64,000 bases of DNA from Ollibium composti. Its GTDB lineage: Bacteria; Pseudomonadota; Alphaproteobacteria; Rhizobiales; Rhizobiaceae. A model generated the notes under the pieces. The model was not told where the DNA came from. It saw only the letters and a list, made by a program, of their open reading frames with translations, and did not search any database. The DNA lies in contig NZ_SSNY01000006.1 of NCBI RefSeq assembly GCF_004801285.1, positions 1 to 64,000 of the forward strand. The letters run 5' to 3'. Shown piece by piece: positions 1 to 64,000 of this stretch (position 1 is the stretch's first letter; the number at the start of each line of letters is the position of its first letter). The translations under genes and the position numbers were made by a program.

Positions 1-12
1 CAGTAACGCCAT
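1..12 (-). CDS. Start of a probable IstA-type transposase gene (first four codons only)
   Basis: Only ATG GCG TTA CTG (M-A-L-L) is visible before the window edge. A GGAG motif lies about 9 bases upstream. The position just inside the repeated IS21-like terminal motifs is where istA normally begins. The product cannot be verified from four codons. Confidence 0.4.
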
Positions 13-112
13 GTCTATCACTCCAAAGTCCCCTGCAATCAACCAGCAGGGGTGGGTTCAAACATGGGTCACTTCTCAATGGAAAAATCCCTCAATCCCG
101 GGTCAGCTCTCA
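1..112 (-). mobile_element. Terminal end of an IS21-family insertion sequence, running off the window start
   Basis: Read on the minus strand, the segment starts with TGAGAGCTGACCC at about 112 and has a second copy of the motif, TTGAGAAGTGACCC, about 35 bases inside (near 66-79). Repeated terminal motifs of this kind, set just before the transposase gene, are typical of IS21-family ends. An ATG at 12 (minus strand) follows a GGAG ribosome site and opens a frame beginning M-A-L-L, which fits the start of an IstA-type transposase. The rest lies outside the window. The junction at about 112 coincides with the premature stop of the neighbouring hydrolase gene. Family assignment comes from motif memory only. 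Confidence 0.6.
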
Positions 113-802
113 GCGGAAATCAACACCATGGGCGCATTCCGTCTCGGTCAGCGTCAGGATCAGTTCCCACACCGAAGCCGGCCAATCCGCATGCCGGCGT
201 TCCTTCCAGCCGCTGGCGGCGTCGATCTTGGCCATATGCGAATCGAGCGCCGTGTAGGTTTCGTCGAAGACCACTCCGCTCGTCATGTCGAGCACGTTCT
301 GCACCGTCGCGCCACGATAGGCGGTGGCGTCCAACTCGGGCAGGTATTCTGTGACAGGCGCCGCCGGATCGACGACGCCGCGACCGACGAGGATACCAGC
401 GACGGTGCCGACAACCGATTTCGCCACCGATTGGGACAGATGCAGCGTGTGCGCGCTCATGCCGTTGTGGTAGCGTTCGGCGACGATCCTGCCACGATGC
501 AGGACGAGCAGGCCGTCGTTGAAGCTGGTGCCAAGAAAGCCGGCGATCGTGTCGCGGCGGCCATCGACCTCGAAACCGACCCGGTCGATGTCCTGATGTG
601 CCTCGGGCAGCGGGCTTGCCGGGCCCTTCCCACGCCAGACCTGCGCCGTCGGCATCATTTCGCGCACATGCTGGAAGGTCCAGCGATTCCATGGCGCACG
701 GTCCCAGTCCGGGCGCGGGATGACCGGGGCGCCGGGATTGGCGGGGTCGCGGAACGGATAGGAATCTGTCATGGTATACGGTCTCTCGGTGGAAAACGGC
801 AT
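110..802 (-). pseudogene. Serine hydrolase (beta-lactamase/class C type), C-terminus cut off by an insertion sequence
   Basis: The 230-residue product resembles the N-terminal half of class C beta-lactamase-related serine hydrolases, which are usually about 380-420 residues. The nucleophile motif S-V-A-K (in LSQSVAKS) lies near residue 125. The later Tyr and HxG-type motifs of the fold are absent, because the reading frame meets a TGA that belongs to the IS21-like terminal motif at 110-112. The protein therefore lacks about half of its domain and is unlikely to be active. The start at 802 has an AAGGA motif 8 bases upstream; an alternative ATG lies at 772. The physiological substrate of this family cannot be read from sequence. 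Confidence 0.7.
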
Positions 803-1204
803 GGGTCAATCCTTGCGCAGGCAGGGGGCGCCGACGGACTCGCCGAGCATGGCGGCCATGTCGCTCATCCTGGAAAATTGTCCCGCGCCTTCGCGCTGAG
901 CCTTGTCGGAACGGCATCGATCAACAGCTTGAGGATACGTGTCAATATGGAAGTTGGTATCCCGACATGAGGATATTCGACCGGATCGCGACGCCCCCCG
1001 TCGCGACGGTCGCAAGTCAAGACTTGGAGACGGCTCATCCGGAAGGCGTATCTTCCGCGCATCCTTCCGTTGCGGGGCGCCCGGCGGCTACCTCATTTAG
1101 CGGCCTTGTCTCTCCCCGCCATCTCCCGAAGGATGCAGTCTAGGGGCAGTCTCTGCCGCCTGGCAGGCATCGAGACCGGGACTGAAGCGGAAAGGCCGGC
1201 GACC
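803..1204. other. Intergenic region without a recognisable gene
   Basis: About 400 bases separate the divergently read hydrolase remnant and the polymerase gene. Short frames exist but show no recognisable domain or good ribosome site. The stretch presumably carries the promoters of both flanking genes. I see no clear palindrome or terminator in it. Confidence 0.5.
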
Positions 1205-2674
1205 ATGCAGCTCTCGATTGCGGGACTGAGCGTATGCGCCGTCATCCTGATCGTCGCGCTCTACTCGCGTGGCACGCTGATCGTCGGGCTGCTTGCGTCG
1301 CTTGCGTTCGGCTCGACGGCCGCCATGACCCTGACGTCGCTCGGCGGCTCCTCTCCTCTCATCTATACGCTGTTCGCGATGCTGCTGGTGACGGCGGTCA
1401 CCGCGAGACGCCACATCTGGTATGAGCTTGGCGGCGCACTGGGGAGCATCCGCTCGCTTTGGATTCTGATAAGCCTCATGACATACGCGGCCATCGGAGC
1501 GTGGCTGTTTCCAAGGTTCTTCGCAGGCCAGACCGCCGTCTTCGTCCAGTCGAAGACCCGGGGCGCGATCGTCGAAGCTTCCCTGGCTCCGGTCTCCGCC
1601 AACATTTCGCAGACGGGCTATTTCATTCTCGGTGGCCTCACCGCCATCGCGCTTTGCGTGCTGCTTCTGCGCGCCGACAAGATCGCCGAGCTGCGCCGCG
1701 GTTTCTTCCTCTGGTGCTGCCTGCACACGGGTATGGGACTGATCGACCTCGTCGGCAAGAACGTCGGAGCGGGAGACCTGCTCGCTCCGATCAGGACCGC
1801 CAGCTACGCCCTTCTGACGGACGCGGTCGAGGCCGGGTTCGCGCGGATCACGGGCGCCTTTTCCGAAGCCTCTTCCTTCGCCGGCGCCTCCCTCGCCTGC
1901 CTGGCATTCTGCTATACCTACTGGAGAAGGGCCGGCTCGCGCCTTGCGCAATGGCTGACCGGGCTGCTGCTGCTGCTGACCGTTCTGTCGACGTCCTCGA
2001 CCGCCTATGTCGGACTGGCGGTCCTGTGCATCCCGGTCGCCCTCTCGATGTCGGTGTCGGCCTTCAAAGGGCGATTCGAGCGCGAGGAGATACAGATCCT
2101 GGTCATCGTCGTCTTGGCTGCCGTCACGGTCATGGGCATCAGCCTCTACAACGCTGGCGTCCTGGATCCTTTCGTGCGCCTGATCAACACGACCCTTATC
2201 AACAAGGCGACCTCCGCCTCCGGCGAGGAGCGGGCCTACTGGAACATCAAGAGCCTCCAGTCTTTCCTCGACACCAGCGGGCTGGGAATCGGCTTCGGCA
2301 GTTCGCGGGCATCGAGCTGGCCGATCGCAGTTCTCTCCCAGCTTGGCGCCTTCGGATCGCTGATGATGGCGATCCTGGTCGGCATCCTCGCCATCGGAAC
2401 CGCAAGGATGCGGCAGTGGATGGAGCCGGAAACCTGCGCCGTGGTCGCAAGCGTCAGGAACGCTGCCCTCGCCAGCATCGTCGCCAATACCGTTTCCGGC
2501 GGCAGCGCCGACCCGGGCCTCCTCTTCTTCATCGGTTTTGCCGTTGTTTCCGCCACGAGGGTCCGCGCAAGGCGCACGGCCATCCTGCTCGGGCAGCACC
2601 GGCTGCGCATGCGCACAACCGGCTCCGTCACGATCAGGGTCGGCGGGCCGGCGGCAGGGCAAGGAATAGCATGA
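1205..2674 (+). CDS. O-antigen/exopolysaccharide polymerase-like membrane protein (ExoQ/Wzy type)
   Basis: The 489-residue product is almost entirely hydrophobic, with roughly ten to twelve predicted membrane segments and a large soluble loop near the middle (about residues 110-190). Near residues 345-375 is a loop with GEERAYWNIKS and LGIGFGSSRASS, resembling the G-x-G-R periplasmic loop of O-antigen ligase/polymerase proteins. Such inner-membrane proteins join lipid-linked repeat units into chains. The ATG at 1205 is chosen because GGAAAGG lies just upstream and the first membrane helix starts directly after it; the frame stays open to 1070 but that extension is Arg-rich. The gene stands alone upstream of two regulators and fits the polymerase role of the exopolysaccharide genes further along. 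Confidence 0.75.
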   Translation: MQLSIAGLSVCAVILIVALYSRGTLIVGLLASLAFGSTAAMTLTSLGGSSPLIYTLFAMLLVTAVTARRHIWYELGGALGSIRSLWILISLMTYAAIGAWLFPRFFAGQTAVFVQSKTRGAIVEASLAPVSANISQTGYFILGGLTAIALCVLLLRADKIAELRRGFFLWCCLHTGMGLIDLVGKNVGAGDLLAPIRTASYALLTDAVEAGFARITGAFSEASSFAGASLACLAFCYTYWRRAGSRLAQWLTGLLLLLTVLSTSSTAYVGLAVLCIPVALSMSVSAFKGRFEREEIQILVIVVLAAVTVMGISLYNAGVLDPFVRLINTTLINKATSASGEERAYWNIKSLQSFLDTSGLGIGFGSSRASSWPIAVLSQLGAFGSLMMAILVGILAIGTARMRQWMEPETCAVVASVRNAALASIVANTVSGGSADPGLLFFIGFAVVSATRVRARRTAILLGQHRLRMRTTGSVTIRVGGPAAGQGIA

Positions 2675-2902
2675 AAGTAACAGCGAAGCCGTCGGAACGT
2701 CTACGCGCTGTTACAATGCACCCTTATCTTTTATCGCCTTGGTATGTGCAAGACGCCAGGATGATCCAGCCGGCCGTCGCTTGTCACGCGAAGTGTCTGC
2801 GAGCACGAAAACCCAGCTTGCCGCCACAAGGCCGCCTTGATCTGGCGCTTCATATTCAAGCATTGCAAGTTGTGTTGAGGTTGTGAAAACTCGCAGGTCT
2901 TC

Positions 2903-3607
2903 ATGCAGACACTGTCGCAGTTCTTGGCATCACATCCGGCCGGGGGAGCTCCATCGACAAGCGACTGGGGCAACAACAATCATGTCGGGGTTGCCCCGAA
3001 AGTCTACAAACCGCATTCGATCCTCTGCCGCCAGGATGATGAAAACGACACGATATTCATCGTGAAATCGGGTTGGTGCCTCCTTTACCGCGAATTGCCG
3101 GACGGAGAACGTCAAATCCTCGACACTCCACTTGCGGGCGACACTATCGGCCTGCGGTCCATGAGCGGACCACGTTTCGCGTCGCTGATGTCCATAACGG
3201 AGGTGGCCGTCTATGAAATATCGGCAAGGGTGTTGCTCGAGAATTTCCTGGCGGACGGTGATCTGGCCCGTAAGATCACCCGGTCGCTGGCGCGCCTGAA
3301 CGCCATTCTTGCCGAGCACCTGGTAAATATCGGGCGACGGAACGCGATATGCAGAACCGCCCATTTCCTTCTCGAACTGGATGAGCGGCTGACCGATGTC
3401 GGCCTGTCGACCCATGAGGAATACGACTGTCCTCTCACCCAGAACGAGCTCGCGGACATCCTGGGCATGACCCCTGTCCACGTTAACCGGACGCTGAGGG
3501 AACTGCGGAAGGCCGATCTGGTCTCTTTCAAATCCGGTCATGTAAAGATGTTTGACCGCAGAAATCTTATAAAGTTATCAGGCTTCGAAAGAGAGTACTT
3601 GACCTAG
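2903..3607 (+). CDS. Crp/Fnr-family transcriptional regulator
   Basis: The 234-residue protein has the family layout: an N-terminal cyclic-nucleotide-binding-like beta-barrel (about residues 30-125), a dimerisation helix (about 130-165) and a C-terminal HTH_Crp domain. The recognition region reads LTQNELADILGMTPVHVNRT, followed by a wing. It lacks the four-cysteine cluster of oxygen-sensing Fnr, and the barrel does not show the full cAMP-binding phosphate cassette, so the signal is unknown. It lies between the polymerase gene and a LuxR-type regulator, all on the plus strand, which suggests a part in controlling polysaccharide genes. This role is inferred from position only. Confidence 0.85.
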   Translation: MQTLSQFLASHPAGGAPSTSDWGNNNHVGVAPKVYKPHSILCRQDDENDTIFIVKSGWCLLYRELPDGERQILDTPLAGDTIGLRSMSGPRFASLMSITEVAVYEISARVLLENFLADGDLARKITRSLARLNAILAEHLVNIGRRNAICRTAHFLLELDERLTDVGLSTHEEYDCPLTQNELADILGMTPVHVNRTLRELRKADLVSFKSGHVKMFDRRNLIKLSGFEREYLT

Positions 3608-3934
3608 TATTCTCCTCCTATTCAGTCTTTCTCCAGCTGTTTCCAGCTCGCAGATGCCGTGCGGCAATACAGTGTCGCGCTCACTGAATTTTGATCATTT
3701 CATAGATACGTTTTCGACCCAGATATTTATAAAAAATTAACCCAAGTTAGAGACCGCTGGTAAATTACCCATAGTATGTACGAGACGGTTCTTAATTCAG
3801 GCATCGGCAGGGCCGCCATCGACGTTGCGCCGATGCCATCCAGTCTCAGGCGTTCTCAGGGCGGGGTCATTCTTCTAGATCGTGGAACCAAGATTTGCCG
3901 GCCCGGGAAACGCCTTGTTCAAAAGGTGGGCGCG
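3608..3934. promoter_or_regulatory. AT-rich leader upstream of the LuxR-type regulator
   Basis: This 327-base gap includes a clearly AT-rich patch (about 3690-3770, with a run of A/T around ATTTATAAAAAATTAA) that stands out from the GC-rich surroundings. It probably contains the promoter of the gene at 3935. The frame of that gene remains open back to 3776 but has no ribosome-binding site there. Confidence 0.45.
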
Positions 3935-4684
3935 ATGAGTTCAACAGCGGGACTTCATAGTTACACGGCCGCACGACAGCCAGTGGTTCCCATGGGGGGA
4001 ACCGACAGTGCTTTCTACAAGGAATGTCTCCTCATATTGGATGGAAGGGCGCTCGATCGGGAATGTCTCGCGTCGGCTCTCGTTGATCACCAGCTCGGCA
4101 TGGCGGTTGTCGCCGCCAGTTCGATCGAAGACTGGGGCGTGAAGAAGGCTTCCGCTCCTCCGCTGGTCGCCATACTTTTCAATCTTGGCGGTCGAAAGGT
4201 CACCGATCCCACCACGGCCGGCGAAATCGCCCGCATAGCGTCCGAATTCAAGGCGGTTCCCGTCGTCGTCCTGGCAGACAACGAGGATCTTGCACAGATA
4301 TTGGCGGCGCTTGAATGCGGCGCAAAAGGCTATATCCCGACGTCGGTCGGCATCGACGTCTGCGTCGAGGCGATCAACCTTGCAGTGGCGGGAGGCATCT
4401 TCGTGCCCGCCAGCAGCGTCCTCTCCGTCCGGCACCTGATCGACTCGGGCCACCGCGACACGCAACCCCTGTCGAGCATGTTCACCCTCAGGCAAGCCGA
4501 GGTCGCCCAGGCGCTCCGGCGCGGCAAGGCGAACAAGATCATCGCCTATGAATTGAACCTGCGCGAAAGCACCGTGAAGGTCCATATCCGAAACATCATG
4601 AAAAAACTGAAGGCGACCAATCGCACGGAAGTCGCCTACAAGGTCAACGATCTCTTCGCCGAAGGCATGTTGACCGAAAAGTAG
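3935..4684 (+). CDS. NarL/LuxR-type response regulator with a degenerate receiver domain
   Basis: The 249-residue protein has a receiver-like N-terminal domain and a C-terminal LuxR helix-turn-helix (LRQAEVAQALRRGKANKIIA onward, with LRESTVKVHIRNIMKKLKA). The receiver appears non-canonical. The usual acidic pair is reduced to one Asp (LILDGRALDRECL), the phosphoacceptor position reads LFNLGG instead of LxDxxMP, and the Ser/Thr switch position reads VVLADNED. The conserved Lys is kept in GAKGY. It is therefore probably regulated by something other than phosphotransfer. The start at 3935 is supported by AAGGTGG at 3923-3929. The exopolysaccharide setting suggests a control role, but its targets are unknown. 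Confidence 0.8.
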   Translation: MSSTAGLHSYTAARQPVVPMGGTDSAFYKECLLILDGRALDRECLASALVDHQLGMAVVAASSIEDWGVKKASAPPLVAILFNLGGRKVTDPTTAGEIARIASEFKAVPVVVLADNEDLAQILAALECGAKGYIPTSVGIDVCVEAINLAVAGGIFVPASSVLSVRHLIDSGHRDTQPLSSMFTLRQAEVAQALRRGKANKIIAYELNLRESTVKVHIRNIMKKLKATNRTEVAYKVNDLFAEGMLTEK

Positions 4685-4705
4685 GCCAAGGATTTTTCGT
4701 ATCGC

Positions 4706-4740
4706 TGGAGTCCGCGTAGGTCACGTCTTCGCGGACTCCA
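4706..4740. terminator. Perfect 11-bp stem-loop between convergent genes
   Basis: TGGAGTCCGCG (4706-4716) pairs perfectly with CGCGGACTCCA (4730-4740) across a 13-base loop. It lies between the end of the LuxR-type gene (4684) and the end of the small minus-strand gene (4781). It probably stops transcription from both sides. No long T-run follows on the plus strand. Confidence 0.65.
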
Positions 4741-4780
4741 TTGCCATGGATACGATACGGGCGACCGGCGGGATCCGCCG

Positions 4781-5059
4781 TCAATCGGCGGAGCAGGCAA
4801 GATCGGAGAAAGTGTGCCGGCCTACCCAGCTGACCGCTTCCTCGATCGTATCGAAATTTCTGTGCTGGCCGCTCAGACGCCCGAAACCCGTCTCGAGGAA
4901 CCACTTGCCTTTTGTCGCGTATTCTTCCTCATCGATCCTGGTCAGGATCGCGACCAGCTGGTCGGACTTCCAGACAAGAACGCCGCTTTCTCCGCCCTCG
5001 ACCGTACCGATACGGGCTTCATTCAGCGAAAACCCGTCCGCAAATCTTGCGTGGTCCAC
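4781..5059 (-). CDS. Small conserved-looking hypothetical protein (92 aa)
   Basis: The 92-residue product is acidic and soluble-looking, with no membrane segment or known motif that I recognise. Its start is a GTG at 5059, with a strong GGGGGAGGG motif about 9 bases upstream. The spacing to the hairpin terminator at 4706-4740 also supports a real gene. The composition (GVLVWKSDQLVAILTRIDEE, then an Asp/Glu-rich helix) suggests a compact alpha/beta fold. The function is unknown. Confidence 0.55.
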   Translation of the reverse strand: MDHARFADGFSLNEARIGTVEGGESGVLVWKSDQLVAILTRIDEEEYATKGKWFLETGFGRLSGQHRNFDTIEEAVSWVGRHTFSDLACSAD

Positions 5060-5257
5060 CTTGATGAACCCTCCCCCTCACTTCTGCATGCGTTGAAAAA
5101 ATGTGCTTGTTTTGATTTTTTCTTTGCCGGCCGTTTCTGCGAACTTTATTGCGCCGGGAAATAATAAAAGTTCATTAGCAGATACGCAGATAGGTTAAAA
5201 GGGCTTTCGCCCGTCATCCACTGACATCTGCTGACGGTTTTCTTGGCGAGATGTTCA

Positions 5258-5911
5258 TTAGAGGATTCTCGCCTTGCGGAGCGTGAAAGCCTCGGCGAAA
5301 TGCTCGGGCGCGCGGCATTCCATGCCACGCAGCCTGGCAAGCCCTATAAAGGTCTCGCGGTCGAACCAGTCCTTGGAACGCTGGGTTCCGAAATGCGCAT
5401 GGAGAAGCTCGACCTTGCGTTCGAGAAGCGCGGCGGCGAGCGGCACATAGGCGTTCGGCCGGCCGAGGTCGCCATCCCATTTCGGGATTTCGTATTCGAG
5501 CACCAGATGGTCGCGAAAGACGTTCCAGGTCAGCTGGTTGACCTCCCGGTGATCCTGATGGGCATCCCGCCTGGCGTGCGTGAACACCACGTCGGGATGC
5601 GTGCGCGCCCTGAGGTCGATCATCCACCGCTTGATCGACCGGCTGTTGGAGGGAAAGTAGCTGTCCTCGAAATCCGCAACGTCGACGACGGCCGACGCCG
5701 CTCCTTTCAGGAAGGCTTCCGCCGATGCGCGCCCCTCGTGCGAGCGCTCGCCGCCGGCGCTCAGCACGCACCAATGGACGTGCAGCTCGACGCCTGAATC
5801 GATCAGGGAGAGGATCGTGCCGCCGGCGCCGATCTCGATGTCGTCGGAATGGGCGCCCAGGCAGAGGATCGAAAGCTTTTCTCCAGGGCGCGCGAGGCCG
5901 AGTGCCTTCAT
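5258..5911 (-). CDS. PIG-L family deacetylase (LmbE-like)
   Basis: The 217-residue protein shows the zinc-binding hallmark of PIG-L/LmbE N-acetylglucosaminyl deacetylases: GAHSDDIEIGAGG near residue 20 (the PHxDD equivalent) and HARRDAHQDH near residue 112. Family members remove acetyl groups from amino sugars or small N-acetylated compounds in the cytoplasm. Its ATG overlaps the stop of the cytidylyltransferase gene in an ATGA, so the two are translationally coupled. The last gene of a three-gene minus-strand operon, it probably edits an N-acyl group on the sugar made here. The substrate cannot be told from sequence. Confidence 0.85.
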   Translation of the reverse strand: MKALGLARPGEKLSILCLGAHSDDIEIGAGGTILSLIDSGVELHVHWCVLSAGGERSHEGRASAEAFLKGAASAVVDVADFEDSYFPSNSRSIKRWMIDLRARTHPDVVFTHARRDAHQDHREVNQLTWNVFRDHLVLEYEIPKWDGDLGRPNAYVPLAAALLERKVELLHAHFGTQRSKDWFDRETFIGLARLRGMECRAPEHFAEAFTLRKARIL

Positions 5912-6723
5912 GACGCGGCCAGCATGATGGAGCGCCTGTTCTTCTCGGCGGCGACCTTCATGTTCCACGGCATGTCGCCTTTCTCGACCATGTCTTCGAG
6001 CGACTGCCAGTCGCGCAGCGTATCCATCGAGCGCCAGAAGCCTTCGTATTTGTAGGCCATCAGCATGTTGTCGTCGATCAGCCGCTTGAAAGGCTCGATC
6101 ACCAGTTCCTCGCCGTCGCGCATGTAGTCGAAGACTTCGGGCCGGAAGAGGAAGTAGCCGCCGTTGATCCAGATCTCCGAGGTTTCTGCCGGACGGATCT
6201 CGCGGACGCGACCGTCTTCGGCGATATCGGCCAGATGGTATGTCAGCGGCGCGTGTACGGCGAGGAAGCAGCCGATCTTGCCGCTTGCCTCGAACCTGGC
6301 GATCATGTCGTCGAGGTTCACGTCGGTCAGCCCGTCGGAATAGTTGGCCAGGAACATCTTCTCGTTCCTGACGTGGTCGCGCGCGGCCCACAGGCGTTCG
6401 CCGATGTTGCGCCAGATGCCCGTGTCGAGCAGCGTAACGCTCCAGTCCTTGACCGTATCGCCAAGCAGTTCGATGCTTTCCCCGCCATGCGAAACCACAC
6501 AGTCGGAAAAGGTCTCCGGCCGCGTGTGCAGGAAGAAATCCTTGATGACGTTGGCCTTGAAGCCCAGACACAGGATGAACTCGTCGTGCCCGTAGTCGCT
6601 GTACCACTGCATGACATGACGCAGGATCGGCTGATGGCCGAGCGGGATCATGGGCTTGGGAATGCTCTCGGAATAATCGCGGATGCGCGTGCCGCGGCCG
6701 CCGCAGAACAAGACGACTTTCAT
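5908..6723 (-). CDS. rfbF: Glucose-1-phosphate cytidylyltransferase
   Basis: The 271-residue enzyme would make CDP-glucose from CTP and glucose-1-phosphate, the first step to CDP-linked 6-deoxy and dideoxy sugars. The nucleotide-binding signature GGRGTRIRDYSESIPKPMIP occupies residues 9-28. Later family stretches (NYSDGLTDVNL, INGGYFLFRPEVFDY, PFKRLI) are present and the length is that of RfbF. It overlaps the methyltransferase stop upstream and the PIG-L start downstream, each by an ATGA. No CDP-glucose 4,6-dehydratase with a typical RfbG sequence is visible in the window, so the next step may be encoded elsewhere or taken by the SDR at 10195-11253. Confidence 0.9.
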   Translation of the reverse strand: MKVVLFCGGRGTRIRDYSESIPKPMIPLGHQPILRHVMQWYSDYGHDEFILCLGFKANVIKDFFLHTRPETFSDCVVSHGGESIELLGDTVKDWSVTLLDTGIWRNIGERLWAARDHVRNEKMFLANYSDGLTDVNLDDMIARFEASGKIGCFLAVHAPLTYHLADIAEDGRVREIRPAETSEIWINGGYFLFRPEVFDYMRDGEELVIEPFKRLIDDNMLMAYKYEGFWRSMDTLRDWQSLEDMVEKGDMPWNMKVAAEKNRRSIMLAAS

Positions 6724-8015
6724 CTCGGTAACTCCGATGGATCGATCACTGTGACGAAGGGGATCGGCACCACGAATTTCGCGTTCCATGCGGATACGTG
6801 ATGCATCTGTTCGACGATCTCGGCCTTGAGATTCCACGGCAGGATCAGGATGTAGTCGGGCTTGGCATGGTCGATGGCCTCGACGGGCCTGATCGGAATG
6901 TGCATGCCGGGCGTGAAGCGGCCGTGTTTGTAGGGGTTGCGGTCGACCGTGAAGTCCAGGAAGTCGGTGCCGATGGCGCAATAGTTGAGCAGCGTGTTGC
7001 CCTTGCCCGGCGCGCCGTAGCCACAGACTTTCTTGCCTTCGTTCTTGGCCGCAATCAGGAACGCCAGCAGATCGCGCTTGGCACGCTGCGCCTTGTGGCC
7101 GAACGAGGCATAGGTGGCCATGTCCGTCAGCCCGTGCCGCTTTTCGAGATCGAGCAGCCTGCCGACCCTTTCGCCGACCGGCCTGCTGCTGTTCTCGTGG
7201 GCGAGATAGACGCGGAGCGAGCCGCCATGGGTGGGCAGTTCCTCGACATCGATCAGCCGCAGTCCGTGGCGGGCGGCCATCAGATTGATGGTCAGCAGCG
7301 AAAAATACGAAAAATGCTCGTGGTAGATCGTATCGAACTGGTTCTCGGCCATCAGCCGCTCGATATGCGGAAACTCCAGCGTGACGACGCCCTCGGGCTT
7401 CAGCAGTATCTTCATGCCGGCGACGAAATCGTTGAGGTCGGGCACCTGGGCGAGCACGTTGTTGCCGGTGATGAGATCGGCGCGGAGCCCTTCGGCCACC
7501 ATCTGCCTCGCCAGCCGGACGCCGAAGAAATCGACGCGGGTGGGCACGCCCTTTTCGATCGCGGCGCGCGCGACATTGGCCGCCGGCTCGACGCCCAGCA
7601 CCGGTACGCCGAGCGGCAGGAAATGCTGCAGCAGATAGCCGTCGTTGCTCGCCAGTTCGACGGCAAGGCTGTGGCCACCAAGGTCGAGCCGCTTGGCCAT
7701 GGCCTCGCAATAGGCCTTCGCATGGGCCACCCAGCTTGCCGAGTAGGAGGAAAAATAGGCGTATTCGCTGAAGATCGACTCGGGGCTCATATATTCCTTG
7801 AGCTGCACCAGATAGCAGGTGTCGCAGACCAGCACGTTCAGCGGATAGTAGGCTTCCATCTGGTCGAGCTGGTCGGCCCGCAGGAAATTCTCGCAAGGCG
7901 GCGACATACCGAGGTCGACCAGAGTGTGACGCAAACGCGACCCGCACAATCTGCACCCCGCAAACGCGTGCGCGGCCTTGGCCTCGCGAACGATTTCGAC
8001 TGCCTGAATATTCAT
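6720..8015 (-). CDS. NDP-hexose C-methyltransferase (class I, SAM-dependent)
   Basis: The 431-residue protein follows the three-part plan of sugar C-methyltransferases such as TylC3. An N-terminal zinc-finger region has paired cysteines (CRLCGS and VCDTC, residues about 21-70). A central SAM-binding domain includes VELASNDGYLLQ and LGVEPAANVA. The C-terminal domain contains GYGAPGKGNTLLNYC. The His-rich YHEHFSYFS motif, typical for the catalytic region, is present. It would add a methyl branch to a 4-keto sugar bound to a nucleotide. It is the first gene of a coupled operon with rfbF and the PIG-L gene. The ATG at 8015 follows GGGAGCGGGGA. Confidence 0.87.
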   Translation of the reverse strand: MNIQAVEIVREAKAAHAFAGCRLCGSRLRHTLVDLGMSPPCENFLRADQLDQMEAYYPLNVLVCDTCYLVQLKEYMSPESIFSEYAYFSSYSASWVAHAKAYCEAMAKRLDLGGHSLAVELASNDGYLLQHFLPLGVPVLGVEPAANVARAAIEKGVPTRVDFFGVRLARQMVAEGLRADLITGNNVLAQVPDLNDFVAGMKILLKPEGVVTLEFPHIERLMAENQFDTIYHEHFSYFSLLTINLMAARHGLRLIDVEELPTHGGSLRVYLAHENSSRPVGERVGRLLDLEKRHGLTDMATYASFGHKAQRAKRDLLAFLIAAKNEGKKVCGYGAPGKGNTLLNYCAIGTDFLDFTVDRNPYKHGRFTPGMHIPIRPVEAIDHAKPDYILILPWNLKAEIVEQMHHVSAWNAKFVVPIPFVTVIDPSELPR

Positions 8016-8329
8016 TCCCCGCTCCCGCCGGCCGGTTGAAATTCGCAGGTACGCCGGCCTGGCGTCGCCTGCCGTGCCTTCGTGGGCACCTGGGCAGGCT
8101 AGGGGGGAGGAACGCGGGGTTCGATTTGCCAATCCGACGGGGGCCTTAATCCTTAATAGGGAAAGGGACAGGCGGCGGTGACGGCGCGACCGCCGAATGG
8201 TCAGGCGGCCCATCCCGCCCTACCGCTATCGGAGAAGCCGGCTAGCGCTTAGGTAGCTCTTCCGGCGCGCACCGGGCCCCCGGAAAATCGGGGCGCCGGT
8301 CGTGATCGGCCGCCGGGGGCTGGAGTGCC
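8016..8329. promoter_or_regulatory. Divergent promoter region between the methyltransferase operon and the epimerase gene
   Basis: About 314 bases separate the two divergently transcribed sugar genes. I see no coding potential with a plausible ribosome site. Promoters in both directions are expected here, but I could not place -35/-10 boxes with confidence. Confidence 0.4.
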
Positions 8330-8857
8330 ATGCGGTTTACCGAGACGGAATTGAAGGGCGTCTGGCTGATCGAGCCGACGCCGATGGTCGACGACCGGGG
8401 CTCGTTCACCCGCTTCTTCTGCGAAAAGGAGATGGCCGATTGCGGGCTGGTGACGCGCTTCGTCCAGCACAGCCGATCGTGTTCGACGGCCAAGGGAACG
8501 CTGCGGGGACTGCACTATCAGAGGGAACCGTATGCCGAGGTCAAGCTCGTCTCCTGCGTGCGCGGGGCGATCTTCGACGTCGTCGTCGACATGCGGCCGA
8601 ACTCACCAACCCGCTACCGCTGGCTTGGCTTCGAGCTGACGCACGAGAACCGCCGGCAGCTCTACATTCCCGCCGGCTTCGCCCACGGGCTCCAGACGCT
8701 CACCGACGATACCGAGGTCTCCTACCTCATATCCCAGTTCTACACGCCGCACGCTTCGACGGGCGCGCGCTACAACGACCCCGCCTTCTCGATCGATTGG
8801 CCCGAAAGCCCAACGGCGATGTCGGAACGCGACCGGTCGTGGCCGCCCGTCCGCTAG
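8330..8857 (+). CDS. dTDP-4-dehydrorhamnose 3,5-epimerase family protein
   Basis: The 175-residue protein is a single cupin domain of RfbC type. Visible signatures are DDRGSFTRFF near residue 22, the catalytic His in RGLHYQ near residue 61, the basic residue in AEVKLVSCVRGAIFDVVVD, and PAGFAHGLQTL near residue 115. Enzymes of this family invert C3 and/or C5 of 4-keto-6-deoxy nucleotide sugars. The neighbours use a CDP-sugar and a C-methyltransferase, so it probably acts on a methylated 4-keto intermediate rather than on dTDP-rhamnose precursors. It converges with the DUF4910 gene 15 bases downstream. Confidence 0.85.
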   Translation: MRFTETELKGVWLIEPTPMVDDRGSFTRFFCEKEMADCGLVTRFVQHSRSCSTAKGTLRGLHYQREPYAEVKLVSCVRGAIFDVVVDMRPNSPTRYRWLGFELTHENRRQLYIPAGFAHGLQTLTDDTEVSYLISQFYTPHASTGARYNDPAFSIDWPESPTAMSERDRSWPPVR

Positions 8858-8872
8858 CGCATCGGACAGAGT

Positions 8873-10189
8873 CTACGAAGCGGCGGCCAGCAGACCGTGC
8901 TCGACCAGGAGCCTGGCAGCGGCGGCGAGTTCGCCGAAGGGCAGGCCCGAGCGTTCCGCCATGGCGAGCAGCGAATGCTTGCCGTCGGCCAGGTTGAGCA
9001 CCCACAGCAGCGCCATCGAGGTCGCGCCCGAAGCCTTATTTCCCCCCAGGGCCGCATAGAGACCGCGCCGGCCGAGTTGCGGCTCGCCCTTGGGAAAAAG
9101 GTTCAGCGGCGTCCAGTCCTCTTCGACGATGTCGATCACCCCCGTCAGGATACGGAACGAGTCCTCCAGATGTTCGGGAGCGATGAAGTCGAGATTGTCG
9201 GCCGACGTATGGTACTCGGGAAACTCGCCGTGGACGCTCCGCTGGAACATGCCGACGGGAAGATCGAAACCCGGCGAACAATATTGCCGCTCGTCATAGC
9301 CATAGGGCGAGAAATCGAGCATCCGCGCGCCGGGTTCGGTACCCAGCACATGAGCCATGACACGGTCGATGAAGGCGTCGGCGCGCCGGCTTCGCTTGTA
9401 GGCCGGCCGGCCAGCGTCGCCGACGCAGGAGACCACCAAGCCATGGTCGATGAGATGCAGCCGATCCTCGTTGCGGGACAGCCAGGTGATCGCGCCGATC
9501 GTGCCCGGCGCGAACAGGAAACGATAGCTGTAACGCGTTTTCCTTGCCCTCAGGCTTTTCGCCAGCAGCGCCAACAGGGCGAGGCCGGAGCAATTGTCGT
9601 TGGCCAGCGAGGGGTGGCAGATGTGGGCCGATAGAAGGAATTCCCGCTCCGATTGCCCGCGGTGCAGGTATTCGCCATAGGTGAGGCTGCCATCCTTGAG
9701 TTCGGCATCGATCTCCACATGGTAGAGGCCGTCGGGCAGGGCAGCGGCCTGCTCATGCGCCATGCAGAAACCCCATGCCGGCGCGTAGTAACTGGTGCGA
9801 TAGGGGATCAGGTCCGGCTGGTCCGGCAGCGTATGGATATGCGCCTTCAGCTCTCCGAGCGGCAAGGCTCCCGTGAAGGGCTGGCTGTAGTTGACGACGT
9901 GCAAGTTCGAATCTGCGAAGTCGACGACCTTTTGCCCGTCCGGACCGGTGATGATCGCTGCGCGGACGGTCCATTCGGCCGGGACGACCCAGTCGAGCAC
10001 CTGCGTTCCGCTGGGCACTTCGTGGCGTTTCAGATCGATATGGTCCGACAGCATGTCCAGCGTTTGCCGCACGCCGTCCCCGGTAATGCTCCTGCAGATC
10101 GGATAAAGCCGCGCGGCCAGCTCGTAGATGTCCCGGCCGATGCCCGCAGAGGCCGATTGGGCAAGCGCGCCGGGGCTGACATGCTCCAT
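8873..10189 (-). CDS. DUF4910/DUF2172 zinc-aminopeptidase-like protein
   Basis: The 438-residue protein has an M28-like peptidase core with metal-ligand motifs HICHPSLANDNCSG (near residue 195), GYDERQYCSPG (near residue 300) and EFPEYHTSADN. A C-terminal winged-helix-like segment follows (about residues 375-438). This layout is that of the DUF4910/DUF2172 family with its HTH_47 tail. The family recurs in nucleotide-sugar and polysaccharide clusters, but to my knowledge its substrate is not settled. It starts 5 bases after the SDR gene ends, so the two form an operon. Together with the PIG-L protein it may remove or shape an N-linked substituent on the sugar; that is inference. Confidence 0.8.
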   Translation of the reverse strand: MEHVSPGALAQSASAGIGRDIYELAARLYPICRSITGDGVRQTLDMLSDHIDLKRHEVPSGTQVLDWVVPAEWTVRAAIITGPDGQKVVDFADSNLHVVNYSQPFTGALPLGELKAHIHTLPDQPDLIPYRTSYYAPAWGFCMAHEQAAALPDGLYHVEIDAELKDGSLTYGEYLHRGQSEREFLLSAHICHPSLANDNCSGLALLALLAKSLRARKTRYSYRFLFAPGTIGAITWLSRNEDRLHLIDHGLVVSCVGDAGRPAYKRSRRADAFIDRVMAHVLGTEPGARMLDFSPYGYDERQYCSPGFDLPVGMFQRSVHGEFPEYHTSADNLDFIAPEHLEDSFRILTGVIDIVEEDWTPLNLFPKGEPQLGRRGLYAALGGNKASGATSMALLWVLNLADGKHSLLAMAERSGLPFGELAAAARLLVEHGLLAAAS

Positions 10190-10194
10190 GCCGG

Positions 10195-11253
10195 CTACAC
10201 CGCCGCCAGCAGGGCTTTCGGCGCTTCGGACAGCCGCATCCGCCCGTCGAGCAAGCCTTTGGCCATGAGATACTTGATATGGCCGATCCGCTGGAAGCGC
10301 GGCCCCTCGAAGTCCTCGAGCGTGACGTTCGATTTCCGGTAGGCCCGGTAAAGCTGCTCGGCACCCTTGCGCGCGTCCCATTGCGGCTTGAAGGCGGGTA
10401 GGGCGCGGGCGATCTTGTCGAAGCTGACGCGGTAGGAGCGCTTGTCCGGCCCGGCGTCGGAGGCGTATTCGAGCCGACAACCCGGCACCACCTCGGCGAC
10501 GATCTCGGCGATGTCACGGATCCGGTAGTTATGATCGGTCCGCCCGACGTTGAAGGCCTGGTTATGGACGACCTCCCGCGGCGCTTCCAAGCCGGCGATG
10601 AAGGCCCGCGAAATGTCCTCGATATGGACGATCGGCCGCCACGGCGTCCCATCGGATTTCAGCAGGATGACGCCCTTCGTCACTGCCCAGGCGACGAGGT
10701 TGTTCAGGACGATGTCGAAGCGCAGCCTGGGCGACAGGCCGTAGGCCGTGGCCGGGCGGAAATAGACGGGCGAGAAACGGCCGTCGGCCAGTTGAGAAAT
10801 ATCACGCTCCGACAGAACCTTGGACCAGCCGTAGGGCGTGACGGGCTTCAGCTCGCCCGTCTCGTCCACCATGCCGTCACCCGCCTGCCCGTAGTTGCTG
10901 CACGACGAGGCGAACAGGAAGCGCGACACGCCCGCTTCCTTGGCGGCGACGGCGAAGCGGACGCTGCCCCGGTGATTGATCTCATAAGTGATGTCCGGAT
11001 CGAGATTGGACAGCGGGTCGTTGGAGAGAGCCGCGAGGTGGATGACGGCGTCGAACCCTTCGAGATCGCGCGCATAAACGTCACGGACATCCTTGTGAAT
11101 CGAGGGAATCGAAATCCGCGTTCCGCCCGCGACAAAGGTACAGCGCCGGTAGAGATCGCTGTCGTAGCCGGTCACCGAATGACCGGCCTGGAGCAGCATC
11201 GGCACCATCACCGAGCCTATGTAGCCTTGATGGCCGGTTACCATGACTTTCAT
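10195..11253 (-). CDS. NAD-dependent epimerase/dehydratase (extended SDR)
   Basis: The 352-residue protein carries the Rossmann signature GHQGYIGS at residues 7-14, the HLAALSNDP segment, and the catalytic triad region with SSCSNYG and the YGWSK (YxxxK) motif near residue 140. It belongs to the extended SDRs acting on nucleotide sugars (dehydratase, epimerase or 4-ketoreductase). It is not an obvious CDP-glucose 4,6-dehydratase by overall sequence. In context it could be the reductase or the missing dehydratase of a CDP-deoxysugar route. It is first in a two-gene minus-strand operon with the DUF4910 gene. Confidence 0.85.
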
Positions 11254-11734
11254 CGCACACCTCTGGCTTGCATTGCAGGTGAGAGGCTATGCGGGCGCCG
11301 CGAAACGGAGGAGAACGCCGATGGGAGATCGACATGCGCCCTTGGAGGAAGCCGCGTCTCCGGCTCGTTCCTTTGGATGGCGCGCGCCTTCATCCGTTTG
11401 GAGGGCCCTCGCGTGTCAATGACCATGGAATCGGGGACCCGTATTTCCACGCAAAAGGGACCCCTGTTTTGGGTGAAGAAGGGCGCTGGTTAGTGTCAGG
11501 CGCCTTCTCGTTGCGCCGTCGGCGTAAGGGATCGTGTCGGAAACACTTTGGCTTGCTTTCGGCCAACTATACATGATCGCCGGCGACGTCGCTTTACGGC
11601 TGATAGTTGTGGCCGATTTGTTTGCGCCGCCTATGCCACTTGCTTCGAGGCCATGCGCTTTTCGTGCAGGCCCCATATGTACCCGAAGGCGCAGGCGTGG
11701 AAACGGGCAGATCAGATGCCAGCAGCACCGTGCG
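11254..11734. other. Intergenic region, possibly with an insertion-sequence remnant
   Basis: This gap of about 480 bases has short frames but none with a recognisable domain. It contains IS21-like repeated GGGTCCC motifs near 11414-11465 (listed separately) and must also hold the promoter of the SDR operon. I see no intact gene. Confidence 0.4.
11414..11465. mobile_element. Possible IS21-family right-end remnant
   Basis: Read on the minus strand, AGGGGTCCCTTTTGC is followed about 22 bases later by CGGGTCCCCGATTCC and then ATTGACA. Two spaced GGGTCCC motifs ending in TTGACA resemble the repeated terminal sites at the istB end of IS21-type elements. No istA or istB coding sequence remains nearby. 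The call is tentative. Confidence 0.35.
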
Positions 11735-12349
11735 TCAGTGCGCCCTGCCCGAACTGCCGCCGCAGGGGCTCTTGGCCATGAAGGCCGTTACCACGGTCTC
11801 GGCAATGGCGACGAAGCGCGCAGCAGCGCCCGTCGGCCCGGTGCTGCGCCAGTTGAACCGGGCGCCTTCGATCAAAAGGGTCAGCGCGTCGACCAGCAGG
11901 TCCGGCTCGGCGACGCCGGCGTCGCGGCAGAGTGCGGCAAGCCGGCGCTTGTGGCCCTTGCGGATTTCCTCAACCACATGGCGCGCCGGATGGTCGCTTT
12001 CGACCAGTTGTGCGGCGGCATCGAGCAATTCGCAATTGCAATGGGCGACGGTGACGAACTCGCCGGCCCGCCTCACCCAGTCCTGGAGTTGCGCGCGTGG
12101 ATCATCCGGATGCGCCGCCTTGAGGTCCGCCCAGAAACCCTCGGCTTCGGCCGCGGCCCGCTCGATGCAGACGACAACCAGATCGTCCTTCGAGCCGAAG
12201 TGACGATAGAGCGTCATCTTGTTGCTTTCGGCGGCCTCGGCGATGGCGTCGACGCCGATCCCTTTGATGCCGTGCTTGCGGAACAGGTCGCGCGCCGCAT
12301 CGATGATGCGTTCGCGTGGCGGCGGCGCCAATCTGGCAGGAGCAGTCAT
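11735..12349 (-). CDS. TetR-family regulator of the adjacent RND efflux operon
   Basis: The 204-residue protein has the TetR N-terminal DNA-binding domain (RERIIDAARDLFRKHGIKGI, then SNKMTLYRHFGSKDDLV) and a variable ligand-binding C-terminal part. It is divergent from the efflux permease gene, with two matched palindromes between them. This is the classic arrangement of a local repressor that releases an efflux pump when a drug or metabolite binds. The ligand is unknown. The ATG at 12349 was chosen as the start closest to the HTH. Confidence 0.88.
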   Translation of the reverse strand: MTAPARLAPPPRERIIDAARDLFRKHGIKGIGVDAIAEAAESNKMTLYRHFGSKDDLVVVCIERAAAEAEGFWADLKAAHPDDPRAQLQDWVRRAGEFVTVAHCNCELLDAAAQLVESDHPARHVVEEIRKGHKRRLAALCRDAGVAEPDLLVDALTLLIEGARFNWRSTGPTGAAARFVAIAETVVTAFMAKSPCGGSSGRAH

Positions 12350-12395
12350 CAGCGTTTCCTCGCCTTCAGTCTTGTCGCTGAATGGCCCTTGACAA

Positions 12396-12436
12396 TGTTA
12401 CCAACCCGTAACATTTACTGTTACTAGATAGTAACA
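12396..12436. promoter_or_regulatory. Tandem palindromic operator between TetR gene and RND pump
   Basis: Two 18-bp palindromes of identical design lie here: TGTTAC-CAACCC-GTAACA (12396-12413) and TGTTAC-TAGATA-GTAACA (12419-12436). Their centres are 23 bases apart, about two helical turns, which would suit two TetR dimers on one face. They probably control both the regulator and the pump operon. Confidence 0.8.
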
Positions 12437-12575
12437 TCTGCTGTCGCAAGTCAAGATCAGACTGAGAAAGGCGGCGCACCGCATGGTGCGAAGCAGGCCT
12501 TTTTGCGTCCCGGCTCCAGGGGGCGTCCTGACTTGCGAACGATGGCTGACGGCGCCGGACTGCAAGGATCGACCC

Positions 12576-15500
12576 ATGGTTAGGTTTTTCATCGAACGGC
12601 CGATCTTCGCCTCGGCGATCGCCATCATCATGGTGATGGCCGGCTCCATCTGCTATTTCCTGCTGCCGGTTTCGCAATTCCCCGACATCACGCCGCCGCA
12701 GATCGTGGTCGCGGCCAACTATCCGGGCGCCAGCGCGCAGGTGGTTGCTGATACCGTGACGACGCCGCTGGAGCAGCAGCTCAACGGCGTGCCCGGCATG
12801 ATCTACATGTCCTCGACCAGTTCCAACGACGGTTCGGCGCGCATCACCATCTCCTTCCAGGTCGGCTATCCGATCGACACCGCGGCGATGGACGTGCAGA
12901 ACCGCGTTTCCCAGGCGGCCCCCGCGCTGCCGGCCATCGTCAACCAGACGGGCGTGACCGTCACCAAGCAGAACCCGAACTTCACGGTGCTGGTCAACCT
13001 CACCTCGCCGGACAAGTCGGTCGATTTCACCACGCTCAGCAACTACGCCTACCTGCAGATCCTCGATCCCATCAAGCGCCTGCCCGGCGTCGGCGACGTG
13101 CAGTTCTTCGGCGAGCGGCGCTATTCGATGCGCGTGTGGCTCGACCCCGACCGGCTGGCCAGCCTCGGCATCACCGCCGTCGACGTCCACAACGCCATCG
13201 CCGAGCAGAACATCCAGGTCGCCGCCGGCAAGATCGGCCAGTCGCCGGCGCCAGCCGGCACGGCCTTCGAGGTGCAGGTCAACGCCGTCGGCCGGCTGAG
13301 CGACCCGCAGCAGTTCGGAGACATCGTGCTGCGCGCCGACCCGACGACGGGCGCGGCCGTGCGGCTGCGCGACGTCGCCCGCGTCGAACTCGGCGCGCTG
13401 CTCTACTCCTCCTCCTTCAGCTTCAACGGCCAGCAGAGCGTCGTGCTGGCGGTGCTGCAGGCGCCCGGCACCAACGCGCTCGACCTGCAGAACCAGGTCA
13501 AGACCAAGATGGCGCAACTGTCGAAGCGCTTTCCGGCCGGCATGTCCTACGACATGTTCTACGATACCACGCGCTTCGTCTCGGCGGCTATGGAGGACGT
13601 CGTCAAGACGCTGGTCGAGGCGCTGGCGCTGGTCGTCCTCGTCGTCTTCGTCTTCCTGCAAAGCTGGCGCGCGACGATCATCCCCACCATCGCCATCCCG
13701 GTGTCGCTGGTGGCGACGCTGACGGTGATGTACCTGCTCGGCTTCTCGCTCAACATGCTGAGCCTGCTCGGCATGGTGCTAGCCATCGGCCTTGTCGTCG
13801 ACGACGCCATCGTCGTGGTGGAAAACGTCGAGCGCCAGCTTGAGGCAGGCCTGCCGCCCCTTCAGGCGGCGAAGCGGGCCATGCAGGAGGTGACGGGGCC
13901 GATCATCGCCACCACCGGCGTGCTTCTCGCCGTCTTCGTGCCGGTCGCCTTCATTCCCGGCGTCGCCGGCCGGCTCTACAACCAGTTCGCGCTGACGGTC
14001 GCCATTTCCTTCGCCATCTCGGCCTTCAATTCGCTGACGCTGAGCCCGGCGCTGAGCGCCGTCTTCCTGCGCCATCGAGGCCCGCCCCGCTTCGTCCTGT
14101 TCCGCTGGTTCAACGCCGGCTTCCACTGGCTGTCCGACGTCTATGCCGGCAGTATCAGGGGGCTTGTGCGCTGGCGCTGGGCGCTGCTCGGCGTCTTCGT
14201 GTTGGCGCTCGGCGGCACCTACATGCTGGCGCAGCGCATCCCCTCGACCTTCCTGCCGGTCGAGGACCAGGGCTATTTCTTCGTCGTCATCCAGCTTCCC
14301 GACGGCGCCTCGGTGGAGCGCACGGAAGCGGTGGCGAAACGCTCGGAGGAAATTATCCGCAGCCTGCCGGGCGTCGAATCGGTCGGCTCGGTCGTCGGCT
14401 TCTCCTTCCTCACCTTCGCCAATCAGTCCAACGCCGGCGTGCAGTTCGCGGTGCTGAAGCCGTGGAACGAACGCGGCCCGCAAGAAAGCGCCACCGCCCT
14501 GCGCGAGGCCGCACAGGCCAAGCTGATCCAAATTCCCGACGCGCTGGTGCTCGCCTTCGATCCGCCCTCCATCCAGGGCCTCGGCACCACCGGCGGCTTC
14601 GAGTTCCAGGTCGAGGACCTGACCGGGCGCGGCGCGGTGGCGCTGGACGAGGCCACGCAGGCGCTGATCGCCGAGGCGCGCAAGCAGCCGGAACTCAATC
14701 CGTTCACGCTGTTCACCACCTATTCCACCTCGACGCCGCAGTACCGCTACGACCTCGACCGCGACAAGGCCAAGCTGATGGGCCTCAGCCTGCCCGACAT
14801 CTTCTCGACGCTGCAGATCTATCTCGGCTCGCTCTACGTCAACGACTTCAACCTGTTCGGCCGCACCTTCCGCGTCACCCTGCAGGCCGAGCCGCAGGCG
14901 CGCGCGGCGCCGACCGACATCTCCCGCCTCTATGTGCGCAGCGCATCGGGCGAGATGGTGCCGCTCTCCACGCTGGGCACGCTGAAACCGATGGCGGGAC
15001 CGGAGACGGTGACGCACTACAACAACTATCCCTCGGCGCTGGTCAACGGCGCGGCCGCGCCGGGCTTCTCCTCCAGCCAGGCGATCGCCGCCATGCAGCG
15101 GGCGGCGGCGACGGCGCTGCCGCGGGACTTCGCCTTCGAATGGACCGGCATCACCTATCAGGAAATCCGTGCCGGCTCGATCGCCACGCTGGTCTTCGGC
15201 CTCGCCATCGTCTTCTGCTTCCTCATCCTGGCGGCGCAGTACGAAAGCTGGTCGATGCCCTTCATGGTGCTGCTTGCCGTGCCGCTGGCACTGCTCGGCG
15301 CGCTGGCGGCGCTGTGGCTGCGCGGCATGCAGATCGACGTCTATTCGCAGATCGGCTTCGTCATGCTGATCGGGCTGGCTGCCAAGAACGCCATCCTCAT
15401 CGTCGAGTTCGCCAAGCGGCGGCGCGAGGAGGGGCTGGAGATCATCGAGGCGGCGGCGGAAGCGGCGAAGCTGCGCCTGCGGCCCATCCTGATGACCGCC

Positions 15501-15719
15501 TTCGCCTTCATCCTCGGCGTCGTGCCGCTGATGCGGGCGACAGGTGCGGGTGCGGCGAGCCGCCAGTCGATCGGCACCACCGTGTTCGGCGGCATGCTGG
15601 CGGCGACCGTGCTCACCCTCGTCTTCGTGCCGGTCTTCTACGCCGTCCTCGAACAATGGCGCGAACGGCTGTCCTCGGCGCGGGACCACGGCCATACGGC
15701 GGCCGAGCCCGCCGAATAA
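12576..15719 (+). CDS. RND-family multidrug efflux permease (HAE1/AcrB type)
   Basis: The 1047-residue inner-membrane protein starts with the family hallmark MVRFFIERPIFASAIAIIMV and has the length of AcrB/MexB. The proton-relay aspartate pair is in GLVVDDAIVVVEN near residue 408 (TM4), and the relay Lys lies in GLAAKNAILIVEF in the C-terminal half. Two large periplasmic loops follow TM1 and TM7. It would pump hydrophobic compounds out using the proton gradient, as a trimer with the adaptor encoded next. The start at 12576 is preferred over 12483 because the standard N-terminus begins there. No outer-membrane channel gene is adjacent, so a TolC-like partner elsewhere is needed. Confidence 0.93.
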   Translation: MVRFFIERPIFASAIAIIMVMAGSICYFLLPVSQFPDITPPQIVVAANYPGASAQVVADTVTTPLEQQLNGVPGMIYMSSTSSNDGSARITISFQVGYPIDTAAMDVQNRVSQAAPALPAIVNQTGVTVTKQNPNFTVLVNLTSPDKSVDFTTLSNYAYLQILDPIKRLPGVGDVQFFGERRYSMRVWLDPDRLASLGITAVDVHNAIAEQNIQVAAGKIGQSPAPAGTAFEVQVNAVGRLSDPQQFGDIVLRADPTTGAAVRLRDVARVELGALLYSSSFSFNGQQSVVLAVLQAPGTNALDLQNQVKTKMAQLSKRFPAGMSYDMFYDTTRFVSAAMEDVVKTLVEALALVVLVVFVFLQSWRATIIPTIAIPVSLVATLTVMYLLGFSLNMLSLLGMVLAIGLVVDDAIVVVENVERQLEAGLPPLQAAKRAMQEVTGPIIATTGVLLAVFVPVAFIPGVAGRLYNQFALTVAISFAISAFNSLTLSPALSAVFLRHRGPPRFVLFRWFNAGFHWLSDVYAGSIRGLVRWRWALLGVFVLALGGTYMLAQRIPSTFLPVEDQGYFFVVIQLPDGASVERTEAVAKRSEEIIRSLPGVESVGSVVGFSFLTFANQSNAGVQFAVLKPWNERGPQESATALREAAQAKLIQIPDALVLAFDPPSIQGLGTTGGFEFQVEDLTGRGAVALDEATQALIAEARKQPELNPFTLFTTYSTSTPQYRYDLDRDKAKLMGLSLPDIFSTLQIYLGSLYVNDFNLFGRTFRVTLQAEPQARAAPTDISRLYVRSASGEMVPLSTLGTLKPMAGPETVTHYNNYPSALVNGAAAPGFSSSQAIAAMQRAAATALPRDFAFEWTGITYQEIRAGSIATLVFGLAIVFCFLILAAQYESWSMPFMVLLAVPLALLGALAALWLRGMQIDVYSQIGFVMLIGLAAKNAILIVEFAKRRREEGLEIIEAAAEAAKLRLRPILMTAFAFILGVVPLMRATGAGAASRQSIGTTVFGGMLAATVLTLVFVPVFYAVLEQWRERLSSARDHGHTAAEPAE

Positions 15720-15732
15720 TCGGAGTAAAACC

Positions 15733-16893
15733 ATGCGCAACTTGAAACTCGGCATCAACGGAACGCTCATCGTCCTGGCGCTGGCCGGCGCCTACGGCCT
15801 CGGCCGGGACAATTTCGACATCTTCGGCAGCACCAGGGCCGGCGCCGCCACCGCCCCGGCGCAGGCACCGCAGGCGATGCCGGTGCCGGTCGTCGGCATC
15901 GTCAAGAAAACCATTCCGATCTATCTGGAGTATTCCGCCCGCACAGAGGCGATCCGCAACGTCACGCTGAAGGCCAGGGCTTCCGGCTACCTGAAGGAAC
16001 AGCTCGCCGCCGACGGCGCGGACGTCAAGGCCGGCGCCCCGCTCTACCGGATCGACGCCAGCGACTACCAGGCCGCGCTCGACCAGGCGAAGGCACAAGT
16101 GCAGCGCGACGCGGCCGCGCTCGATTACCTGCGCGGCAAGCTCGACCGCGGCAACGCGCTGGCGACGAGCGGCTATCTCGCCAAGGACGGCTTCGACCAG
16201 CGCGCCAGCGACGTGCACCAGGCCGAGGCGGCGCTCGCCATGTCGCGGGCGGCCCAGCACACCGCCGAGCTCAATCTCGGCAACACCGAAATCTGCGCCC
16301 CCTTCGCCGGCCGGCTGGGCCGCAGCCAGGCGACGGAAGGCACGCTCGTCTCCAGCGCCGCCGGCACGCCGCTGAACGACCTGGTGCAACTGTCGCCGAT
16401 CTACGTGACATTCAACCCGAGCGAGCGGGAACTGGCCGAGATCCGCAAAGCGCTGGCCGGTGGCACGGTAGAGGCCGACGTGTTCCTGCCGGGCGACGCC
16501 AAGCCGCGCCTGACGGGCGCGCTGACCTTCATCGACAACGCGGTGGAAAGCGGCACCGGCACCGTCGTCGCACGCGCCACCATCGACAATGCGGCGCTGG
16601 CGCTGCTGCCCGGCCAGTACGTGCACGTGCGCCTGCACATCAGCGAGCAGCCGGACGCGCTGATGGTGCCGCAGACGGCGCTGGGCTCCAGCCAGCTCGG
16701 CAAATACGTCTATGTCCTCGGCAAGGGCAACGTGGTCGAACAGAGGCTGGTGTCGCTCGGCCCCGTCGACGGCGATCTCGTCGCCCTCTCCTCCGGCGTC
16801 TCGGAAAGCGACCGCGTCATCGCCGGCAACCTGCAGAAAATCTTCCCCGGCGCGCCGGTACAGCCGATCGCCGAGGTCAAGCCGCAGTCCTGA
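15733..16893 (+). CDS. RND efflux periplasmic adaptor subunit (AcrA/MexA type)
   Basis: The 386-residue membrane-fusion protein has an N-terminal membrane anchor or signal (residues about 8-25), a barrel-sandwich half-site (VTLKARASGYLKEQLAADGA), an alpha-helical hairpin (about residues 110-175) and the second half-site (ICAPFAGRLGRSQATEGTLV). It links the permease to an outer-membrane channel. No lipobox Cys is visible, so it is probably anchored by the N-terminal helix. It starts 13 bases after the permease stop with GGAGT upstream. The permease-then-adaptor order is the reverse of acrAB and mexAB. Confidence 0.92.
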   Translation: MRNLKLGINGTLIVLALAGAYGLGRDNFDIFGSTRAGAATAPAQAPQAMPVPVVGIVKKTIPIYLEYSARTEAIRNVTLKARASGYLKEQLAADGADVKAGAPLYRIDASDYQAALDQAKAQVQRDAAALDYLRGKLDRGNALATSGYLAKDGFDQRASDVHQAEAALAMSRAAQHTAELNLGNTEICAPFAGRLGRSQATEGTLVSSAAGTPLNDLVQLSPIYVTFNPSERELAEIRKALAGGTVEADVFLPGDAKPRLTGALTFIDNAVESGTGTVVARATIDNAALALLPGQYVHVRLHISEQPDALMVPQTALGSSQLGKYVYVLGKGNVVEQRLVSLGPVDGDLVALSSGVSESDRVIAGNLQKIFPGAPVQPIAEVKPQS

Positions 16894-17283
16894 CAGGGCG
16901 GCGGCGTACACCCGATCCGCCTCGTTTTCACATGAGAGGACGAGGCAAAGCTGACTTTTGTCAACGACCCCACGCTGGACGATCCCGCCGCCCTGTGCGA
17001 TGCCGACCTCAACGGCGGCACCCGCCGCGCCATCAGCCTCCACGAGGCGCGGCTATCGATCAGGCTACGTTCGGTGCCTTCGCTAGCCTGGTGTCTCGGC
17101 AAATAGGCCCCTCGCCTGCGCCGGATTTGATTGCCGCGCTGTCCACGCAGTTTGAGAAGATTTTCCCGATCCTGCCGGAAGTGGGAAATGCCGTTCTTTG
17201 TCAGCGGGCGCGGCATTCCCGATTTTAGGGGCAGAAGGTCCGCGCTGTCCGCGGTCGTTCATCCGAACAGGCAGGCAAACATC
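16894..17283. other. Intergenic region before the MetQ-type gene; possible gene relic
   Basis: About 390 bases lie between the efflux and ABC-transporter genes. Around 17050-17230 a plus-strand frame (DQATFGAFASLVSRQIGPSP onward) reads like protein but lacks a start or recognised domain, so it may be a relic. A weak stem (CCTCGT...ACGAGG, about 16919-16944) is present. I could not match it to a known SAM riboswitch. Confidence 0.35.
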
Positions 17284-18132
17284 ATGACTGAACTTTCCAC
17301 GACGCTCGAGCGGTGGCTGCGGGGCACAATCACCAGACGGGCCGGCCTCGCCGCGCTCGCTGCGGCCGTGCTGGCCAGCATCGCTGCACCGGTCCCCACC
17401 TTCGCCGAAGACAAGACGACGGTGAAGGTCGGCATCATGAGCGGCGAGGACGAGGACGTCTGGCGCGTCGTCGTCGCCGAAGGCGCCAAGCGCGGCCTGA
17501 CCATCGAGACGGTCCTCTTCAACGACTACACGCAGCCGAACGAAGCGCTGGAGCGCGGCGAGATCGACGCCAACGCCTTCCAGCACAGGCCCTATCTCGA
17601 CAACCAGATCGAGGCGCACGGCTACCACATCGTGCCGGTGGGCTATACGGGCGTCTGGCCGATCGGACTCTATTCGAAGAAATACGCCAAGGCGGCCGAC
17701 CTGCCGGACGGCGCCGTCGTCGGCGTCCCCAACGACCCGTCCAACGAAGGGCGCGCGCTGCGTGTGCTGCAGGACGAGGGGCTGATCAGGCTCGAGGACG
17801 GCGCCGGCATCCTCGCAACCGTCACCGACATCGCCGAGAACGCGAAGAACCTGGAGATCAAGGAACTCGACGCCGGCATCGTCGGCCGTTCGGTGGAGGA
17901 TCTCGACGCCGCCGTCGTCAACACCGACTGGGCGCTGAAGAGCGGGCTGTCGCCGGAGAACCGCATCGCCCAGGAGAAGATCGCCGACAACCCCTACCGC
18001 AACTTCATCGCCGTCAAGACCGAGGCGAAGGACGAGCCGTGGGTCCGCACGCTGGTCGAGTCCTATCAGAACGACACCGTCAAGGCCGAGTTCGACCGCG
18101 TCTACAAGGGCACTGGCGTCAGCGCCTACTGA
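17284..18132 (+). CDS. metQ: MetQ/NlpA-family ABC transporter substrate-binding protein
   Basis: The 282-residue periplasmic protein belongs to the NlpA (Lipoprotein_9) family, which binds methionine for MetNI. The N-terminus has a twin-arginine-like signal (TRRAGLAALAAAVLASIAAP, cleavage near TFAED) and no lipobox Cys, so the mature protein is probably soluble. Family motifs include VKVGIMSGEDEDVWRVV, NAFQHRPYLDNQ and VVGVPNDPSNEGRAL. It is followed by the matching ATPase and permease. Substrate assignment to methionine is by family; related proteins may carry other amino acids. The ATG at 17284 follows AGGCAGGC. Confidence 0.85.
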   Translation: MTELSTTLERWLRGTITRRAGLAALAAAVLASIAAPVPTFAEDKTTVKVGIMSGEDEDVWRVVVAEGAKRGLTIETVLFNDYTQPNEALERGEIDANAFQHRPYLDNQIEAHGYHIVPVGYTGVWPIGLYSKKYAKAADLPDGAVVGVPNDPSNEGRALRVLQDEGLIRLEDGAGILATVTDIAENAKNLEIKELDAGIVGRSVEDLDAAVVNTDWALKSGLSPENRIAQEKIADNPYRNFIAVKTEAKDEPWVRTLVESYQNDTVKAEFDRVYKGTGVSAY

Positions 18133-18159
18133 GCGCGCCCATCCGCCGATAAACCGACT

Positions 18160-18191
18160 GCTCCGGCCTGCGCCGACCTGCAGGCCGGAGC
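18160..18191 (+). terminator. Perfect 12-bp stem-loop between metQ and metN
   Basis: GCTCCGGCCTGC (18160-18171) pairs perfectly with GCAGGCCGGAGC (18180-18191) around an 8-base loop. It sits in the metQ-metN gap. Such hairpins often protect or attenuate transcripts, so that the binding protein is made in excess over ATPase and permease. No U-run follows, so full termination is unlikely. Confidence 0.6.
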
Positions 18192-18252
18192 GTCCGCATT
18201 CGATGAACGCAACGGCCGCCCGCCATCCGGCGGTCGCCTCGAAAGGAACGCC

Positions 18253-19368
18253 ATGCCGGTTGCCGACGCAGGACTTCTGCCGCCCGCTCCCGTCGCCGAG
18301 CGGCTGGCGGCCGACGCGTTTGCACCCGCCCCGTCCAACCCGGCGGGCGATGTCGTGCGCCTCACCGACATCCGCCGCAGCTTCGGCGCCACGGCGGCGC
18401 TGAACGGCGTCTCGCTCAGCGTGCGCAAGGGCGAGATCCTCGGCATCATCGGCCGCAGCGGCGCCGGCAAGTCCACCCTCATCCGCTGCCTGAACGGGCT
18501 GGAGCGGCCGGATTCGGGGCAGGTTCTCATCGAAGGGCGCGACACCACCAGGCTGTCGGAACGCGAGTTGCAGCCGCTGCGCCGGCGCATCGGCATGATC
18601 TTCCAGCATTTCAACCTGCTTTCGGCCAAGACCGTGGCGGACAACGTCGCGCTGCCGCTGAAGATTGCCGGCCAATCGCGGCGCGAGCGGCTGCAGCGGG
18701 CGGCGGAACTCCTCGATCTGGTCGGCCTGGCGGAAAAAGCGGGAAGCTACCCCTCCGCGCTGTCGGGCGGCCAGAAGCAGCGCGTCGGCATAGCGCGGGC
18801 GCTGGCGGCGCGGCCGGCCCTGCTGTTGTCGGACGAGGCGACTTCGGCGCTCGATCCGGAAACGACGCGGTCGATCCTGGCGCTGCTCAAGGACATCAAC
18901 CGCCGGCTCGGCCTGACCATTGTGCTCATTACCCACGAGATGGAGGTGGTGCGCGCGATCGCCGACCGCCTCGTCGTCATCGACGCCGGCCGCATCGTCG
19001 AGGAAGGGCCGGTGTGGAAAGTGTTCGCCGAGCCGCGCTCGCACATCACGCAAAGCCTGCTCGAGGCATCGCGGCCGCGCCTGCCGCCGGCCATCGCCGG
19101 GCGGCTTTCCGACGTGCCGACCGGCGAGGCGATCCTGCGCATCGATGCGGCCGGCGAAGCGGCGGAGGCGCCGTTCCTGGCGCAACTGGCGGCGGCGGTG
19201 CCGGGCGGCTTCCGGCTGATCCACGGCGGCGTCGACCACATCCAGGATCATCCGGTGGCGAGCCTCTTCCTCGGCGTGGCGGCCGCGCATGCGTCGGAGG
19301 CCGTCGCCTTCCTGCAGGCCCGCGCCGTCAAGGTGGAACTGATCGGCCATGTCCAAGACGATGATTGA
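18253..19368 (+). CDS. metN: Methionine-type ABC transporter ATP-binding protein
   Basis: The 371-residue cytoplasmic ATPase has Walker A GRSGAGKST near residues 67-75, a Q-loop (MIFQHFNLL), signature LSGGQKQRVGIARAL and Walker B LLLSDEATSALD. The C-terminal about 80 residues form a NIL-type regulatory domain, which in MetN lets cytoplasmic methionine inhibit transport. An N-terminal extension of about 30 residues before the ATPase core is unusual. The gene overlaps metI by 20 bases. GAAAGGAACG precedes the ATG at 18253. Confidence 0.9.
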   Translation: MPVADAGLLPPAPVAERLAADAFAPAPSNPAGDVVRLTDIRRSFGATAALNGVSLSVRKGEILGIIGRSGAGKSTLIRCLNGLERPDSGQVLIEGRDTTRLSERELQPLRRRIGMIFQHFNLLSAKTVADNVALPLKIAGQSRRERLQRAAELLDLVGLAEKAGSYPSALSGGQKQRVGIARALAARPALLLSDEATSALDPETTRSILALLKDINRRLGLTIVLITHEMEVVRAIADRLVVIDAGRIVEEGPVWKVFAEPRSHITQSLLEASRPRLPPAIAGRLSDVPTGEAILRIDAAGEAAEAPFLAQLAAAVPGGFRLIHGGVDHIQDHPVASLFLGVAAAHASEAVAFLQARAVKVELIGHVQDDD

Positions 19369-20005
19369 CCTCTTCCTGCGCTCTCTGTGGGAGACGATCC
19401 TGATGACCGGCGCCTCCGGCTTCATCTCGCTCGTCGCCGGCCTGCCGCTGGGGCTGGCGCTGATCGCGACGGAGCGCGGCGGCATCGCCGAGAACGTCTG
19501 GCTCAACCGCCTGCTGGCCGCCATCGTCAACGGCTTCCGCTCGGTGCCCTTCATCATCCTGCTTGTCGCGCTGATCCCGCTGACGCGGCTGATCGTCGGC
19601 ACCTCGATCGGCACATGGGCGGCGATCGTGCCGCTGTCGATCGCCGCCACGCCCTACTATGCGCGCATCGCCGAAGTGTCGCTGCGCGAGGTCGACCATG
19701 GGTTGATCGAAGCCGCACGCGCCATGGGCGGCAACCGCTGGACGATCGTGCGCGAAGTGCTGGTGCCGGAGGCGCTGCCCGGGCTGGTCGCCGGCTTCAC
19801 CGTCACGCTGGTCACGCTGGTAGGCGCCTCTGCCATGGCCGGTGCGATCGGCGCCGGCGGCCTCGGCGACCTCGCCATCCGCTATGGCTACCAGCGCTTC
19901 GAAACCGCGGTCATGACCTGGGTGGTGATGGTGTTGATCGTCCTCGTCTGCGCCCTCCAGTGGCTGGGTGACAGGCTGGTCGCCAGACTGGACCACCGCG
20001 GCTGA
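19349..20005 (+). CDS. metI: Methionine-type ABC transporter permease
   Basis: The 218-residue membrane protein has about five hydrophobic helices and the EAA loop near residues 130-150 (EVDHGLIEAARAMGGNRWTIV), which contacts the ATPase. Its length and the VALIPLTRLIVGTSIG stretch fit MetI. It overlaps the end of metN by 20 bases, so translation is coupled. Together with metQ and metN it forms a complete importer operon. Confidence 0.9.
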   Translation: MSKTMIDLFLRSLWETILMTGASGFISLVAGLPLGLALIATERGGIAENVWLNRLLAAIVNGFRSVPFIILLVALIPLTRLIVGTSIGTWAAIVPLSIAATPYYARIAEVSLREVDHGLIEAARAMGGNRWTIVREVLVPEALPGLVAGFTVTLVTLVGASAMAGAIGAGGLGDLAIRYGYQRFETAVMTWVVMVLIVLVCALQWLGDRLVARLDHRG

Positions 20006-20136
20006 ACGCGAGGATGGCGCGGCGTTCGCTTCGAAGAAGAAAAACAAATTGAACTTTGACGAAGCAAGATCAGGGCGGCCATTGTTCTGTTATCTGCATT
20101 TTTCAAGCAGATCCTAAATTTCTCATGGCATCGACC

Positions 20137-20510
20137 TCAAAGAGGAGACGGTAGCCAGTCTCGATCCACGAGAGTATCGAGACGACCGGCCCATTCGCTC
20201 CAGGATCCGTCGTAAAGCGCACCCTGCGGCAGCCCGGCCAGGCACATGCCGAGCGTCAAGAAACGCGCACGCAATTCTTCCGGTGATCGGAAAGTGCCGT
20301 CAGGACAGAGCAGGTCCGTATAGGGCACGCTTACGGTACCTGGGATATGACCGCTACGCATTCCCACGCGCGGCTCGGAGGCCAGGCCGGAAAACGCGCG
20401 GCTGCATAAGCTTCCAGTACTAGCTCGGCCGGGCTGCGCGCCGTTATCGAGATATTGAAGGCATGACCGTTGCCATGCTGCTTCGGGCATATCTGACGAT
20501 GCTCAGCCGC
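20137..20510 (-). pseudogene. Decayed thiosulfate/3-mercaptopyruvate sulfurtransferase (SseA-like)
   Basis: Parts of the second rhodanese domain remain: VLEAYAAARF in one frame, then EPRVGMRSGHIPGTVSVPYT in another, then GALYDGSWSEWAGRLDTLV. The middle, including the catalytic CGSGxTA loop that should precede GALYDGSW, is missing. The first two parts are in different frames (break near 20400). The N-terminal domain is absent. This is therefore a relic of an SseA-type enzyme, not a working gene. It lies between metI and a TetR-type regulator. Confidence 0.75.
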
Positions 20511-21165
20511 TTGAGCCATACCGTGCCATCATCATCATGACGGCTTCCTCAACGACCCTCTGGCATTCGGCCGAAGAAGGCGGTTCCCCAACGCCGACCA
20601 CACGCAGCCACAGCAAGGGCTCGTTGAGCAGACCAAGAAACTGGCGGGCAGCAAGCTCAGCATCGGGGATGTCGAGAGACCCGTTCTCATTGATCTGTTG
20701 CAGATAGTCGATCAGGGCACGCATCGCTGGCGCCTTCCCGGCCTCGAAGAAATTGCGCGGCAGGTCGGGAAAGCGCATGCCCTCGCTGATGACCATGCGA
20801 AGGAAGGCGACCGCCACGGGCGGCTCCCAGAATTCGACCACAGCCCTGCCGAGCCGGCTGAGACCGACGGCGGGATCGCCTAGCGCCTCCTTGTCGGCCG
20901 CGATCCCAACCACGGGGAAATCCCGCCAGACACGCTCGACGGCAGCCGAAAACAGCGCCTCCTTACTCTCAAACTGATTGTAGACCGTTCGCCGTGCGGC
21001 GCCCGACTCTTTCGCGACAAGGTCCATGCTCGCGCCCTCATAACCGTGGGCGAGGAAGACACGCGTCGCTGCTTCCAGAATGGCATCCCGCTTAGGCATC
21101 TCCGCGCGAGCGGCGGCCTTGCTTGAGGAAGCGGTCTTCACCGAACGGGCGCGCGAAACGACCAA
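20503..21165 (-). CDS. TetR-family transcriptional regulator
   Basis: The protein, about 220 residues from a TTG start at 21165, has a short basic N-terminal tail, then the TetR HTH (RDAILEAATRVFLAHGYEGA, then AARRTVYNQFESKEALF) and a ligand-binding domain with the TetR_C_33/AefR-like ending. The TTG is chosen because AGGAG lies 9 bases upstream; ATG 21099 is an alternative with poor spacing. It is divergent from the carboxymuconolactone-decarboxylase-like/MFS operon, with two palindromes between, so it most likely represses that operon and itself. Confidence 0.85.
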   Translation of the reverse strand: MVVSRARSVKTASSSKAAARAEMPKRDAILEAATRVFLAHGYEGASMDLVAKESGAARRTVYNQFESKEALFSAAVERVWRDFPVVGIAADKEALGDPAVGLSRLGRAVVEFWEPPVAVAFLRMVISEGMRFPDLPRNFFEAGKAPAMRALIDYLQQINENGSLDIPDAELAARQFLGLLNEPLLWLRVVGVGEPPSSAECQRVVEEAVMMMMARYGSSG

Positions 21166-21187
21166 GGCAATCTTCTCCTGTTGACTG

Positions 21188-21233
21188 CACTGCACTGTGC
21201 AGTGTAATTACTCCAACACTGCACTGTGCAGTG
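21188..21233. promoter_or_regulatory. Tandem palindromic operator of the TetR/MFS divergent pair
   Basis: The same 17-bp palindrome, CACTGCACTGTGCAGTG, occurs twice: at 21188-21204 and 21217-21233, with centres 29 bases apart. It sits between the TetR gene and the divergent operon, with the second copy directly before the ribosome site at about 21236. This is a strong candidate TetR operator. Confidence 0.8.
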
Positions 21234-21248
21234 CATAGGAGATACACG

Positions 21249-21665
21249 ATGTTAGACGAAATTGCCACCACGCCCCGCTCAGATGAACGCTTCAAGCAGG
21301 GTTGCGAGCGGTTTATGGCCGTCACCGGATTTCCGGCGCAGGCCTTTCTCGACAACCTCAAGGACAGTTCTCCCGATTTCGGACGCTATCTCATCGAATG
21401 GGTCTTCGGCGATGTCTATGGCCGCGACGACCTCGATCTCAAAACCCGAGAACTCGTGGTCATAGCGGCTGGCGCCGCCCTCGGGGCAACCGGTATCGAC
21501 GTCCTCAAATTTCATATTCCCAATGCGATCCGCGTCGGTGCAACCCGCGAGCAGGTTTTCGGCGCCCTTATCCAGGTTTCCATCGTTGCCGGCATCCCGA
21601 TCGCGTTGGCGGCAATCACAGCGGCAGGACAAATCCTGTCCGATGTTAACGGAGCCGTCGAATGA
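21249..21665 (+). CDS. Carboxymuconolactone decarboxylase-like protein
   Basis: The 138-residue all-helical protein resembles the CMD family (DLDLKTRELVVIAAGAALGA, then HIPNAIRVGATREQVFGALI). The AhpD-type CxxC redox pair is absent; the region reads ATGIDVLKFHI. It is therefore closer to the gamma-carboxymuconolactone decarboxylase branch than to peroxidase-like AhpD. Its substrate is unknown. It starts at 21249 with TAGGAG upstream, and its stop overlaps the MFS start (ATGA), indicating coupled expression under the TetR regulator. Confidence 0.75.
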   Translation: MLDEIATTPRSDERFKQGCERFMAVTGFPAQAFLDNLKDSSPDFGRYLIEWVFGDVYGRDDLDLKTRELVVIAAGAALGATGIDVLKFHIPNAIRVGATREQVFGALIQVSIVAGIPIALAAITAAGQILSDVNGAVE

Positions 21666-22873
21666 CCGCGGCGCCATCCAATCACAATCTGGGGACGCCA
21701 GTGATCGTCCTCATGGCGGTCGCTTCGGCGCTTACCGTGGCCAACGTCTATTTCAATCAGGCGCTGCTTCCGGCCATCGCGACGGATTTCGGCATCAGCC
21801 CGCGCGAGGTCGGGCTTATCGCCACGTTGTCACAACTCGGCTACGCTCTCGGCATCGTTCTCGTCGTGCCCCTTGGTGATCGAAACGAACCGCGATCTCT
21901 CGTTCGCATTCTGCTCATCGGCGTTGCCGCCGCGTTGGCGGCGGCAGCCTCTGCCCCGAAGCTGAGCATCCTGGCGGGGCTGAGCATCGTCATTTGCATG
22001 GGCACCTGCGTTCCGCAGATCGTCTTGCCGCTGGCGGCCGGCTTGACCCGTCCCGAACGGCGCGGGCGCGTCATCGCGTCGGTGCAGACGGGCCTCGTGC
22101 TCGGCATTCTGCTCTCGCGCACACTGGCAGGCATAGGTGCCAACAGCTTTGGGTGGCGCCCGGTCTACATCATCGCGGCCGGCCTCATGCTCTCGTCGGC
22201 GATCGTCCTGCCGATGGTGCTGCCCCGGCGAGGCGCTCTTTCGGCAACGGTGGCCTATCTCACGCTGCTGGGCTCGCTATGGGGTCTTGTCTGCCGTGAA
22301 GCGAAGCTTCGCCTGTCTTGTCTGCTCGGCGCCGCGATCTTTGCTGCCTTCTCGGCCTTCTGGACGACGATTCCGTTCCGGCTGCAACAACCCCCGTTCA
22401 ATTCCGATCTCGCGGGCGTCGGCTACTTCGCCCTATGGGGCGGCATCGGCGGGTTGGCCTCGCTGTTCGCCGGCGGGCTGATCGATCGTTTCGGGCAGGA
22501 TCGAGTAAGTGTGGCCGCCGTCGTGCTCGCGGCAGCGAGCATCGTCCTCGGCGCCATCTGGCCAAGCAGCTACATAGCGTTGGTCGCCAGCGGAAACCTG
22601 CTCAGTTTCGCGCTGTCTGCCGGCCAGATCGCCAATCAGGCACGCATCTTCTGCCTCGGCGCGGAAATCCGCAGCCGCCTCAATACCATCTACATGGCCT
22701 CGACCTTCGCGGGCGGCGCCATCGGCAGTGCCGGAGCGGGCATTGTATGGGCCTCGCACGGCTGGACCGGCGTTTGCGGCTTCGCTCTCATCTGCGTGGC
22801 GGTGGCCGCCGCCTCCCTTGCGGGAGCGGGGATCACCACTCTTCGAACGCGCAGCGCCAACGGCGAAGCGTGA
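21662..22873 (+). CDS. MFS transporter (putative efflux permease)
   Basis: The 403-residue protein has about twelve membrane helices. The MFS loop motif between TM2 and TM3 is seen as VVPLGDRNEPRSLV, and an A-rich NVYFNQALLPAIATDFGISP precedes it. The type is that of YgaY/CynX-like drug:proton antiporters. It is coupled by an ATGA to the upstream CMD-like gene and probably exports the compound that the TetR regulator senses. It converges with the LysR gene, 11 bases away. Confidence 0.85.
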   Translation: MTAAPSNHNLGTPVIVLMAVASALTVANVYFNQALLPAIATDFGISPREVGLIATLSQLGYALGIVLVVPLGDRNEPRSLVRILLIGVAAALAAAASAPKLSILAGLSIVICMGTCVPQIVLPLAAGLTRPERRGRVIASVQTGLVLGILLSRTLAGIGANSFGWRPVYIIAAGLMLSSAIVLPMVLPRRGALSATVAYLTLLGSLWGLVCREAKLRLSCLLGAAIFAAFSAFWTTIPFRLQQPPFNSDLAGVGYFALWGGIGGLASLFAGGLIDRFGQDRVSVAAVVLAAASIVLGAIWPSSYIALVASGNLLSFALSAGQIANQARIFCLGAEIRSRLNTIYMASTFAGGAIGSAGAGIVWASHGWTGVCGFALICVAVAAASLAGAGITTLRTRSANGEA

Positions 22874-22884
22874 ATCGCCAGCTG

Positions 22885-23808
22885 CTATTTGCAATATGTT
22901 GATTGGCCAGGATGCCAGGAGAGGCGCTCACTGGCGCGCAGCAGGAAATCCCTGACGTAAACGACGCGCGGATGGCGCAGTGCCCCCTTGTTCCAGGCGA
23001 GGTACAGGGTATTGACCGGAGGCTCTTGCAAGGTCGGCAGCTCCACAAGTTGCCTGGACGACAGCGTGTCTTCGCAAAGGTAGTCCGGCAACACCGTCCA
23101 TCCAGCACCGGCCTTGGCCATCTCAAGAAGGAGACGCAGATCGGGAGCGGTCGCGGCGGCCCTCATGTCCGGGGTTATACCGAACACATGCCGGAAGAAC
23201 TCGCGGATGAGGGGCAGGTGCTCGTCATAGGCGACGCAAGGCAGGTCGCGCAGCAGGAGGTCGGTCACGGTCCGGGCCTTGACTCGTTCCGCAATGGTGG
23301 GGACCGCCACCAGCAACAGCCGCTCCCGACCAAGTTCGGCAAAGCCGTATGCCTTATGCCCGGGAAGCGAAGCCGTAACCGCAAGGTCAGCGTGCCCTTC
23401 ATCCAGCGCGGCATATATATGCTCCCGATTTCCGGTCTGGATGCGTAACCGCAAACCTTCCGCGATTAACGGCGCCAGCGCCGGTGCCACGCGAAGCGAG
23501 AGATACTCGGCCGGCCCGGCCAGATGCAGCGTGCCGGTGAGATGGGCGGAGCGGGCCTGAGCGGCCACCATGGTCGCTTCGATCCCGTCGAGGTTCTCGG
23601 CGATAGCCCGGGCGAGGTCGTCGGCCGCAGGCGTCGGCGCGACGCCGCGCGCCTTTCGGATGAACAGCGGTTTGGCCAGCATCGTTTCCAGCGATGCTAT
23701 ATGCGCCGAGGCGGCCGGTTGGGTGATCCCAAGCCGCTGAGCGGCACGCGTCAGCGAACCCGCCCGATAGGTGTCAAGGAATGTGCGCAGATAGATCAGG
23801 TGATTCAT
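22885..23808 (-). CDS. LysR-family transcriptional regulator
   Basis: The 307-residue protein begins with a LysR winged HTH (LRTFLDTYRAGSLTRAAQRL, then GITQPAASAHIASLE), followed by a periplasmic-binding-protein-like effector domain (from about residue 90). The ATG at 23808 fits the family N-terminus; the frame is open to 23883 but that part is not family-like. Its targets are not evident: no divergent enzyme gene lies directly upstream, only a 340-base gap. It may control the convergent MFS gene or genes elsewhere. Confidence 0.88.
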   Translation of the reverse strand: MNHLIYLRTFLDTYRAGSLTRAAQRLGITQPAASAHIASLETMLAKPLFIRKARGVAPTPAADDLARAIAENLDGIEATMVAAQARSAHLTGTLHLAGPAEYLSLRVAPALAPLIAEGLRLRIQTGNREHIYAALDEGHADLAVTASLPGHKAYGFAELGRERLLLVAVPTIAERVKARTVTDLLLRDLPCVAYDEHLPLIREFFRHVFGITPDMRAAATAPDLRLLLEMAKAGAGWTVLPDYLCEDTLSSRQLVELPTLQEPPVNTLYLAWNKGALRHPRVVYVRDFLLRASERLSWHPGQSTYCK

Positions 23809-24151
23809 TGCACGTCGCCAAATGGCATGCGTGGCGAGCCTGGTTCGATTGAATGAACTGAAGATCCGCCTTGGCCGAGGCACCTCGGGGGATCATAAAT
23901 CCACCGTCTTTTGGAGAAAGCAGCCGAGGCCTGTGTTCCCGCATAACCAACGGCGTCGCCGATGGGCAAGTTCACGCCGGCCGACGTCGACGGGCTCGAC
24001 GAGGGAACGGTGTCGGACAACGCGCGGACGGTGCCGACGACCGCATCCGAGAGGAGATAGCTGCACCGGCCGGGAGGCGCGACGGTCGAACCTGGAAGAT
24101 GCCGCCGCTCACGGCACGCGCCCGCACCTTCAATCGCGAGGAGCCTTCGGC
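23809..24151. other. Intergenic region with no recognised gene
   Basis: About 340 bases lie between the LysR and universal-stress-protein genes. A 32-codon frame from about 23960 lacks a ribosome site and known motifs. The stretch must include the LysR promoter. I see no further structure. Confidence 0.4.
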
Positions 24152-24601
24152 TCAGCGCACGACCAGCACGGGTGTATGGCTGTGCGCCAGCACCTCCGCG
24201 GTCTGGCTTCCCATCAGCATTCGGCTGACGCCCCGCCGCCCGTGGGAAGCCATCACGATCAGGTCGCAGTCATAGCCCGCGGCGGTTTCGAGGATCGCCG
24301 TGGCAGGATGGGCGTTTGCTACGTGAACCGTATTCGCGTCGAGCCCCAACTTGCCTGCCTCGGCCTTGACCGCCGACAGGATTTCAGCCGCGAACCGCTT
24401 CTGGCCCTCGTCGTATCGCTCGTAGTCGACAGGGCTTCCGACCCATCCGGAGCTTGTTGTCGCACCTTGTATGGGAAACCGTTCGGTGGCGATCACGACC
24501 GTCACTTTGCTGCCGAGGGCCTTTGCCAGAGACAGGCCCTGCCCGACGCCGCGCTGTGCCAAGTCTGAGCCATCGGTGGTGATCAGGATATGGTTGTACA
24601 A
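24152..24601 (-). CDS. Universal stress protein (UspA family)
   Basis: The 149-residue protein has the Usp fold: N-terminal YNHILITTDGSDLAQRGVGQ, a central variable part, and the ATP-binding C-terminus with MASHGRRGVSRMLMGSQT and ending TPVLVVR. It probably binds ATP and helps cells during stress in the cytoplasm. The start is a TTG at 24601, favoured by GAAGGAG 7 bases upstream; the frame upstream of it is not Usp-like. It stands alone next to decayed gene fragments. Confidence 0.88.
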   Translation of the reverse strand: MYNHILITTDGSDLAQRGVGQGLSLAKALGSKVTVVIATERFPIQGATTSSGWVGSPVDYERYDEGQKRFAAEILSAVKAEAGKLGLDANTVHVANAHPATAILETAAGYDCDLIVMASHGRRGVSRMLMGSQTAEVLAHSHTPVLVVR

Positions 24602-24855
24602 GGCTCGTCTCCTTCCGTACCGATCTCCCACTACGGCAAGAGGTAGGCATCCGCCGCCTATCCGACAAGCGGGTTTGCAGGATGTGGCGATACTCAAGCA
24701 AGCAGCCGCTTGCTGTACCCGTCCAAATTTCAACACGCCCGTCATTTCCGTAATGAATGCCCCGTGCGACGGGCTGTCATTTTGACAGCGGTGCCTCAGG
24801 GTCTACCATCCCGTTCGGTGCGGAGCCATGCGGGCTGCCGGCGCCGGAAAAGGAA

Positions 24856-25032
24856 ATGACGATGTCCGAAGGAATGTATCCGACCTCCACCACAGAGCTT
24901 GCAAGGAAGCGTCGGGAACTCGCGCCCGAAACGGAAACGGCTTTCCAGGCGTTCAGCCAGAAGATTTTCGCGGAGGGCGCTTTGGCTTGCGTGTGTCCGG
25001 GACACAATTCAGCATTCAACGAACGAGGGTAA
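24856..25032 (+). pseudogene. N-terminal fragment of an AhpD/carboxymuconolactone decarboxylase-type gene
   Basis: The 5-prime part (MSEGMYPTSTTELARKRREL and ETETAFQAFSQKIFAEGALA) matches the typical start of stress-linked AhpD-like proteins, which should continue with a CxxC-bearing domain. Here the frame changes to unrelated residues (CVCPGHNSAFNERG) and stops. AAAAGGAA lies just before the ATG at 24856. It is probably a deletion relic. The loss seems shared with the next fragment. Confidence 0.5.
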
Positions 25033-25033
25033 A

Positions 25034-25160
25034 ATGAGGGAACTTGTCGTCACCGAATTCATCAGCGTCGATGGCATTCCGAGGTGGAGAAATTGCCGGA
25101 CGTGACATGGAACGATGGGATGAACAGGTTCAAGGAGGAGGAACTTGCCGATCCCCATTC
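25034..25160 (+). pseudogene. Fragment of a RibD/dihydrofolate-reductase-like gene
   Basis: MRELVVTEFISVDGI at 25034 is the characteristic start of small DHFR-like (RibD C-terminal domain) proteins. After a deletion and frame change a second family piece, WNDGMNRFKEEELA, appears at about 25105-25150. The remainder of the domain is missing. It is a relic. Together with the fragment just before, it marks a decayed edge next to the polysaccharide region. Confidence 0.5.
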
Positions 25161-25217
25161 CATAGGGAACCACAATCCCGACACGGCAGGCACCGTGAGC
25201 GGCGCTGGAATCGCGCG

Positions 25218-26195
25218 TCAGCTCCGCCAGGATGCTTCGACGAAAATCTCTCGCGCCCGGGAAAGAACGCCCTTCGTCCGGAACAGGTGGCCGATCGGAG
25301 GCAGGATCGCCAGACGCGGCAGGAGACCGAAAGCAAGCCGGAACAGGCCCGCAGCCTCGCGATACTTGGCTCGAACGAGGTGCGACACGGCGGACCAATA
25401 GGCGTCGCGCGCAAGGCTCGCCCGCGCGAGCGCACGCAGCCTGTCGGATTGGCGCCCGTCCATGGCCCCGGTCGACAGGAACTTGTCGATCGCACCGTAA
25501 AGGGATTCCAGAAAGAGCCTGAAATCCTGCCAGTAAGCGCTGGAAATATTGTTGCTGTGCTCCTGCTGGATTCCCTGGACGGCGTCCGTCCTGGCGACAT
25601 CTCCAAGCGCGGCCAGCCGCATCAGCATCTCGCGATCGCAGGTGAACGGCAGATCTTTCCTGTAGTGGCCGGCGCGTTTCTGGATGGTGGTGCGGACCAC
25701 CGTAAAGTCGACAAAACCTTGCCGGGGGTGGCGGCAGATATTCTCGATGAATGCCGGACCGGAAACGACCGTCCAGACTGCAGGCTTCGCGGCGGACAGT
25801 TCGTCCGGCACCGCATTTCCGGCGCTGACGATATGCCCTCTGCCTTGCGCGACGGACACGGCGGGATTTTCTTCCAGGATGGCGATGGCGCGCTTCAGGC
25901 TGCCGGGCGTGAGCATGTCGTCGGCGCACAGTATCGTGAAGTAGTCGGCCTGCGCCTCATCGATCCCTTCATTGAAGGAGGCGACAACCCCGACATTGAC
26001 CGGATGCGCGATGATCCTGATCCGAACGTCCGTCGCGGCCAGAGCGCGGGCCACTTCGAGACTGTCGTCGGTCGATGCGTTGTCTATGACAAGCACCCGC
26101 ATGTTTTCGACATCCTGCGACAGCACGCTCCCGATACAGGCGGGCAGGTAGCGCCCGTATTGATAGTTCGGAATGATGACGTCGATGCTGGACAC
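25218..26195 (-). CDS. Glycosyltransferase family 2 protein
   Basis: The 325-residue protein opens with a GT-A signature (SSIDVIIPNYQYGRYLPACI, residues 2-21), a nucleotide-binding LVIDNASTDDS, and the metal-binding region FTILCADDMLTPG near residue 88. It would add a sugar to a lipid-linked intermediate at the cytoplasmic side. The start is one of two GTG codons, 26195 or 26201; 26195 has better spacing (9 bases) to GGAGG. It is divergent from the Cys-rich gene and forms the left border of the second exopolysaccharide block. Confidence 0.82.
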   Translation of the reverse strand: MSSIDVIIPNYQYGRYLPACIGSVLSQDVENMRVLVIDNASTDDSLEVARALAATDVRIRIIAHPVNVGVVASFNEGIDEAQADYFTILCADDMLTPGSLKRAIAILEENPAVSVAQGRGHIVSAGNAVPDELSAAKPAVWTVVSGPAFIENICRHPRQGFVDFTVVRTTIQKRAGHYRKDLPFTCDREMLMRLAALGDVARTDAVQGIQQEHSNNISSAYWQDFRLFLESLYGAIDKFLSTGAMDGRQSDRLRALARASLARDAYWSAVSHLVRAKYREAAGLFRLAFGLLPRLAILPPIGHLFRTKGVLSRAREIFVEASWRS

Positions 26196-26423
26196 TGGCA
26201 CGCTCCTCCCTGTCGCGGATCGTCTGCCGGTGGCGCTGGCGTGCGGACGTCGATGCGCCGACTGACCTCTGTCGTAGAGACGCCGAGACCGTCCGTCCAC
26301 TCCGTCAAAGGTGGATGGGGGTTACCGCTAATTTCGGGATCGGTCAGCCGAATCCAGGGGTGGTATCGTCCGGCATATGAAATCGCGATGAGTTCCCGAA
26401 CGTGCTGGAAAACGGGGGAATGC

Positions 26424-27515
26424 ATGTCACTGAGAGCCGGCGACTGGGTGGAAGTAAGATCCAGAGAAGAAATCCTCAGCACCCTCGACAGGAACGGCCG
26501 GCTTGAAAACCTTCCTTTCATGCCGCAGATGCTTCAATATTGCGGCAAGCGCTTTCGCGTCTACAAGCGCGCGCACAAGACCTGCGATACGATAAACTTC
26601 GCCGGTGGGCGCAAATTGCCGGGCGGCATCCACCTGGAAAACCTGCGCTGCGACGGCGCCGCCTTCGGCGGCTGCCAGGCGGCGTGCCTGATCTTCTGGA
26701 AGGAGGTATGGCTGAAGCCCGCCGACCAGCCGGACGACGCAGCCGTCATGCCGGCGGCGACGGGCTGCACGGAAGCCGACCTGCTTGCAGGCACGCTTGC
26801 CGCGGACCAGCCGTCGGTCGGCGGCCCGCGATATTCATGCCAGGCCACCGAGGTCCTGGAGGCGACCACCCGCCTTCCCTGGTGGGATGTGCGCCAATAC
26901 GCGGAGGATCTCACATCCGGAAACGCCAGCGCGTGGCGCCTGCTGACGGGGTCCATCTACGCCGCGGTATTCACCCTGTATTGCTACCTGCCCAGTTTCG
27001 GCCTCGGCGGCCAGGCGAAGCGCTTCACCCGCGCCTATGACGCAGCCCAACGCCTTTACGGCGGCATTCCCTTTCCGCGCTATCGGGGGACCATCCCGGC
27101 GGACCAGCAGGCCCCGAGCGCCACGCTGGATCTCCAGCCCGGCGAACTGGTCAGGGTCAAATCCTATGAGGACATCCTCAGCACGATCGACGTGAACAAC
27201 AGGAACCGCGGCCTGTCCTTCGATGCGGAGATGGTTCCCTATTGCGGTCGGACCTTCCGGGTCCGCTCGCGCGTGACCACCTTCGTCAACGAGAAGACCG
27301 GGCTGATCAACAGGCTCCGGGGACCGGCCGTCATACTGGACAACGTCTGGTGCAATTCACGCTACAGCGACTGTCGCATGCAGTGCCCGAGGGCAATTTT
27401 CCCCTGGTGGCGCGAGATATGGCTCGAAAGGGTGACCGGCGACACATCCAACACAGGAAGTCAGGCGCGGGCGGACCGGGAAGAGACACGCACGCCTGTT
27501 GCGAGCGCCTCATGA
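26424..27515 (+). CDS. Duplicated cysteine-rich protein of unknown function, coupled to a flippase gene
   Basis: The 363-residue soluble protein has two copies of one domain. Copy A spans about residues 4-95 (GDWVEVRSREEILSTLD, QYCGKRFRVYKRAHKTCD, RCDGAAFGGCQAAC, FWKEVWL). Copy B spans about 238-345 (GELVRVKSYEDILSTID, PYCGRTFRVRSRV, WCNSRYSDCRMQC, WWREIWL). The Cys pattern C-x(6-7)-C-x3-C plus an upstream YCG suggests metal or Fe-S binding or disulfides. A middle region of about 140 residues links them. No signal peptide is visible. The stop overlaps the flippase start (ATGA). I recognise similar uncharacterised proteins from polysaccharide settings but no function. The ATG 26424 follows CGGGGGAA. 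Confidence 0.75.
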   Translation: MSLRAGDWVEVRSREEILSTLDRNGRLENLPFMPQMLQYCGKRFRVYKRAHKTCDTINFAGGRKLPGGIHLENLRCDGAAFGGCQAACLIFWKEVWLKPADQPDDAAVMPAATGCTEADLLAGTLAADQPSVGGPRYSCQATEVLEATTRLPWWDVRQYAEDLTSGNASAWRLLTGSIYAAVFTLYCYLPSFGLGGQAKRFTRAYDAAQRLYGGIPFPRYRGTIPADQQAPSATLDLQPGELVRVKSYEDILSTIDVNNRNRGLSFDAEMVPYCGRTFRVRSRVTTFVNEKTGLINRLRGPAVILDNVWCNSRYSDCRMQCPRAIFPWWREIWLERVTGDTSNTGSQARADREETRTPVASAS

Positions 27516-29005
27516 AGGACGACATCCTGTCCGCCAAACGCGGCCACCACAGCCTCAAGGGCGAAGCCGTTCAAAGCGGCCTCGCCCGCATCGTGAGCCA
27601 GGGGGTGAACCTGATGCTGCGGGTGGGCTATATCGCCATACTGGCGCGGCTGCTCAGCCCCAGCGATTTCGGCCTGGTCGCGATGGTGGTTGCGCTCACC
27701 GGCATCTTCGACGTCTTCACCACGGCCGGGCTTTCCTCAGCGACCATCCAGAAGGACGAGATCTCGCATGCCGAGGTCTCGGCGCTGTTCTGGGTCAACA
27801 TACTCGTCGGGACCCTGCTGATGCTTTTGTGCGCGGCAAGCGCCTACTTCATCTCCGGCTTCTACCACGACCCGCGCCTGATCTGGATCACCGTCGCGAT
27901 CGCTCCGGGTTTCCTGCTCAACGCGGCAGGCGTGCAGCATGCCGCCCTGCTGGAGCGCAATCTGCGCTACGTCACCTTGAGCGGGATCGAAACCGGCGCG
28001 CTGTGCGCGGGCGTGGTGACGGCCGTCCTGCTGGCATTGAGCGGCTACGGCTACTGGGCGCTGATCGCCCCGACCCTCGTCTCCCCGGCTGTCAGCAGCC
28101 TGGGCTGCTGGATCGCAACGGGATGGATCCCCGGCCTGCCCCGGCGCGATGCCGATATCCGCTCGCTCCTGCATTTCGGCGGGGTCGTCACGCTGAACAA
28201 TCTTGTCGTCTATGTCGGCTACAACGCCGAGAAGGTCCTGCTCGGGCGGTTCTGGGGCGCCGGCTCGCTCGGCCTGTATACCCGCGCCTTCCAGCTCATC
28301 GGCATTCCGACGGCCACGATCAACAGCGCCGTCGGCGCTGTCCTGTTCTCCGCCTTGTCGCGCATTCAGAACGATCCCGCACGCCTGCGGAGCTTCTACC
28401 TCAAAGGCTACTCGATCGTCATCGCGTTCACCGTGCCGATCACGATGTTCTCCTTCGTGTTCGCGCACGAGATCGTCACGATCGTGCTCGGCCCGAAATG
28501 GACGGAGGCGGCGACCATCTTTCGCCTGCTCGCCCCGACCATCCTGGTGTTCGGGATCATCAACCTCACCTATTGGCTGCTGATCGCGACCGGCAAACAG
28601 AAGCGCAGCCTCTACATGGCCTTCGTCATCGCCCCGCTCGTCATCACGTCCTACTGCATCGGAATCTCCTTCGGTCCGGAAGGGGTGGCCCTGAGCTACT
28701 CGACGGCCCTGGTGCTGTGGCTCTATCCGCACCTGGTCTGGAGCCTGCACAACACGCCGGTCTCGGTAGGGGACCTGCTCGGAACGATCGTCAAGCCGTG
28801 GATAGCGGGAACGGCTGCCTCGGCCGGCGCGCTGGCCGTCCAGCACTATCTCGGTCCGGAATCTCCGGCGCTTCTGCGGCTCATTGCGGGAGGCGCGGTG
28901 CTGGCGGGCATATACGGTTTCGTCCTGCTGTTCGTCCTTGGACAGTTGACCCTGTTCCGGGACGTGCTGCTGAGCTTTCGGCGAGAGGCGCGGGCCGGCG
29001 CGTGA
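27512..29005 (+). CDS. Lipopolysaccharide/exopolysaccharide flippase (Wzx type, MOP superfamily)
   Basis: The 497-residue membrane protein has about twelve to fourteen hydrophobic segments and a Wzx/PST layout. Its start (SLKGEAVQSGLARIVSQGVN onward, then LARLLSPSDFGLVAMV) is like the WzxC/ExoT branch, and NAEKVLLGRFWGAGSLGLYT is a typical mid-protein motif. It would move the completed lipid-linked repeat unit across the inner membrane for polymerisation. Translation is coupled to the upstream Cys-rich gene by ATGA. A GT gene follows 68 bases later. Confidence 0.88.
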   Translation: MKDDILSAKRGHHSLKGEAVQSGLARIVSQGVNLMLRVGYIAILARLLSPSDFGLVAMVVALTGIFDVFTTAGLSSATIQKDEISHAEVSALFWVNILVGTLLMLLCAASAYFISGFYHDPRLIWITVAIAPGFLLNAAGVQHAALLERNLRYVTLSGIETGALCAGVVTAVLLALSGYGYWALIAPTLVSPAVSSLGCWIATGWIPGLPRRDADIRSLLHFGGVVTLNNLVVYVGYNAEKVLLGRFWGAGSLGLYTRAFQLIGIPTATINSAVGAVLFSALSRIQNDPARLRSFYLKGYSIVIAFTVPITMFSFVFAHEIVTIVLGPKWTEAATIFRLLAPTILVFGIINLTYWLLIATGKQKRSLYMAFVIAPLVITSYCIGISFGPEGVALSYSTALVLWLYPHLVWSLHNTPVSVGDLLGTIVKPWIAGTAASAGALAVQHYLGPESPALLRLIAGGAVLAGIYGFVLLFVLGQLTLFRDVLLSFRREARAGA

Positions 29006-29073
29006 AGCCACCCGGACCACCGCGACCGGGGTCATAGCCCGGTGTTGGAAATCAGAACTCTCCGGGGGGAGAA

Positions 29074-30318
29074 ATGGCAGTCCTGGCAATCGTCCACAGC
29101 TATCCCTACGACGCGTTCTTCGGCGGCGACGGAGCCTACGTCCAGGCATTCGGGCAATATCTCCTGCGAACGGGCCACGAGGTCCACGGGTTGGTATCCG
29201 ACATGACGCGCGGGAGAAGAAATCCGATCGGCAGGAGCGTCTACGAAATAGAGAAATATTCTTCGTGGCAGGTCCGCAACAGCCTCCGATTGAACCGAAG
29301 GACGTTCCTCGCGGCGGAGCAGCTTGGTCCGGCAAATCTGGCCGGATTGCTTCTTGGAAAGCGCGCCGCGCCGGCCGCCGGGATGACCGAGCAGGATTTC
29401 CCCGCAGCGGAAATCCGGTGGGTGGAGGAACGCATCGAGGCGCTCGGGCCGGACGCGGTGATCCTGTTTCACGACGCCGTGCATTTCGCTCCTTTCCTCG
29501 CGCGCAACGGCCACCGGATCTTCTCGCTCGTCGGCCACCTCAAGCAACGCCACGGCACCTCGCACCGAAAGCCGCAGCGAAGGGCAGACGAGACCGCGGC
29601 AGGGGAAACGGGATTGGTCCGCTCGCTGAAGGCGGCCGATTGTGTCGGCCTCAACAGCATGGACGATGTATCATATGCCCACGACCGACTCGGCATAAAG
29701 CGCGTGATCTCGCTCGGCATGGGTTACGGCGCCTACAGGAAGCAGTCCGACAGCGACGAACCCGTCGTCCTCTTTGTCGGAAACGCGACGACGCCCAATC
29801 ATGCCGCGCTGTCGTGGTTCCTGTCGGAGGTCTGGCCGTCCGTCCGGACCGCATGCCCGACGGCAAGGTTCCGGGCCGTCGGAACCGCAGCCCTCGCGCC
29901 CGAGATCGCGTCGGTGGACGGTTTCGAGCGCGTGGGGCCGCTCCCAGACCTCGCGCCCGAATACCGGCGCGCCCGGCTTGTCGTGGCTCCGCTCGTCTCC
30001 GGCTCGGCCGGCGTCAAGGTCAAGGTGGCCGAGGCGATGTCCTACGGCCGCCCGCTGGTGACGACCTCGATCGGGGTCGATGCTGGCGACGCCAATCAAC
30101 TCGACGAAGGAGCGATCGTGGCGGACGGCGCCGCCGACTTCGCGCGAGCGGTCATCGCGCTGCTGAGCGATGCGGACCTCCGGCGCCGGAAATCCGAAGG
30201 AACAGCGCGTGTCTTTGCCGAGCTCTTTTCCTGCGACGCATGCTACGGCCCGTTCCTGTCCTGGCTCGGCAAGGATAGCCGGGCGGCGGCAGACAGGCCG
30301 TCGCCGGCATTGGCCTAG
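29074..30318 (+). CDS. Glycosyltransferase family 4-like protein
   Basis: The 414-residue protein has a GT-B fold. The N-terminal acceptor domain starts VLAIVHSYPYDAFFGGDGAY. The C-terminal donor domain includes VVLFVGNATTPNHAALSWFL and VVAPLVSGSAGVKVKVAEAM, followed by GRPLVTTSIGVDA. The last two are characteristic of Glyco_trans_1_4 proteins. A strong GGGGGGAG ribosome site precedes 29074. It probably extends the repeat unit. It overlaps convergently by 4 bases with the glycoside-hydrolase-like gene. Confidence 0.85.
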   Translation: MAVLAIVHSYPYDAFFGGDGAYVQAFGQYLLRTGHEVHGLVSDMTRGRRNPIGRSVYEIEKYSSWQVRNSLRLNRRTFLAAEQLGPANLAGLLLGKRAAPAAGMTEQDFPAAEIRWVEERIEALGPDAVILFHDAVHFAPFLARNGHRIFSLVGHLKQRHGTSHRKPQRRADETAAGETGLVRSLKAADCVGLNSMDDVSYAHDRLGIKRVISLGMGYGAYRKQSDSDEPVVLFVGNATTPNHAALSWFLSEVWPSVRTACPTARFRAVGTAALAPEIASVDGFERVGPLPDLAPEYRRARLVVAPLVSGSAGVKVKVAEAMSYGRPLVTTSIGVDAGDANQLDEGAIVADGAADFARAVIALLSDADLRRRKSEGTARVFAELFSCDACYGPFLSWLGKDSRAAADRPSPALA

Positions 30319-31763
30319 TTCGCCGCCTGGGCTTCGGGGACCGCCTTTGTGTTCTCGGCCAGATAGGTGGAATATTTCGTCGCGAACTCGCTGGACGTCA
30401 CGAGGCCGAGGGCGACGGACTCGCGCGTCATCACTCCCGTCCTCAGTTGATCGGAGTAGATGTTAAGCCCCGCCCCGTCGGCCTCGCGGCCCAGAAGCAG
30501 ATGGTAGACGAAACGGACGTAGGCGCGGTCGGCAAGGCCGACGATGGCGTATTTCTCCATGAATTCCCGCGTCTGCATGAGTTGGACCATCATGTTGGGA
30601 ACGTTGACCTTGCCCTCGTCCAGCGCCGCGGACCAGCGTTCGATGTCCTCGGCATTCGCCTTGCGCCCAAGGATCAGGCAATGGGAGAAACTCACCTTGC
30701 GGATTGTGAAGGTGACGATCCCGTCGCTGTCGGCGAGGTCGCAGTCGCGCCGCGGCTCACGCATGGGCTGCGGTCCGCGGATCAGGTCGCGGGCGGCGAC
30801 GTAGGCGGCTTTGGGTCCCGCCGCACGCCACCCGTGTTCGGCCGAGCCGACGAGACGGACCAGCCCCATCGACGCCTCGAAGTCCGGCGCCCAGTAGGTT
30901 TCGTCCAGGAGCTCGTAAACATAGGCGGCTTCCACCTTGTACCTGCGTTGCAGCGCGCGCAGCCGCATCATCGACTGCGCCAGCCCCTCGGCCTGCTGCT
31001 GCTCGCCCGAGCGGCTGCCGTATGGATTGTTGAATTCCGTGACCCAGATCGGCTTGCCGTAGCCGGCGAGCACCTTGAAGGCGGGCTCGGGGTCCTCTCC
31101 GTACATATGCCATACCGAGATGTCCCACGCGATGCCGTCGCGCTTCATCCGCTCGAAGGCGCCGGTGTGACCCCATCCCGCGGTGCCGATCGCCTTGCGG
31201 ATGCCGGGATCGACTTCCGTCATGCCGTCGGAAAGTCCCTTCAGGACGGCGCTAACCTTGGCCCAGCGCGGACCGAAGTAATCCAGCGCGCTGGCCCCGC
31301 CGGCCAAGCCCCATGCACAGGGATATGTGGTGCCGTCGTCGCGCTTCTCGCAGGGCTTGATGATGGCGTAGTTCTCCATCTCGTTGCCCAGCTCCCAGGT
31401 CCGGATCTCGCCCTTGAACCGGGAGCCCAGCGCGACGGCGAGCGTGCGCGCCTTGCCGTAGAGGTCTTCGACGCTGTCCTTGTCGAGGTCGATGTCACCG
31501 GGCGTGATGACAGGCAGCACCTCTATCCCTCGCTCCCTGCCCTCCGCCAGGACTGTGGCAAGGCTGTCCGCAGACGAAGCGTCGGAGACGTTGACGCGAT
31601 AGGACTTCATGCCAAGGTCTTCGAGGTAGTCGAACTGGCGCTCGATCGCGATGCCCGGATAGGCCGTGATGGGATGGCCGTTGACCCCCCATAGAAGATC
31701 TGCGGCGGCGGGCGAGGCCAAAGAGAGGAAGCAGGCGGCTGCGGTCAGTACGGGTTTCAACAT
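30315..31763 (-). CDS. Secreted glycoside-hydrolase-like protein with DUF4214 region
   Basis: The 482-residue protein has a signal peptide (residues 1-21, cut near PAAADLL), a TIM-barrel hydrolase domain with clan GH-A features, and a C-terminal part with DUF4214-like repeats (FSHCLILGRKANAEDIERWS and FVYHLLLGREADGAGLNIYS). The acid/base Glu is probably in TWELGNEMEN (near residue 127) and the nucleophile in IWVTEFNNPYG (near 243). It could trim or release the exopolysaccharide in the periplasm or outside. DUF4214 is frequent in exported polysaccharide-related proteins. The substrate is unknown. Confidence 0.75.
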   Translation of the reverse strand: MLKPVLTAAACFLSLASPAAADLLWGVNGHPITAYPGIAIERQFDYLEDLGMKSYRVNVSDASSADSLATVLAEGRERGIEVLPVITPGDIDLDKDSVEDLYGKARTLAVALGSRFKGEIRTWELGNEMENYAIIKPCEKRDDGTTYPCAWGLAGGASALDYFGPRWAKVSAVLKGLSDGMTEVDPGIRKAIGTAGWGHTGAFERMKRDGIAWDISVWHMYGEDPEPAFKVLAGYGKPIWVTEFNNPYGSRSGEQQQAEGLAQSMMRLRALQRRYKVEAAYVYELLDETYWAPDFEASMGLVRLVGSAEHGWRAAGPKAAYVAARDLIRGPQPMREPRRDCDLADSDGIVTFTIRKVSFSHCLILGRKANAEDIERWSAALDEGKVNVPNMMVQLMQTREFMEKYAIVGLADRAYVRFVYHLLLGREADGAGLNIYSDQLRTGVMTRESVALGLVTSSEFATKYSTYLAENTKAVPEAQAAN

Positions 31764-31800
31764 TGCGGCACCTTTGGTTCTCAGCGATCGGCGCCCGTCC

Positions 31801-33078
31801 TCATCGAAGATCGAACACGCCGAAATCGGCGTCGACCTCCACCATGAGTTCGAGGTATTTCCAGGCGATCCAACGCCAGGAATAACGGCTCGCGCGGATT
31901 TCCCCCTTGGATATCAGCCATTCGCGCAAGGTCGGGGCGAGCATGAGCAGGCGAACCTTCTCGGCCCACGAAGGAAGGTCGTCGGGGTCGGCGTAGAGCG
32001 CGCAGTCGCCGCAGATTTCGGGAAGGCACGGAGAGGTCGAGGCGATCACCGGGCAGCCCGAGGCCATCGCCTCGACGGCGGGGAGGCCGAAACCCTCGAT
32101 GCGGGACGGAAAGAGAAAGCAAAGCGCGCCCTCGAGCGCTTTCTTGAAATCGTCGTCGCCGATGCGGCCGAGAAGGACGATGTTGTCCGGCACGTTCGGC
32201 GCGTAGCGGCGAATCGTGGCCTCGTCGACATCGCCCATCATCCACAGGTCGAGGCCGATCTCGTCGAGGAACGGGGCCAGCCTGACGAGCAACTCGGTGT
32301 TCTTGTAGTCCTGGTCCCGCCTGCCGAGGCATAGGACATAGGGCCTGCCACCGGCGACGTTCAACGACGATCCTTCCGCGTTCCAGCGCTGCGCGTGCTC
32401 GCTTCCGTTATAGGTGACGACGATGTTGTCCTCGGGCGCGATGCCGAACGCCACCAGATGGCTGCGCGAGAACTGCGAGACGGTGGTGATGCGGGCCGCG
32501 CGTCTACCGAGCGCTGGCAGGATCAGGCGATGGGCCCATCGGAATCCCCAGCCGTAGCTTGCCGGCATCAGCCTCGTGTGCATGTCGTGGATGCAGGCGA
32601 TCTGGTGCCTGACCGCCACGGGCGCGAGGTTGCAGAAGCTCAGCAGCCCGCCCGGCACATGCCGGGGCAGTTGCGCCTGCACCCAGAACTGCGGCAGCCG
32701 CGGCCTGCTGAACTCGGGAACGAGCCGCACGGGAATGGTGTCGAGAGGCAGAGGTTCGGAAAGCGGCCGCGGCACGACGAGATCGATATCGAGGTCGCGG
32801 GCGAGCGGATGGCCTTCCAGAATGAGGGCGTCGAGCGCCATCGTGACTTCGCGGGCATAGCGCGCCACGCCGGTCGGCCTCAGCGTCGTGAAGTCGCCGT
32901 TTATGGTCCAGCGCCGCCGCTGCGCTTCGCGCTCCGTCCGCGCCGGTCGGGGATGGCCGATCAACACCTTGGCTTTTGCCACGAACGAATCCACCAGCGG
33001 GGTGTCGCCGTGATGCCCGTTCAGTTCCGAGGGCATTCCCAGCGGCATCGACTTTGCCCTGACCTCGGGCTTGCCCAT
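31801..33078 (-). CDS. Glycosyltransferase family 4 protein
   Basis: The 425-residue protein is a GT-B enzyme. The donor-binding half contains YVLCLGRRDQDYKNTELLVR and the E-x7-E motif in FPSRIEGFGLPAVEAMASGC. Its middle start (RRWTINGDFTTLRPTGVARY) is closely similar to the start of the divergent gene at 33272. The type is that of mannosyltransferases such as those of polymannose O-antigens. An extra N-terminal part of about 55 residues precedes the common region. The ATG at 33078 follows GGGAAG. Confidence 0.87.
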   Translation of the reverse strand: MGKPEVRAKSMPLGMPSELNGHHGDTPLVDSFVAKAKVLIGHPRPARTEREAQRRRWTINGDFTTLRPTGVARYAREVTMALDALILEGHPLARDLDIDLVVPRPLSEPLPLDTIPVRLVPEFSRPRLPQFWVQAQLPRHVPGGLLSFCNLAPVAVRHQIACIHDMHTRLMPASYGWGFRWAHRLILPALGRRAARITTVSQFSRSHLVAFGIAPEDNIVVTYNGSEHAQRWNAEGSSLNVAGGRPYVLCLGRRDQDYKNTELLVRLAPFLDEIGLDLWMMGDVDEATIRRYAPNVPDNIVLLGRIGDDDFKKALEGALCFLFPSRIEGFGLPAVEAMASGCPVIASTSPCLPEICGDCALYADPDDLPSWAEKVRLLMLAPTLREWLISKGEIRASRYSWRWIAWKYLELMVEVDADFGVFDLR

Positions 33079-33271
33079 GTCTATCTTCCCGGTCTCTCGG
33101 CATTCCGGGGCACACTAGCATTGCGGCAGGCACGACGATCCTCAGACGTTTGGGGTAAATCCGCGATTCGATCTCGCCTTTCCGGATGACGGACCACCTG
33201 CGGGACAGCACGATGGCCATGGTGACGCGGCTCGCCCATAGCCCCACACTGCCGGCGCGAAGGAGTGCGCG

Positions 33272-34408
33272 ATGGCGCGGCGCTGGACGATCAACGGACG
33301 GTTTCTTTGCCAGCCGACGACAGGCGTGCAGCGCTATGCCCGCGAGGTCGCGCTTGCGCTCGATATGCTGGTCGCCGAAGGCGTGCCGCTGGCGCGCGGC
33401 CTCGAACTCGACCTGTGCTGTCCGCCCGGCGCCAGCGACCTGCCGCTCTCTCACATCGAGCGTCGCGAGGTCGGCAGAGCAGGCGGCCACATCTGGGAGC
33501 AGGTGCAGCTTCCCCTGTCCGTCGACGGCGGGCTGCTCTCGTTCTGCAACACCGGACCGCTTGCCTGCCGCAAGCAGATCGTCTGCATCCACGACGCGAA
33601 CGTCTGGAACGCCCCACAAAGCTATTCGCTTGCCTTCAGGAGTTTCTACAAGGCCCTGCTGCCATGCCTCAGCAGGACCGCATGGGGCGTTTCGACCGTA
33701 TCGAACTATTCACTGAGCGAGCTGGTCGGCCGTGGCGTCGTTCCCGCGCGGCGGGCGTTCGTCGCCCCGAACGGGCACGAGCATGTCAAGCGATGGACGC
33801 CCGGACATTCTGAGGCGACACGACCGGCGGCTTCGCGCAAGACCATCGTGATGATCGGCAGCGCCGCCCCGCACAAGAATGTGCACCTCGTCCTCGAAAT
33901 GGCGGGTCGTCTCGCCGAGAACGGCTTCAGGATCGCGGTCGTAGGCATCCCGGACTCTCGTATTTTCCGATCGGCGCCGACTAAGGCCGAAGCACGGAAC
34001 ATCCACTGGCTGGGCCGCGTTTCCGATGGCGAGCTGGCGGCGCTGCTCAGGGACTCGCTCTGCCTGGCCTTCCCCTCCCTGACGGAAGGCTTCGGTCTTC
34101 CCGCCCTCGAAGCCATGGCGATCGGCTGCCCGGTGGTGGTTTCCGACCGGGCCTGCCTGCCGGAAGTCTGCGAAGACGCCGCTTTGTTCGCGCCTCCTGA
34201 CGATCCGGAGGCTTGGTTCGACCGCTTCATGCAGCTCGCCGCTTCCGAACCGCTACGGCTGCGGATGACGGCGAAGGGGAAGGCGAGAGCTTCCGCCTAT
34301 AGCTGGAGAACCACTGCCATGCGCTATCTCCAGGCCATGAGCATCGCTGACGGCATCGATGTGGAAGCGACGATCGTCAGGGCTCGCGAACCTCACGCCA
34401 TGTCGTGA
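33272..34408 (+). CDS. Glycosyltransferase family 4 protein, paralogue of the divergent neighbour
   Basis: The 378-residue GT-B enzyme shows RRWTINGRFLCQPTTGVQRY at its start, the donor site MIGSAAPHKNVHLVLEMAGR and the FPSLTEGFGLPALEAMAIGC E-x7-E motif. It is probably a mannosyl- or related transferase of the repeat-unit assembly. It shares its N-terminal pattern with the gene at 31801-33078, suggesting local duplication. GAAGGAG precedes the ATG. Its last 16 bases overlap the end of the convergent GT gene. Confidence 0.87.
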   Translation: MARRWTINGRFLCQPTTGVQRYAREVALALDMLVAEGVPLARGLELDLCCPPGASDLPLSHIERREVGRAGGHIWEQVQLPLSVDGGLLSFCNTGPLACRKQIVCIHDANVWNAPQSYSLAFRSFYKALLPCLSRTAWGVSTVSNYSLSELVGRGVVPARRAFVAPNGHEHVKRWTPGHSEATRPAASRKTIVMIGSAAPHKNVHLVLEMAGRLAENGFRIAVVGIPDSRIFRSAPTKAEARNIHWLGRVSDGELAALLRDSLCLAFPSLTEGFGLPALEAMAIGCPVVVSDRACLPEVCEDAALFAPPDDPEAWFDRFMQLAASEPLRLRMTAKGKARASAYSWRTTAMRYLQAMSIADGIDVEATIVRAREPHAMS

Positions 34409-35625
34409 AGTTCGCGGACGGCCGCCAGCGATTCCAGAATGGCGTGGTCGAAATTCTGCTCGGAAAAGCGCTCGGCGTTCCTGGAGCAGGCGTATGGCGC
34501 GATCTTGTCACTGTTCAGCTCGAACCATTCGACCGCCTCCTTGAGCTGGCCGACCGTCTGGGCCTTGAAAAGCACACCCGTCGGCTCAGGCGCCGCGCCA
34601 AGGCGCCGCACGATGTCGACCGCTCCGCCGCGGCCGAAGGCGATCAGCGGCGTGCCACAGGCCTGCGCCTCCGCCAGCGCGATGCCGAAGTCCTCGCAGC
34701 CGGCGAAGACCATCGCCTTCGCCCGCGCGACGACGTCGATATAGTCCCGCCGCGGCAGGTAGCCCGAAAAGCTGATGTTGGGGCCGGCGAGCCCGCGCAG
34801 AGCGGCCGATTGCTGGCCTTCGCCGACGATGACCAGCCGTCGCGACGGCATCTCGTTGAAAGCGCGGATGACGAGATCCGTGCGCTTGTAGGGAGCGAGA
34901 AAGGAGGCGCAGACGTAATAGTCGTCCTTGTCTTCGACACAGGGCAGTTCCGCCAGCGCCACCGGAGGGAAGACGACGCGCGCGTCGCGCCCATAGATGT
35001 GGCGGATGCGGGAACGGACATAGTTGGAATTCGCCAGCATCAGGTCCGGACCGTGCGCTGTGCGCGTGTCCCATGTCCGGAGGCGATGCAGCATATAGCG
35101 GTAGAGCATGCCCTTCGGCCCGAAACCGAGCCCGCCCTGCTGGAGATAGGAGAACTGCTCGTCCCAGGCGTAGCGGACGGGGCTGTGCACATAGCAGAGG
35201 TGCGGCTGGTCCGGCCGGGTTATCACGCCGCGCGAGAAGGCGGCCGAAGACGAGATCACCGCGTCGAATCCCGTCACGTCGAACTGCTCGATCAGGAAGG
35301 GGCAGAAGAAAAAGAGGGATCGATAGAATTTCCGCACCATGGGCAGGCGGTTGGCGGCGGACGTGTGGAATTCCACGTCGCGGAAATACTGCTCCTTCAC
35401 CTCGGCCGGAAGGAAATCGAAAAGCGTGAAAACCTCGGCGTTTGGAAACTGCTTGCAAATCTGCGCCAGCACCCGCTCGCCACCGCGGAAATTGGGACAC
35501 CAGTCGTGGACGACCGCTATCCTGGCGTCGCTGCCGCCACTTGGCTCCGTAACGGGCGACAGCGCCCCGGCAGGCATGTCGACCCTGGACGCGAGCGCCA
35601 GATCGGAAGAGTGTTCGTGGAGCAT
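34393..35625 (-). CDS. Glycosyltransferase family 4 protein
   Basis: The 410-residue GT-B protein has an N-terminal acceptor domain (IAVVHDWCPNFRGGERVLAQ), a mid LCYVHSPVRYAWDEQFSYL typical of WbaZ-like transferases, and a donor site (VFAGCEDFGIALAEAQACGT, E-x7-E). The ATG at 35625 is taken as start; 35661 and 35718 are also possible in the same frame and none has a strong ribosome site. It probably adds one sugar of the repeat unit. The gene ends convergently inside the neighbouring GT4 gene. Confidence 0.82.
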   Translation of the reverse strand: MLHEHSSDLALASRVDMPAGALSPVTEPSGGSDARIAVVHDWCPNFRGGERVLAQICKQFPNAEVFTLFDFLPAEVKEQYFRDVEFHTSAANRLPMVRKFYRSLFFFCPFLIEQFDVTGFDAVISSSAAFSRGVITRPDQPHLCYVHSPVRYAWDEQFSYLQQGGLGFGPKGMLYRYMLHRLRTWDTRTAHGPDLMLANSNYVRSRIRHIYGRDARVVFPPVALAELPCVEDKDDYYVCASFLAPYKRTDLVIRAFNEMPSRRLVIVGEGQQSAALRGLAGPNISFSGYLPRRDYIDVVARAKAMVFAGCEDFGIALAEAQACGTPLIAFGRGGAVDIVRRLGAAPEPTGVLFKAQTVGQLKEAVEWFELNSDKIAPYACSRNAERFSEQNFDHAILESLAAVRELHDMA

Positions 35626-35871
35626 GGTTGTCGCCCGGCCCTGGAAGCCTGCACTCTCCATGCCATGCCGGCATGCCGGCAAGTCGTCCGATCGGCTAGA
35701 CGGTGCCGAAGGCGGCAAGCCGTCTCATCCTTATGGATGCAGCCGGCTGCCGGAGATACCCCGAAAGCCGGTGCCGGGAGGTAGGACGGGGCTGCGCCGT
35801 CTCCCTTTATGCAGGCTGCTTCGCCCCCTCTCGCAGGTCTAGGGTTTGGCGGGATCCAACAGGGACCGGCC

Positions 35872-36744
35872 ATGAGGCTTGCAGTGATCATCCCGACCCT
35901 CGGCCGCAACGGCCAGGCGGCGCGCCTCGTCGACTATCTGGGCGACCAGACGCGGCTTCCCGACGAGGTCATACTGACGGTGCCCGAGGCAACGCATGTC
36001 GACCTGCCTGCGGACCTTCCCTTTCCCGTCTCCCTCGTTTCCGGGCCAAAGGGGCTTGCCGCGCAGCGGAACACCGCGTTGGCACCCGCGATGAGGCGCT
36101 TCGACATCATCACGTTCTTCGACGACGATTTCGTGCCGTCGGGCCAATACCTGGAACAGGTCGAGACGGCCTTCACGGAAAACGCGGACTGGGCGGTGGT
36201 GATGGGCAGGGTCGTCAGGGACGGCGCGACGAATGCCGGCCTCGGCTGGGAGGAGGCGGAGGCCGCCCTGCGGGAATCCGGCACCGAAAGGTATGACGGC
36301 CCGCCGGTGGTCGACCATGTCGGCGCCTACGGCTGCAACATGTCCTTCCGTTCCCCCCTCATCGGCGACCTGCGCTTCGACGAACGCCTCGTCCTTTACG
36401 GCTGGCAGGAGGACATCGACTTCACCAGCCAGATGCGCTCCAGGGGGCGGGTCGTGTGCGTGACCTCGATCAGGGGCGTCCACCTCGGCATCAAGTCGGG
36501 GCGCGTCAGCGGCAAGCAGTTCGGCTATTCACAGGTCGCGAACGCGATCTACCTGGTCCGCAAGGGCACAGTTCCCGCCTCCTTCGCACTTCCCCTCATG
36601 TTCAGGAATATCGCCGCCAATCTGGCGAAAAGCCTGAAGCCGGAATCGTATGTCGACAGGCGAGGCAGGTTGATGGGCAACCTGCTCGCGATCTACCATG
36701 TCGCGACGGGACGAATCGAACCCGAATACATCCTGAAAATCTGA
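35872..36744 (+). CDS. Glycosyltransferase family 2 protein
   Basis: The 290-residue GT-A protein starts MRLAVIIPTLGRNGQAARLV, has the DxD-like FFDDDFVPSGQYLEQ near residue 85, and the acceptor-side YGWQEDIDFTSQMRSRG with its ED motif near residue 180. It is probably a sugar transferase acting at the cytoplasmic membrane. The CAGGGA motif lies just upstream of the ATG at 35872. It is followed 12 bases later by the ExoF-like gene, so the two are likely co-transcribed. Confidence 0.83.
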   Translation: MRLAVIIPTLGRNGQAARLVDYLGDQTRLPDEVILTVPEATHVDLPADLPFPVSLVSGPKGLAAQRNTALAPAMRRFDIITFFDDDFVPSGQYLEQVETAFTENADWAVVMGRVVRDGATNAGLGWEEAEAALRESGTERYDGPPVVDHVGAYGCNMSFRSPLIGDLRFDERLVLYGWQEDIDFTSQMRSRGRVVCVTSIRGVHLGIKSGRVSGKQFGYSQVANAIYLVRKGTVPASFALPLMFRNIAANLAKSLKPESYVDRRGRLMGNLLAIYHVATGRIEPEYILKI

Positions 36745-36756
36745 GGTGGAAAGACC

Positions 36757-38064
36757 ATGCGGAAGTGGCTTGTGACGATGGCGGCTGCGCTGGCGGCAAC
36801 GACCGCCTGCAGCCTGCCGACGACCGCCGCCGAGTATCTCCTGGGCCCACAGGACAAGGTCAGGCTCAAGGTCTACGAGTGGCGGGCATCGCGCGACGTC
36901 ATTTTCGAGTGGACGGCGCTCAACGATGATTTCACCGTCAGCGCAGACGGGACGCTGTTCGTTCCGTTCGTCGGCCAGATCCGGGCACAGGGAACCGCTC
37001 CCGGCGAGCTCGCCCGGGCGATCGGCGACCGCCTGATGCAGCAGATGGGGCTCAGCCGGCCGCCGGACGTCGCCGTCGAGATCGCCCAGTACCGGCCGTT
37101 CTACATTGTCGGCAACGTCGCGCAGCCGGGCGAATTCCCCTTCAGGCCCGGACTGACGATCCTGCAGGCGATGGGAATTGCCGGCGGCCTGAGGACGCGC
37201 GACGAGGACCTCCCGAGGCTGGAACGTGAAATGATCACCGGCCAGGGTGATATCGACCTGCTGTCGCAGTCCAGCTTCAGCCTGCTCGCCCGCAAGGCGC
37301 GGCTGGAGTCCGAGCAGGCCGGCAGCGACGATATCTCCTTTCCTGCGGAACTGACGCAGAGGGCCTCCAATCGGACGGTCGCGGTGGCGATGGAGCAGGA
37401 GCGCAAGATCTTCACGGTCCGCAGGGACGCGATGACCACGCAGCTCCGCTCACTCAACGAGCTCAAGGATTTCCTTCAAAAGGAACTGGACTCGCTGGAG
37501 CAGCAGCTGACTTTCCACGACAAGCAGATTGAACTCGTCCAGAAGGAACTGGCAGGTGTGTCGACCCTTGTCGGGAAGGGATTGGCGGCTGCGCCGCGGG
37601 AGCTTTCCCTCGAAGGCACGGTCGCCCGGATGCAGGGCGACAGGCTGGCGGCCGAGACGTCGCTGCTGCGGGTCCGCCAGGAGATCAGCAAGACCGACAT
37701 CGAGATCCTCAATCTCAACAACCGCAACGCCAACGAGATCGCGGAGGCATTGCGTGAGACGCAGCAGCAGCTGAACGAGATGGCCAGCAAGACCGACACG
37801 GCCGTGCAACTGCTTCACGAGACCGAAGTGACAGCCCCCGCGCTGCTTGCCATGCAGGAACGCTCCGAAAGGGCCAGGCCGGTCTTCAAGATCGTCAGGG
37901 CGACGGCCACCGGCTCCGAAGAGATCGATGCCGACGAGACGACGCCGGTCGAGCCGGGCGATACGATCAAGATCGAAATTCCCGAGCCGCAATCGGGTAT
38001 GGCCGTCCTGCCGGCGGCCAGCGGCATGCATGCGGAGATGCCGGCGGCTCAGGATACCAACTGA
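36757..38064 (+). CDS. Polysaccharide export protein, ExoF type
   Basis: The 435-residue periplasmic/outer-membrane-linked protein has a signal peptide (residues 1-25), a Poly_export domain (EYLLGPQDKVRLKVYEWRAS to about residue 110), an SLBB-like region (FYIVGNVAQPGEFPFRPGLT) and a long coiled coil (about 195-365). This is the ExoF layout seen in rhizobial exopolysaccharide export. A Cys at residue 18 lies in TTACSLP, which could act as a lipobox, though weakly. It would work with the ExoP-like protein to carry the chain outward. GAGGTGGAAAG precedes the ATG. Confidence 0.85.
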   Translation: MRKWLVTMAAALAATTACSLPTTAAEYLLGPQDKVRLKVYEWRASRDVIFEWTALNDDFTVSADGTLFVPFVGQIRAQGTAPGELARAIGDRLMQQMGLSRPPDVAVEIAQYRPFYIVGNVAQPGEFPFRPGLTILQAMGIAGGLRTRDEDLPRLEREMITGQGDIDLLSQSSFSLLARKARLESEQAGSDDISFPAELTQRASNRTVAVAMEQERKIFTVRRDAMTTQLRSLNELKDFLQKELDSLEQQLTFHDKQIELVQKELAGVSTLVGKGLAAAPRELSLEGTVARMQGDRLAAETSLLRVRQEISKTDIEILNLNNRNANEIAEALRETQQQLNEMASKTDTAVQLLHETEVTAPALLAMQERSERARPVFKIVRATATGSEEIDADETTPVEPGDTIKIEIPEPQSGMAVLPAASGMHAEMPAAQDTN

Positions 38065-38313
38065 TCGAGCACGTCCGAGAGCGGCAGCGGTGACGAACTG
38101 CTATCGCCCGTGCCACTGGAAAAGCACTGGCCCGCGCCCAATGCACAGGGGATCGTTCGGGCTTGGCCCTTGCCTTGAATTTTAGGGCCGCATATCAGTG
38201 CGATCCAATCGCTTGCGCATCCGCTCAACGGCGATTCGCCCGGCCCCAGAAACCGTCGGCCGCGTCCCGCCGAATTGCAGCGATCCTTGTCGTGTCACAA
38301 ACTGGAGGTATCC

Positions 38314-38544
38314 GTGCTCCTGAGTGTGATCGCCGTAGCGGCGGCGGGCGTTCTTGTGGGATTGCGGTTCAAGGCGCCCGCCCTGATCGCCACGACGGCG
38401 GTGCTCCTGGCTGGAAGCCTTGTTTGGAACGGCCTCGGCTTTCCGGGCCACGTGACGATTTCAAGATTCCTGATACTGGTTTTCGCCCTGGCCTGCGCCT
38501 ATGTCGTCGGCCTGCTTTTGTCGACACGCGGGCGGCGACCCTAG
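38314..38544 (+). CDS. Small integral membrane protein (76 aa)
   Basis: The 76-residue product consists of about three hydrophobic helices (VLLSVIAVAAAGVLVGLRF, then APALIATTAVLLAGSLVWNG, then FLILVFALACAYVVGLLLS). The start is a GTG at 38314, supported by GGAGG at 38304-38308. The frame extends to 38275 without a better start. It lies between the ExoF-like gene and a palindromic repeat. Small membrane proteins like this are common in exo regions. No known family is recognised and the function is unknown. Confidence 0.6.
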   Translation: MLLSVIAVAAAGVLVGLRFKAPALIATTAVLLAGSLVWNGLGFPGHVTISRFLILVFALACAYVVGLLLSTRGRRP

Positions 38545-38646
38545 ATCGTTTCACCGTTTCACGGAAACGGCGCAACGATCTATCTCTTTGTTTTAGCCGC
38601 ATTTGTGCGACGCCAGACGATTCCGTCTGGCTGCAAAATGCTCTAA
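38544..38646. repeat. Rhizobiales-type intergenic palindromic repeat
   Basis: A 37-bp near-perfect inverted repeat (38544-38580; arms beginning GATCGTTTCACCGTTTC, two mismatches, 3-base loop) is followed by a perfect small hairpin, GCCAGACG-ATTC-CGTCTGGC (38612-38631). The ordered combination resembles dispersed intergenic elements I know from Mesorhizobium-like genomes. It separates the convergent small membrane gene and the exoY-type gene and may serve as a terminator. Confidence 0.7.
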
Positions 38647-38679
38647 GGGTGAAAATCGAACCCGGACAGCGAGGGAACG

Positions 38680-39477
38680 TCAGGACGTCCTATCGAAGCG
38701 CATCACGGCGAAGATGGTCCTGAACAGGATCGAGACGTCCAGCCAGATCGACCAGTTCCGGACGTATTGGCTGTCCAGTGCGACGCGGCTGGCATAATCG
38801 ACGCTGCTTCGCCCGCTCACCTGCCAAAGGCCGGTCAATCCCGGCCTGCCTTGCAGGTATTCGCTGAGATGATCGCCGTATTGCGGCAGCTCGTCCTTCA
38901 CGATCGGCCTAGGGCCGACGCAGCTCATATCGCCGCGAATGACGTTGAAGAGCTGGGGGAGTTCGTCGAGGCTGGACTTGCGCAGCATCCGCCCGAGCCG
39001 CGTGACGCGGGGATCGTTCCTGATCTTGTGGGTGTTTTCCCACTCCAGGCGGATTTCCGCGTCGGTTTCGATACAGGTCTTCAGCACCTCGTCCGCATTG
39101 CAGACCATCGACCGGAATTTGTAGCACCGAAACGGCTTTCCGCCGCGCCCCACGCGGGTATGGGAAAACACGGTCGGGCCACCCATCGTGAACCGGATCA
39201 GAAGGGCGACGAGGATCATCACGGGAGCCGCCAGCGCCAGCGCGGTGGTGGCGATGACAAGATCCATGAAGCGCTTCGAGAGGCCGCCGACAACCGGATT
39301 GACCATGCCTGGCCCGGGCGCGGGCGTCAGATCGTCCAGCATGACGCCGGCATTGCTGAAATCGGACGAGGATATGGCGTTCACTGCCGCCGTCCGATTT
39401 TCTGCATCGTCGAGAGAAAAGGAGTGCACCCAGATCGGGGCATGTGGATGCAGATGTTTTTCGAAGGCGTTTGTCAT
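38680..39477 (-). CDS. Undecaprenyl-phosphate sugar-1-phosphate transferase (ExoY type)
   Basis: The 265-residue protein is a bacterial sugar transferase that starts the repeat unit by loading a hexose-1-phosphate onto undecaprenyl phosphate. It has one membrane helix (LVIATTALALAAPVMILVAL), then the signatures KPFRCYKFRSM, LRKSSLDELPQLFNVIRGDM, SCVGPRP and RPGLTGLWQVSGRS. The short form with a single membrane segment is that of ExoY, not of the longer WbaP. An N-terminal tail of about 70 residues precedes the helix. The ATG at 39477 is used; the upstream frame to 39546 is not family-like. Confidence 0.9.
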   Translation of the reverse strand: MTNAFEKHLHPHAPIWVHSFSLDDAENRTAAVNAISSSDFSNAGVMLDDLTPAPGPGMVNPVVGGLSKRFMDLVIATTALALAAPVMILVALLIRFTMGGPTVFSHTRVGRGGKPFRCYKFRSMVCNADEVLKTCIETDAEIRLEWENTHKIRNDPRVTRLGRMLRKSSLDELPQLFNVIRGDMSCVGPRPIVKDELPQYGDHLSEYLQGRPGLTGLWQVSGRSSVDYASRVALDSQYVRNWSIWLDVSILFRTIFAVMRFDRTS

Positions 39478-39645
39478 GGGACGAGGCCCGTTCGAATTCG
39501 GTCTCCCCACTTTTCCAAGGCCACGGCATTGGAGCAAGAACAGCAAAGGAGGTAGCGGAAATCTCCAACTCTATCCTCCCTAATCCCAAGGAATGATCCC
39601 CTTGGCGATTTTGGGGGTTCCGGCAGGAAGGCCGGAGCGATGTGT

Positions 39646-41475
39646 TCAGGTCCGGCGCTGCAGGAACGTCGCCGCACGGGCTCTCGTCAGCAGCACGCCG
39701 AGGATGGGGCTCCGGCTGGTTTGCAGCGTTCTCGTCAGGTCCCGCAAGGTGTCCAGGTGCGTCTCGCCGCATTCGGCGACCATGACGACGCCGTCCAGGA
39801 TCGATCCGATTTTCAGCAGGTCGGCACCGGAGGCGAGCGTCGGCATGTCGAGGATGACGATATCGTAGGCGCAGGAGGGAAGGTCGCAGGCCGTCAGCTC
39901 CGACAGGAAGGCCTCCATGTTTTTCGGCATCAACAGTTTTCTTGCGTCGATCACCGGCCCTGGAAGCAGGTCGAACGACCGACCCGGACAACTCGTGATA
40001 TTCAGCCAGGCGGGATCCTGACACGGTCCACCATGGGTGCCTGAGGGGCCAAGAAGCCTGGCCGTGATCGTGTGCTGAACGTCGGCATCGATCACCAGCG
40101 TCTTCAGGCCGGACATCGAATAGAGAGCGGCGAGATTGCCGACGACCGAACTTTTCGAGCCGCCATCGGACGCTGCGGTCATGCCGAGGAACCTGATGGG
40201 GTGGTCCGTCTCCGCGAGACTGATTTCGGTGCGCGCTTTCCGAAGGCTGCCGGTGTATGGAGCATGGGGTTTCCTGAGCACTTCGTCGATGCGGCCGGTC
40301 TCTCGCCGCCTGCCAATGCGCGGCAACTCGCCGACACATTCGACCCCCAAGTTTTCACGGATCTGCCGCGCCGACCCGACTGTCCGATCGAACATATGCC
40401 TAACGAAGGACAGGCCGATCCCGAAAGCCAGTCCGGCGACCGCCGCGAAGGCCAATACCAGCTTCGGCTTCGGCGCACTCGGGGAGAGCGGCGCCGTCGC
40501 CTCGGTGATCACACGCGCGTCGGCAACCGGATACGATTGCTGGCTCACCGAATTGGTGTAGGCCTGCAGGAAGCTCTCATACATCTTCTGGTAGGTTTCG
40601 GCCGTCGTCTCCAGCTCTTCCAGGGTCGGAACGCCGCTCCCCCCGCCCTTGGCCCCAGCCTCGTCGCCGACGCTGTAGTCGTGCCGCGACCGGAACTCCT
40701 GCGCCTTCGCCATGGCCTTGTTCATCTGGTCGCGTAGCTGCTCGAGACGAGTCTCAAGCCACGCGCCGCCCTGCTTGGCGGCGTCCGCCTTGGTTTCAAG
40801 CTGCTCACGCACGAAGGCATCGGCCGTGGCGTTGGCAATCCGTGCCGCGGCCTCTGCATTGAGCGAGGTGAAGGAGATGTCGATGGCGTAGGAAACGCCC
40901 ACCCGGCGGACGTCGAGGCCACCACGAAAGGTCAGCATCGCGAGCCGGCTCTTCTCGTATTCGCTGGGATTTGCCGGCGCGGCTTGCAGGACGAAGCCAA
41001 GATGCCGCCGAAGCCAGGCGAACCACATCTTGTCCCGCAGTCCCAAAGCCTCGACGAAGGTCGCCCCGAACCTCCTGACCCTCTGCAGCAAGGGCAGTTT
41101 CTGCGGGCGATTGAAATCGGGATCGTCAAGGAGCTTGAGCTGGTCGATGACCATCGTGGCGATCTTTTCAGATTGCATCACTGCGATCTGGCTCTCCATC
41201 TGGGCAGTGTCCAACGACAGGTTCACCTCGCCTGCGTCCTGGAGGTGCTGCGACACTCTGGGTTCTATCAGGATCTGCGTGCTGGCGGTGTAGGTCGAAT
41301 CGGTCGTCGATACGTAAAACAGCGCTATCAGCAGGGCTGCCGCCAGCGAGACGGCAATCGTTCCGACATAGCGCCCGAGAAACCCTATTATGTCGGAAAG
41401 ACCGATGAACTCCTGGTCGGCGGCAGGCAGCTGCTCGATCGCGGAGGGCCATCTGTGCGGAAACGCGCGGTCCAT
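39646..41475 (-). CDS. Polysaccharide chain-length/co-polymerase protein, ExoP/Wzc type with atypical kinase site
   Basis: The 609-residue inner-membrane protein has a Wzz domain (membrane helix near residues 33-53, second near 335-355), a periplasmic coiled coil, and a cytoplasmic BY-kinase-like domain. Walker A is degenerate: ASDGGSKSSVVGNLA instead of the usual GEGKT/S form. Walker A-prime LVIDADVQ and Walker B-like YDIVILDMP are present. No C-terminal tyrosine cluster is seen. It would set chain length and work with the polymerase and ExoF. Reduced or absent kinase activity is inferred. Downstream on the minus strand lies exoY, so the two may share a transcript. Confidence 0.85.
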   Translation of the reverse strand: MDRAFPHRWPSAIEQLPAADQEFIGLSDIIGFLGRYVGTIAVSLAAALLIALFYVSTTDSTYTASTQILIEPRVSQHLQDAGEVNLSLDTAQMESQIAVMQSEKIATMVIDQLKLLDDPDFNRPQKLPLLQRVRRFGATFVEALGLRDKMWFAWLRRHLGFVLQAAPANPSEYEKSRLAMLTFRGGLDVRRVGVSYAIDISFTSLNAEAAARIANATADAFVREQLETKADAAKQGGAWLETRLEQLRDQMNKAMAKAQEFRSRHDYSVGDEAGAKGGGSGVPTLEELETTAETYQKMYESFLQAYTNSVSQQSYPVADARVITEATAPLSPSAPKPKLVLAFAAVAGLAFGIGLSFVRHMFDRTVGSARQIRENLGVECVGELPRIGRRRETGRIDEVLRKPHAPYTGSLRKARTEISLAETDHPIRFLGMTAASDGGSKSSVVGNLAALYSMSGLKTLVIDADVQHTITARLLGPSGTHGGPCQDPAWLNITSCPGRSFDLLPGPVIDARKLLMPKNMEAFLSELTACDLPSCAYDIVILDMPTLASGADLLKIGSILDGVVMVAECGETHLDTLRDLTRTLQTSRSPILGVLLTRARAATFLQRRT

Positions 41476-41931
41476 TCTTCCTCCTGCGGGCGTATCCCAC
41501 GATTGCGGGCGCGCAGGCAGGATGCCGTTGACCGAAACCCTATCCCGGACCGCCCGGGGGAGGAGACTACGCCCGGCCTCAGGGAGGTAAACGCAGCCAA
41601 TCGGCGTAGGGGTCTACACCTTAGGGGACGGGAAAAGCGGGACAGTCCCGCCTTCGCTCCGTCCGGACAGCCACCCGAGGCGTCGTGCGTCGACAGTCTC
41701 GCGAAATACAGTATTCGGCATAGTGCAGGCCACCTTCGACCGGAGCGGGGGCAGACCGGCCTTCCAGGATAGAATCCTCCGACGCTCCGGCGAGATGGCC
41801 ATTCGGCGGGCGGCCGACATGCCTCTATCGGATGAGGGAGCACGCGCCGCGGAGCGGAGTTATCCGAATTCATGAAGAGGCCCGTGTCCGGTCGCGTGCT
41901 AGGACTGGTTCGACAACGGGGAGCAGACGCC
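41476..41931. promoter_or_regulatory. Divergent promoter region between the ExoP-type gene and phosphomannomutase gene
   Basis: This 456-base gap separates two divergently transcribed exopolysaccharide genes and must hold both promoters. It contains a perfect 15-bp palindrome, GCGGGAC-A-GTCCCGC, at 41637-41651, which could be an operator. No convincing gene lies inside. Confidence 0.5.
41637..41651. promoter_or_regulatory. Perfect palindrome, candidate operator
   Basis: GCGGGAC-A-GTCCCGC is perfectly symmetrical and lies near the middle of the divergent exoP/phosphomannomutase gap. It may bind a regulator or form a short hairpin. No second copy was noticed in the window. Confidence 0.4.
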
Positions 41932-43452
41932 GTGAGCCTGAACATCGTCGGCCAGGCCAGGCCGAACACATTGGCCTTCGAGACCAGCGCCCTCGTCAAG
42001 GCCACCGGCTTTCGCGAGTATGATGCGCGCTGGTGGTTCGGACACCCGGGGTCCGAGAAGGAGCCCGAGTTGAACCTGATGGGCGCCCAGGCGCTCGGGA
42101 TGGGGCTCGGCACCTTCATCCGCCGAAAGGGCCTGCCCCCGGAAATCGTCACCGGCCACGATTTCCGCAGCTATTCCATGGGCATCAAGATGGCGCTTGT
42201 TTCGGGGCTGATGGCAGCCGGCGCGCGTGTCAAGGATATCGGCCTGGCGCTCTCCCCCATGGCCTATTTCGCCCAGTTCGCGCTCGACGCGCCGTCGGTG
42301 GCAATGGTCACGGCCTCACACAACGAAAACGGCTGGACCGGCGTGAAGATGGGGACGCAAAGGCCGCTGACCTTCGGCCCGGAGGAGATGACGGCCCTGA
42401 AGACGCTCGTGCTTGCCGGCGATTTCGACCTGGTGGGCGGCGGAAGCTACGAATTCGTGCCGGGATTCCGCGACAGGTATATCGAGGATCTGACTGACGG
42501 AAAGAAGGTCGGCAGGACGCTGAGGGTGGTGGCCGCCTGCGGCAACGGCACCGCCGGCGCGTTCGCCCCCGAAGTGCTCGAGCGCATCGGCTGCGAGGTG
42601 ATCCCGCTGGACACCGAGCTCGACCATACCTTCCCGCGCTACAACCCCAATCCCGAGGACATGCACATGCTGCATGCGATCCGGGAGAAGGTGCTGGAAA
42701 CGGGCGCCGACATCGGGCTCGGCTTCGATGGCGACGGCGACCGTTGTGGCGTTGTCGACAACGAAGGCAACGAGATATTCGCCGACAAGATCGGCGTCAT
42801 GCTGGCGCGCGACATCTCCGCCCTGCACCCGAAATCCGTCTTCGTCGCCGACGTGAAGTCGACCGGCCTTTTCATGACCGACCCCGTGCTGATGAAGAAC
42901 GGTGCGGTCACGGATTACTGGAAGACAGGGCACTCCTACATCAAGCGGCGCGTCGCCGAACTCGATGCCATCGCCGGCTTCGAGAAATCCGGGCACTTCT
43001 TCTTCAACGCGCCGATCGGGCGCGGCTACGACGACGCGCTCATAACCGCCATCGCCATATGCGAGATGCTGGACCGCAGCCCGAAAAAGACGATGGCGGA
43101 TCTCTATCGCGACCTGCCGCCGACCTTCGGTACACCGACGATGTCGCCGCACTGCCCCGACGAAGAGAAATACGGCGTGGTCGACAAGGTCGTCGGCGCC
43201 TTCACGAAGATGAAGGGAGACGGGACCGCCTTCGCCGGCCAGCCGCTGGCCGACCTGGTCACCGTAAACGGCGTGCGCGTCACGACGCCGGACGGCACCT
43301 GGGGCCTCGTCCGCGCTTCGTCGAACAAGCCCGAAATCGTCGTCGTGGTGGAGAGCCCGGTTTCGCCGGAACGGCGCCGGGAGGTGTTCGAGGCGCTGGA
43401 CGCGGTGCTGCGCCGCAATCCGGAAGTCGGAGCCTACAACCAGACATTCTGA
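41932..43452 (+). CDS. Phosphomannomutase/phosphoglucomutase
   Basis: The 506-residue enzyme would interconvert mannose-6-phosphate and mannose-1-phosphate. The phosphoserine is Ser129 in TASHNENGW. The metal loop is GFDGDGDRCG, and the sugar-binding loop GFEKSGHFFF and C-terminal phosphate-binding RASSNKPEIVVVVES are present. The start is a GTG at 41932 with GGGGAG 8 bases upstream. It is followed 11 bases later by the guanylyltransferase fusion, so the pair supplies GDP-mannose for the exopolysaccharide. Dual glucose activity is common in this family. Confidence 0.9.
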   Translation: MSLNIVGQARPNTLAFETSALVKATGFREYDARWWFGHPGSEKEPELNLMGAQALGMGLGTFIRRKGLPPEIVTGHDFRSYSMGIKMALVSGLMAAGARVKDIGLALSPMAYFAQFALDAPSVAMVTASHNENGWTGVKMGTQRPLTFGPEEMTALKTLVLAGDFDLVGGGSYEFVPGFRDRYIEDLTDGKKVGRTLRVVAACGNGTAGAFAPEVLERIGCEVIPLDTELDHTFPRYNPNPEDMHMLHAIREKVLETGADIGLGFDGDGDRCGVVDNEGNEIFADKIGVMLARDISALHPKSVFVADVKSTGLFMTDPVLMKNGAVTDYWKTGHSYIKRRVAELDAIAGFEKSGHFFFNAPIGRGYDDALITAIAICEMLDRSPKKTMADLYRDLPPTFGTPTMSPHCPDEEKYGVVDKVVGAFTKMKGDGTAFAGQPLADLVTVNGVRVTTPDGTWGLVRASSNKPEIVVVVESPVSPERRREVFEALDAVLRRNPEVGAYNQTF

Positions 43453-43463
43453 GAGGGTGAACC

Positions 43464-45764
43464 ATGCCGGACCGGATCGTCAGTTTCGTTATGAGCGGGG
43501 GCGTGGGCTCGCGGTTGTGGCCTCTCTCGCGCGAAGACAATCCCAAGCAGTTCCACGACCTTTCAGGCAATGGTTCGATGCTGGCCAGGACCGTGCGGCG
43601 GCTGAAGGCGTGGCCGGTCGGCGAGACGCCGATCTACCTGATCGCATCGGAGCGCCATGCTGATCGCATCATCTCCGACATCGCCCCCCTCGGCCTGAAC
43701 GGCGGCCGGCCGATCTTCGAACCGGTCGGGCGCAATACCGCTGCGGCCGTCGCCGTGGCGACGCTCCAGGCGATCCATGAACACGGCAGCGACGCGCTCG
43801 TGCTCGTCGTCCCTTCGGACCACGAGATATCGACCGAGCTGCAATTCTGGGAAACCGTCGAGGCGGGCAGGCCCGCCGCCGAGCGCGGAAACATCGTCGT
43901 GTTCGGCATCAGGCCGACGCATCCCGAAACCGGATACGGCTATATCGAGGTAACGGCAGAAGGCGGCGGCGTGGCAGCCGTGTCGCGCTTCGTCGAAAAG
44001 CCCGACATCGAAACGGCGCAACGCTACGTGTCCTCGGGACGGTTCTACTGGAATGCCGGCATCTTCCTGTTCCATGCCGGGACGATGCGCAGCGCGCTCG
44101 TCGAGTTCCGGCCGGACATCTGGGAAGCGGCGGAGCGGGCTTTCGGCGCCGCGCGAACCGATGTCTCCGGAATCTACCTGCCGCAAAGCTTCTATGCCGC
44201 CATCCCCTCGACCTCGATCGACTACGCGGTGATGGAACAGGCGCGCGATATCGCCATGGTCACGGCTTCCTTCCGCTGGAACGATCTCGGATCGTGGCAA
44301 TCGCTGCTCGAGGCGAGCCCGGCCGACGACGCCGGCAACGTCATGATGGGCGACATCGTGGCGCTGGATTGCGACAGCTGCTACCTCCGCAGCCAGGGCA
44401 GGCTGCTCACCGTTATCGGCATGAAGGACGCGGCGGTGGTGGCGACGCCGGACGCGGTGTTCGTCGCACCCGTCAGCCACAGCCAAAACGTCAAGAAGGT
44501 CGTCGAGCAGCTTGAGAAAAGCGGGCGCCTCGAAACAAAGTTCACGGCATCCGAAGACCGCGTCGTCGTCAGCGGCTCCTGGCGCAAGCGCGTCGAGCAC
44601 TGGCTGTTCGACGAAACACTGCCGCTATGGTCGACGGCGGGCGTCGACCACGTCCATGGCGGCTTCCACGAGGCGCTCGGGTTCGATACACGACCGCTCT
44701 GCAAGCCGAAGCGCATGCGCACCATGGCGCGCCAGATCTATGCGTTCGCGGTGGCCAAGGAGCGCGGCTGGAGCGGGCCGGCCGACAGTCTACTCGACCA
44801 CGGCATCGGCTTCATCGCCCGACATGGCCGCAGCGGCCGCGGCGGCTGGGTTCGCACCCTCCACACCGACGGCCGCGTGGCCGACCCGGCGGAGGACGCC
44901 TACGACCATTCCTGCGTGCTGCTCGCGCTTGCCCACGCGCATCGCTGCGGCCACCCGGATGCCCTGCGGCTGGCCGGCGAGACTTTCCAGTTCATCGACA
45001 CCCATCTGGAGGACAACAGCCTGAACGGCTTCCTCGAAGTCCCCGGCGGCGAGGACATGCACTTCTCCAATCCGCATATGCACATGCTGGAAGCCTTCCT
45101 CGCCTGGCACGCGATCACCGGCGAGCGCGCCTATCTGCGCCGGGCGGCACGCATCATCGATCTCTTCCGCTGCCATTTCTTCGACCAGGAAAGCTGGACG
45201 CTCGGCGAGCGTTTCAACGGCGAGTGGCAGCCTCTGCCGGGGGAGGACGGGCAATGGACCGAACCGGGGCACCATTTCGAATGGGCCTCGCTGCTCGTCG
45301 CCTTTTCGCTGGCGAGCGGCCAGAAGGACCTGGTGCCCTATGCGAGGAAACTCTATTCCTCGGCCATCGCCAGCGGGCTGAACCGCGCCACCGGCCTGGC
45401 CTACGGCGCGGTGACGCGCAACGGCACCCCGCTCGACCGCATCTCCCGGAGCTGGCCGCAATGCGAGGCGGTCAAGGCCGCCGCGGCGCTCGACGGCATC
45501 GGCGGACCGGACCTGAAGCCGGAGATCGAAGCGCGCGTCGCACGGCTGTTCAGATGGCATATCGATCCCGCTCCCATCGGCCTGTGGATGGACAGGATCG
45601 ACGAGCGCGGTAGGCCGGCGGCGACCGAGGTGCCGGCGAGCATCTTCTATCACCTGGTGACCGCGCTGATGCAGTATCTGGACAAGACGGCAGGACAGGT
45701 CGAGCCGTTCCCGGCGCGGATTCCGGAGAAGGATGCCGCGCAGGCCAATCGGGCCTACGCCTGA
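43464..45764 (+). CDS. Mannose-1-phosphate guanylyltransferase fused to an AGE/YihS-type sugar isomerase
   Basis: The 766-residue protein has two enzymatic parts. Residues 1 to about 350 are a GDP-mannose pyrophosphorylase: GGVGSRLWPLSREDNPKQF at 12-30, VVPSDHEI, FVEKPD and FYWNAGIFLF. From about 370 to 740 it is an alpha/alpha-barrel of the N-acylglucosamine 2-epimerase/mannose isomerase family (HVHGGFHEALGFDTR, EDAYDHSCVLLALAHA, HMHMLEAFLAW, GHHFEWASLLVAF). The usual cupin-type ManC isomerase domain is replaced by this AGE-like one. It could take fructose-6-phosphate to GDP-mannose with the mutase next door. GAGAGGG precedes the ATG. Confidence 0.9.
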   Translation: MPDRIVSFVMSGGVGSRLWPLSREDNPKQFHDLSGNGSMLARTVRRLKAWPVGETPIYLIASERHADRIISDIAPLGLNGGRPIFEPVGRNTAAAVAVATLQAIHEHGSDALVLVVPSDHEISTELQFWETVEAGRPAAERGNIVVFGIRPTHPETGYGYIEVTAEGGGVAAVSRFVEKPDIETAQRYVSSGRFYWNAGIFLFHAGTMRSALVEFRPDIWEAAERAFGAARTDVSGIYLPQSFYAAIPSTSIDYAVMEQARDIAMVTASFRWNDLGSWQSLLEASPADDAGNVMMGDIVALDCDSCYLRSQGRLLTVIGMKDAAVVATPDAVFVAPVSHSQNVKKVVEQLEKSGRLETKFTASEDRVVVSGSWRKRVEHWLFDETLPLWSTAGVDHVHGGFHEALGFDTRPLCKPKRMRTMARQIYAFAVAKERGWSGPADSLLDHGIGFIARHGRSGRGGWVRTLHTDGRVADPAEDAYDHSCVLLALAHAHRCGHPDALRLAGETFQFIDTHLEDNSLNGFLEVPGGEDMHFSNPHMHMLEAFLAWHAITGERAYLRRAARIIDLFRCHFFDQESWTLGERFNGEWQPLPGEDGQWTEPGHHFEWASLLVAFSLASGQKDLVPYARKLYSSAIASGLNRATGLAYGAVTRNGTPLDRISRSWPQCEAVKAAAALDGIGGPDLKPEIEARVARLFRWHIDPAPIGLWMDRIDERGRPAATEVPASIFYHLVTALMQYLDKTAGQVEPFPARIPEKDAAQANRAYA

Positions 45765-45787
45765 CCCGAAGCGGCCGCGCGTCTGCG

Positions 45788-47653
45788 CTACATGCCGTCG
45801 TCGACGCGAACGAGATGGCCGGGCGCCACCTCGTCGTAGCGCCGCGTCGGCGTGACATAGCCGAGCGGCCGGACGGGGCTTTTCAGTTCGTCCACGCTGA
45901 GGTTTCGCCTGATGCCGCGCCGTGCGGGGTCAGGCACCGGCACGGCTGCCATCAGCTTCTTCGTATAGGAATGCCGGGGGTTGGAAAACACCGCCTCGCG
46001 CGGGCCGATCTCGACGATTTCGCCGAGATACATCACCGCCACGCGGTGGCTGACGCGCTCGACCACCGCCATGTCGTGCGAGATGAACAAGAAGGCGAGC
46101 TTCAGGCTCTGTTGCAGGTCCATCAGAAGGTTACAGACCTGCGCCTTGATCGACACGTCGAGCGCCGACACGCTTTCATCGGCGACGATCACCTTGGGAT
46201 CGAGCGCAAGCGCCCGGGCGATGCAGATGCGCTGCCGCTGGCCGCCGGAGAATTCGTGCGGGTAGCGCTTCATCATGTCGGGGCTGAGGCCCACGCGCTT
46301 CAGAAGGTCCGCCGCCTTCTCGCGCGCCTCTGACCCCCTCGCCAGCCCATGCTCGACGATCGGCTCGGCCACCGTCGCGCCGACGCTCATGCGCGGATTG
46401 AGGCTGGCGAAGGGATCCTGGAAGATCATCTGGATCGAGCGACGGGTCCGCCGCATGGCGGCGGTGTCGAGGGTCAGCACATCCTGCCCGTCCAGCAGGA
46501 CGGTACCGGCGTTCGGCTGGACAAGCCGGGTGATGGAACGGCCGGTCGTCGACTTGCCGCAACCGGATTCGCCGACGAGCGACAGCGTCTCGCCCTGCGC
46601 GAGATCGAAGGAGACGTTCTCCACTGCATGGACGGCGCCGACCTTGCGCCCCAGCACCCCGCCCAGCACATCGAAGCGGGTGGTCAGGTTCCTCACGTCC
46701 AGCACCGGGGCGCCGCGCTCGACCGTATCGGCTACCTCCGACGGTTCGCTACGCAAGCCCGTCTCGACATCGACGATGGGGAAACGCAGCGGCCACGAAT
46801 GGCCGGCCATCGAACCGAGCCGCGGCACGGCCGACAACAGCGCGCGGGTGTAGGGCTGGCGGCCGTTGCGGAAGATGTCTTCCGTCGCGCCCGTCTCGAT
46901 CGCCTCGCCCCGGTACATGACGATAGTGCGATCGGCGATCTCGGCGACCACACCCATGTCGTGCGTGATGAACAGGACCGACATGCCCTCCTCTTCCTGC
47001 AGCACCTTGATCAGGTCGAGGATCTGGCCCTGGATGGTGACATCGAGCGCCGTGGTCGGCTCATCGGCGATCAGCAGGCGCGGCCGGCTCGCCAGCGCCA
47101 TAGCGATCATGACGCGCTGGCGCATGCCGCCGGAGAACTGGTGCGGATAGTCGTCGAAACGCGAAGCGGCGTTGGGGATGCGCACCTTTTCCAGAAGCCG
47201 CACCGTCTCGGCCCGCGCCTCGGCCTTGGCGATTTCGCCGTGGCAGGTCAGCGCCTCGGAGATCTGCCGGCCGATGGTGAAGACCGGGTTCAGGCTGGTC
47301 ATCGGTTCCTGGAAGATCATCGCGGCATCCTTGCCGCGCACCTGCCGCATCTCCTTGTCGGACAGCGCCAGCAAGTCCTTACCGTTGAGCAAAATGGAGC
47401 CCTCGATGCGGCTCGACCCCTTGGCGAGCAGCCGCATGACCGACAGCGAAGTCACGCTCTTGCCCGAACCGCTTTCGCCGACGATGGCGACGGTCTCTCC
47501 GGGCATGACGTCGAAGGAGACATCCTTCACCACCGTCTTCCAGTCGCCGTCGACGCGGAAGGCAGTGGTCAGCCCACGCACCGAGAGGACCGGCTCAGCG
47601 GCTGAGGATGAAGCACCTGCGGCCGAAACCCTGCTCGTAAGTACGTCGCTCAT
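45788..47653 (-). CDS. Oligopeptide-type ABC transporter ATPase, two nucleotide-binding domains fused
   Basis: The 621-residue protein joins a DppD-like and a DppF-like ATPase. Half one has Walker [11 protein letters not shown], signature FSGGMRQRV and Walker [12 protein letters not shown]. Half two has [28 protein letters not shown] and [10 protein letters not shown]. Each half ends with the oligopeptide-type C-terminal region. It powers the permeases encoded upstream. Such fusions occur in GsiA, the glutathione importer ATPase. The ATG at 47653 follows GGAACGGATGG. It is the last gene of the operon. Confidence 0.9.
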
Positions 47654-47690
47654 CGCACCATCCGTTCCGGCTCCGATGCCATAGGGGCCC

Positions 47691-48446
47691 TCATGTTTTC
47701 GGCGGCGTGGCGAAGGAGGCCGAAGGCCGCCCCGTCGCGATGCGTTCGGCTTCGAGCGCGGCGATCTTCTCGTCGATCTCGCGCCGGTCGATGAGGCCGC
47801 TCGGATTGCGCCGCGTCGCCATCGTCTCGGCGACGTGAAGATAGCGTTCCTGGGCGACCGCATAGAGCCGGCGCAGTTCCGCCAGCGGGTCTGCATGGTC
47901 GTCGGCGTTGAGGCGAAGCCATGCATAGTCCTGGTCGCGATAGACGACGAGCGCCGCCGACTGCCGGCCGCGCTTGTCGCCGCCGGCATCCTCGCCCGCC
48001 TGCATGGCTTCGAGCAGGCGCTCGGCGAAAGGTTTCGACGCTGCCTTGCGGTAGGTCGCCAGCGTTTGCGCAATGACCTGCGGCCCCGCCAGCATGTTGC
48101 CGGCCACCGATATGTCCTCCTCGACCAGATGACCGGCCCAGTCGATGCACTGCGCGCCGGTGAAGGCGGCGTTGCGCCCGGTCGCGTCGACCAGGTGCAT
48201 CTGCCGCTGGTCACGGCCTTCGTCGCGTGCGGTCAGCTCAGCCACGACGGCCTTCGGCTCCTTGCCCATCGCCAGCGCCGCCAGTCCGTCGACGCCGTAG
48301 AGCGGATTGACGAAGGCCTGCGTCGCGACGGCACCGACGCCGCCGCGAATGTGGGGCACGATGCCGCCGACGGCGAAGAAGCGGCTGGCGACGGCGACGC
48401 CGAGATGGCCGGTGGCGGGGTCGCGGGCGACAATGGACCAGGTCAT
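47691..48446 (-). CDS. DUF1028 protein (Ntn-hydrolase-like)
   Basis: The 251-residue protein starts TWSIVARDPATGHLGVAVAS, the hallmark of DUF1028, and continues with PHIRGGVGAVATQAFVNPLY. The family has an Ntn-hydrolase-like fold and is usually found near peptide or amino-acid catabolic genes; its reaction is not established. A variable C-terminal part of about 100 residues may bind small peptides. It lies 2 bases after the gamma-glutamyltransferase and 37 bases before the ATPase, so it is part of the same operon and probably processes the imported peptide or its products. Confidence 0.85.
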   Translation of the reverse strand: MTWSIVARDPATGHLGVAVASRFFAVGGIVPHIRGGVGAVATQAFVNPLYGVDGLAALAMGKEPKAVVAELTARDEGRDQRQMHLVDATGRNAAFTGAQCIDWAGHLVEEDISVAGNMLAGPQVIAQTLATYRKAASKPFAERLLEAMQAGEDAGGDKRGRQSAALVVYRDQDYAWLRLNADDHADPLAELRRLYAVAQERYLHVAETMATRRNPSGLIDRREIDEKIAALEAERIATGRPSASFATPPKT

Positions 48447-48448
48447 CG

Positions 48449-50233
48449 CTACCGCCCCACCGCATAGGCCTGCATCAGGCGCGGCGTCGCTGCGGCGCGC
48501 AGCAGACCGTCGGCGTCGCGCCTGGCGGCGGTGAGCCGGCCGATGGTCCACGGGTCGGACACGGTCAGCCGGTGGCCCTTGACCTTGAGCGCGTCCAGCA
48601 CCGGCTCGCCGAAATTCGCCTCGGCGATCAGGCTGCCCGGCTCGCGGGTGCGCGGATAGAAGGAGGCCGGGAAATGCGCGGTGTGAAACAGCGGCATGTC
48701 GATGGCTTCCTGAAGGTTCAGGCCGTGATGGACATGGCGCAGGAAGAAGGACAATTGCCACTGTTCCTGCTGGTCGCCGCCCGGCGTGCCGAAGGCGAGT
48801 GTCGGGCGGCCTTGGTAAAGCCCGAGCGACGGGGTGAGCGTCGTGCGCGGCCTTTTCCCCGGCTCCAGCGAGGTCGGCAGGCCGGGCGTCAGCCAGAACA
48901 TCTGGGCGCGCGTGTTGAGGCAGAAACCGAGGCCGGGAATGGTCGGCGAGGATTGCAGCCAGCCGCCGGACGGCGTCACCGACACCATGTTGCCTTCGCG
49001 GTCGATGACGTCGATATGGACGGTGTCACCGCGCTTTTCCGACAGATGCGCCATGGTCGGTTCGTAGACTGCGCCGGTCTGCGAGTCGGCGTCGAGCAGC
49101 TTCATCGTCAGGTCAAACTGCTTTTCGAAGCCGGGCACCTTGCCGGGGCGCAGATCGAGCGAGGCCCTGTCCGTGATGAGTTTCCGGCGCTGGTCGGCAT
49201 AGGCATCCGACAGCAGGTACTCTATCGGCACGTCGCTGAAATTCGGATCGCCGTAGTAGACGTCGCGGTCGGCGAAGGCGAGCTTCATCGCCTCGGCGAC
49301 GGTGTGGACGAAGTCGGCGCCGGCAGAGTCCATGGCGCCGATGTCGAAGCCTTTCAGCAGCGACAGGCATTGCAAAAGCACTGGCGCCTGTCCCCATGGC
49401 CCGACCTTGGCCACCGTCCAGTCGTGGTAATCGTAGGTCAGCGGCTCCTCGATCGTCGCAGACCAGCCCGCCATGTCATCGGCACTCAGCACGCCCTTGT
49501 GGCGGCTGCCGCTCGCGTCCATCACTTCCGCCTTGTCGAGATAGGCCTGGATCGCCTCGGCGACGAAGCCGCGATAGAAGGCGTCGCGCGCCGCATCGAT
49601 GCCGGCCTCCCTCCCCTTCTTCGCCTCCGCCTCGGCGACGATGCGCTTCCACGTCTCTGCAAGAACCGGGTTCTTCACATTGGAGTGCGGCGCCGGCGCC
49701 GAACCGCCCGGCAGCCATGTCGCGAAGGAAGTCGGCCACTCCTTCTCGAAGAACTCGGCCATGCCGGCGATGGTGGCGGCGACGCGCGGCAGCACCGGAT
49801 GGCCTTGCTCGGCGTAATAGATCGCCGGCTCCAGCACATCGCGCACGCTCATCGTGCCGTAGTCGCGCAGCATCAGCATCCAGCCGTCGAAGGAGCCGGG
49901 AATGACGGTGGCGAGCAGCCCGTCGCCGGGGATCATCGACAGGCCGTCGGCCTTATAGTGCTCGATGGTGGCGCCGGCGGGCGCCGGCCCCTGCGCGCAG
50001 ATGACCTCGACCTTGTCCTTCTTCTTCGAGTAGACCAGCGCCGGCATGTCGCCGCCCGGCCCGACCAGATGCGGCTCGACGATCTGCAGGACGAAAGCCG
50101 TCGCCACCGCCGCGTCGAACGCGTTGCCGCCCTTCTCCAATATGCTCATGCCGACCGCCGAGGCGATCCAGTGGGTGGAGGCGACGACACCGAAGGTTCC
50201 GAGGATTTCGGGGCGGGTGGTGAAGGCTGGCAT
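48449..50233 (-). CDS. Gamma-glutamyltransferase family protein
   Basis: The 594-residue Ntn hydrolase would cleave gamma-glutamyl bonds, as in glutathione, or transfer the group. N-terminal GGNAFDAAVATAFVLQIVEP and VGPGGDMPALVY belong to the large subunit. The self-processing Thr is probably in KRGDTVHIDVIDREGN near residue 390. PSGGWLQSSPT and FGTPGGDQQEQWQ belong to the small subunit. No signal peptide is seen, so action in the cytoplasm is likely. The usual TTH processing site reads DTVH, as in the YwrD-like branch. The ATG at 50233 is used rather than an upstream TTG. Confidence 0.88.
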   Translation of the reverse strand: MPAFTTRPEILGTFGVVASTHWIASAVGMSILEKGGNAFDAAVATAFVLQIVEPHLVGPGGDMPALVYSKKKDKVEVICAQGPAPAGATIEHYKADGLSMIPGDGLLATVIPGSFDGWMLMLRDYGTMSVRDVLEPAIYYAEQGHPVLPRVAATIAGMAEFFEKEWPTSFATWLPGGSAPAPHSNVKNPVLAETWKRIVAEAEAKKGREAGIDAARDAFYRGFVAEAIQAYLDKAEVMDASGSRHKGVLSADDMAGWSATIEEPLTYDYHDWTVAKVGPWGQAPVLLQCLSLLKGFDIGAMDSAGADFVHTVAEAMKLAFADRDVYYGDPNFSDVPIEYLLSDAYADQRRKLITDRASLDLRPGKVPGFEKQFDLTMKLLDADSQTGAVYEPTMAHLSEKRGDTVHIDVIDREGNMVSVTPSGGWLQSSPTIPGLGFCLNTRAQMFWLTPGLPTSLEPGKRPRTTLTPSLGLYQGRPTLAFGTPGGDQQEQWQLSFFLRHVHHGLNLQEAIDMPLFHTAHFPASFYPRTREPGSLIAEANFGEPVLDALKVKGHRLTVSDPWTIGRLTAARRDADGLLRAAATPRLMQAYAVGR

Positions 50234-50257
50234 TCTCAAATTGTCCTTTTCAGAAAA

Positions 50258-51133
50258 TCACGCTTCACGCGGATCGAGCGCGTCGCGCAGGCCGTCACCC
50301 AGAAGGTTGAAGCCGATGACGACAAGGAAGATCGCCACCCCCGGCCACATCGCCATCCAGGGCGCCTGCGACAGGTAGTTCTTGGCAACGTTGAGCATCG
50401 AGCCCCAGCTTGGCGCCGGCGGCTGCTGGCCGAGACCGAGGAAGGAAAGGCTCGCTTCGGCGATGATGGCAGTGGCGATCGTCAGCGTCGCCTGCACGAG
50501 GATCGGCGCGAAGACGTTGGGCAGGATGTAGCGCAGGATGATCGAGGAATGCCTGAGGCCGATCGAGCGCGCGCCCTCCACATAGTCCTCGGTCTTGACC
50601 GAAAGCACCTGCCCGCGGGTGAGGCGGATGAACACCGGCATCGCCGACAGGCCGATGGCGATCATGGCGTTGGTCAGGCTGGGGCCGAGGAAGGCGGCGA
50701 GCGCGATGGCCGTGATCAGGAAGGGCATCGCCAGGAACGCCTCGGTGACGCGCGAGATGATCTGGTCGGTCCAGCCGCCGAAATAGCCGGAGATCAGGCC
50801 GAACGGAACGCCGATGGCCACCGCGATGCCGACCGAGACGACGCCGGCCAGCAGCGAGGCCTGCGCGCCCCAGATCATGCGCGAGAGGATGTCGCGGCCG
50901 ATGTCGTCGGTGCCCAGCCAGTGCATCGCTGACGGTGCCTTGCGGATCGCCGACCAGCTGGTCGCGTTCGGGTCGGGGATCGGCAGCAGCGGCGCCAGAA
51001 CGGCGAGCAGCGTGAAGAAGGCGATGATGACAAGCCCGACGAGCGCGCCCTTGTTCGCCTTCAGCTTGCGCCAGGCGCGGCTCGGCGAACGCTGGCCGGT
51101 GGCCGACAGATCGACCTGTTCGAGCGCGGTCAA
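50258..51133 (-). CDS. Oligopeptide-type ABC transporter permease (DppC/OppC type)
   Basis: The 291-residue protein has an N-terminal OppC-N helix (residues about 25-45), the HWLGTDDIGRDILSRMIWGA motif, and the EAA loop (DYVEGARSIGLRHSSIILRY). About six membrane helices are expected. The start is a TTG at 51133 that overlaps the TGA of the DppB-type gene (TTGA), so translation is coupled. With the neighbour it forms the import channel for small peptides. The gamma-glutamyltransferase gene follows after 24 bases. Confidence 0.9.
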   Translation of the reverse strand: MTALEQVDLSATGQRSPSRAWRKLKANKGALVGLVIIAFFTLLAVLAPLLPIPDPNATSWSAIRKAPSAMHWLGTDDIGRDILSRMIWGAQASLLAGVVSVGIAVAIGVPFGLISGYFGGWTDQIISRVTEAFLAMPFLITAIALAAFLGPSLTNAMIAIGLSAMPVFIRLTRGQVLSVKTEDYVEGARSIGLRHSSIILRYILPNVFAPILVQATLTIATAIIAEASLSFLGLGQQPPAPSWGSMLNVAKNYLSQAPWMAMWPGVAIFLVVIGFNLLGDGLRDALDPREA

Positions 51134-52077
51134 AGGGCGGCCCTCATGCGCGGGTTGAGCAGCACGTATAGTACGTCGGCGATCAGGTTCATGACGATGA
51201 AGCCGACCGCCGTGCACAGCACCACGCCCTGCACCACGGCATAATCGCGGGTGAAGACGGCATCGACGATGAGCTTGCCGAAGCCGGGGATGGTGAAGAT
51301 CTGTTCCGTCAGCACCGCGCCGGCGAGTAACTCGCCGAACAGCAATGCGCTCAGCGTCACGATCGGCAGCACGGCGTTGCGGAAAGAATGTTCCAGCACC
51401 ACCGCCCATTCCGACAGGCCCTTGGCGCGGGCGGTGCGGATATAGTCGGCGCTCAGCACCGACAGCATGGCCGAGCGGGTGTGGCGCATCAAGGTGGCGG
51501 CGAGCGCGTTGCCGAGCACGAAGGCCGGCATCAGCATCGTCTGGATCGAGCGCAGCGGGTCGTCGAAGAAAGGCTGGTAGCCGGAGGCGGGCAGCCAGCC
51601 GAGCTTCACCGAAACCAGCAGGATCAGCATGATGCCGAGCCAGAAGTTGGGGATCGACAGGCCGGACAGCGCGACCACATTGGCGATGTAGTCGAGCGCG
51701 GTGTTCTTCTTTACCGCCGCCAGAATGCCCATCGGGATGCCGATGACGAAGGCGAAGATGATCGACATCACCGCAAGCTGGATGGTGACCGGCAGCTTGT
51801 CGCCGATCAGCTTCAGTACCGGCTGGTTGGTCTTCAGCGAAATGCCGAGGTCGCCCTGCAGCGCCGAACCGACCCAGCGGATGTACTGCACCGGCACCGG
51901 ATCGTTGAGGTGGTATTTTTCGCGCAGGTATTCGATCGTCTGCGGGTCGCGATCCTCGCCGGCAAGCGCCAGCACCGGGTCGCCCGGAAGCAGCTTCTGC
52001 AACGAGAAGACGAAGATCGAGATGATCAGCAGCGTCGGGATGGCGACCAGCACGCGCTTGCCGATGTAGCTGTACAT
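51130..52077 (-). CDS. Oligopeptide-type ABC transporter permease (DppB/OppB type)
   Basis: The 315-residue membrane protein starts YIGKRVLVAIPTLLIISIFV and has the family features LLPGDPVLALAGEDRDPQTI, GDLGISL and the EAA loop (DYIRTARAKGLSEWAVVLEH). It pairs with the DppC-type permease. The gene follows the binding-protein gene after 71 bases, a gap seen often after an abundant binding protein. The ATG at 52077 fits the family start. Confidence 0.9.
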   Translation of the reverse strand: MYSYIGKRVLVAIPTLLIISIFVFSLQKLLPGDPVLALAGEDRDPQTIEYLREKYHLNDPVPVQYIRWVGSALQGDLGISLKTNQPVLKLIGDKLPVTIQLAVMSIIFAFVIGIPMGILAAVKKNTALDYIANVVALSGLSIPNFWLGIMLILLVSVKLGWLPASGYQPFFDDPLRSIQTMLMPAFVLGNALAATLMRHTRSAMLSVLSADYIRTARAKGLSEWAVVLEHSFRNAVLPIVTLSALLFGELLAGAVLTEQIFTIPGFGKLIVDAVFTRDYAVVQGVVLCTAVGFIVMNLIADVLYVLLNPRMRAAL

Positions 52078-52148
52078 GATGGTCTTCCCGAGCGCGAGGT
52101 TCCGGGGAAGCGGCGCCGGCCAATGCCCGGCGCCGCCGATGCGAAAGG

Positions 52149-53651
52149 TCAGTCGGCCTTCTTCACGCCGGCGAGCCGGATCATGCCGTCGGGATAGGGC
52201 ACGAAGCCGGTGACCTTCTTGTTCATCGCCCAAATCCACGACTGATGACCGATCCATGTCATCGGCATGTCGTCCTGGATGATGGCCATGGCGGCATCGT
52301 ATTTCTGCTTGCGCACGGCCTCGTCGGGCGCCTCGCGCGCCGCATTCAGCAGCTTGTCCACCTCCGGATTGCAGTATTTGGAATCGTTCAGCGCCGCCTT
52401 GCAGGTCAGGAACTGGTGGATGTTGCCGTCCGGATCAGCGCGGCCCGACCAGTCGGCGCGGCCGACCTGATAGTTACCGGCGGTCATCTCGTCGAGCAGC
52501 GTGGTGAATTCCGTCGCCTTGAGGCTGACGTCGAAGCCGGCCTCCGCCACCATCGACTGGACGATCTGCATCATCTGCATGACGACGGGATTGTTGGTGA
52601 CGATCATCTCCACCGGAACCCGGTCGAAGCCGGCCTCCTTGACTAGTGCCTTGGCTTTCTCGATATCGCGGGCGGGAACGGGGAAGTCCTTGTCGAACCA
52701 TGAGCTTTGCGGGTTGAAGGGCTGGTTGCCGGCGACCGAGGTGCCTTCATAGACGATCTGGTTGGCCGCCTCGCGGTCGATCGCCAGCGAGAAGGCCTGG
52801 CGCAGGCGCTTGTCCTTGCCGATCGGCGTGGTGGCCTTGTCGCCGACGTTGAAATAGATGCCGAGCCAGCCGAGGTTGACGACGCTCTGATAGGATAGAT
52901 TGGCGTCGGCCTTGACGGCGGCCGCGTCGCTCGCCGCCAGCCGCTCGATCATGTCGAGGTCGCCGGCACGCAGGTTGGCGAGCCGCACGGTGGTGTCGGG
53001 AATCGGCAGGTAGGTCACCTTGTCGATGAAGATGTTGTCCTTGTTCCAGTAGTCCTGGAACTTCTCCAGCACGATGCGGTCCTGCTGCACGCGCTCGACG
53101 AACTTGAACGGGCCGGAGCAGACCGGCTTGTTGCCGAAATTCGTGCCCTCCGCTTTGGCCGCCGTCGGCGAGATCATCATGCCGGCGCGGTCGGAGAGCG
53201 TGGCGAGCAAGGTCACGTCCGGGCTCTTCAGCGTGAACTTGACCTCGTATTCGCCGTTCGCCTCGACCTTCTCGACCGACTTCAATTCGCTCTTGCGCTT
53301 GGATTCCGGCAGCGTCATCGAGCGGGTCACGTCATAAACCACGGCGTCGGCATTGAAGGGTGTGCCGTCGTGGAACTTGACGCCTTCGCGCAGCTTCATG
53401 GTCAGCACCTTGCCGTCGTCCGACCACGCCCATTCGGTGGCGAGTTGCGGCACGATCTTCAGGTCCGGCGACAGGTCCACCAGCTTGTCGCACAGCGCCG
53501 TATAGACGATGCGGCCGACGAAGGTCTGCGACTGTGCAGGATCGAGAATGTCGGCGTCGTCCTGCAGGCCGATCTTCAGTTCGGCGGCAGTGGCCGGAAG
53601 CGCGAGCAGCGCCCCCGCCATCAACGCAGGCAAGAATTTAGCGATCTTCAT
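52149..53651 (-). CDS. Oligopeptide-type ABC transporter substrate-binding protein (SBP_bac_5)
   Basis: The 500-residue periplasmic protein has a Sec signal (residues 1-22, cut near PATAAEL), and SBP_bac_5 features such as LATEWAWSDDGKVLTMKLRE, GVKFHDGTPFNADAVVYDV and LRQAFSLAIDRE. It delivers short peptides to the permeases. Co-location with a gamma-glutamyltransferase suggests glutathione or other gamma-glutamyl peptides, which is inference. The ATG at 53651 follows GGGAGGAG. It is the first transport gene after the GntR regulator. Confidence 0.9.
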   Translation of the reverse strand: MKIAKFLPALMAGALLALPATAAELKIGLQDDADILDPAQSQTFVGRIVYTALCDKLVDLSPDLKIVPQLATEWAWSDDGKVLTMKLREGVKFHDGTPFNADAVVYDVTRSMTLPESKRKSELKSVEKVEANGEYEVKFTLKSPDVTLLATLSDRAGMMISPTAAKAEGTNFGNKPVCSGPFKFVERVQQDRIVLEKFQDYWNKDNIFIDKVTYLPIPDTTVRLANLRAGDLDMIERLAASDAAAVKADANLSYQSVVNLGWLGIYFNVGDKATTPIGKDKRLRQAFSLAIDREAANQIVYEGTSVAGNQPFNPQSSWFDKDFPVPARDIEKAKALVKEAGFDRVPVEMIVTNNPVVMQMMQIVQSMVAEAGFDVSLKATEFTTLLDEMTAGNYQVGRADWSGRADPDGNIHQFLTCKAALNDSKYCNPEVDKLLNAAREAPDEAVRKQKYDAAMAIIQDDMPMTWIGHQSWIWAMNKKVTGFVPYPDGMIRLAGVKKAD

Positions 53652-53706
53652 GTCTTTCTCCTCCCTATGTTTGTGCAATGGCGCCTGTCGTGACGCCTTG
53701 TTTTCG

Positions 53707-54438
53707 TCAGGTTAGTTCCTTTTCCGCGTCGGCTTCCTGGCGATCCAGCGAAGTGATGCGCACGAGGCTTTCCTGCAGCGTCAGCAGGTGGCGGCGCATG
53801 GCCTCGCCGGCACGCACCGGGTCGTGGGCGGCGATCGCATCGACGATGGCCAGGTGCTGGGCGTTGATGAGTGGGGCGGTCCCCGCAGCGGTGCGGGCGC
53901 GCTGCCGGATCGTCTGCCATGTCGAATCCTGTCGCACCCGGTTGATGACGTCGAAGATGGCGAGGAAGAACTGGTTGCCCGCGCACCGCGCGATCTGGCG
54001 GTGGAGGGCGCCGTCCCAAAGCTCGTGGCTGTCGGCATCGGTGCTCTGCTCCGTCCTGCCGGCCAGCTCGTACAGGCGCTCGACGTCCTTGGTCCCGGCC
54101 CGCACGGCAGCCAGCTGCGCCAGCTGCGGCTCAATGCGCAGGCGTACTTCCATGACCTCCATCGGGTTCGTCCCGGCAACAAGCGAGCCGACATGCTCGC
54201 TCAACATGTCGGGGCGCGGACCGGCATAGGTTCCCGATCCCTGCCGACGCCAGACGCGACCCTCAGCCTCCAGCACTTCGAGCGCGCGGCGCACGGCACG
54301 GCGACTGACGCCGAGGGTCGTGGAAAGCTCACGCTCGGTCGGCAACCGACCGTCGGCCTCCAGAGTGCCCGAGCGCAGCAGGCTGCGCAGCCTCTCCAGC
54401 GCGTAGTTGGAATTCCCTGTCGGTTCGTCAGACGGCAT
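53707..54438 (-). CDS. GntR-family regulator (FadR/FCD subfamily) of the peptide operon
   Basis: The 243-residue protein has an N-terminal winged HTH (GRLPTERELSTTLGVSRRAV, then RRALEVLEAEGRVWRRQGSG) and a helical FCD ligand-binding domain (about residues 90-230). It lies 55 bases upstream of the binding-protein gene on the same strand and probably controls that operon. Start ATG 54438 is chosen over 54555, since the latter precedes a region with a candidate operator palindrome. The ligand may be an amino acid or organic acid. Confidence 0.85.
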   Translation of the reverse strand: MPSDEPTGNSNYALERLRSLLRSGTLEADGRLPTERELSTTLGVSRRAVRRALEVLEAEGRVWRRQGSGTYAGPRPDMLSEHVGSLVAGTNPMEVMEVRLRIEPQLAQLAAVRAGTKDVERLYELAGRTEQSTDADSHELWDGALHRQIARCAGNQFFLAIFDVINRVRQDSTWQTIRQRARTAAGTAPLINAQHLAIVDAIAAHDPVRAGEAMRRHLLTLQESLVRITSLDRQEADAEKELT

Positions 54439-54450
54439 CGAGGCGCTTAA

Positions 54451-54480
54451 TGGTTCGAACCAATTCGCTATTGGTTCAAC
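54451..54480. promoter_or_regulatory. Palindrome and half-site before the GntR gene, candidate operator
   Basis: A perfect 12-bp palindrome TGGTTCGAACCA (54451-54462) is followed by a related half-site TTGGTTCAAC (54471-54480). It lies directly upstream of the GntR start at 54438. The core TGGTTC-N-GAACCA style fits FCD-type GntR sites. It may mediate autoregulation. Confidence 0.55.
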
Positions 54481-54741
54481 ACAAACCGAAATTGACCCAG
54501 CGTCAAGGGATTTGTCGTAAATTTTGCTTTCGGCAGCATCGGCATACGGCGACAAGGGCGAGCGAAGGCGGCACGACCTTGCTTCTCTCGGCCAGACCCT
54601 ATCGCCTTCCGGTCAATCCGCCCTCGATGGAGCCGACGTTTCCCGTCCCCTTGTGTGACGGGACGCAGATGACTACGACAGGTCGGCTAGACGGCCGGGC
54701 TGGTCAGGTCGCAGCCGCATTGGAACGATAGGGATATCTCC

Positions 54742-55437
54742 GTGTCAGTCGACGTCTTTGCCCCGATAGCGTCGCGCAGCACCATCCAGGACGGCGTCTA
54801 CCGCCAGTTGCGCTATGCGCTGATGACGGGCCGCTTCGAGCCCGGCCAGACGCTGACCATGGCGGCGCTGTCGGAATCCTTCGGCACCAGCCACATGCCG
54901 GTGCGTGAGGCGCTGCGGCGGCTGGTGGCAGAGAACGCGCTCGAACTGGCGGCAAACGGCTCGGCCCGCATCCCCGCCACCAGCCGGGCCAGGCTCGACG
55001 ACCTGTGCCGCGCGCGCATCGCCGTCGAAAGCCTGGCGACCGAGCTTGCCGTGCCCAACGTCACCGCCCGCGACATCGTCGAACTGGAAGACACCATCCG
55101 GGAGCATGAGACGATCGGCCTGACCGACAGCGTCTATGCCATGCTGGACAAGAACCAGGAGTTCCATTTCCACCTCTACGGCGCTTCGCGCTCGGAGGTG
55201 CTGATCCAGCTCATCGAGACGCTGTGGCTGCGCTTCGGCCCCTATATGCGCATGCTGACGCATCACATCGAGCCGCTGCTGAAGACCGACAGCGCCGGCG
55301 CCTATTCGATCCACCACCGCGAGATCGTCGCGGCGCTGAAGGGAAAGGACGTGGTCGCCGCCCGCGCCGCCATCGTCGCCGACATCGAAGCGACGCGCGA
55401 CCTGCTGCGCGGCCTGATCGGCGAGGAACAGTCCTGA
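54742..55437 (+). CDS. GntR-family regulator (FCD subfamily)
   Basis: The 231-residue protein has a winged HTH (LTMAALSESFGTSHMPVREA, then LRRLVAENALELAANGSARI) and an FCD domain with its metal-ligand His residues (in EFHFHLYGAS and IHHREIVAALKGKD). The start is a GTG at 54742 with AGGGATA upstream. It is divergent from the first GntR gene and convergent with a TetR gene. Its targets are not evident, possibly the peptide operon or genes outside the cluster. Confidence 0.85.
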   Translation: MSVDVFAPIASRSTIQDGVYRQLRYALMTGRFEPGQTLTMAALSESFGTSHMPVREALRRLVAENALELAANGSARIPATSRARLDDLCRARIAVESLATELAVPNVTARDIVELEDTIREHETIGLTDSVYAMLDKNQEFHFHLYGASRSEVLIQLIETLWLRFGPYMRMLTHHIEPLLKTDSAGAYSIHHREIVAALKGKDVVAARAAIVADIEATRDLLRGLIGEEQS

Positions 55438-55519
55438 ACAAGCGAAAATAGCCCTTCTCGGCGGGGCGCTCTCGGAAAGACCGTTCAAGCCCGGTGCCGT
55501 GCTTCTCATCGATCTGGAC

Positions 55520-56179
55520 TCAGGCGTCCGTTCCCGGCATCGCCGCATCGGTGGCGAGGAGGCGCCGCATCGCCTCGAACTGGCGGTGGGCCAGCCCAGC
55601 GATGGCGGCCTCGTCGAATTCATTCATATGGCGCAGCGACCAGCGATCCATCGCCTGCAGCAGGGCGAACACCAGCTCGGCCTGCAGCGAGGCCGGCAGG
55701 TCGTCGCGCACCGCGCCACAGGCGCGACCGACGGCCAGCACGCGGCCGAGCCAATCGGCGACGCCAGCCAGGACCCGTTGCAACGCGGCGCTTCGTTCGG
55801 CCGACAGGTCGGGCAGGTAGAAAAGCCGGCCCAGATCGGCATACCAGTCCTGCCTGGCCGAAGCCGCCAGCGCCTGCGCCAGGAACGCCTCGACGCGATC
55901 CCAGAAATCCGCTCCGGCCAGCGTTTCGGGATCGGGCGCGTCCAGATCCCGCGCCAGCGCCGCGGACGCTTCCTCGACCACGCGGTCGAACAGCGCCTCC
56001 TTGGAGCCGAAGTAGTGGTAGAAGGAACTCTTGCTCATCCCGCAGGCGCGGATGATCGCATTCAGCGAAGCCTGTTCGAAGCCGTGGCTGGCGAATTCGC
56101 CGGCCGCCGTCGCCAGCAATCGCCTGTAGCGCTGCGGCGCCATCACGCCAGGAACCCGCTCAGTCGTTCGTTCACTCAT
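55520..56179 (-). CDS. TetR-family regulator of the adjacent monooxygenase
   Basis: The 219-residue protein has the TetR HTH (AAGEFASHGFEQASLNAIIR, then CGMSKSSFYHYFGSKEALFD) and a ligand-binding domain. It is divergent from the FAD monooxygenase gene with two palindromes in the 83-base gap. It probably represses the monooxygenase until an aromatic or drug-like ligand binds. The ATG at 56179 gives the expected N-terminus. Confidence 0.88.
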   Translation of the reverse strand: MSERTTERVPGVMAPQRYRRLLATAAGEFASHGFEQASLNAIIRACGMSKSSFYHYFGSKEALFDRVVEEASAALARDLDAPDPETLAGADFWDRVEAFLAQALAASARQDWYADLGRLFYLPDLSAERSAALQRVLAGVADWLGRVLAVGRACGAVRDDLPASLQAELVFALLQAMDRWSLRHMNEFDEAAIAGLAHRQFEAMRRLLATDAAMPGTDA

Positions 56180-56197
56180 CTGTGTAGAATAGCAGAC

Positions 56198-56246
56198 TGG
56201 ACCGACCGGTCCAGACGCACTATGAGTTTTGGACTGACCGGTCCAA
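56198..56246. promoter_or_regulatory. Tandem palindromic operator for the TetR/monooxygenase pair
   Basis: TGGACCGACCGGTCCA (56198-56213) and TTGGACTGACCGGTCCAA (56229-56246) are near-identical palindromic sites (core GGAC-YGACC-GGTCC). Centres are about 32 bases apart. They sit between the divergent genes and are the probable TetR operator. Confidence 0.8.
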
Positions 56247-56262
56247 AGAATAGGAGTGCGGC

Positions 56263-57468
56263 ATGTTCGTGAAAGTTTCGTTGAAGGAACAGGTGGAGAA
56301 GCAGCGCGCCGACCGGCTGCGCGTGCTCGTCGTCGGCGCCGGCGTTGCCGGGCTGACGCTGGCGCAATTGCTGCGACGGGGCGGGCTCAACCCGGTGCTG
56401 ATCGAGCGCGCCCTGGACAATGCAGACGAAGGCTACATGCTGGCGCTCATGCCGCTCGTCGATCCGGCCATGCAGGCACTCGGCATCAAGGATGAGTATC
56501 GCGCCGAAAGCGTTCCCTTCCATCACTATCGCCTGCACGGTCACAACGGACCGTTGCTGCGCGAGTACGAGATCGACACGCTGCTGGATGCCTATGGCGA
56601 CTACCGGGGCCTCGCACGCGGCGAACTGCTGGAGGTGCTGGCGACGCACGGCGCGCCGATCAGCCGTGGCGCCACGCTGAAGTCAATTCAGCAGACGGCC
56701 AAGGCCATGGAAACGGTGCTGCAGGATGGCAACGGCACCGTCGAGGCAACCTTCGACGCCGTCGTGCTGGCCGATGGCCTGCATTCAGAAAGCCGAGCCA
56801 TGCTTCTCGATGCCAGCCAGGTGACGACCTATGACACGGATTGGGCCGGGTGGGTCGCCTGGATCGAGACCGATGCCGCCCACGCCGATCAGGGCGACGA
56901 AATCTGGGGGGCGGATTTCTTCGTCGGCATCTATCCCGTCAAGGGCCGGGCCGGCGTGTTCGTCGGCGGCGACCGCGCCGACATGCGTGAAGGACCGGCC
57001 GCCTTCATCGCCCATATCCGCAACCAGCTGACCACCGTCGATCCGTGGTTCGAGCGGGCGCTGGCGACGGTCGAGGCCGGGAAAGACCTCTACTTCTGGA
57101 AGCTGACCGACTGCCGGGCAGACACATGGGTTGTGGGTCGCGTGGCGCTGGTGGGCGACGCCGCAGCCGGCTTCCTGCCGACCGCCGGCATCGGTGCAGG
57201 CATGGCGATGGAATCGGCGACCGTCCTCGCCCGCCACCTGCTCGACGCCGGCCCCGAAGACGTCGGCGAGGCGCTTCAAGCCTATGAGCACGCACAACGG
57301 CCACGGGCCGAGGCCGCGCAGGACAATTCGCGCCAACTGGCGAAGCTGATGTTCCGCCACAGCCGAGCGCTGGCGGTTATCCGCGACCTCGCCGTGCGGC
57401 TGGTGCCGCTAGCGACGGTGCTGGGACCGATCCGCAAACTTCTCGACCACCGGCCGATCTCGGCGTGA
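56263..57468 (+). CDS. FAD-dependent monooxygenase (aromatic hydroxylase type)
   Basis: The 401-residue flavoprotein has an N-terminal FAD Rossmann motif (VLVVGAGVAGLTLAQLLRRG, near residue 21), a middle DG-type motif (VVLADGLHSESRAM), and the GD motif VALVGDAAAGFLPTAGIGAG near residue 300. It belongs to group A hydroxylases like those acting on phenols and tetracycline. It probably inserts oxygen into a compound sensed by the TetR regulator. A GGAGT motif precedes the ATG at 56263. The exact substrate cannot be told. Confidence 0.85.
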   Translation: MFVKVSLKEQVEKQRADRLRVLVVGAGVAGLTLAQLLRRGGLNPVLIERALDNADEGYMLALMPLVDPAMQALGIKDEYRAESVPFHHYRLHGHNGPLLREYEIDTLLDAYGDYRGLARGELLEVLATHGAPISRGATLKSIQQTAKAMETVLQDGNGTVEATFDAVVLADGLHSESRAMLLDASQVTTYDTDWAGWVAWIETDAAHADQGDEIWGADFFVGIYPVKGRAGVFVGGDRADMREGPAAFIAHIRNQLTTVDPWFERALATVEAGKDLYFWKLTDCRADTWVVGRVALVGDAAAGFLPTAGIGAGMAMESATVLARHLLDAGPEDVGEALQAYEHAQRPRAEAAQDNSRQLAKLMFRHSRALAVIRDLAVRLVPLATVLGPIRKLLDHRPISA

Positions 57469-57653
57469 CGCTACGGCAGGCAGTGCGCCCGTACGGATGA
57501 ACCGGACTGCCGCGCCATTCCACTCCATGGGACAGGGCAGCCGAGGGTGAAGCATTGCGCCGATCTGCGGTGGCCTCAACTGTTTCAGTCCGCCGAGGAA
57601 GGCGTTGGCGTTCTGATTGCGGCCTCAGGCAGGGCTGAGCCGGTCCCGTCCGC

Positions 57654-58137
57654 TCAATAGGTCCGGTGCAGGTCGATGGTCAGACGCGTACGGTCGGGGT
57701 GGTGCCAGGACTCGAAGTATTCGAGCACCTGCCTGTTCTGGTCGTAGGTCACCTCGCGATTGACAGGACGTAGCTGTTCATCTCGACCTGCAGCTAGGCG
57801 GCGATGGCTTCGTCGCCGATGCGGGCAAGCTCCACCTGCCGCTTGCCGATCGTCGCCACGGCGCCATAGCGCTTGGCAAGATACTGGTAGAGTGACACAG
57901 TCTCCAGTTCGTTCGACTGCAACAGGTCGGGAAAGCGCGAATAGGGAGGTAGTTGCGAACCAGGAGGAAGACGATGCCGTCGGCGTAGCACAGCCGCTCG
58001 AGGAAGATCGCGTCATGCTCGCCGATCTGCTTGGCGACGTGCGCCGACGGGCGGATGCGCTCCGTCTCGATCAGGCTGGCGTGGGCGAGCGATTGCAGGG
58101 CCTGCCGCACGACGCTACGGATATCGGAATGCGCGAT
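57654..58137 (-). pseudogene. Broken GntR-family regulator (HutC/UTRA type)
   Basis: Pieces of a GntR/UTRA regulator remain in different frames. The end of the winged HTH (VVRQALQSLAHASLIETERI), the UTRA start (FLERLCYADGIVFLLVRNYL), then ELETVSLYQYLAKRYGAVAT in a second frame and EREVTYDQNRQVLEYFESWH to the stop in another. Breaks occur near 57955 and 57790, and the first about 35 residues are missing. It lies divergently to deoC and was probably its local regulator. Confidence 0.75.
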
Positions 58138-58161
58138 TCAGATCAAATCGGGAGCGGCAAG

Positions 58162-59178
58162 GTGAGTGCGAGCGAAGCTGTCATCGAGGGCGTCTCGGCG
58201 TCCAGCCACGGAATCGGGACCAACCTGCCCCAGCCGTCGAATCCCGGCATTGGTCTCACGCTTGATCCCGTCGATTCGGTCCGTGTGAACCTGTCTGCGG
58301 CGGAGCGGCGGACTTCGGCGCTGGCCGGGCGACGGACCGTGAAGAAGGACTGGCAAGCGGCGTGGCTGGTGCGCGCCATCCAGTGCATCGATCTCACCAC
58401 CCTGAACGGCGACGATACGGCCGGCCGCGTGCGGCGGCTGTGCGCCAAGGCGCGCCAGCCCTTGCGGCCGGACCTGCAGAAGGCGCTGGGCTTGAGCGGG
58501 CGCAGCATCACCACCGGGGCGGTGTGCGTCTACCACCGCTTCGTCGCCACGGCTGTCGAGGCGCTGGATGGCTCGGGCATCCCGGTCGCCGCCGTCTCCA
58601 CCGGCTTCCCGACGGGCTTGTCGCCGCTTTCGACGCGGCTGAAGGAGATCGAGGCTTCGGTTGCCGACGGGGCGCGGGAGATCGACATCGTCATCACCCG
58701 CGAGCACGTGCTGACCGGCAACTGGCAAGCCCTCTACGACGAGGTGAAGACCTGCAAGCAGGCCTGCGGGCCGGCGCACATGAAGACCATCCTCGCTACC
58801 GGCGACCTGCAGACGCTGCGCAACGTCGCGCGCGCCTCGTGGGTGGCGATGATGGCCGGCTCCGACTTCATCAAGACCTCGACCGGCAAGGAGGGCATCA
58901 ACGCGACGCTGCCGGTGACGCTGACGATGATCCGCGCCATCCGCGACTACCGCGAGATGACCGGCCATGTCGTCGGCTACAAGCCGGCGGGCGGCATCTC
59001 CACGGCCAAGGACGCACTGGCCTACCTGGCCCTGATCAAGGAGGAGCTGGGCAATGACTGGCTGCAGCCGAACCTGTTCCGCTTCGGCGCGTCATCGCTG
59101 CTGGCCGACATCGAGCGGCAGCTGGAGCACCACGTCACCGGCCGCTACGCGGCCTTCAGCCATCATGCCATGGCATGA
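58162..59178 (+). CDS. deoC: Deoxyribose-phosphate aldolase
   Basis: The 338-residue enzyme splits 2-deoxyribose-5-phosphate to glyceraldehyde-3-phosphate and acetaldehyde. The Schiff-base Lys lies in SDFIKTSTGKEGINATLPVT, and the second key Lys in VVGYKPAGGIST. The early motif LTTLNGDDTAGRVRRLCAKA is of the longer eukaryote/alphaproteobacterial DeoC branch. The start is a GTG at 58162 with GGAG 7 bases upstream; an ATG in frame near 58132 is possible. An aldehyde dehydrogenase gene follows after 73 bases and would use the acetaldehyde. Confidence 0.92.
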   Translation: MSASEAVIEGVSASSHGIGTNLPQPSNPGIGLTLDPVDSVRVNLSAAERRTSALAGRRTVKKDWQAAWLVRAIQCIDLTTLNGDDTAGRVRRLCAKARQPLRPDLQKALGLSGRSITTGAVCVYHRFVATAVEALDGSGIPVAAVSTGFPTGLSPLSTRLKEIEASVADGAREIDIVITREHVLTGNWQALYDEVKTCKQACGPAHMKTILATGDLQTLRNVARASWVAMMAGSDFIKTSTGKEGINATLPVTLTMIRAIRDYREMTGHVVGYKPAGGISTAKDALAYLALIKEELGNDWLQPNLFRFGASSLLADIERQLEHHVTGRYAAFSHHAMA

Positions 59179-59215
59179 TCCCGCAAAGTGGGAACCGGTT
59201 TGCGAACAAGATCGC
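59164..59215. repeat. Rhizobiales-type palindromic repeat in the deoC tail
   Basis: The sequence ATGATCCCGCAAAGTGGGAA, continuing CCGGTTTGCGAACAAGATCG, is close to a dispersed palindromic element common in Rhizobiales (AAGTGG-AACCGGTTTT core). It has CGCAAA and TTTGCG arms around the core. It begins inside the last codons of deoC and fills much of the gap before the aldehyde dehydrogenase gene. Confidence 0.6.
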
Positions 59216-59251
59216 GCCAAAGCAGAGAGCCGGCTTAGATAGAGAGAAAAA

Positions 59252-61627
59252 ATGTCGATTGCTGAGATACTGGATACGATGGAATACGGCCCGGCGCCCG
59301 AGAGCGACAAGGAAGCGCGCGCCTGGATCGCCGCCCTCGGCGGCGAGACGAAGCTGTTCATCGGCGGCCAGTGGAGAAAGGCGAAGTCCGGCGAAAGTTT
59401 CGAGACGGCGTCGCCGGCGACCGGCGAAGTGCTGGTGAAGATCGCGCAAGCCGGTCCCGCCGACGTCGATGCGGCGGTCAAGGCGGCGGCAAAGGCGCAA
59501 CCGGGCTGGGCCGCACTTTCCGGCCACCAGCGGGCGCGCTATCTCTACGCGCTGGCCCGTCTCATCCAGCGCCACAGCCGGCTGTTCGCCGTTCTGGAAG
59601 CGCTCGACAACGGCAAGCCGATCCGCGAGACGCGCGACATCGATATCCCGCTGGTCGCCCGCCACTTCTATCATCACGCCGGCTGGGCGCAGCTGATAGA
59701 CACCGAACTCGCCGGGCGCGAGGCGCTCGGCGTCTGCGGCCAGATCATCCCGTGGAATTTCCCGCTGCTCATGCTGTCGTGGAAGATCGCGCCAGCGATT
59801 GCGCTCGGCAACACGGTGGTGCTGAAGCCGGCCGAATACACCTCGCTGACAGCACTGCTGTTTGCCGAAATGTGCCAGAAAGCGGGGCTTCCTGAGGGCG
59901 TCGTCAACATCGTCACCGGCGACGGCGCGACCGGCGAGCAAATCGTCAACCATCCCGGCATCGCCAAGATCGCCTTCACCGGTTCGACCGACGTGGGCCG
60001 CAAGATCCGCGAGGCAACAGCCGGCACCGGCAAGAGCCTGACGCTGGAACTCGGCGGCAAGTCGCCCTTCATCGTCTTCGACGACGCCGATTTGGACGCG
60101 GCCGTGGAAGGCGTCGTCGACGCCATCTGGTTCAACCAGGGCCAGGTGTGCTGCGCCGGCTCGCGCCTGCTGGTGCAGGAAAGCATCCACAACCGCTTCG
60201 TCTCCAAGCTGACGGCGCGCATGGAGACGCTGCGCGTCGGCGATCCGCTCGACAAGGCGATCGACATCGGCGCCATCGTCCATCCGGTGCAGCTCGCCCG
60301 CATCCGCGAGCTGGTCGACGCCGGCGTCAAGGAAGGTGCCGAGCTGCATCAGCCCAAGGCCGGACTGCCGGCCAAGGGCTGCTTCTACCCGCCGACGCTC
60401 TTGACCAACGTGCATCCGGCCTCGACCGTCTCGCGCGTCGAGATCTTCGGGCCGGTGCTGGTCGCCACCACCTTCCGCACGCCGGCCGAGGCGGTCGAGC
60501 TTGCCAACAACACCGAATACGGCCTTGCCGCCTCCGTCTGGTCGGAGACGCTGAGCCTCGCGCTCGATATCGCGCCGAAGCTCAAATGCGGCGTGGTGTG
60601 GGTCAACGGCACCAACATGTTCGACGCCGGCGTTGGTTTCGGCGGCTACAAGGAGTCCGGCTTCGGCCGCGAGGGCGGGCGCGAAGGGCTTGCCGCCTAT
60701 TCGAAGCCGAAATGGATCGCAAAGGCGAAACCGATTACAGACAAGCCGGCGCCACAGGCGAGCGGCGACGTCGTCTCCACCGGCTTCATCGACCGCACGG
60801 CGAAACTCTACATCGGCGGCAAGCAGGCGCGGCCGGACGGTGGCTATTCGCGGCCCGTGCTTTCACCCGCCGGCGCCCTGGTGGGCGAGGTCGGCGAGGG
60901 TAACCGCAAGGACATCCGCAATGCGGTGGAAGCGGCGCGCAAGGCGGCCGGCTGGGCAACGGCCAGCGAGCACAACCGCGCGCAGATCCTCTATTACATC
61001 GCCGAGAACCTAGAGGCGCGCGCGGCCGAGTTCGCCGAGCGGCTTTCCGCCATGACCGGCAGGCGCAAGGCCGACACCGCGAGGGAAGTGGCGGCATCCG
61101 TCTCGCGCCTGTTCTCCTACGGCGCCTGGGCCGACAAGTTCGAGGGCGCCGTGCACAAGCCGCCGCTGCGCGGCGTGGCGCTGGCCATGAACGAGCCGCT
61201 CGGCATCCTCGCCATCGCCTGCCCGGAGGAACCCGGCCTGCTCGGCTTCGTCTCCACCTTCGCGCCGGCCATTGTCATGGGCAACCGCGTTGTCGTCGTG
61301 CCGTCCGCATCGCAGGCACTCGCCGCCACCGACTTCTACCAGGTGCTGGAGACCTCCGACGTGCCGGCCGGCGTCGTCAACATCGTCACCGGCGACCGGG
61401 CCGCTCTGGCACTGGAACTGGCCAAACACGAGGAGGTCGACGGGCTGTGGTGGTTCGGCAGCGCCGCCACCGCCGGCAACCTTGAAAAGGCTTCGGCCGG
61501 AAACCTCAAGCAGGTCTGGACCGAAACGGTGCAGCGCGACTGGTTCTCGCCCGCCCAGGGCGAAGGCACCGACTTCCTCGCCAAAGCAACCCAGGTCAAA
61601 AACATCTGGGTGCCTTACGGCGAATAA
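59252..61627 (+). CDS. Aldehyde dehydrogenase, ALDH16-type with two ALDH domains
   Basis: The 791-residue protein has a complete first ALDH domain (residues about 30-490): IIPWNFPLLMLSWKIAPA, FTGSTDVGRKI, the general-base Glu in LTLELGGKSPFIVFDDADLD and the nucleophile Cys in NQGQVCCAGSRLL. From about 515 a second ALDH-like domain follows (LYIGGKQARPDGGYSRPVLS) that lacks a recognisable catalytic Cys/Glu pair. This layout is that of ALDH16. It probably oxidises acetaldehyde released by DeoC, completing deoxyribose use. The length fits bacterial ALDH16 (about 770-800). Confidence 0.88.
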   Translation: MSIAEILDTMEYGPAPESDKEARAWIAALGGETKLFIGGQWRKAKSGESFETASPATGEVLVKIAQAGPADVDAAVKAAAKAQPGWAALSGHQRARYLYALARLIQRHSRLFAVLEALDNGKPIRETRDIDIPLVARHFYHHAGWAQLIDTELAGREALGVCGQIIPWNFPLLMLSWKIAPAIALGNTVVLKPAEYTSLTALLFAEMCQKAGLPEGVVNIVTGDGATGEQIVNHPGIAKIAFTGSTDVGRKIREATAGTGKSLTLELGGKSPFIVFDDADLDAAVEGVVDAIWFNQGQVCCAGSRLLVQESIHNRFVSKLTARMETLRVGDPLDKAIDIGAIVHPVQLARIRELVDAGVKEGAELHQPKAGLPAKGCFYPPTLLTNVHPASTVSRVEIFGPVLVATTFRTPAEAVELANNTEYGLAASVWSETLSLALDIAPKLKCGVVWVNGTNMFDAGVGFGGYKESGFGREGGREGLAAYSKPKWIAKAKPITDKPAPQASGDVVSTGFIDRTAKLYIGGKQARPDGGYSRPVLSPAGALVGEVGEGNRKDIRNAVEAARKAAGWATASEHNRAQILYYIAENLEARAAEFAERLSAMTGRRKADTAREVAASVSRLFSYGAWADKFEGAVHKPPLRGVALAMNEPLGILAIACPEEPGLLGFVSTFAPAIVMGNRVVVVPSASQALAATDFYQVLETSDVPAGVVNIVTGDRAALALELAKHEEVDGLWWFGSAATAGNLEKASAGNLKQVWTETVQRDWFSPAQGEGTDFLAKATQVKNIWVPYGE

Positions 61628-61700
61628 ACAAACCGCACGACTGGCCGAGCAAGGGCGGCCCCACACATCGGGGACTGGCCGCCTGCCCGGTGCCGGCGGA

Positions 61701-63269
61701 TCAGCCGGCGTTCTGCGCCGGGCCGTCGGTAAACGAATGGACGGTCTTGATAGCACCGTCGAGCATCTTGCCTTCGGCGTCGGCAAGGGCGGCCTCCCGC
61801 AGCCGACGCAGCCAGTCGGCCGCATCCTGCCGGCCCCGGAGCAGCGGCAGGCAGGCCAGCACATGATCGAACTTCGACTGGCCGCGCGCATGGGTGTCGG
61901 AATAGCCCTTCATGAGCCGGCGGCACTTCAGCACTTCGACGCCCAGTGCATAGTCCCTTGCGCGCTCGGCTTCGGCCAGCGCCAGCCATTCCTTGGTATG
62001 CGCGGCCTCGACCTTGTGGCGCAAAAGGCTGCGGCGGAAATGGCGCAGGCCGCCGATGACCCACAGCATGCCGAAGCCATGGATGGTGTCGGTGCGGATG
62101 CGCCGACCGCGATCGACGAAGCGGTTGAGCGTCTTCATCAGGCCCGGTCGTGCCTCGATGGCTGCGCCCAGCCCCGCCGGCATCAGGCCCACGATCTCCT
62201 CCATGCGCGGGTGGAAATATTCCGTCGTGGCGAGCGTCTGGCTGTCGGCCAGCTTCACCTCGGCGCGCACGCGGTCGGCGCGGCCGGCACGGGTCTTCAG
62301 GTCGGCGACGCGCACGATGTCGTCATAGACCATGGCGTTGGCGAGATACTTCGCCGCCTCACGCGAAAAGGCGAAATCTTGTCCCGCGTTGTCGGCAGCG
62401 ACAAGCCGCTCGATCTGGGCGAGGTATTCATCGCCATAGGCGAGGTCGAGGAAGTCCACCGTCTTGCGCAGGCCGGGCTCCGCCATCTCGCGGACCGGTT
62501 CCGGCAGCGCGGCGGCGCGGCCGAGAAGCGCCTGCCAGCCTTGCGCCAGCCGCTGCGGGATGACGGTCGCGCGCGCTCCCGCAGGCTTGACTGCGGCTTC
62601 GCCATCGCCGGTCGTGCCGGCCGCCCGGTCATAGGCCAGTGCGAAGGCGGCGAGGCTCGCCTGCGCCCCCTTGCCGCCGGCGCCGACGGTGGCCTCGAAC
62701 GCCTCGCGCGAAAAGGGCAGTTCGCCCGAACCGGCGAGCGCGCCGAACAGGCTGGCCGAGACGACGCTGCCGGCCTTCTTCGCCATCGTCTCCATGTCGA
62801 AATGGATGAAGCGGCGGGCGGCCTCGCCGGCGCGGCGGATCACCGTGTCGGAATCGGCGCGGCCGTCGCCCGGCACGATCTTTTCCGACACCGCCAGCAT
62901 GCGGTGGCTGGAGGCGATCAGCGTCGTGCGCTCCGGCGTCACGAAGCCGCGCAGCACCGCGCGGCCGGCTTCCGCCAGTTCGGCGGCGATGAGGATATCG
63001 ACGTCGCCGGGCGAAGGGCTGAGCGACAGCACCGGCTCGTCGTGCGGCCGCGCCGGATCGCGCGGCATCATCTCGACATAATAGATGGTGGCGCCGGTGC
63101 GTTGCGCCACGCCGGCGACGGAGGTGGACTGCACATGCCACCCGGCGCGCTGGGCGACGTCAGTCACCCAGCCCGACAGCACGCCGCCGCCCTGGCCGCC
63201 GACGGCGAGGATGCAGATCTTGATGATGCGGCCGGTCGTATCCGGCCCTTCAGGCAGACCGAGTTTCAT
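61701..63269 (-). CDS. iorB: Indolepyruvate ferredoxin oxidoreductase, beta subunit (with extended C-terminal domain)
   Basis: The 522-residue protein begins with a gamma-type pyruvate-ferredoxin-oxidoreductase domain (IKICILAVGGQGGGVLSGWV at about residue 15, then STSVAGVAQRTGATIYYVEM), about 190 residues. A second half of about 300 residues is a DUF6537-like domain found in aerobic-type IorB proteins. With IorA it converts aryl pyruvates to aryl-acetyl-CoA and reduced ferredoxin. The start overlaps the stop of the upstream iorA by four bases (ATGA). Confidence 0.87.
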   Translation of the reverse strand: MKLGLPEGPDTTGRIIKICILAVGGQGGGVLSGWVTDVAQRAGWHVQSTSVAGVAQRTGATIYYVEMMPRDPARPHDEPVLSLSPSPGDVDILIAAELAEAGRAVLRGFVTPERTTLIASSHRMLAVSEKIVPGDGRADSDTVIRRAGEAARRFIHFDMETMAKKAGSVVSASLFGALAGSGELPFSREAFEATVGAGGKGAQASLAAFALAYDRAAGTTGDGEAAVKPAGARATVIPQRLAQGWQALLGRAAALPEPVREMAEPGLRKTVDFLDLAYGDEYLAQIERLVAADNAGQDFAFSREAAKYLANAMVYDDIVRVADLKTRAGRADRVRAEVKLADSQTLATTEYFHPRMEEIVGLMPAGLGAAIEARPGLMKTLNRFVDRGRRIRTDTIHGFGMLWVIGGLRHFRRSLLRHKVEAAHTKEWLALAEAERARDYALGVEVLKCRRLMKGYSDTHARGQSKFDHVLACLPLLRGRQDAADWLRRLREAALADAEGKMLDGAIKTVHSFTDGPAQNAG

Positions 63270-64000
63270 GCCGCCTGCTCCCCGAAGACCGGCCGGCCGC
63301 GTTCGCGCCAGCGTTGCAGCGTCGAGATGACCCGCTGCCTGAGCCCGAACAGGAACCGGTCCCAGCCGGTCGGATTCGACACCACGTCGGCCTGGTAGAA
63401 GGAGGGGCACAGCACGGCGGCGTCCGCCACCTCGCCGCAATTGCCGCAGCCGACGCAATTCTCGTCGATGGAGGCGACCGGATCGTCGCGCAGCGGGTCG
63501 TCGAGGTGCTTGACCGTCAGCGACGGGCAGCCGGACAGCCGCATGCAGGCGTGGTCGCCGGTGCAGACGTCCTCGTCGACGCCGAACTTGGTCTTCACCA
63601 TGCGCTTGCCTTCGGCCGCCATCTTCTTCTTCAGCGGCGCCTCGCGGCGCTGGCGGTTCAGCATGCACTCGGAGGAGGCTACGATGACTTTCGGCCCCTT
63701 CTCCTCGGTGGTCAGCGCCTCCTTCAACGCGTCGCGCATGGCGCCGACGTCGTAGGTGCGCTCGATGTGGCGCACCCAGTTCACACCCATGCCCTTGATC
63801 GCCTCGGTGATCGGATGCTTGGTCGATTTCGTCCGGTTGTTGGCGCGCGAGGACAGAATATCCTGCCCGCCGGTGGCGGCGGAATAGTAATTGTCCACCA
63901 CCACGATGACGCCGTCGTTCTTGTTGAAGACGGCGTTGCCGATGGAGGAGGTCAGGCCGTTGTGCCAGAAGCCGCCGTCGCCGACGAAGGAGATGGAACG
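63266..64000 (-). CDS. iorA: Indolepyruvate ferredoxin oxidoreductase, alpha subunit (C-terminal part, runs off the window)
   Basis: The visible 244 residues hold the end of the thiamine-diphosphate-binding domain (VVVDNYYSAATGGQDILSSR, preceded by GDGGFWHNGL-type residues) and a ferredoxin-like domain with two cysteine clusters: CTGDHACMRLSGCPSL and CVGCGNCGEVADAAVLCPSF. This order is that of IorA. The N-terminal half lies beyond 64000. The gene is coupled to iorB. The pathway is degradation of tryptophan/phenylalanine-type 2-keto acids. Confidence 0.9.
   Translation of the reverse strand, partial: RSISFVGDGGFWHNGLTSSIGNAVFNKNDGVIVVVDNYYSAATGGQDILSSRANNRTKSTKHPITEAIKGMGVNWVRHIERTYDVGAMRDALKEALTTEEKGPKVIVASSECMLNRQRREAPLKKKMAAEGKRMVKTKFGVDEDVCTGDHACMRLSGCPSLTVKHLDDPLRDDPVASIDENCVGCGNCGEVADAAVLCPSFYQADVVSNPTGWDRFLFGLRQRVISTLQRWRERGRPVFGEQAA

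Follow-up and report, generated by a model that had tools for sequence, protein, structure and literature searches.

The window, a stretch of 64,000 nucleotides from Ollibium composti (RefSeq assembly GCF_004801285.1, contig NZ_SSNY01000006.1, positions 1 to 64,000), carries on its forward strand at 26,424..27,515 an open reading frame for a 363-residue protein (P0001), here called c0, whose architecture of tandem, predicted SH3-like repeats joined by a helical linker is common to 45 complete relatives. The TGA stop codon of c0 (27,513-27,515) shares 4 nt with the ATG start, at 27,512, of a gene for a Wzx-type MOP flippase of 497 residues (27,512..29,005, forward strand; PF13440, E 5.6e-79, 265.9 bits against a cut-off of 23). 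This pair is followed by a family 4 glycosyltransferase (29,074..30,318, forward; PF13692, E 1.5e-22) and a DUF4214/glycoside-hydrolase-like protein (30,315..31,763, reverse; PF13946, E 2e-19), and a family 2 glycosyltransferase is encoded divergently from c0 (25,218..26,300, reverse; PF00535, E 1.2e-27). A sugar module lies at a distance in the same window, comprising a PIG-L deacetylase (5,261..5,911, reverse; 81.6% identical to the protein of locus L002, with PF02585 at 5,519-5,866) and a divergent glucose-1-phosphate cytidylyltransferase (5,911..6,837, reverse). Beside it are a sugar C-methyltransferase (6,732..8,015, reverse; PF08421, PF08484), an RmlC-like 3,5-epimerase (8,330..8,857, forward; PF00908, E 2.8e-63), a DUF4910/DUF2172 protein (8,930..10,381, reverse; PF16254, E 4.9e-112) and an NDP-sugar epimerase/dehydratase (10,195..11,253, reverse; PF01370, E 5.1e-43); the limits given for the deacetylase, cytidylyltransferase, C-methyltransferase and DUF4910/DUF2172 protein are those of tblastn matches. 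A Wza-type polysaccharide export protein (36,757..38,064, forward; PF02563, E 2e-15) belongs to the same EPS locus, and further on are an initiating sugar-phosphate transferase (38,680..39,546, reverse; PF02397, E 1.1e-65) and a Wzz/Wzc-type chain-length protein (39,646..41,475, reverse; PF13807, PF02706). In its flippase, glycosyltransferases, initiating transferase, Wzz/Wzc and Wza-type genes the window resembles Wzx/Wzy-dependent loci, among whose described components c0, to our knowledge, does not figure. No Rfam match was found at 24,000-32,000.

The c0 proteins form a real, unnamed family that is rare, patchily distributed over several phyla and strongly conserved. The sequence-only reading of this DNA could call to mind no known family, and in keeping with this no curated Pfam or NCBIfam model matches the c0 protein at E up to 1. 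A search of solved structures by sequence gave nothing significant, phage records held no match, and PHROGs gave only a handful of weak matches (best E 5e-4, from one of 46 family members). Within open-access works, no description of the family was found. Scanning genome contigs with copy A, the first of the two repeats, yielded 48 loci in Alpha- and Gammaproteobacteria, Acidobacteriota, Verrucomicrobiota, Nitrospirota, Rokubacteria, Geobacteraceae, Planctomycetota and others. Complete genes were present at 45 of these, two being cut at contig ends and one being a fragment of 46 residues; the 45 complete relatives and the c0 of the window make up the 46 rows of alignment A1, all with the two-copy architecture. 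With the centre genome counted in each survey, c0 occurs in three of 398 Pseudomonadota genomes and in 11 of 247 genomes from the phylum of an acidobacterial member. In the family to which the window belongs (199 genomes) and in the phylum of a verrucomicrobial member (240 genomes) the only carrier was, respectively, the window's own genome and that member itself. Plasmid records contained six matches, from four Mesorhizobium, one Bosea and one Nonomuraea.

Copy A (residues 1-102; 26,424..26,729) and copy B (residues 235-340; 27,126..27,443) are true duplicates of one domain, far beyond chance, as had been proposed: their profile-profile alignment has an E of 4.2e-32, a probability of 99.9 and 34% identity, against E values of 0.17 and 0.34 when copy A or copy B is aligned with the linker. 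The intervening linker (residues 103-234; 26,730..27,125), which had been described as helical-looking, is mostly helix by structure prediction, with helices at 156-164, 170-192 and 195-212. The motifs reported by the sequence-only reading are all present in the open reading frame, together with the overlap of stop and start codons. They comprise YCG (residues 39-41 and 273-275), the C-x(6-7)-C-x3-C spacing (C76-x7-C84-x3-C88 in copy A and C310-x6-C317-x3-C321 in copy B), the tryptophan-containing ends of the W[RK]E-[IV]WL type (WKEVWL at 92-97 and WREIWL at 329-334) and the additional cysteine of copy A, which has five (40, 54, 76, 84, 88) to the four of copy B (274, 310, 317, 321). The parallel that had been drawn between the two cysteine clusters does not hold, because they are out of register. 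The profile alignment pairs Cys76 with Cys310 and Cys84 with Cys321, the latter two each lying eight residues ahead of the conserved tryptophan, while Cys88 has no counterpart in copy B and Cys317, which completes the copy B motif, is kept in only 28 of the 46 aligned sequences. The common spacing is thus a coincidence of the window's c0 and some related sequences.

Seven cysteines are invariant in alignment A1, namely Cys54, Cys76, Cys84 and Cys88 in copy A, Cys139 in the linker, and Cys310 and Cys321 in copy B; Cys40 and Cys274 are each present in 45 rows. When 16 further sequences were added, the same seven were found in 62 of 62, with Cys40 in 59 and Cys274 in 55. The seed patterns of the first scan included Cys54, Cys84 and Cys88, so part of the conservation in the first set is possibly due to ascertainment; the 16 later sequences, fetched by profile or whole-protein search, are free of this, and seven of them are only 36-38% identical to P0001. 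The putative Cys4 ligand set of copy A (Cys54, 76, 84 and 88) is likewise unbroken in all 62, some of which are near-duplicates, such as L077 and L002. This distribution of four, one and two cysteines suggests a Cys4 site plus a three-cysteine site. Invariant polar residues of the family include K52, T53, K93, Q140, T142 and E331. A transmembrane c0 was considered and rejected in favour of a soluble protein, because a 19-residue Kyte-Doolittle window above 1.6 occurs in only three of the 62 sequences and there is no consistent membrane segment in the family; c0 would accordingly be placed in the cytosol. The sequence-only reading had offered a metal or Fe-S site or a redox role, and the invariant cysteines fit a metal site in a cytosolic protein; a redox or Fe-S role is the less likely part of that proposal.

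An AlphaFold2 model of c0 built on A1 (mean pLDDT 90.4, pTM 0.87) predicts two small beta units with helices between them. In searches with the whole model, Foldseek placed nitrile hydratase beta chains, which have an SH3-like domain, best (E 5e-4), but the superposition was poor (TM 0.17, rmsd 14.6). P0001 has no Pfam match to the nitrile hydratase beta family at E up to 1, and the alpha subunit is absent among the ten annotated recurrent neighbour clusters of c0. A structural aligner instead put a Mind bomb 1 repeat first, with Z 7.0 and rmsd 2.2 over 69 residues for copy A, and Z 5.9 and rmsd 2.3 over 70 for copy B. Modelled alone (pLDDT 84.2), copy A had no Foldseek match at E up to 0.001; Mind bomb 1 led its matches (probability 0.99, E 0.047) and also led with the structural aligner (Z 7.2, rmsd 2.3 over 69). 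Such Z values may reflect only a shared fold. Mind bomb rows for copy A span Z 6.8-7.2 and the best ribosomal SH3-like protein comes less than one Z unit lower (6.3), so that for the model the SH3-like fold class is firmer than the Mind bomb family assignment. Sequence gives a hint that is independent of the model: whole relatives match the Mind bomb SH3 repeat (PF18346, SH3_15; PDB 4xi6, 4xi7, 4tse) more often than any other Pfam family (nine of 46 at E up to 1, best 2.2e-4); the c0 of the window itself does not match it at E up to 1. Matches of copy A segments are weak, whether to DUF6504 (four of 46, best E 0.01) or to PF18346 (three of 46, best E 0.019). The best lead for the predicted fold is, remotely, the Mind bomb SH3 repeat, and a repeat-containing piece of Mind bomb binds peptide (title of PDB 4xi7). 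Unlike Mind bomb, c0 has none of the other Mind bomb domains by Pfam, and possesses the invariant Cys4 set and the helical linker.

The surroundings of c0 are recurrent. Family 2 glycosyltransferases are found at 30 of the 48 loci (24 of the 31 flanked by 5 kb or more in each direction), the divergent cytidylyltransferase at 29 (22 of the 31), NDP-sugar epimerases/dehydratases also at 29 (22), Wzx-type flippases at 26 (19) and PIG-L deacetylases at 26 (20). These counts are approximate, since neighbouring genes were taken by a longest-ORF rule with homology support, and each neighbour family was annotated from one representative per cluster; c0 itself could not be placed in the fragment L049. 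The cytidylyltransferase of L019 is doubtful, being an outlier of 18% identity that was left out of the genome search for this enzyme and remains in the neighbour counts. Five loci (L040, L044, L046, L047 and L048) have none of the five clusters; L040 is a contig of 3.4 kb, and at L044 the PF13440 scan does show a flippase next to c0. Among 31 c0 genomes, a cytidylyltransferase is present in 27, within 26 kb on the c0 contig in 22 and on another contig in five, compared with two of 14 control genomes. The recurrent pairing with Wzx or glycosyltransferase genes that the sequence-only reading had looked for is borne out by the glycosyltransferase counts and by the PF13440 scan, in which 24 of the 31 genomes by hand count (22 with matches above 100 bits) have a match within 10 kb of c0; about 0.4 would be expected by chance, from simple arithmetic on 108 matches and genome sizes. 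The genomes with no such match are G139, G404, G412, G416, G418, G419 and G424, in some of which c0 lies on a short contig. The genome of G139 is one contig, hence the missing match is not an effect of assembly; c0 and the sugar gene are both present there.

The manner in which c0 and the flippase are joined varies. The flippase immediately adjoins c0 at 19 of 27 flippase loci, the window included, lying upstream on the same strand in nine, downstream in eight and divergently in two. L002 has a 4-nt overlap of the kind seen in the window, as does M. ciceri pMc1284 according to its annotation, and in L009 the genes overlap in the other order. The translational coupling claimed from the window is thus a local detail and not general in the family; at most of the 27 loci the flippase precedes c0, is transcribed away from it or is separated from it by other genes. 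Those flippases that lie near c0 group together in a 69-row tree, with 10 label changes versus 23.2 when shuffled (0/500), and one clade of 32 rows contains 27 near c0, three at middling distance and two unlinked, both of one genome. Most of the 'linked' rows were drawn from a single similarity cluster, a source that in itself promotes grouping in the tree; the PF13440 profile scan is free of this bias. Pairing within 4 kb is seen in six phyla of the tree set. A mirror-tree ranking of the companions of c0, flippase versus sugar enzymes, was dropped, since it shifts with the rows used (r of 0.23, 0.53 or 0.73 for the flippase and 0.63, 0.31 or 0.70 for the cytidylyltransferase). Unlike Wzx/Wzy-dependent loci, three c0-related loci (L024, L042 and L043) have ABC-exporter genes near c0, in the form of a Wzt-like ATPase and a presumed membrane partner beside it or one gene away. 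L024 has no PF13440 match nearby, and for L042 and L043 the absence of a flippase is judged by neighbour clusters only.

Genomes in which c0 and its companions part provide natural experiments. Of the 398 Pseudomonadota genomes, seven have a match to the cytidylyltransferase profile at E up to 1e-80; the match exceeds 430 bits in four, which include all three genomes with c0. The fourth, G071, is of the window's own genus and has no c0; it keeps a syntenic sugar cluster, from the PIG-L gene to the family 4 glycosyltransferase genes. Over the 57 kb searched in G071 there is no close relative of the linked flippase, the only flippase match being 24% identical. Conversely, c0 occurs without the module cytidylyltransferase in G400, G423, G424 and G425. 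On the Bosea plasmid, c0 is divergent to a flippase, and the flanking 9 kb in one direction and 15 kb in the opposite one are free of further annotated glycan genes; the 190 kb of this plasmid record, taken alone, hold no such cytidylyltransferase.

The link between c0 and polysaccharide genes is not universal. The seven most divergent acidobacterial relatives were examined by a few neighbours each. L083 adjoins hemerythrin/ScdA, acyltransferase and GlmS-like genes, and L087 resembles it by gene sizes only; L081 has a PepSY-type membrane protein encoded next to it and a cytochrome c gene not far off, and L085 adjoins a photolyase gene. L086 has an aminoglycoside-phosphotransferase-like neighbour, the sole neighbour searched in L084 matched no family, and L082, with a polysaccharide deacetylase nearby, has a glycan-like setting. 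Outside this group, the planctomycete L046 and L047 adjoin APS kinase, and the alphaproteobacterial L048 adjoins genes for ScpA/ScpB and dCTP deaminase. Constant company with glycan genes is therefore not the rule, given the non-glycan neighbours of L046, L047, L048, L081, L083 and L085, although the core is mostly glycan-linked. Scatter of homologues away from polysaccharide genes, which the sequence-only reading had named as evidence against its own proposal, is seen in several divergent members and not in the core.

The reading favoured here, tentatively and with somewhat less than an even chance of being correct, is that c0 works in the cytosol as an adaptor, probably without catalytic activity, that has structural metal sites and serves the assembly or export of polysaccharide. 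Each copy would fold into an SH3-like barrel of the kind found in the Mind bomb repeat. Cys54, 76, 84 and 88 of copy A would most likely hold one structural metal ion, with zinc the first candidate, and Cys139 of the linker could join Cys310 and Cys321 of copy B in a second, three-cysteine site. A helical hairpin would hold the two barrels, which may bind short segments of partner proteins; candidates are the flippase or ABC exporter, glycosyltransferases, or the cytidylyltransferase and PIG-L enzymes. Such an adaptor would keep the exporter close to the enzymes that make its unusual sugar. Counting against it, an active site could just as well be formed by conserved residues (KTC, FMP and WK). 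The main rival makes c0 a metal-dependent tailoring enzyme whose substrate would be either the CDP-sugar or, ahead of export, the lipid-linked oligosaccharide. In its favour are invariant polar residues (K52, T53, K93, Q140, T142 and E331 among them) and the company that c0 keeps with the strongest cytidylyltransferase matches in Pseudomonadota; against it, c0 is found without the module gene in four genomes and the Bosea plasmid record, and G071 carries the module without c0. SH3-like barrels are also seldom catalytic, and an enzyme is considered unlikely.

The seven invariant cysteines and their split into four and three would also suit a redox or Fe-S protein, in which clusters or a thiol switch sense oxidation or pass electrons and so gate polysaccharide output. 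The hemerythrin/ScdA gene beside L083 (with L087 alike by sizes) and the PepSY-type and cytochrome c genes at L081 point the same way; these neighbours, however, belong to the divergent clade and not to the glycan-linked core, and no Fe-S family or fold appears among the sequence and structure matches, which leaves this explanation with a rather low probability. A similarly low probability is given to a general regulator or assembly factor, binding nucleic acid or protein, that was recruited by linkage on mobile clusters and has no direct part in export. The resemblance of the predicted fold to ribosomal and KOW-type SH3-like barrels, the housekeeping surroundings of L048 and the patchy, in places plasmid-borne, occurrence of c0 all speak for such a factor, whereas the joint absence of c0 and the linked flippase from the otherwise syntenic cluster of G071, and flippase pairing within 4 kb in six phyla, speak against it. 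A bolder reading, in which c0 is a dedicated partner of the polysaccharide exporter that carries metal or Fe-S, and in which the seven-cysteine sites of its tandem Mind-bomb-type repeats respond to metal or redox state and so gate the flipping of lipid-linked sugars, is quite improbable; we know of no such layer of metal or redox control in Wzx/Wzy systems.

Should c0 prove to work with the exporter as its partner, bacterial polysaccharide assembly would gain a new component in which the residues to test are already well defined. Across phyla the family accompanies flippases and an uncommon sugar module, yet annotation leaves it as 'hypothetical protein', the label given to five of the six plasmid matches, the sixth carrying no annotation.

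A sugar module at window 5261-11253, comprising genes for PIG-L, a divergent cytidylyltransferase, a C-methyltransferase, an RmlC-like protein, DUF4910 and an SDR, looks like a pathway to a C-branched CDP-sugar. The module recurs in Mesorhizobium ciceri pMc1284 (L077) and in G071, a genome of the window's genus that lacks c0 (locus L092). In L077 the module and the gene for c0, the cysteine-rich protein encoded at 26424-27515 (+), are contiguous, whereas in the window the two are separated by the genes at ~12400-24700. Judged by eye, this stretch encodes an efflux pump, a transporter and regulators, which look to have no connection with polysaccharide. Short remnants of c0 lie close to sugar-module genes at two loci, L049:7092-7229 (a 46-residue frame) and L089:17868-18266 (a 34.6-bit match), pointing to loss of c0.

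In the c0-linked clade, many of the flippases end in a common C-terminal stretch of MGQK-x2-Y-x-DL type, which is absent from most unlinked rows, as compared by eye and with six rows in the wrong frame included. Two c0 genes in opposite orientation (3841-4962 and 7204-8313) are present on a single contig of a Bradyrhizobium MAG (L014). At two planctomycete loci (L046:10867-11856 and L047:1386-2132), the c0 relative is adjoined by an APS kinase gene.
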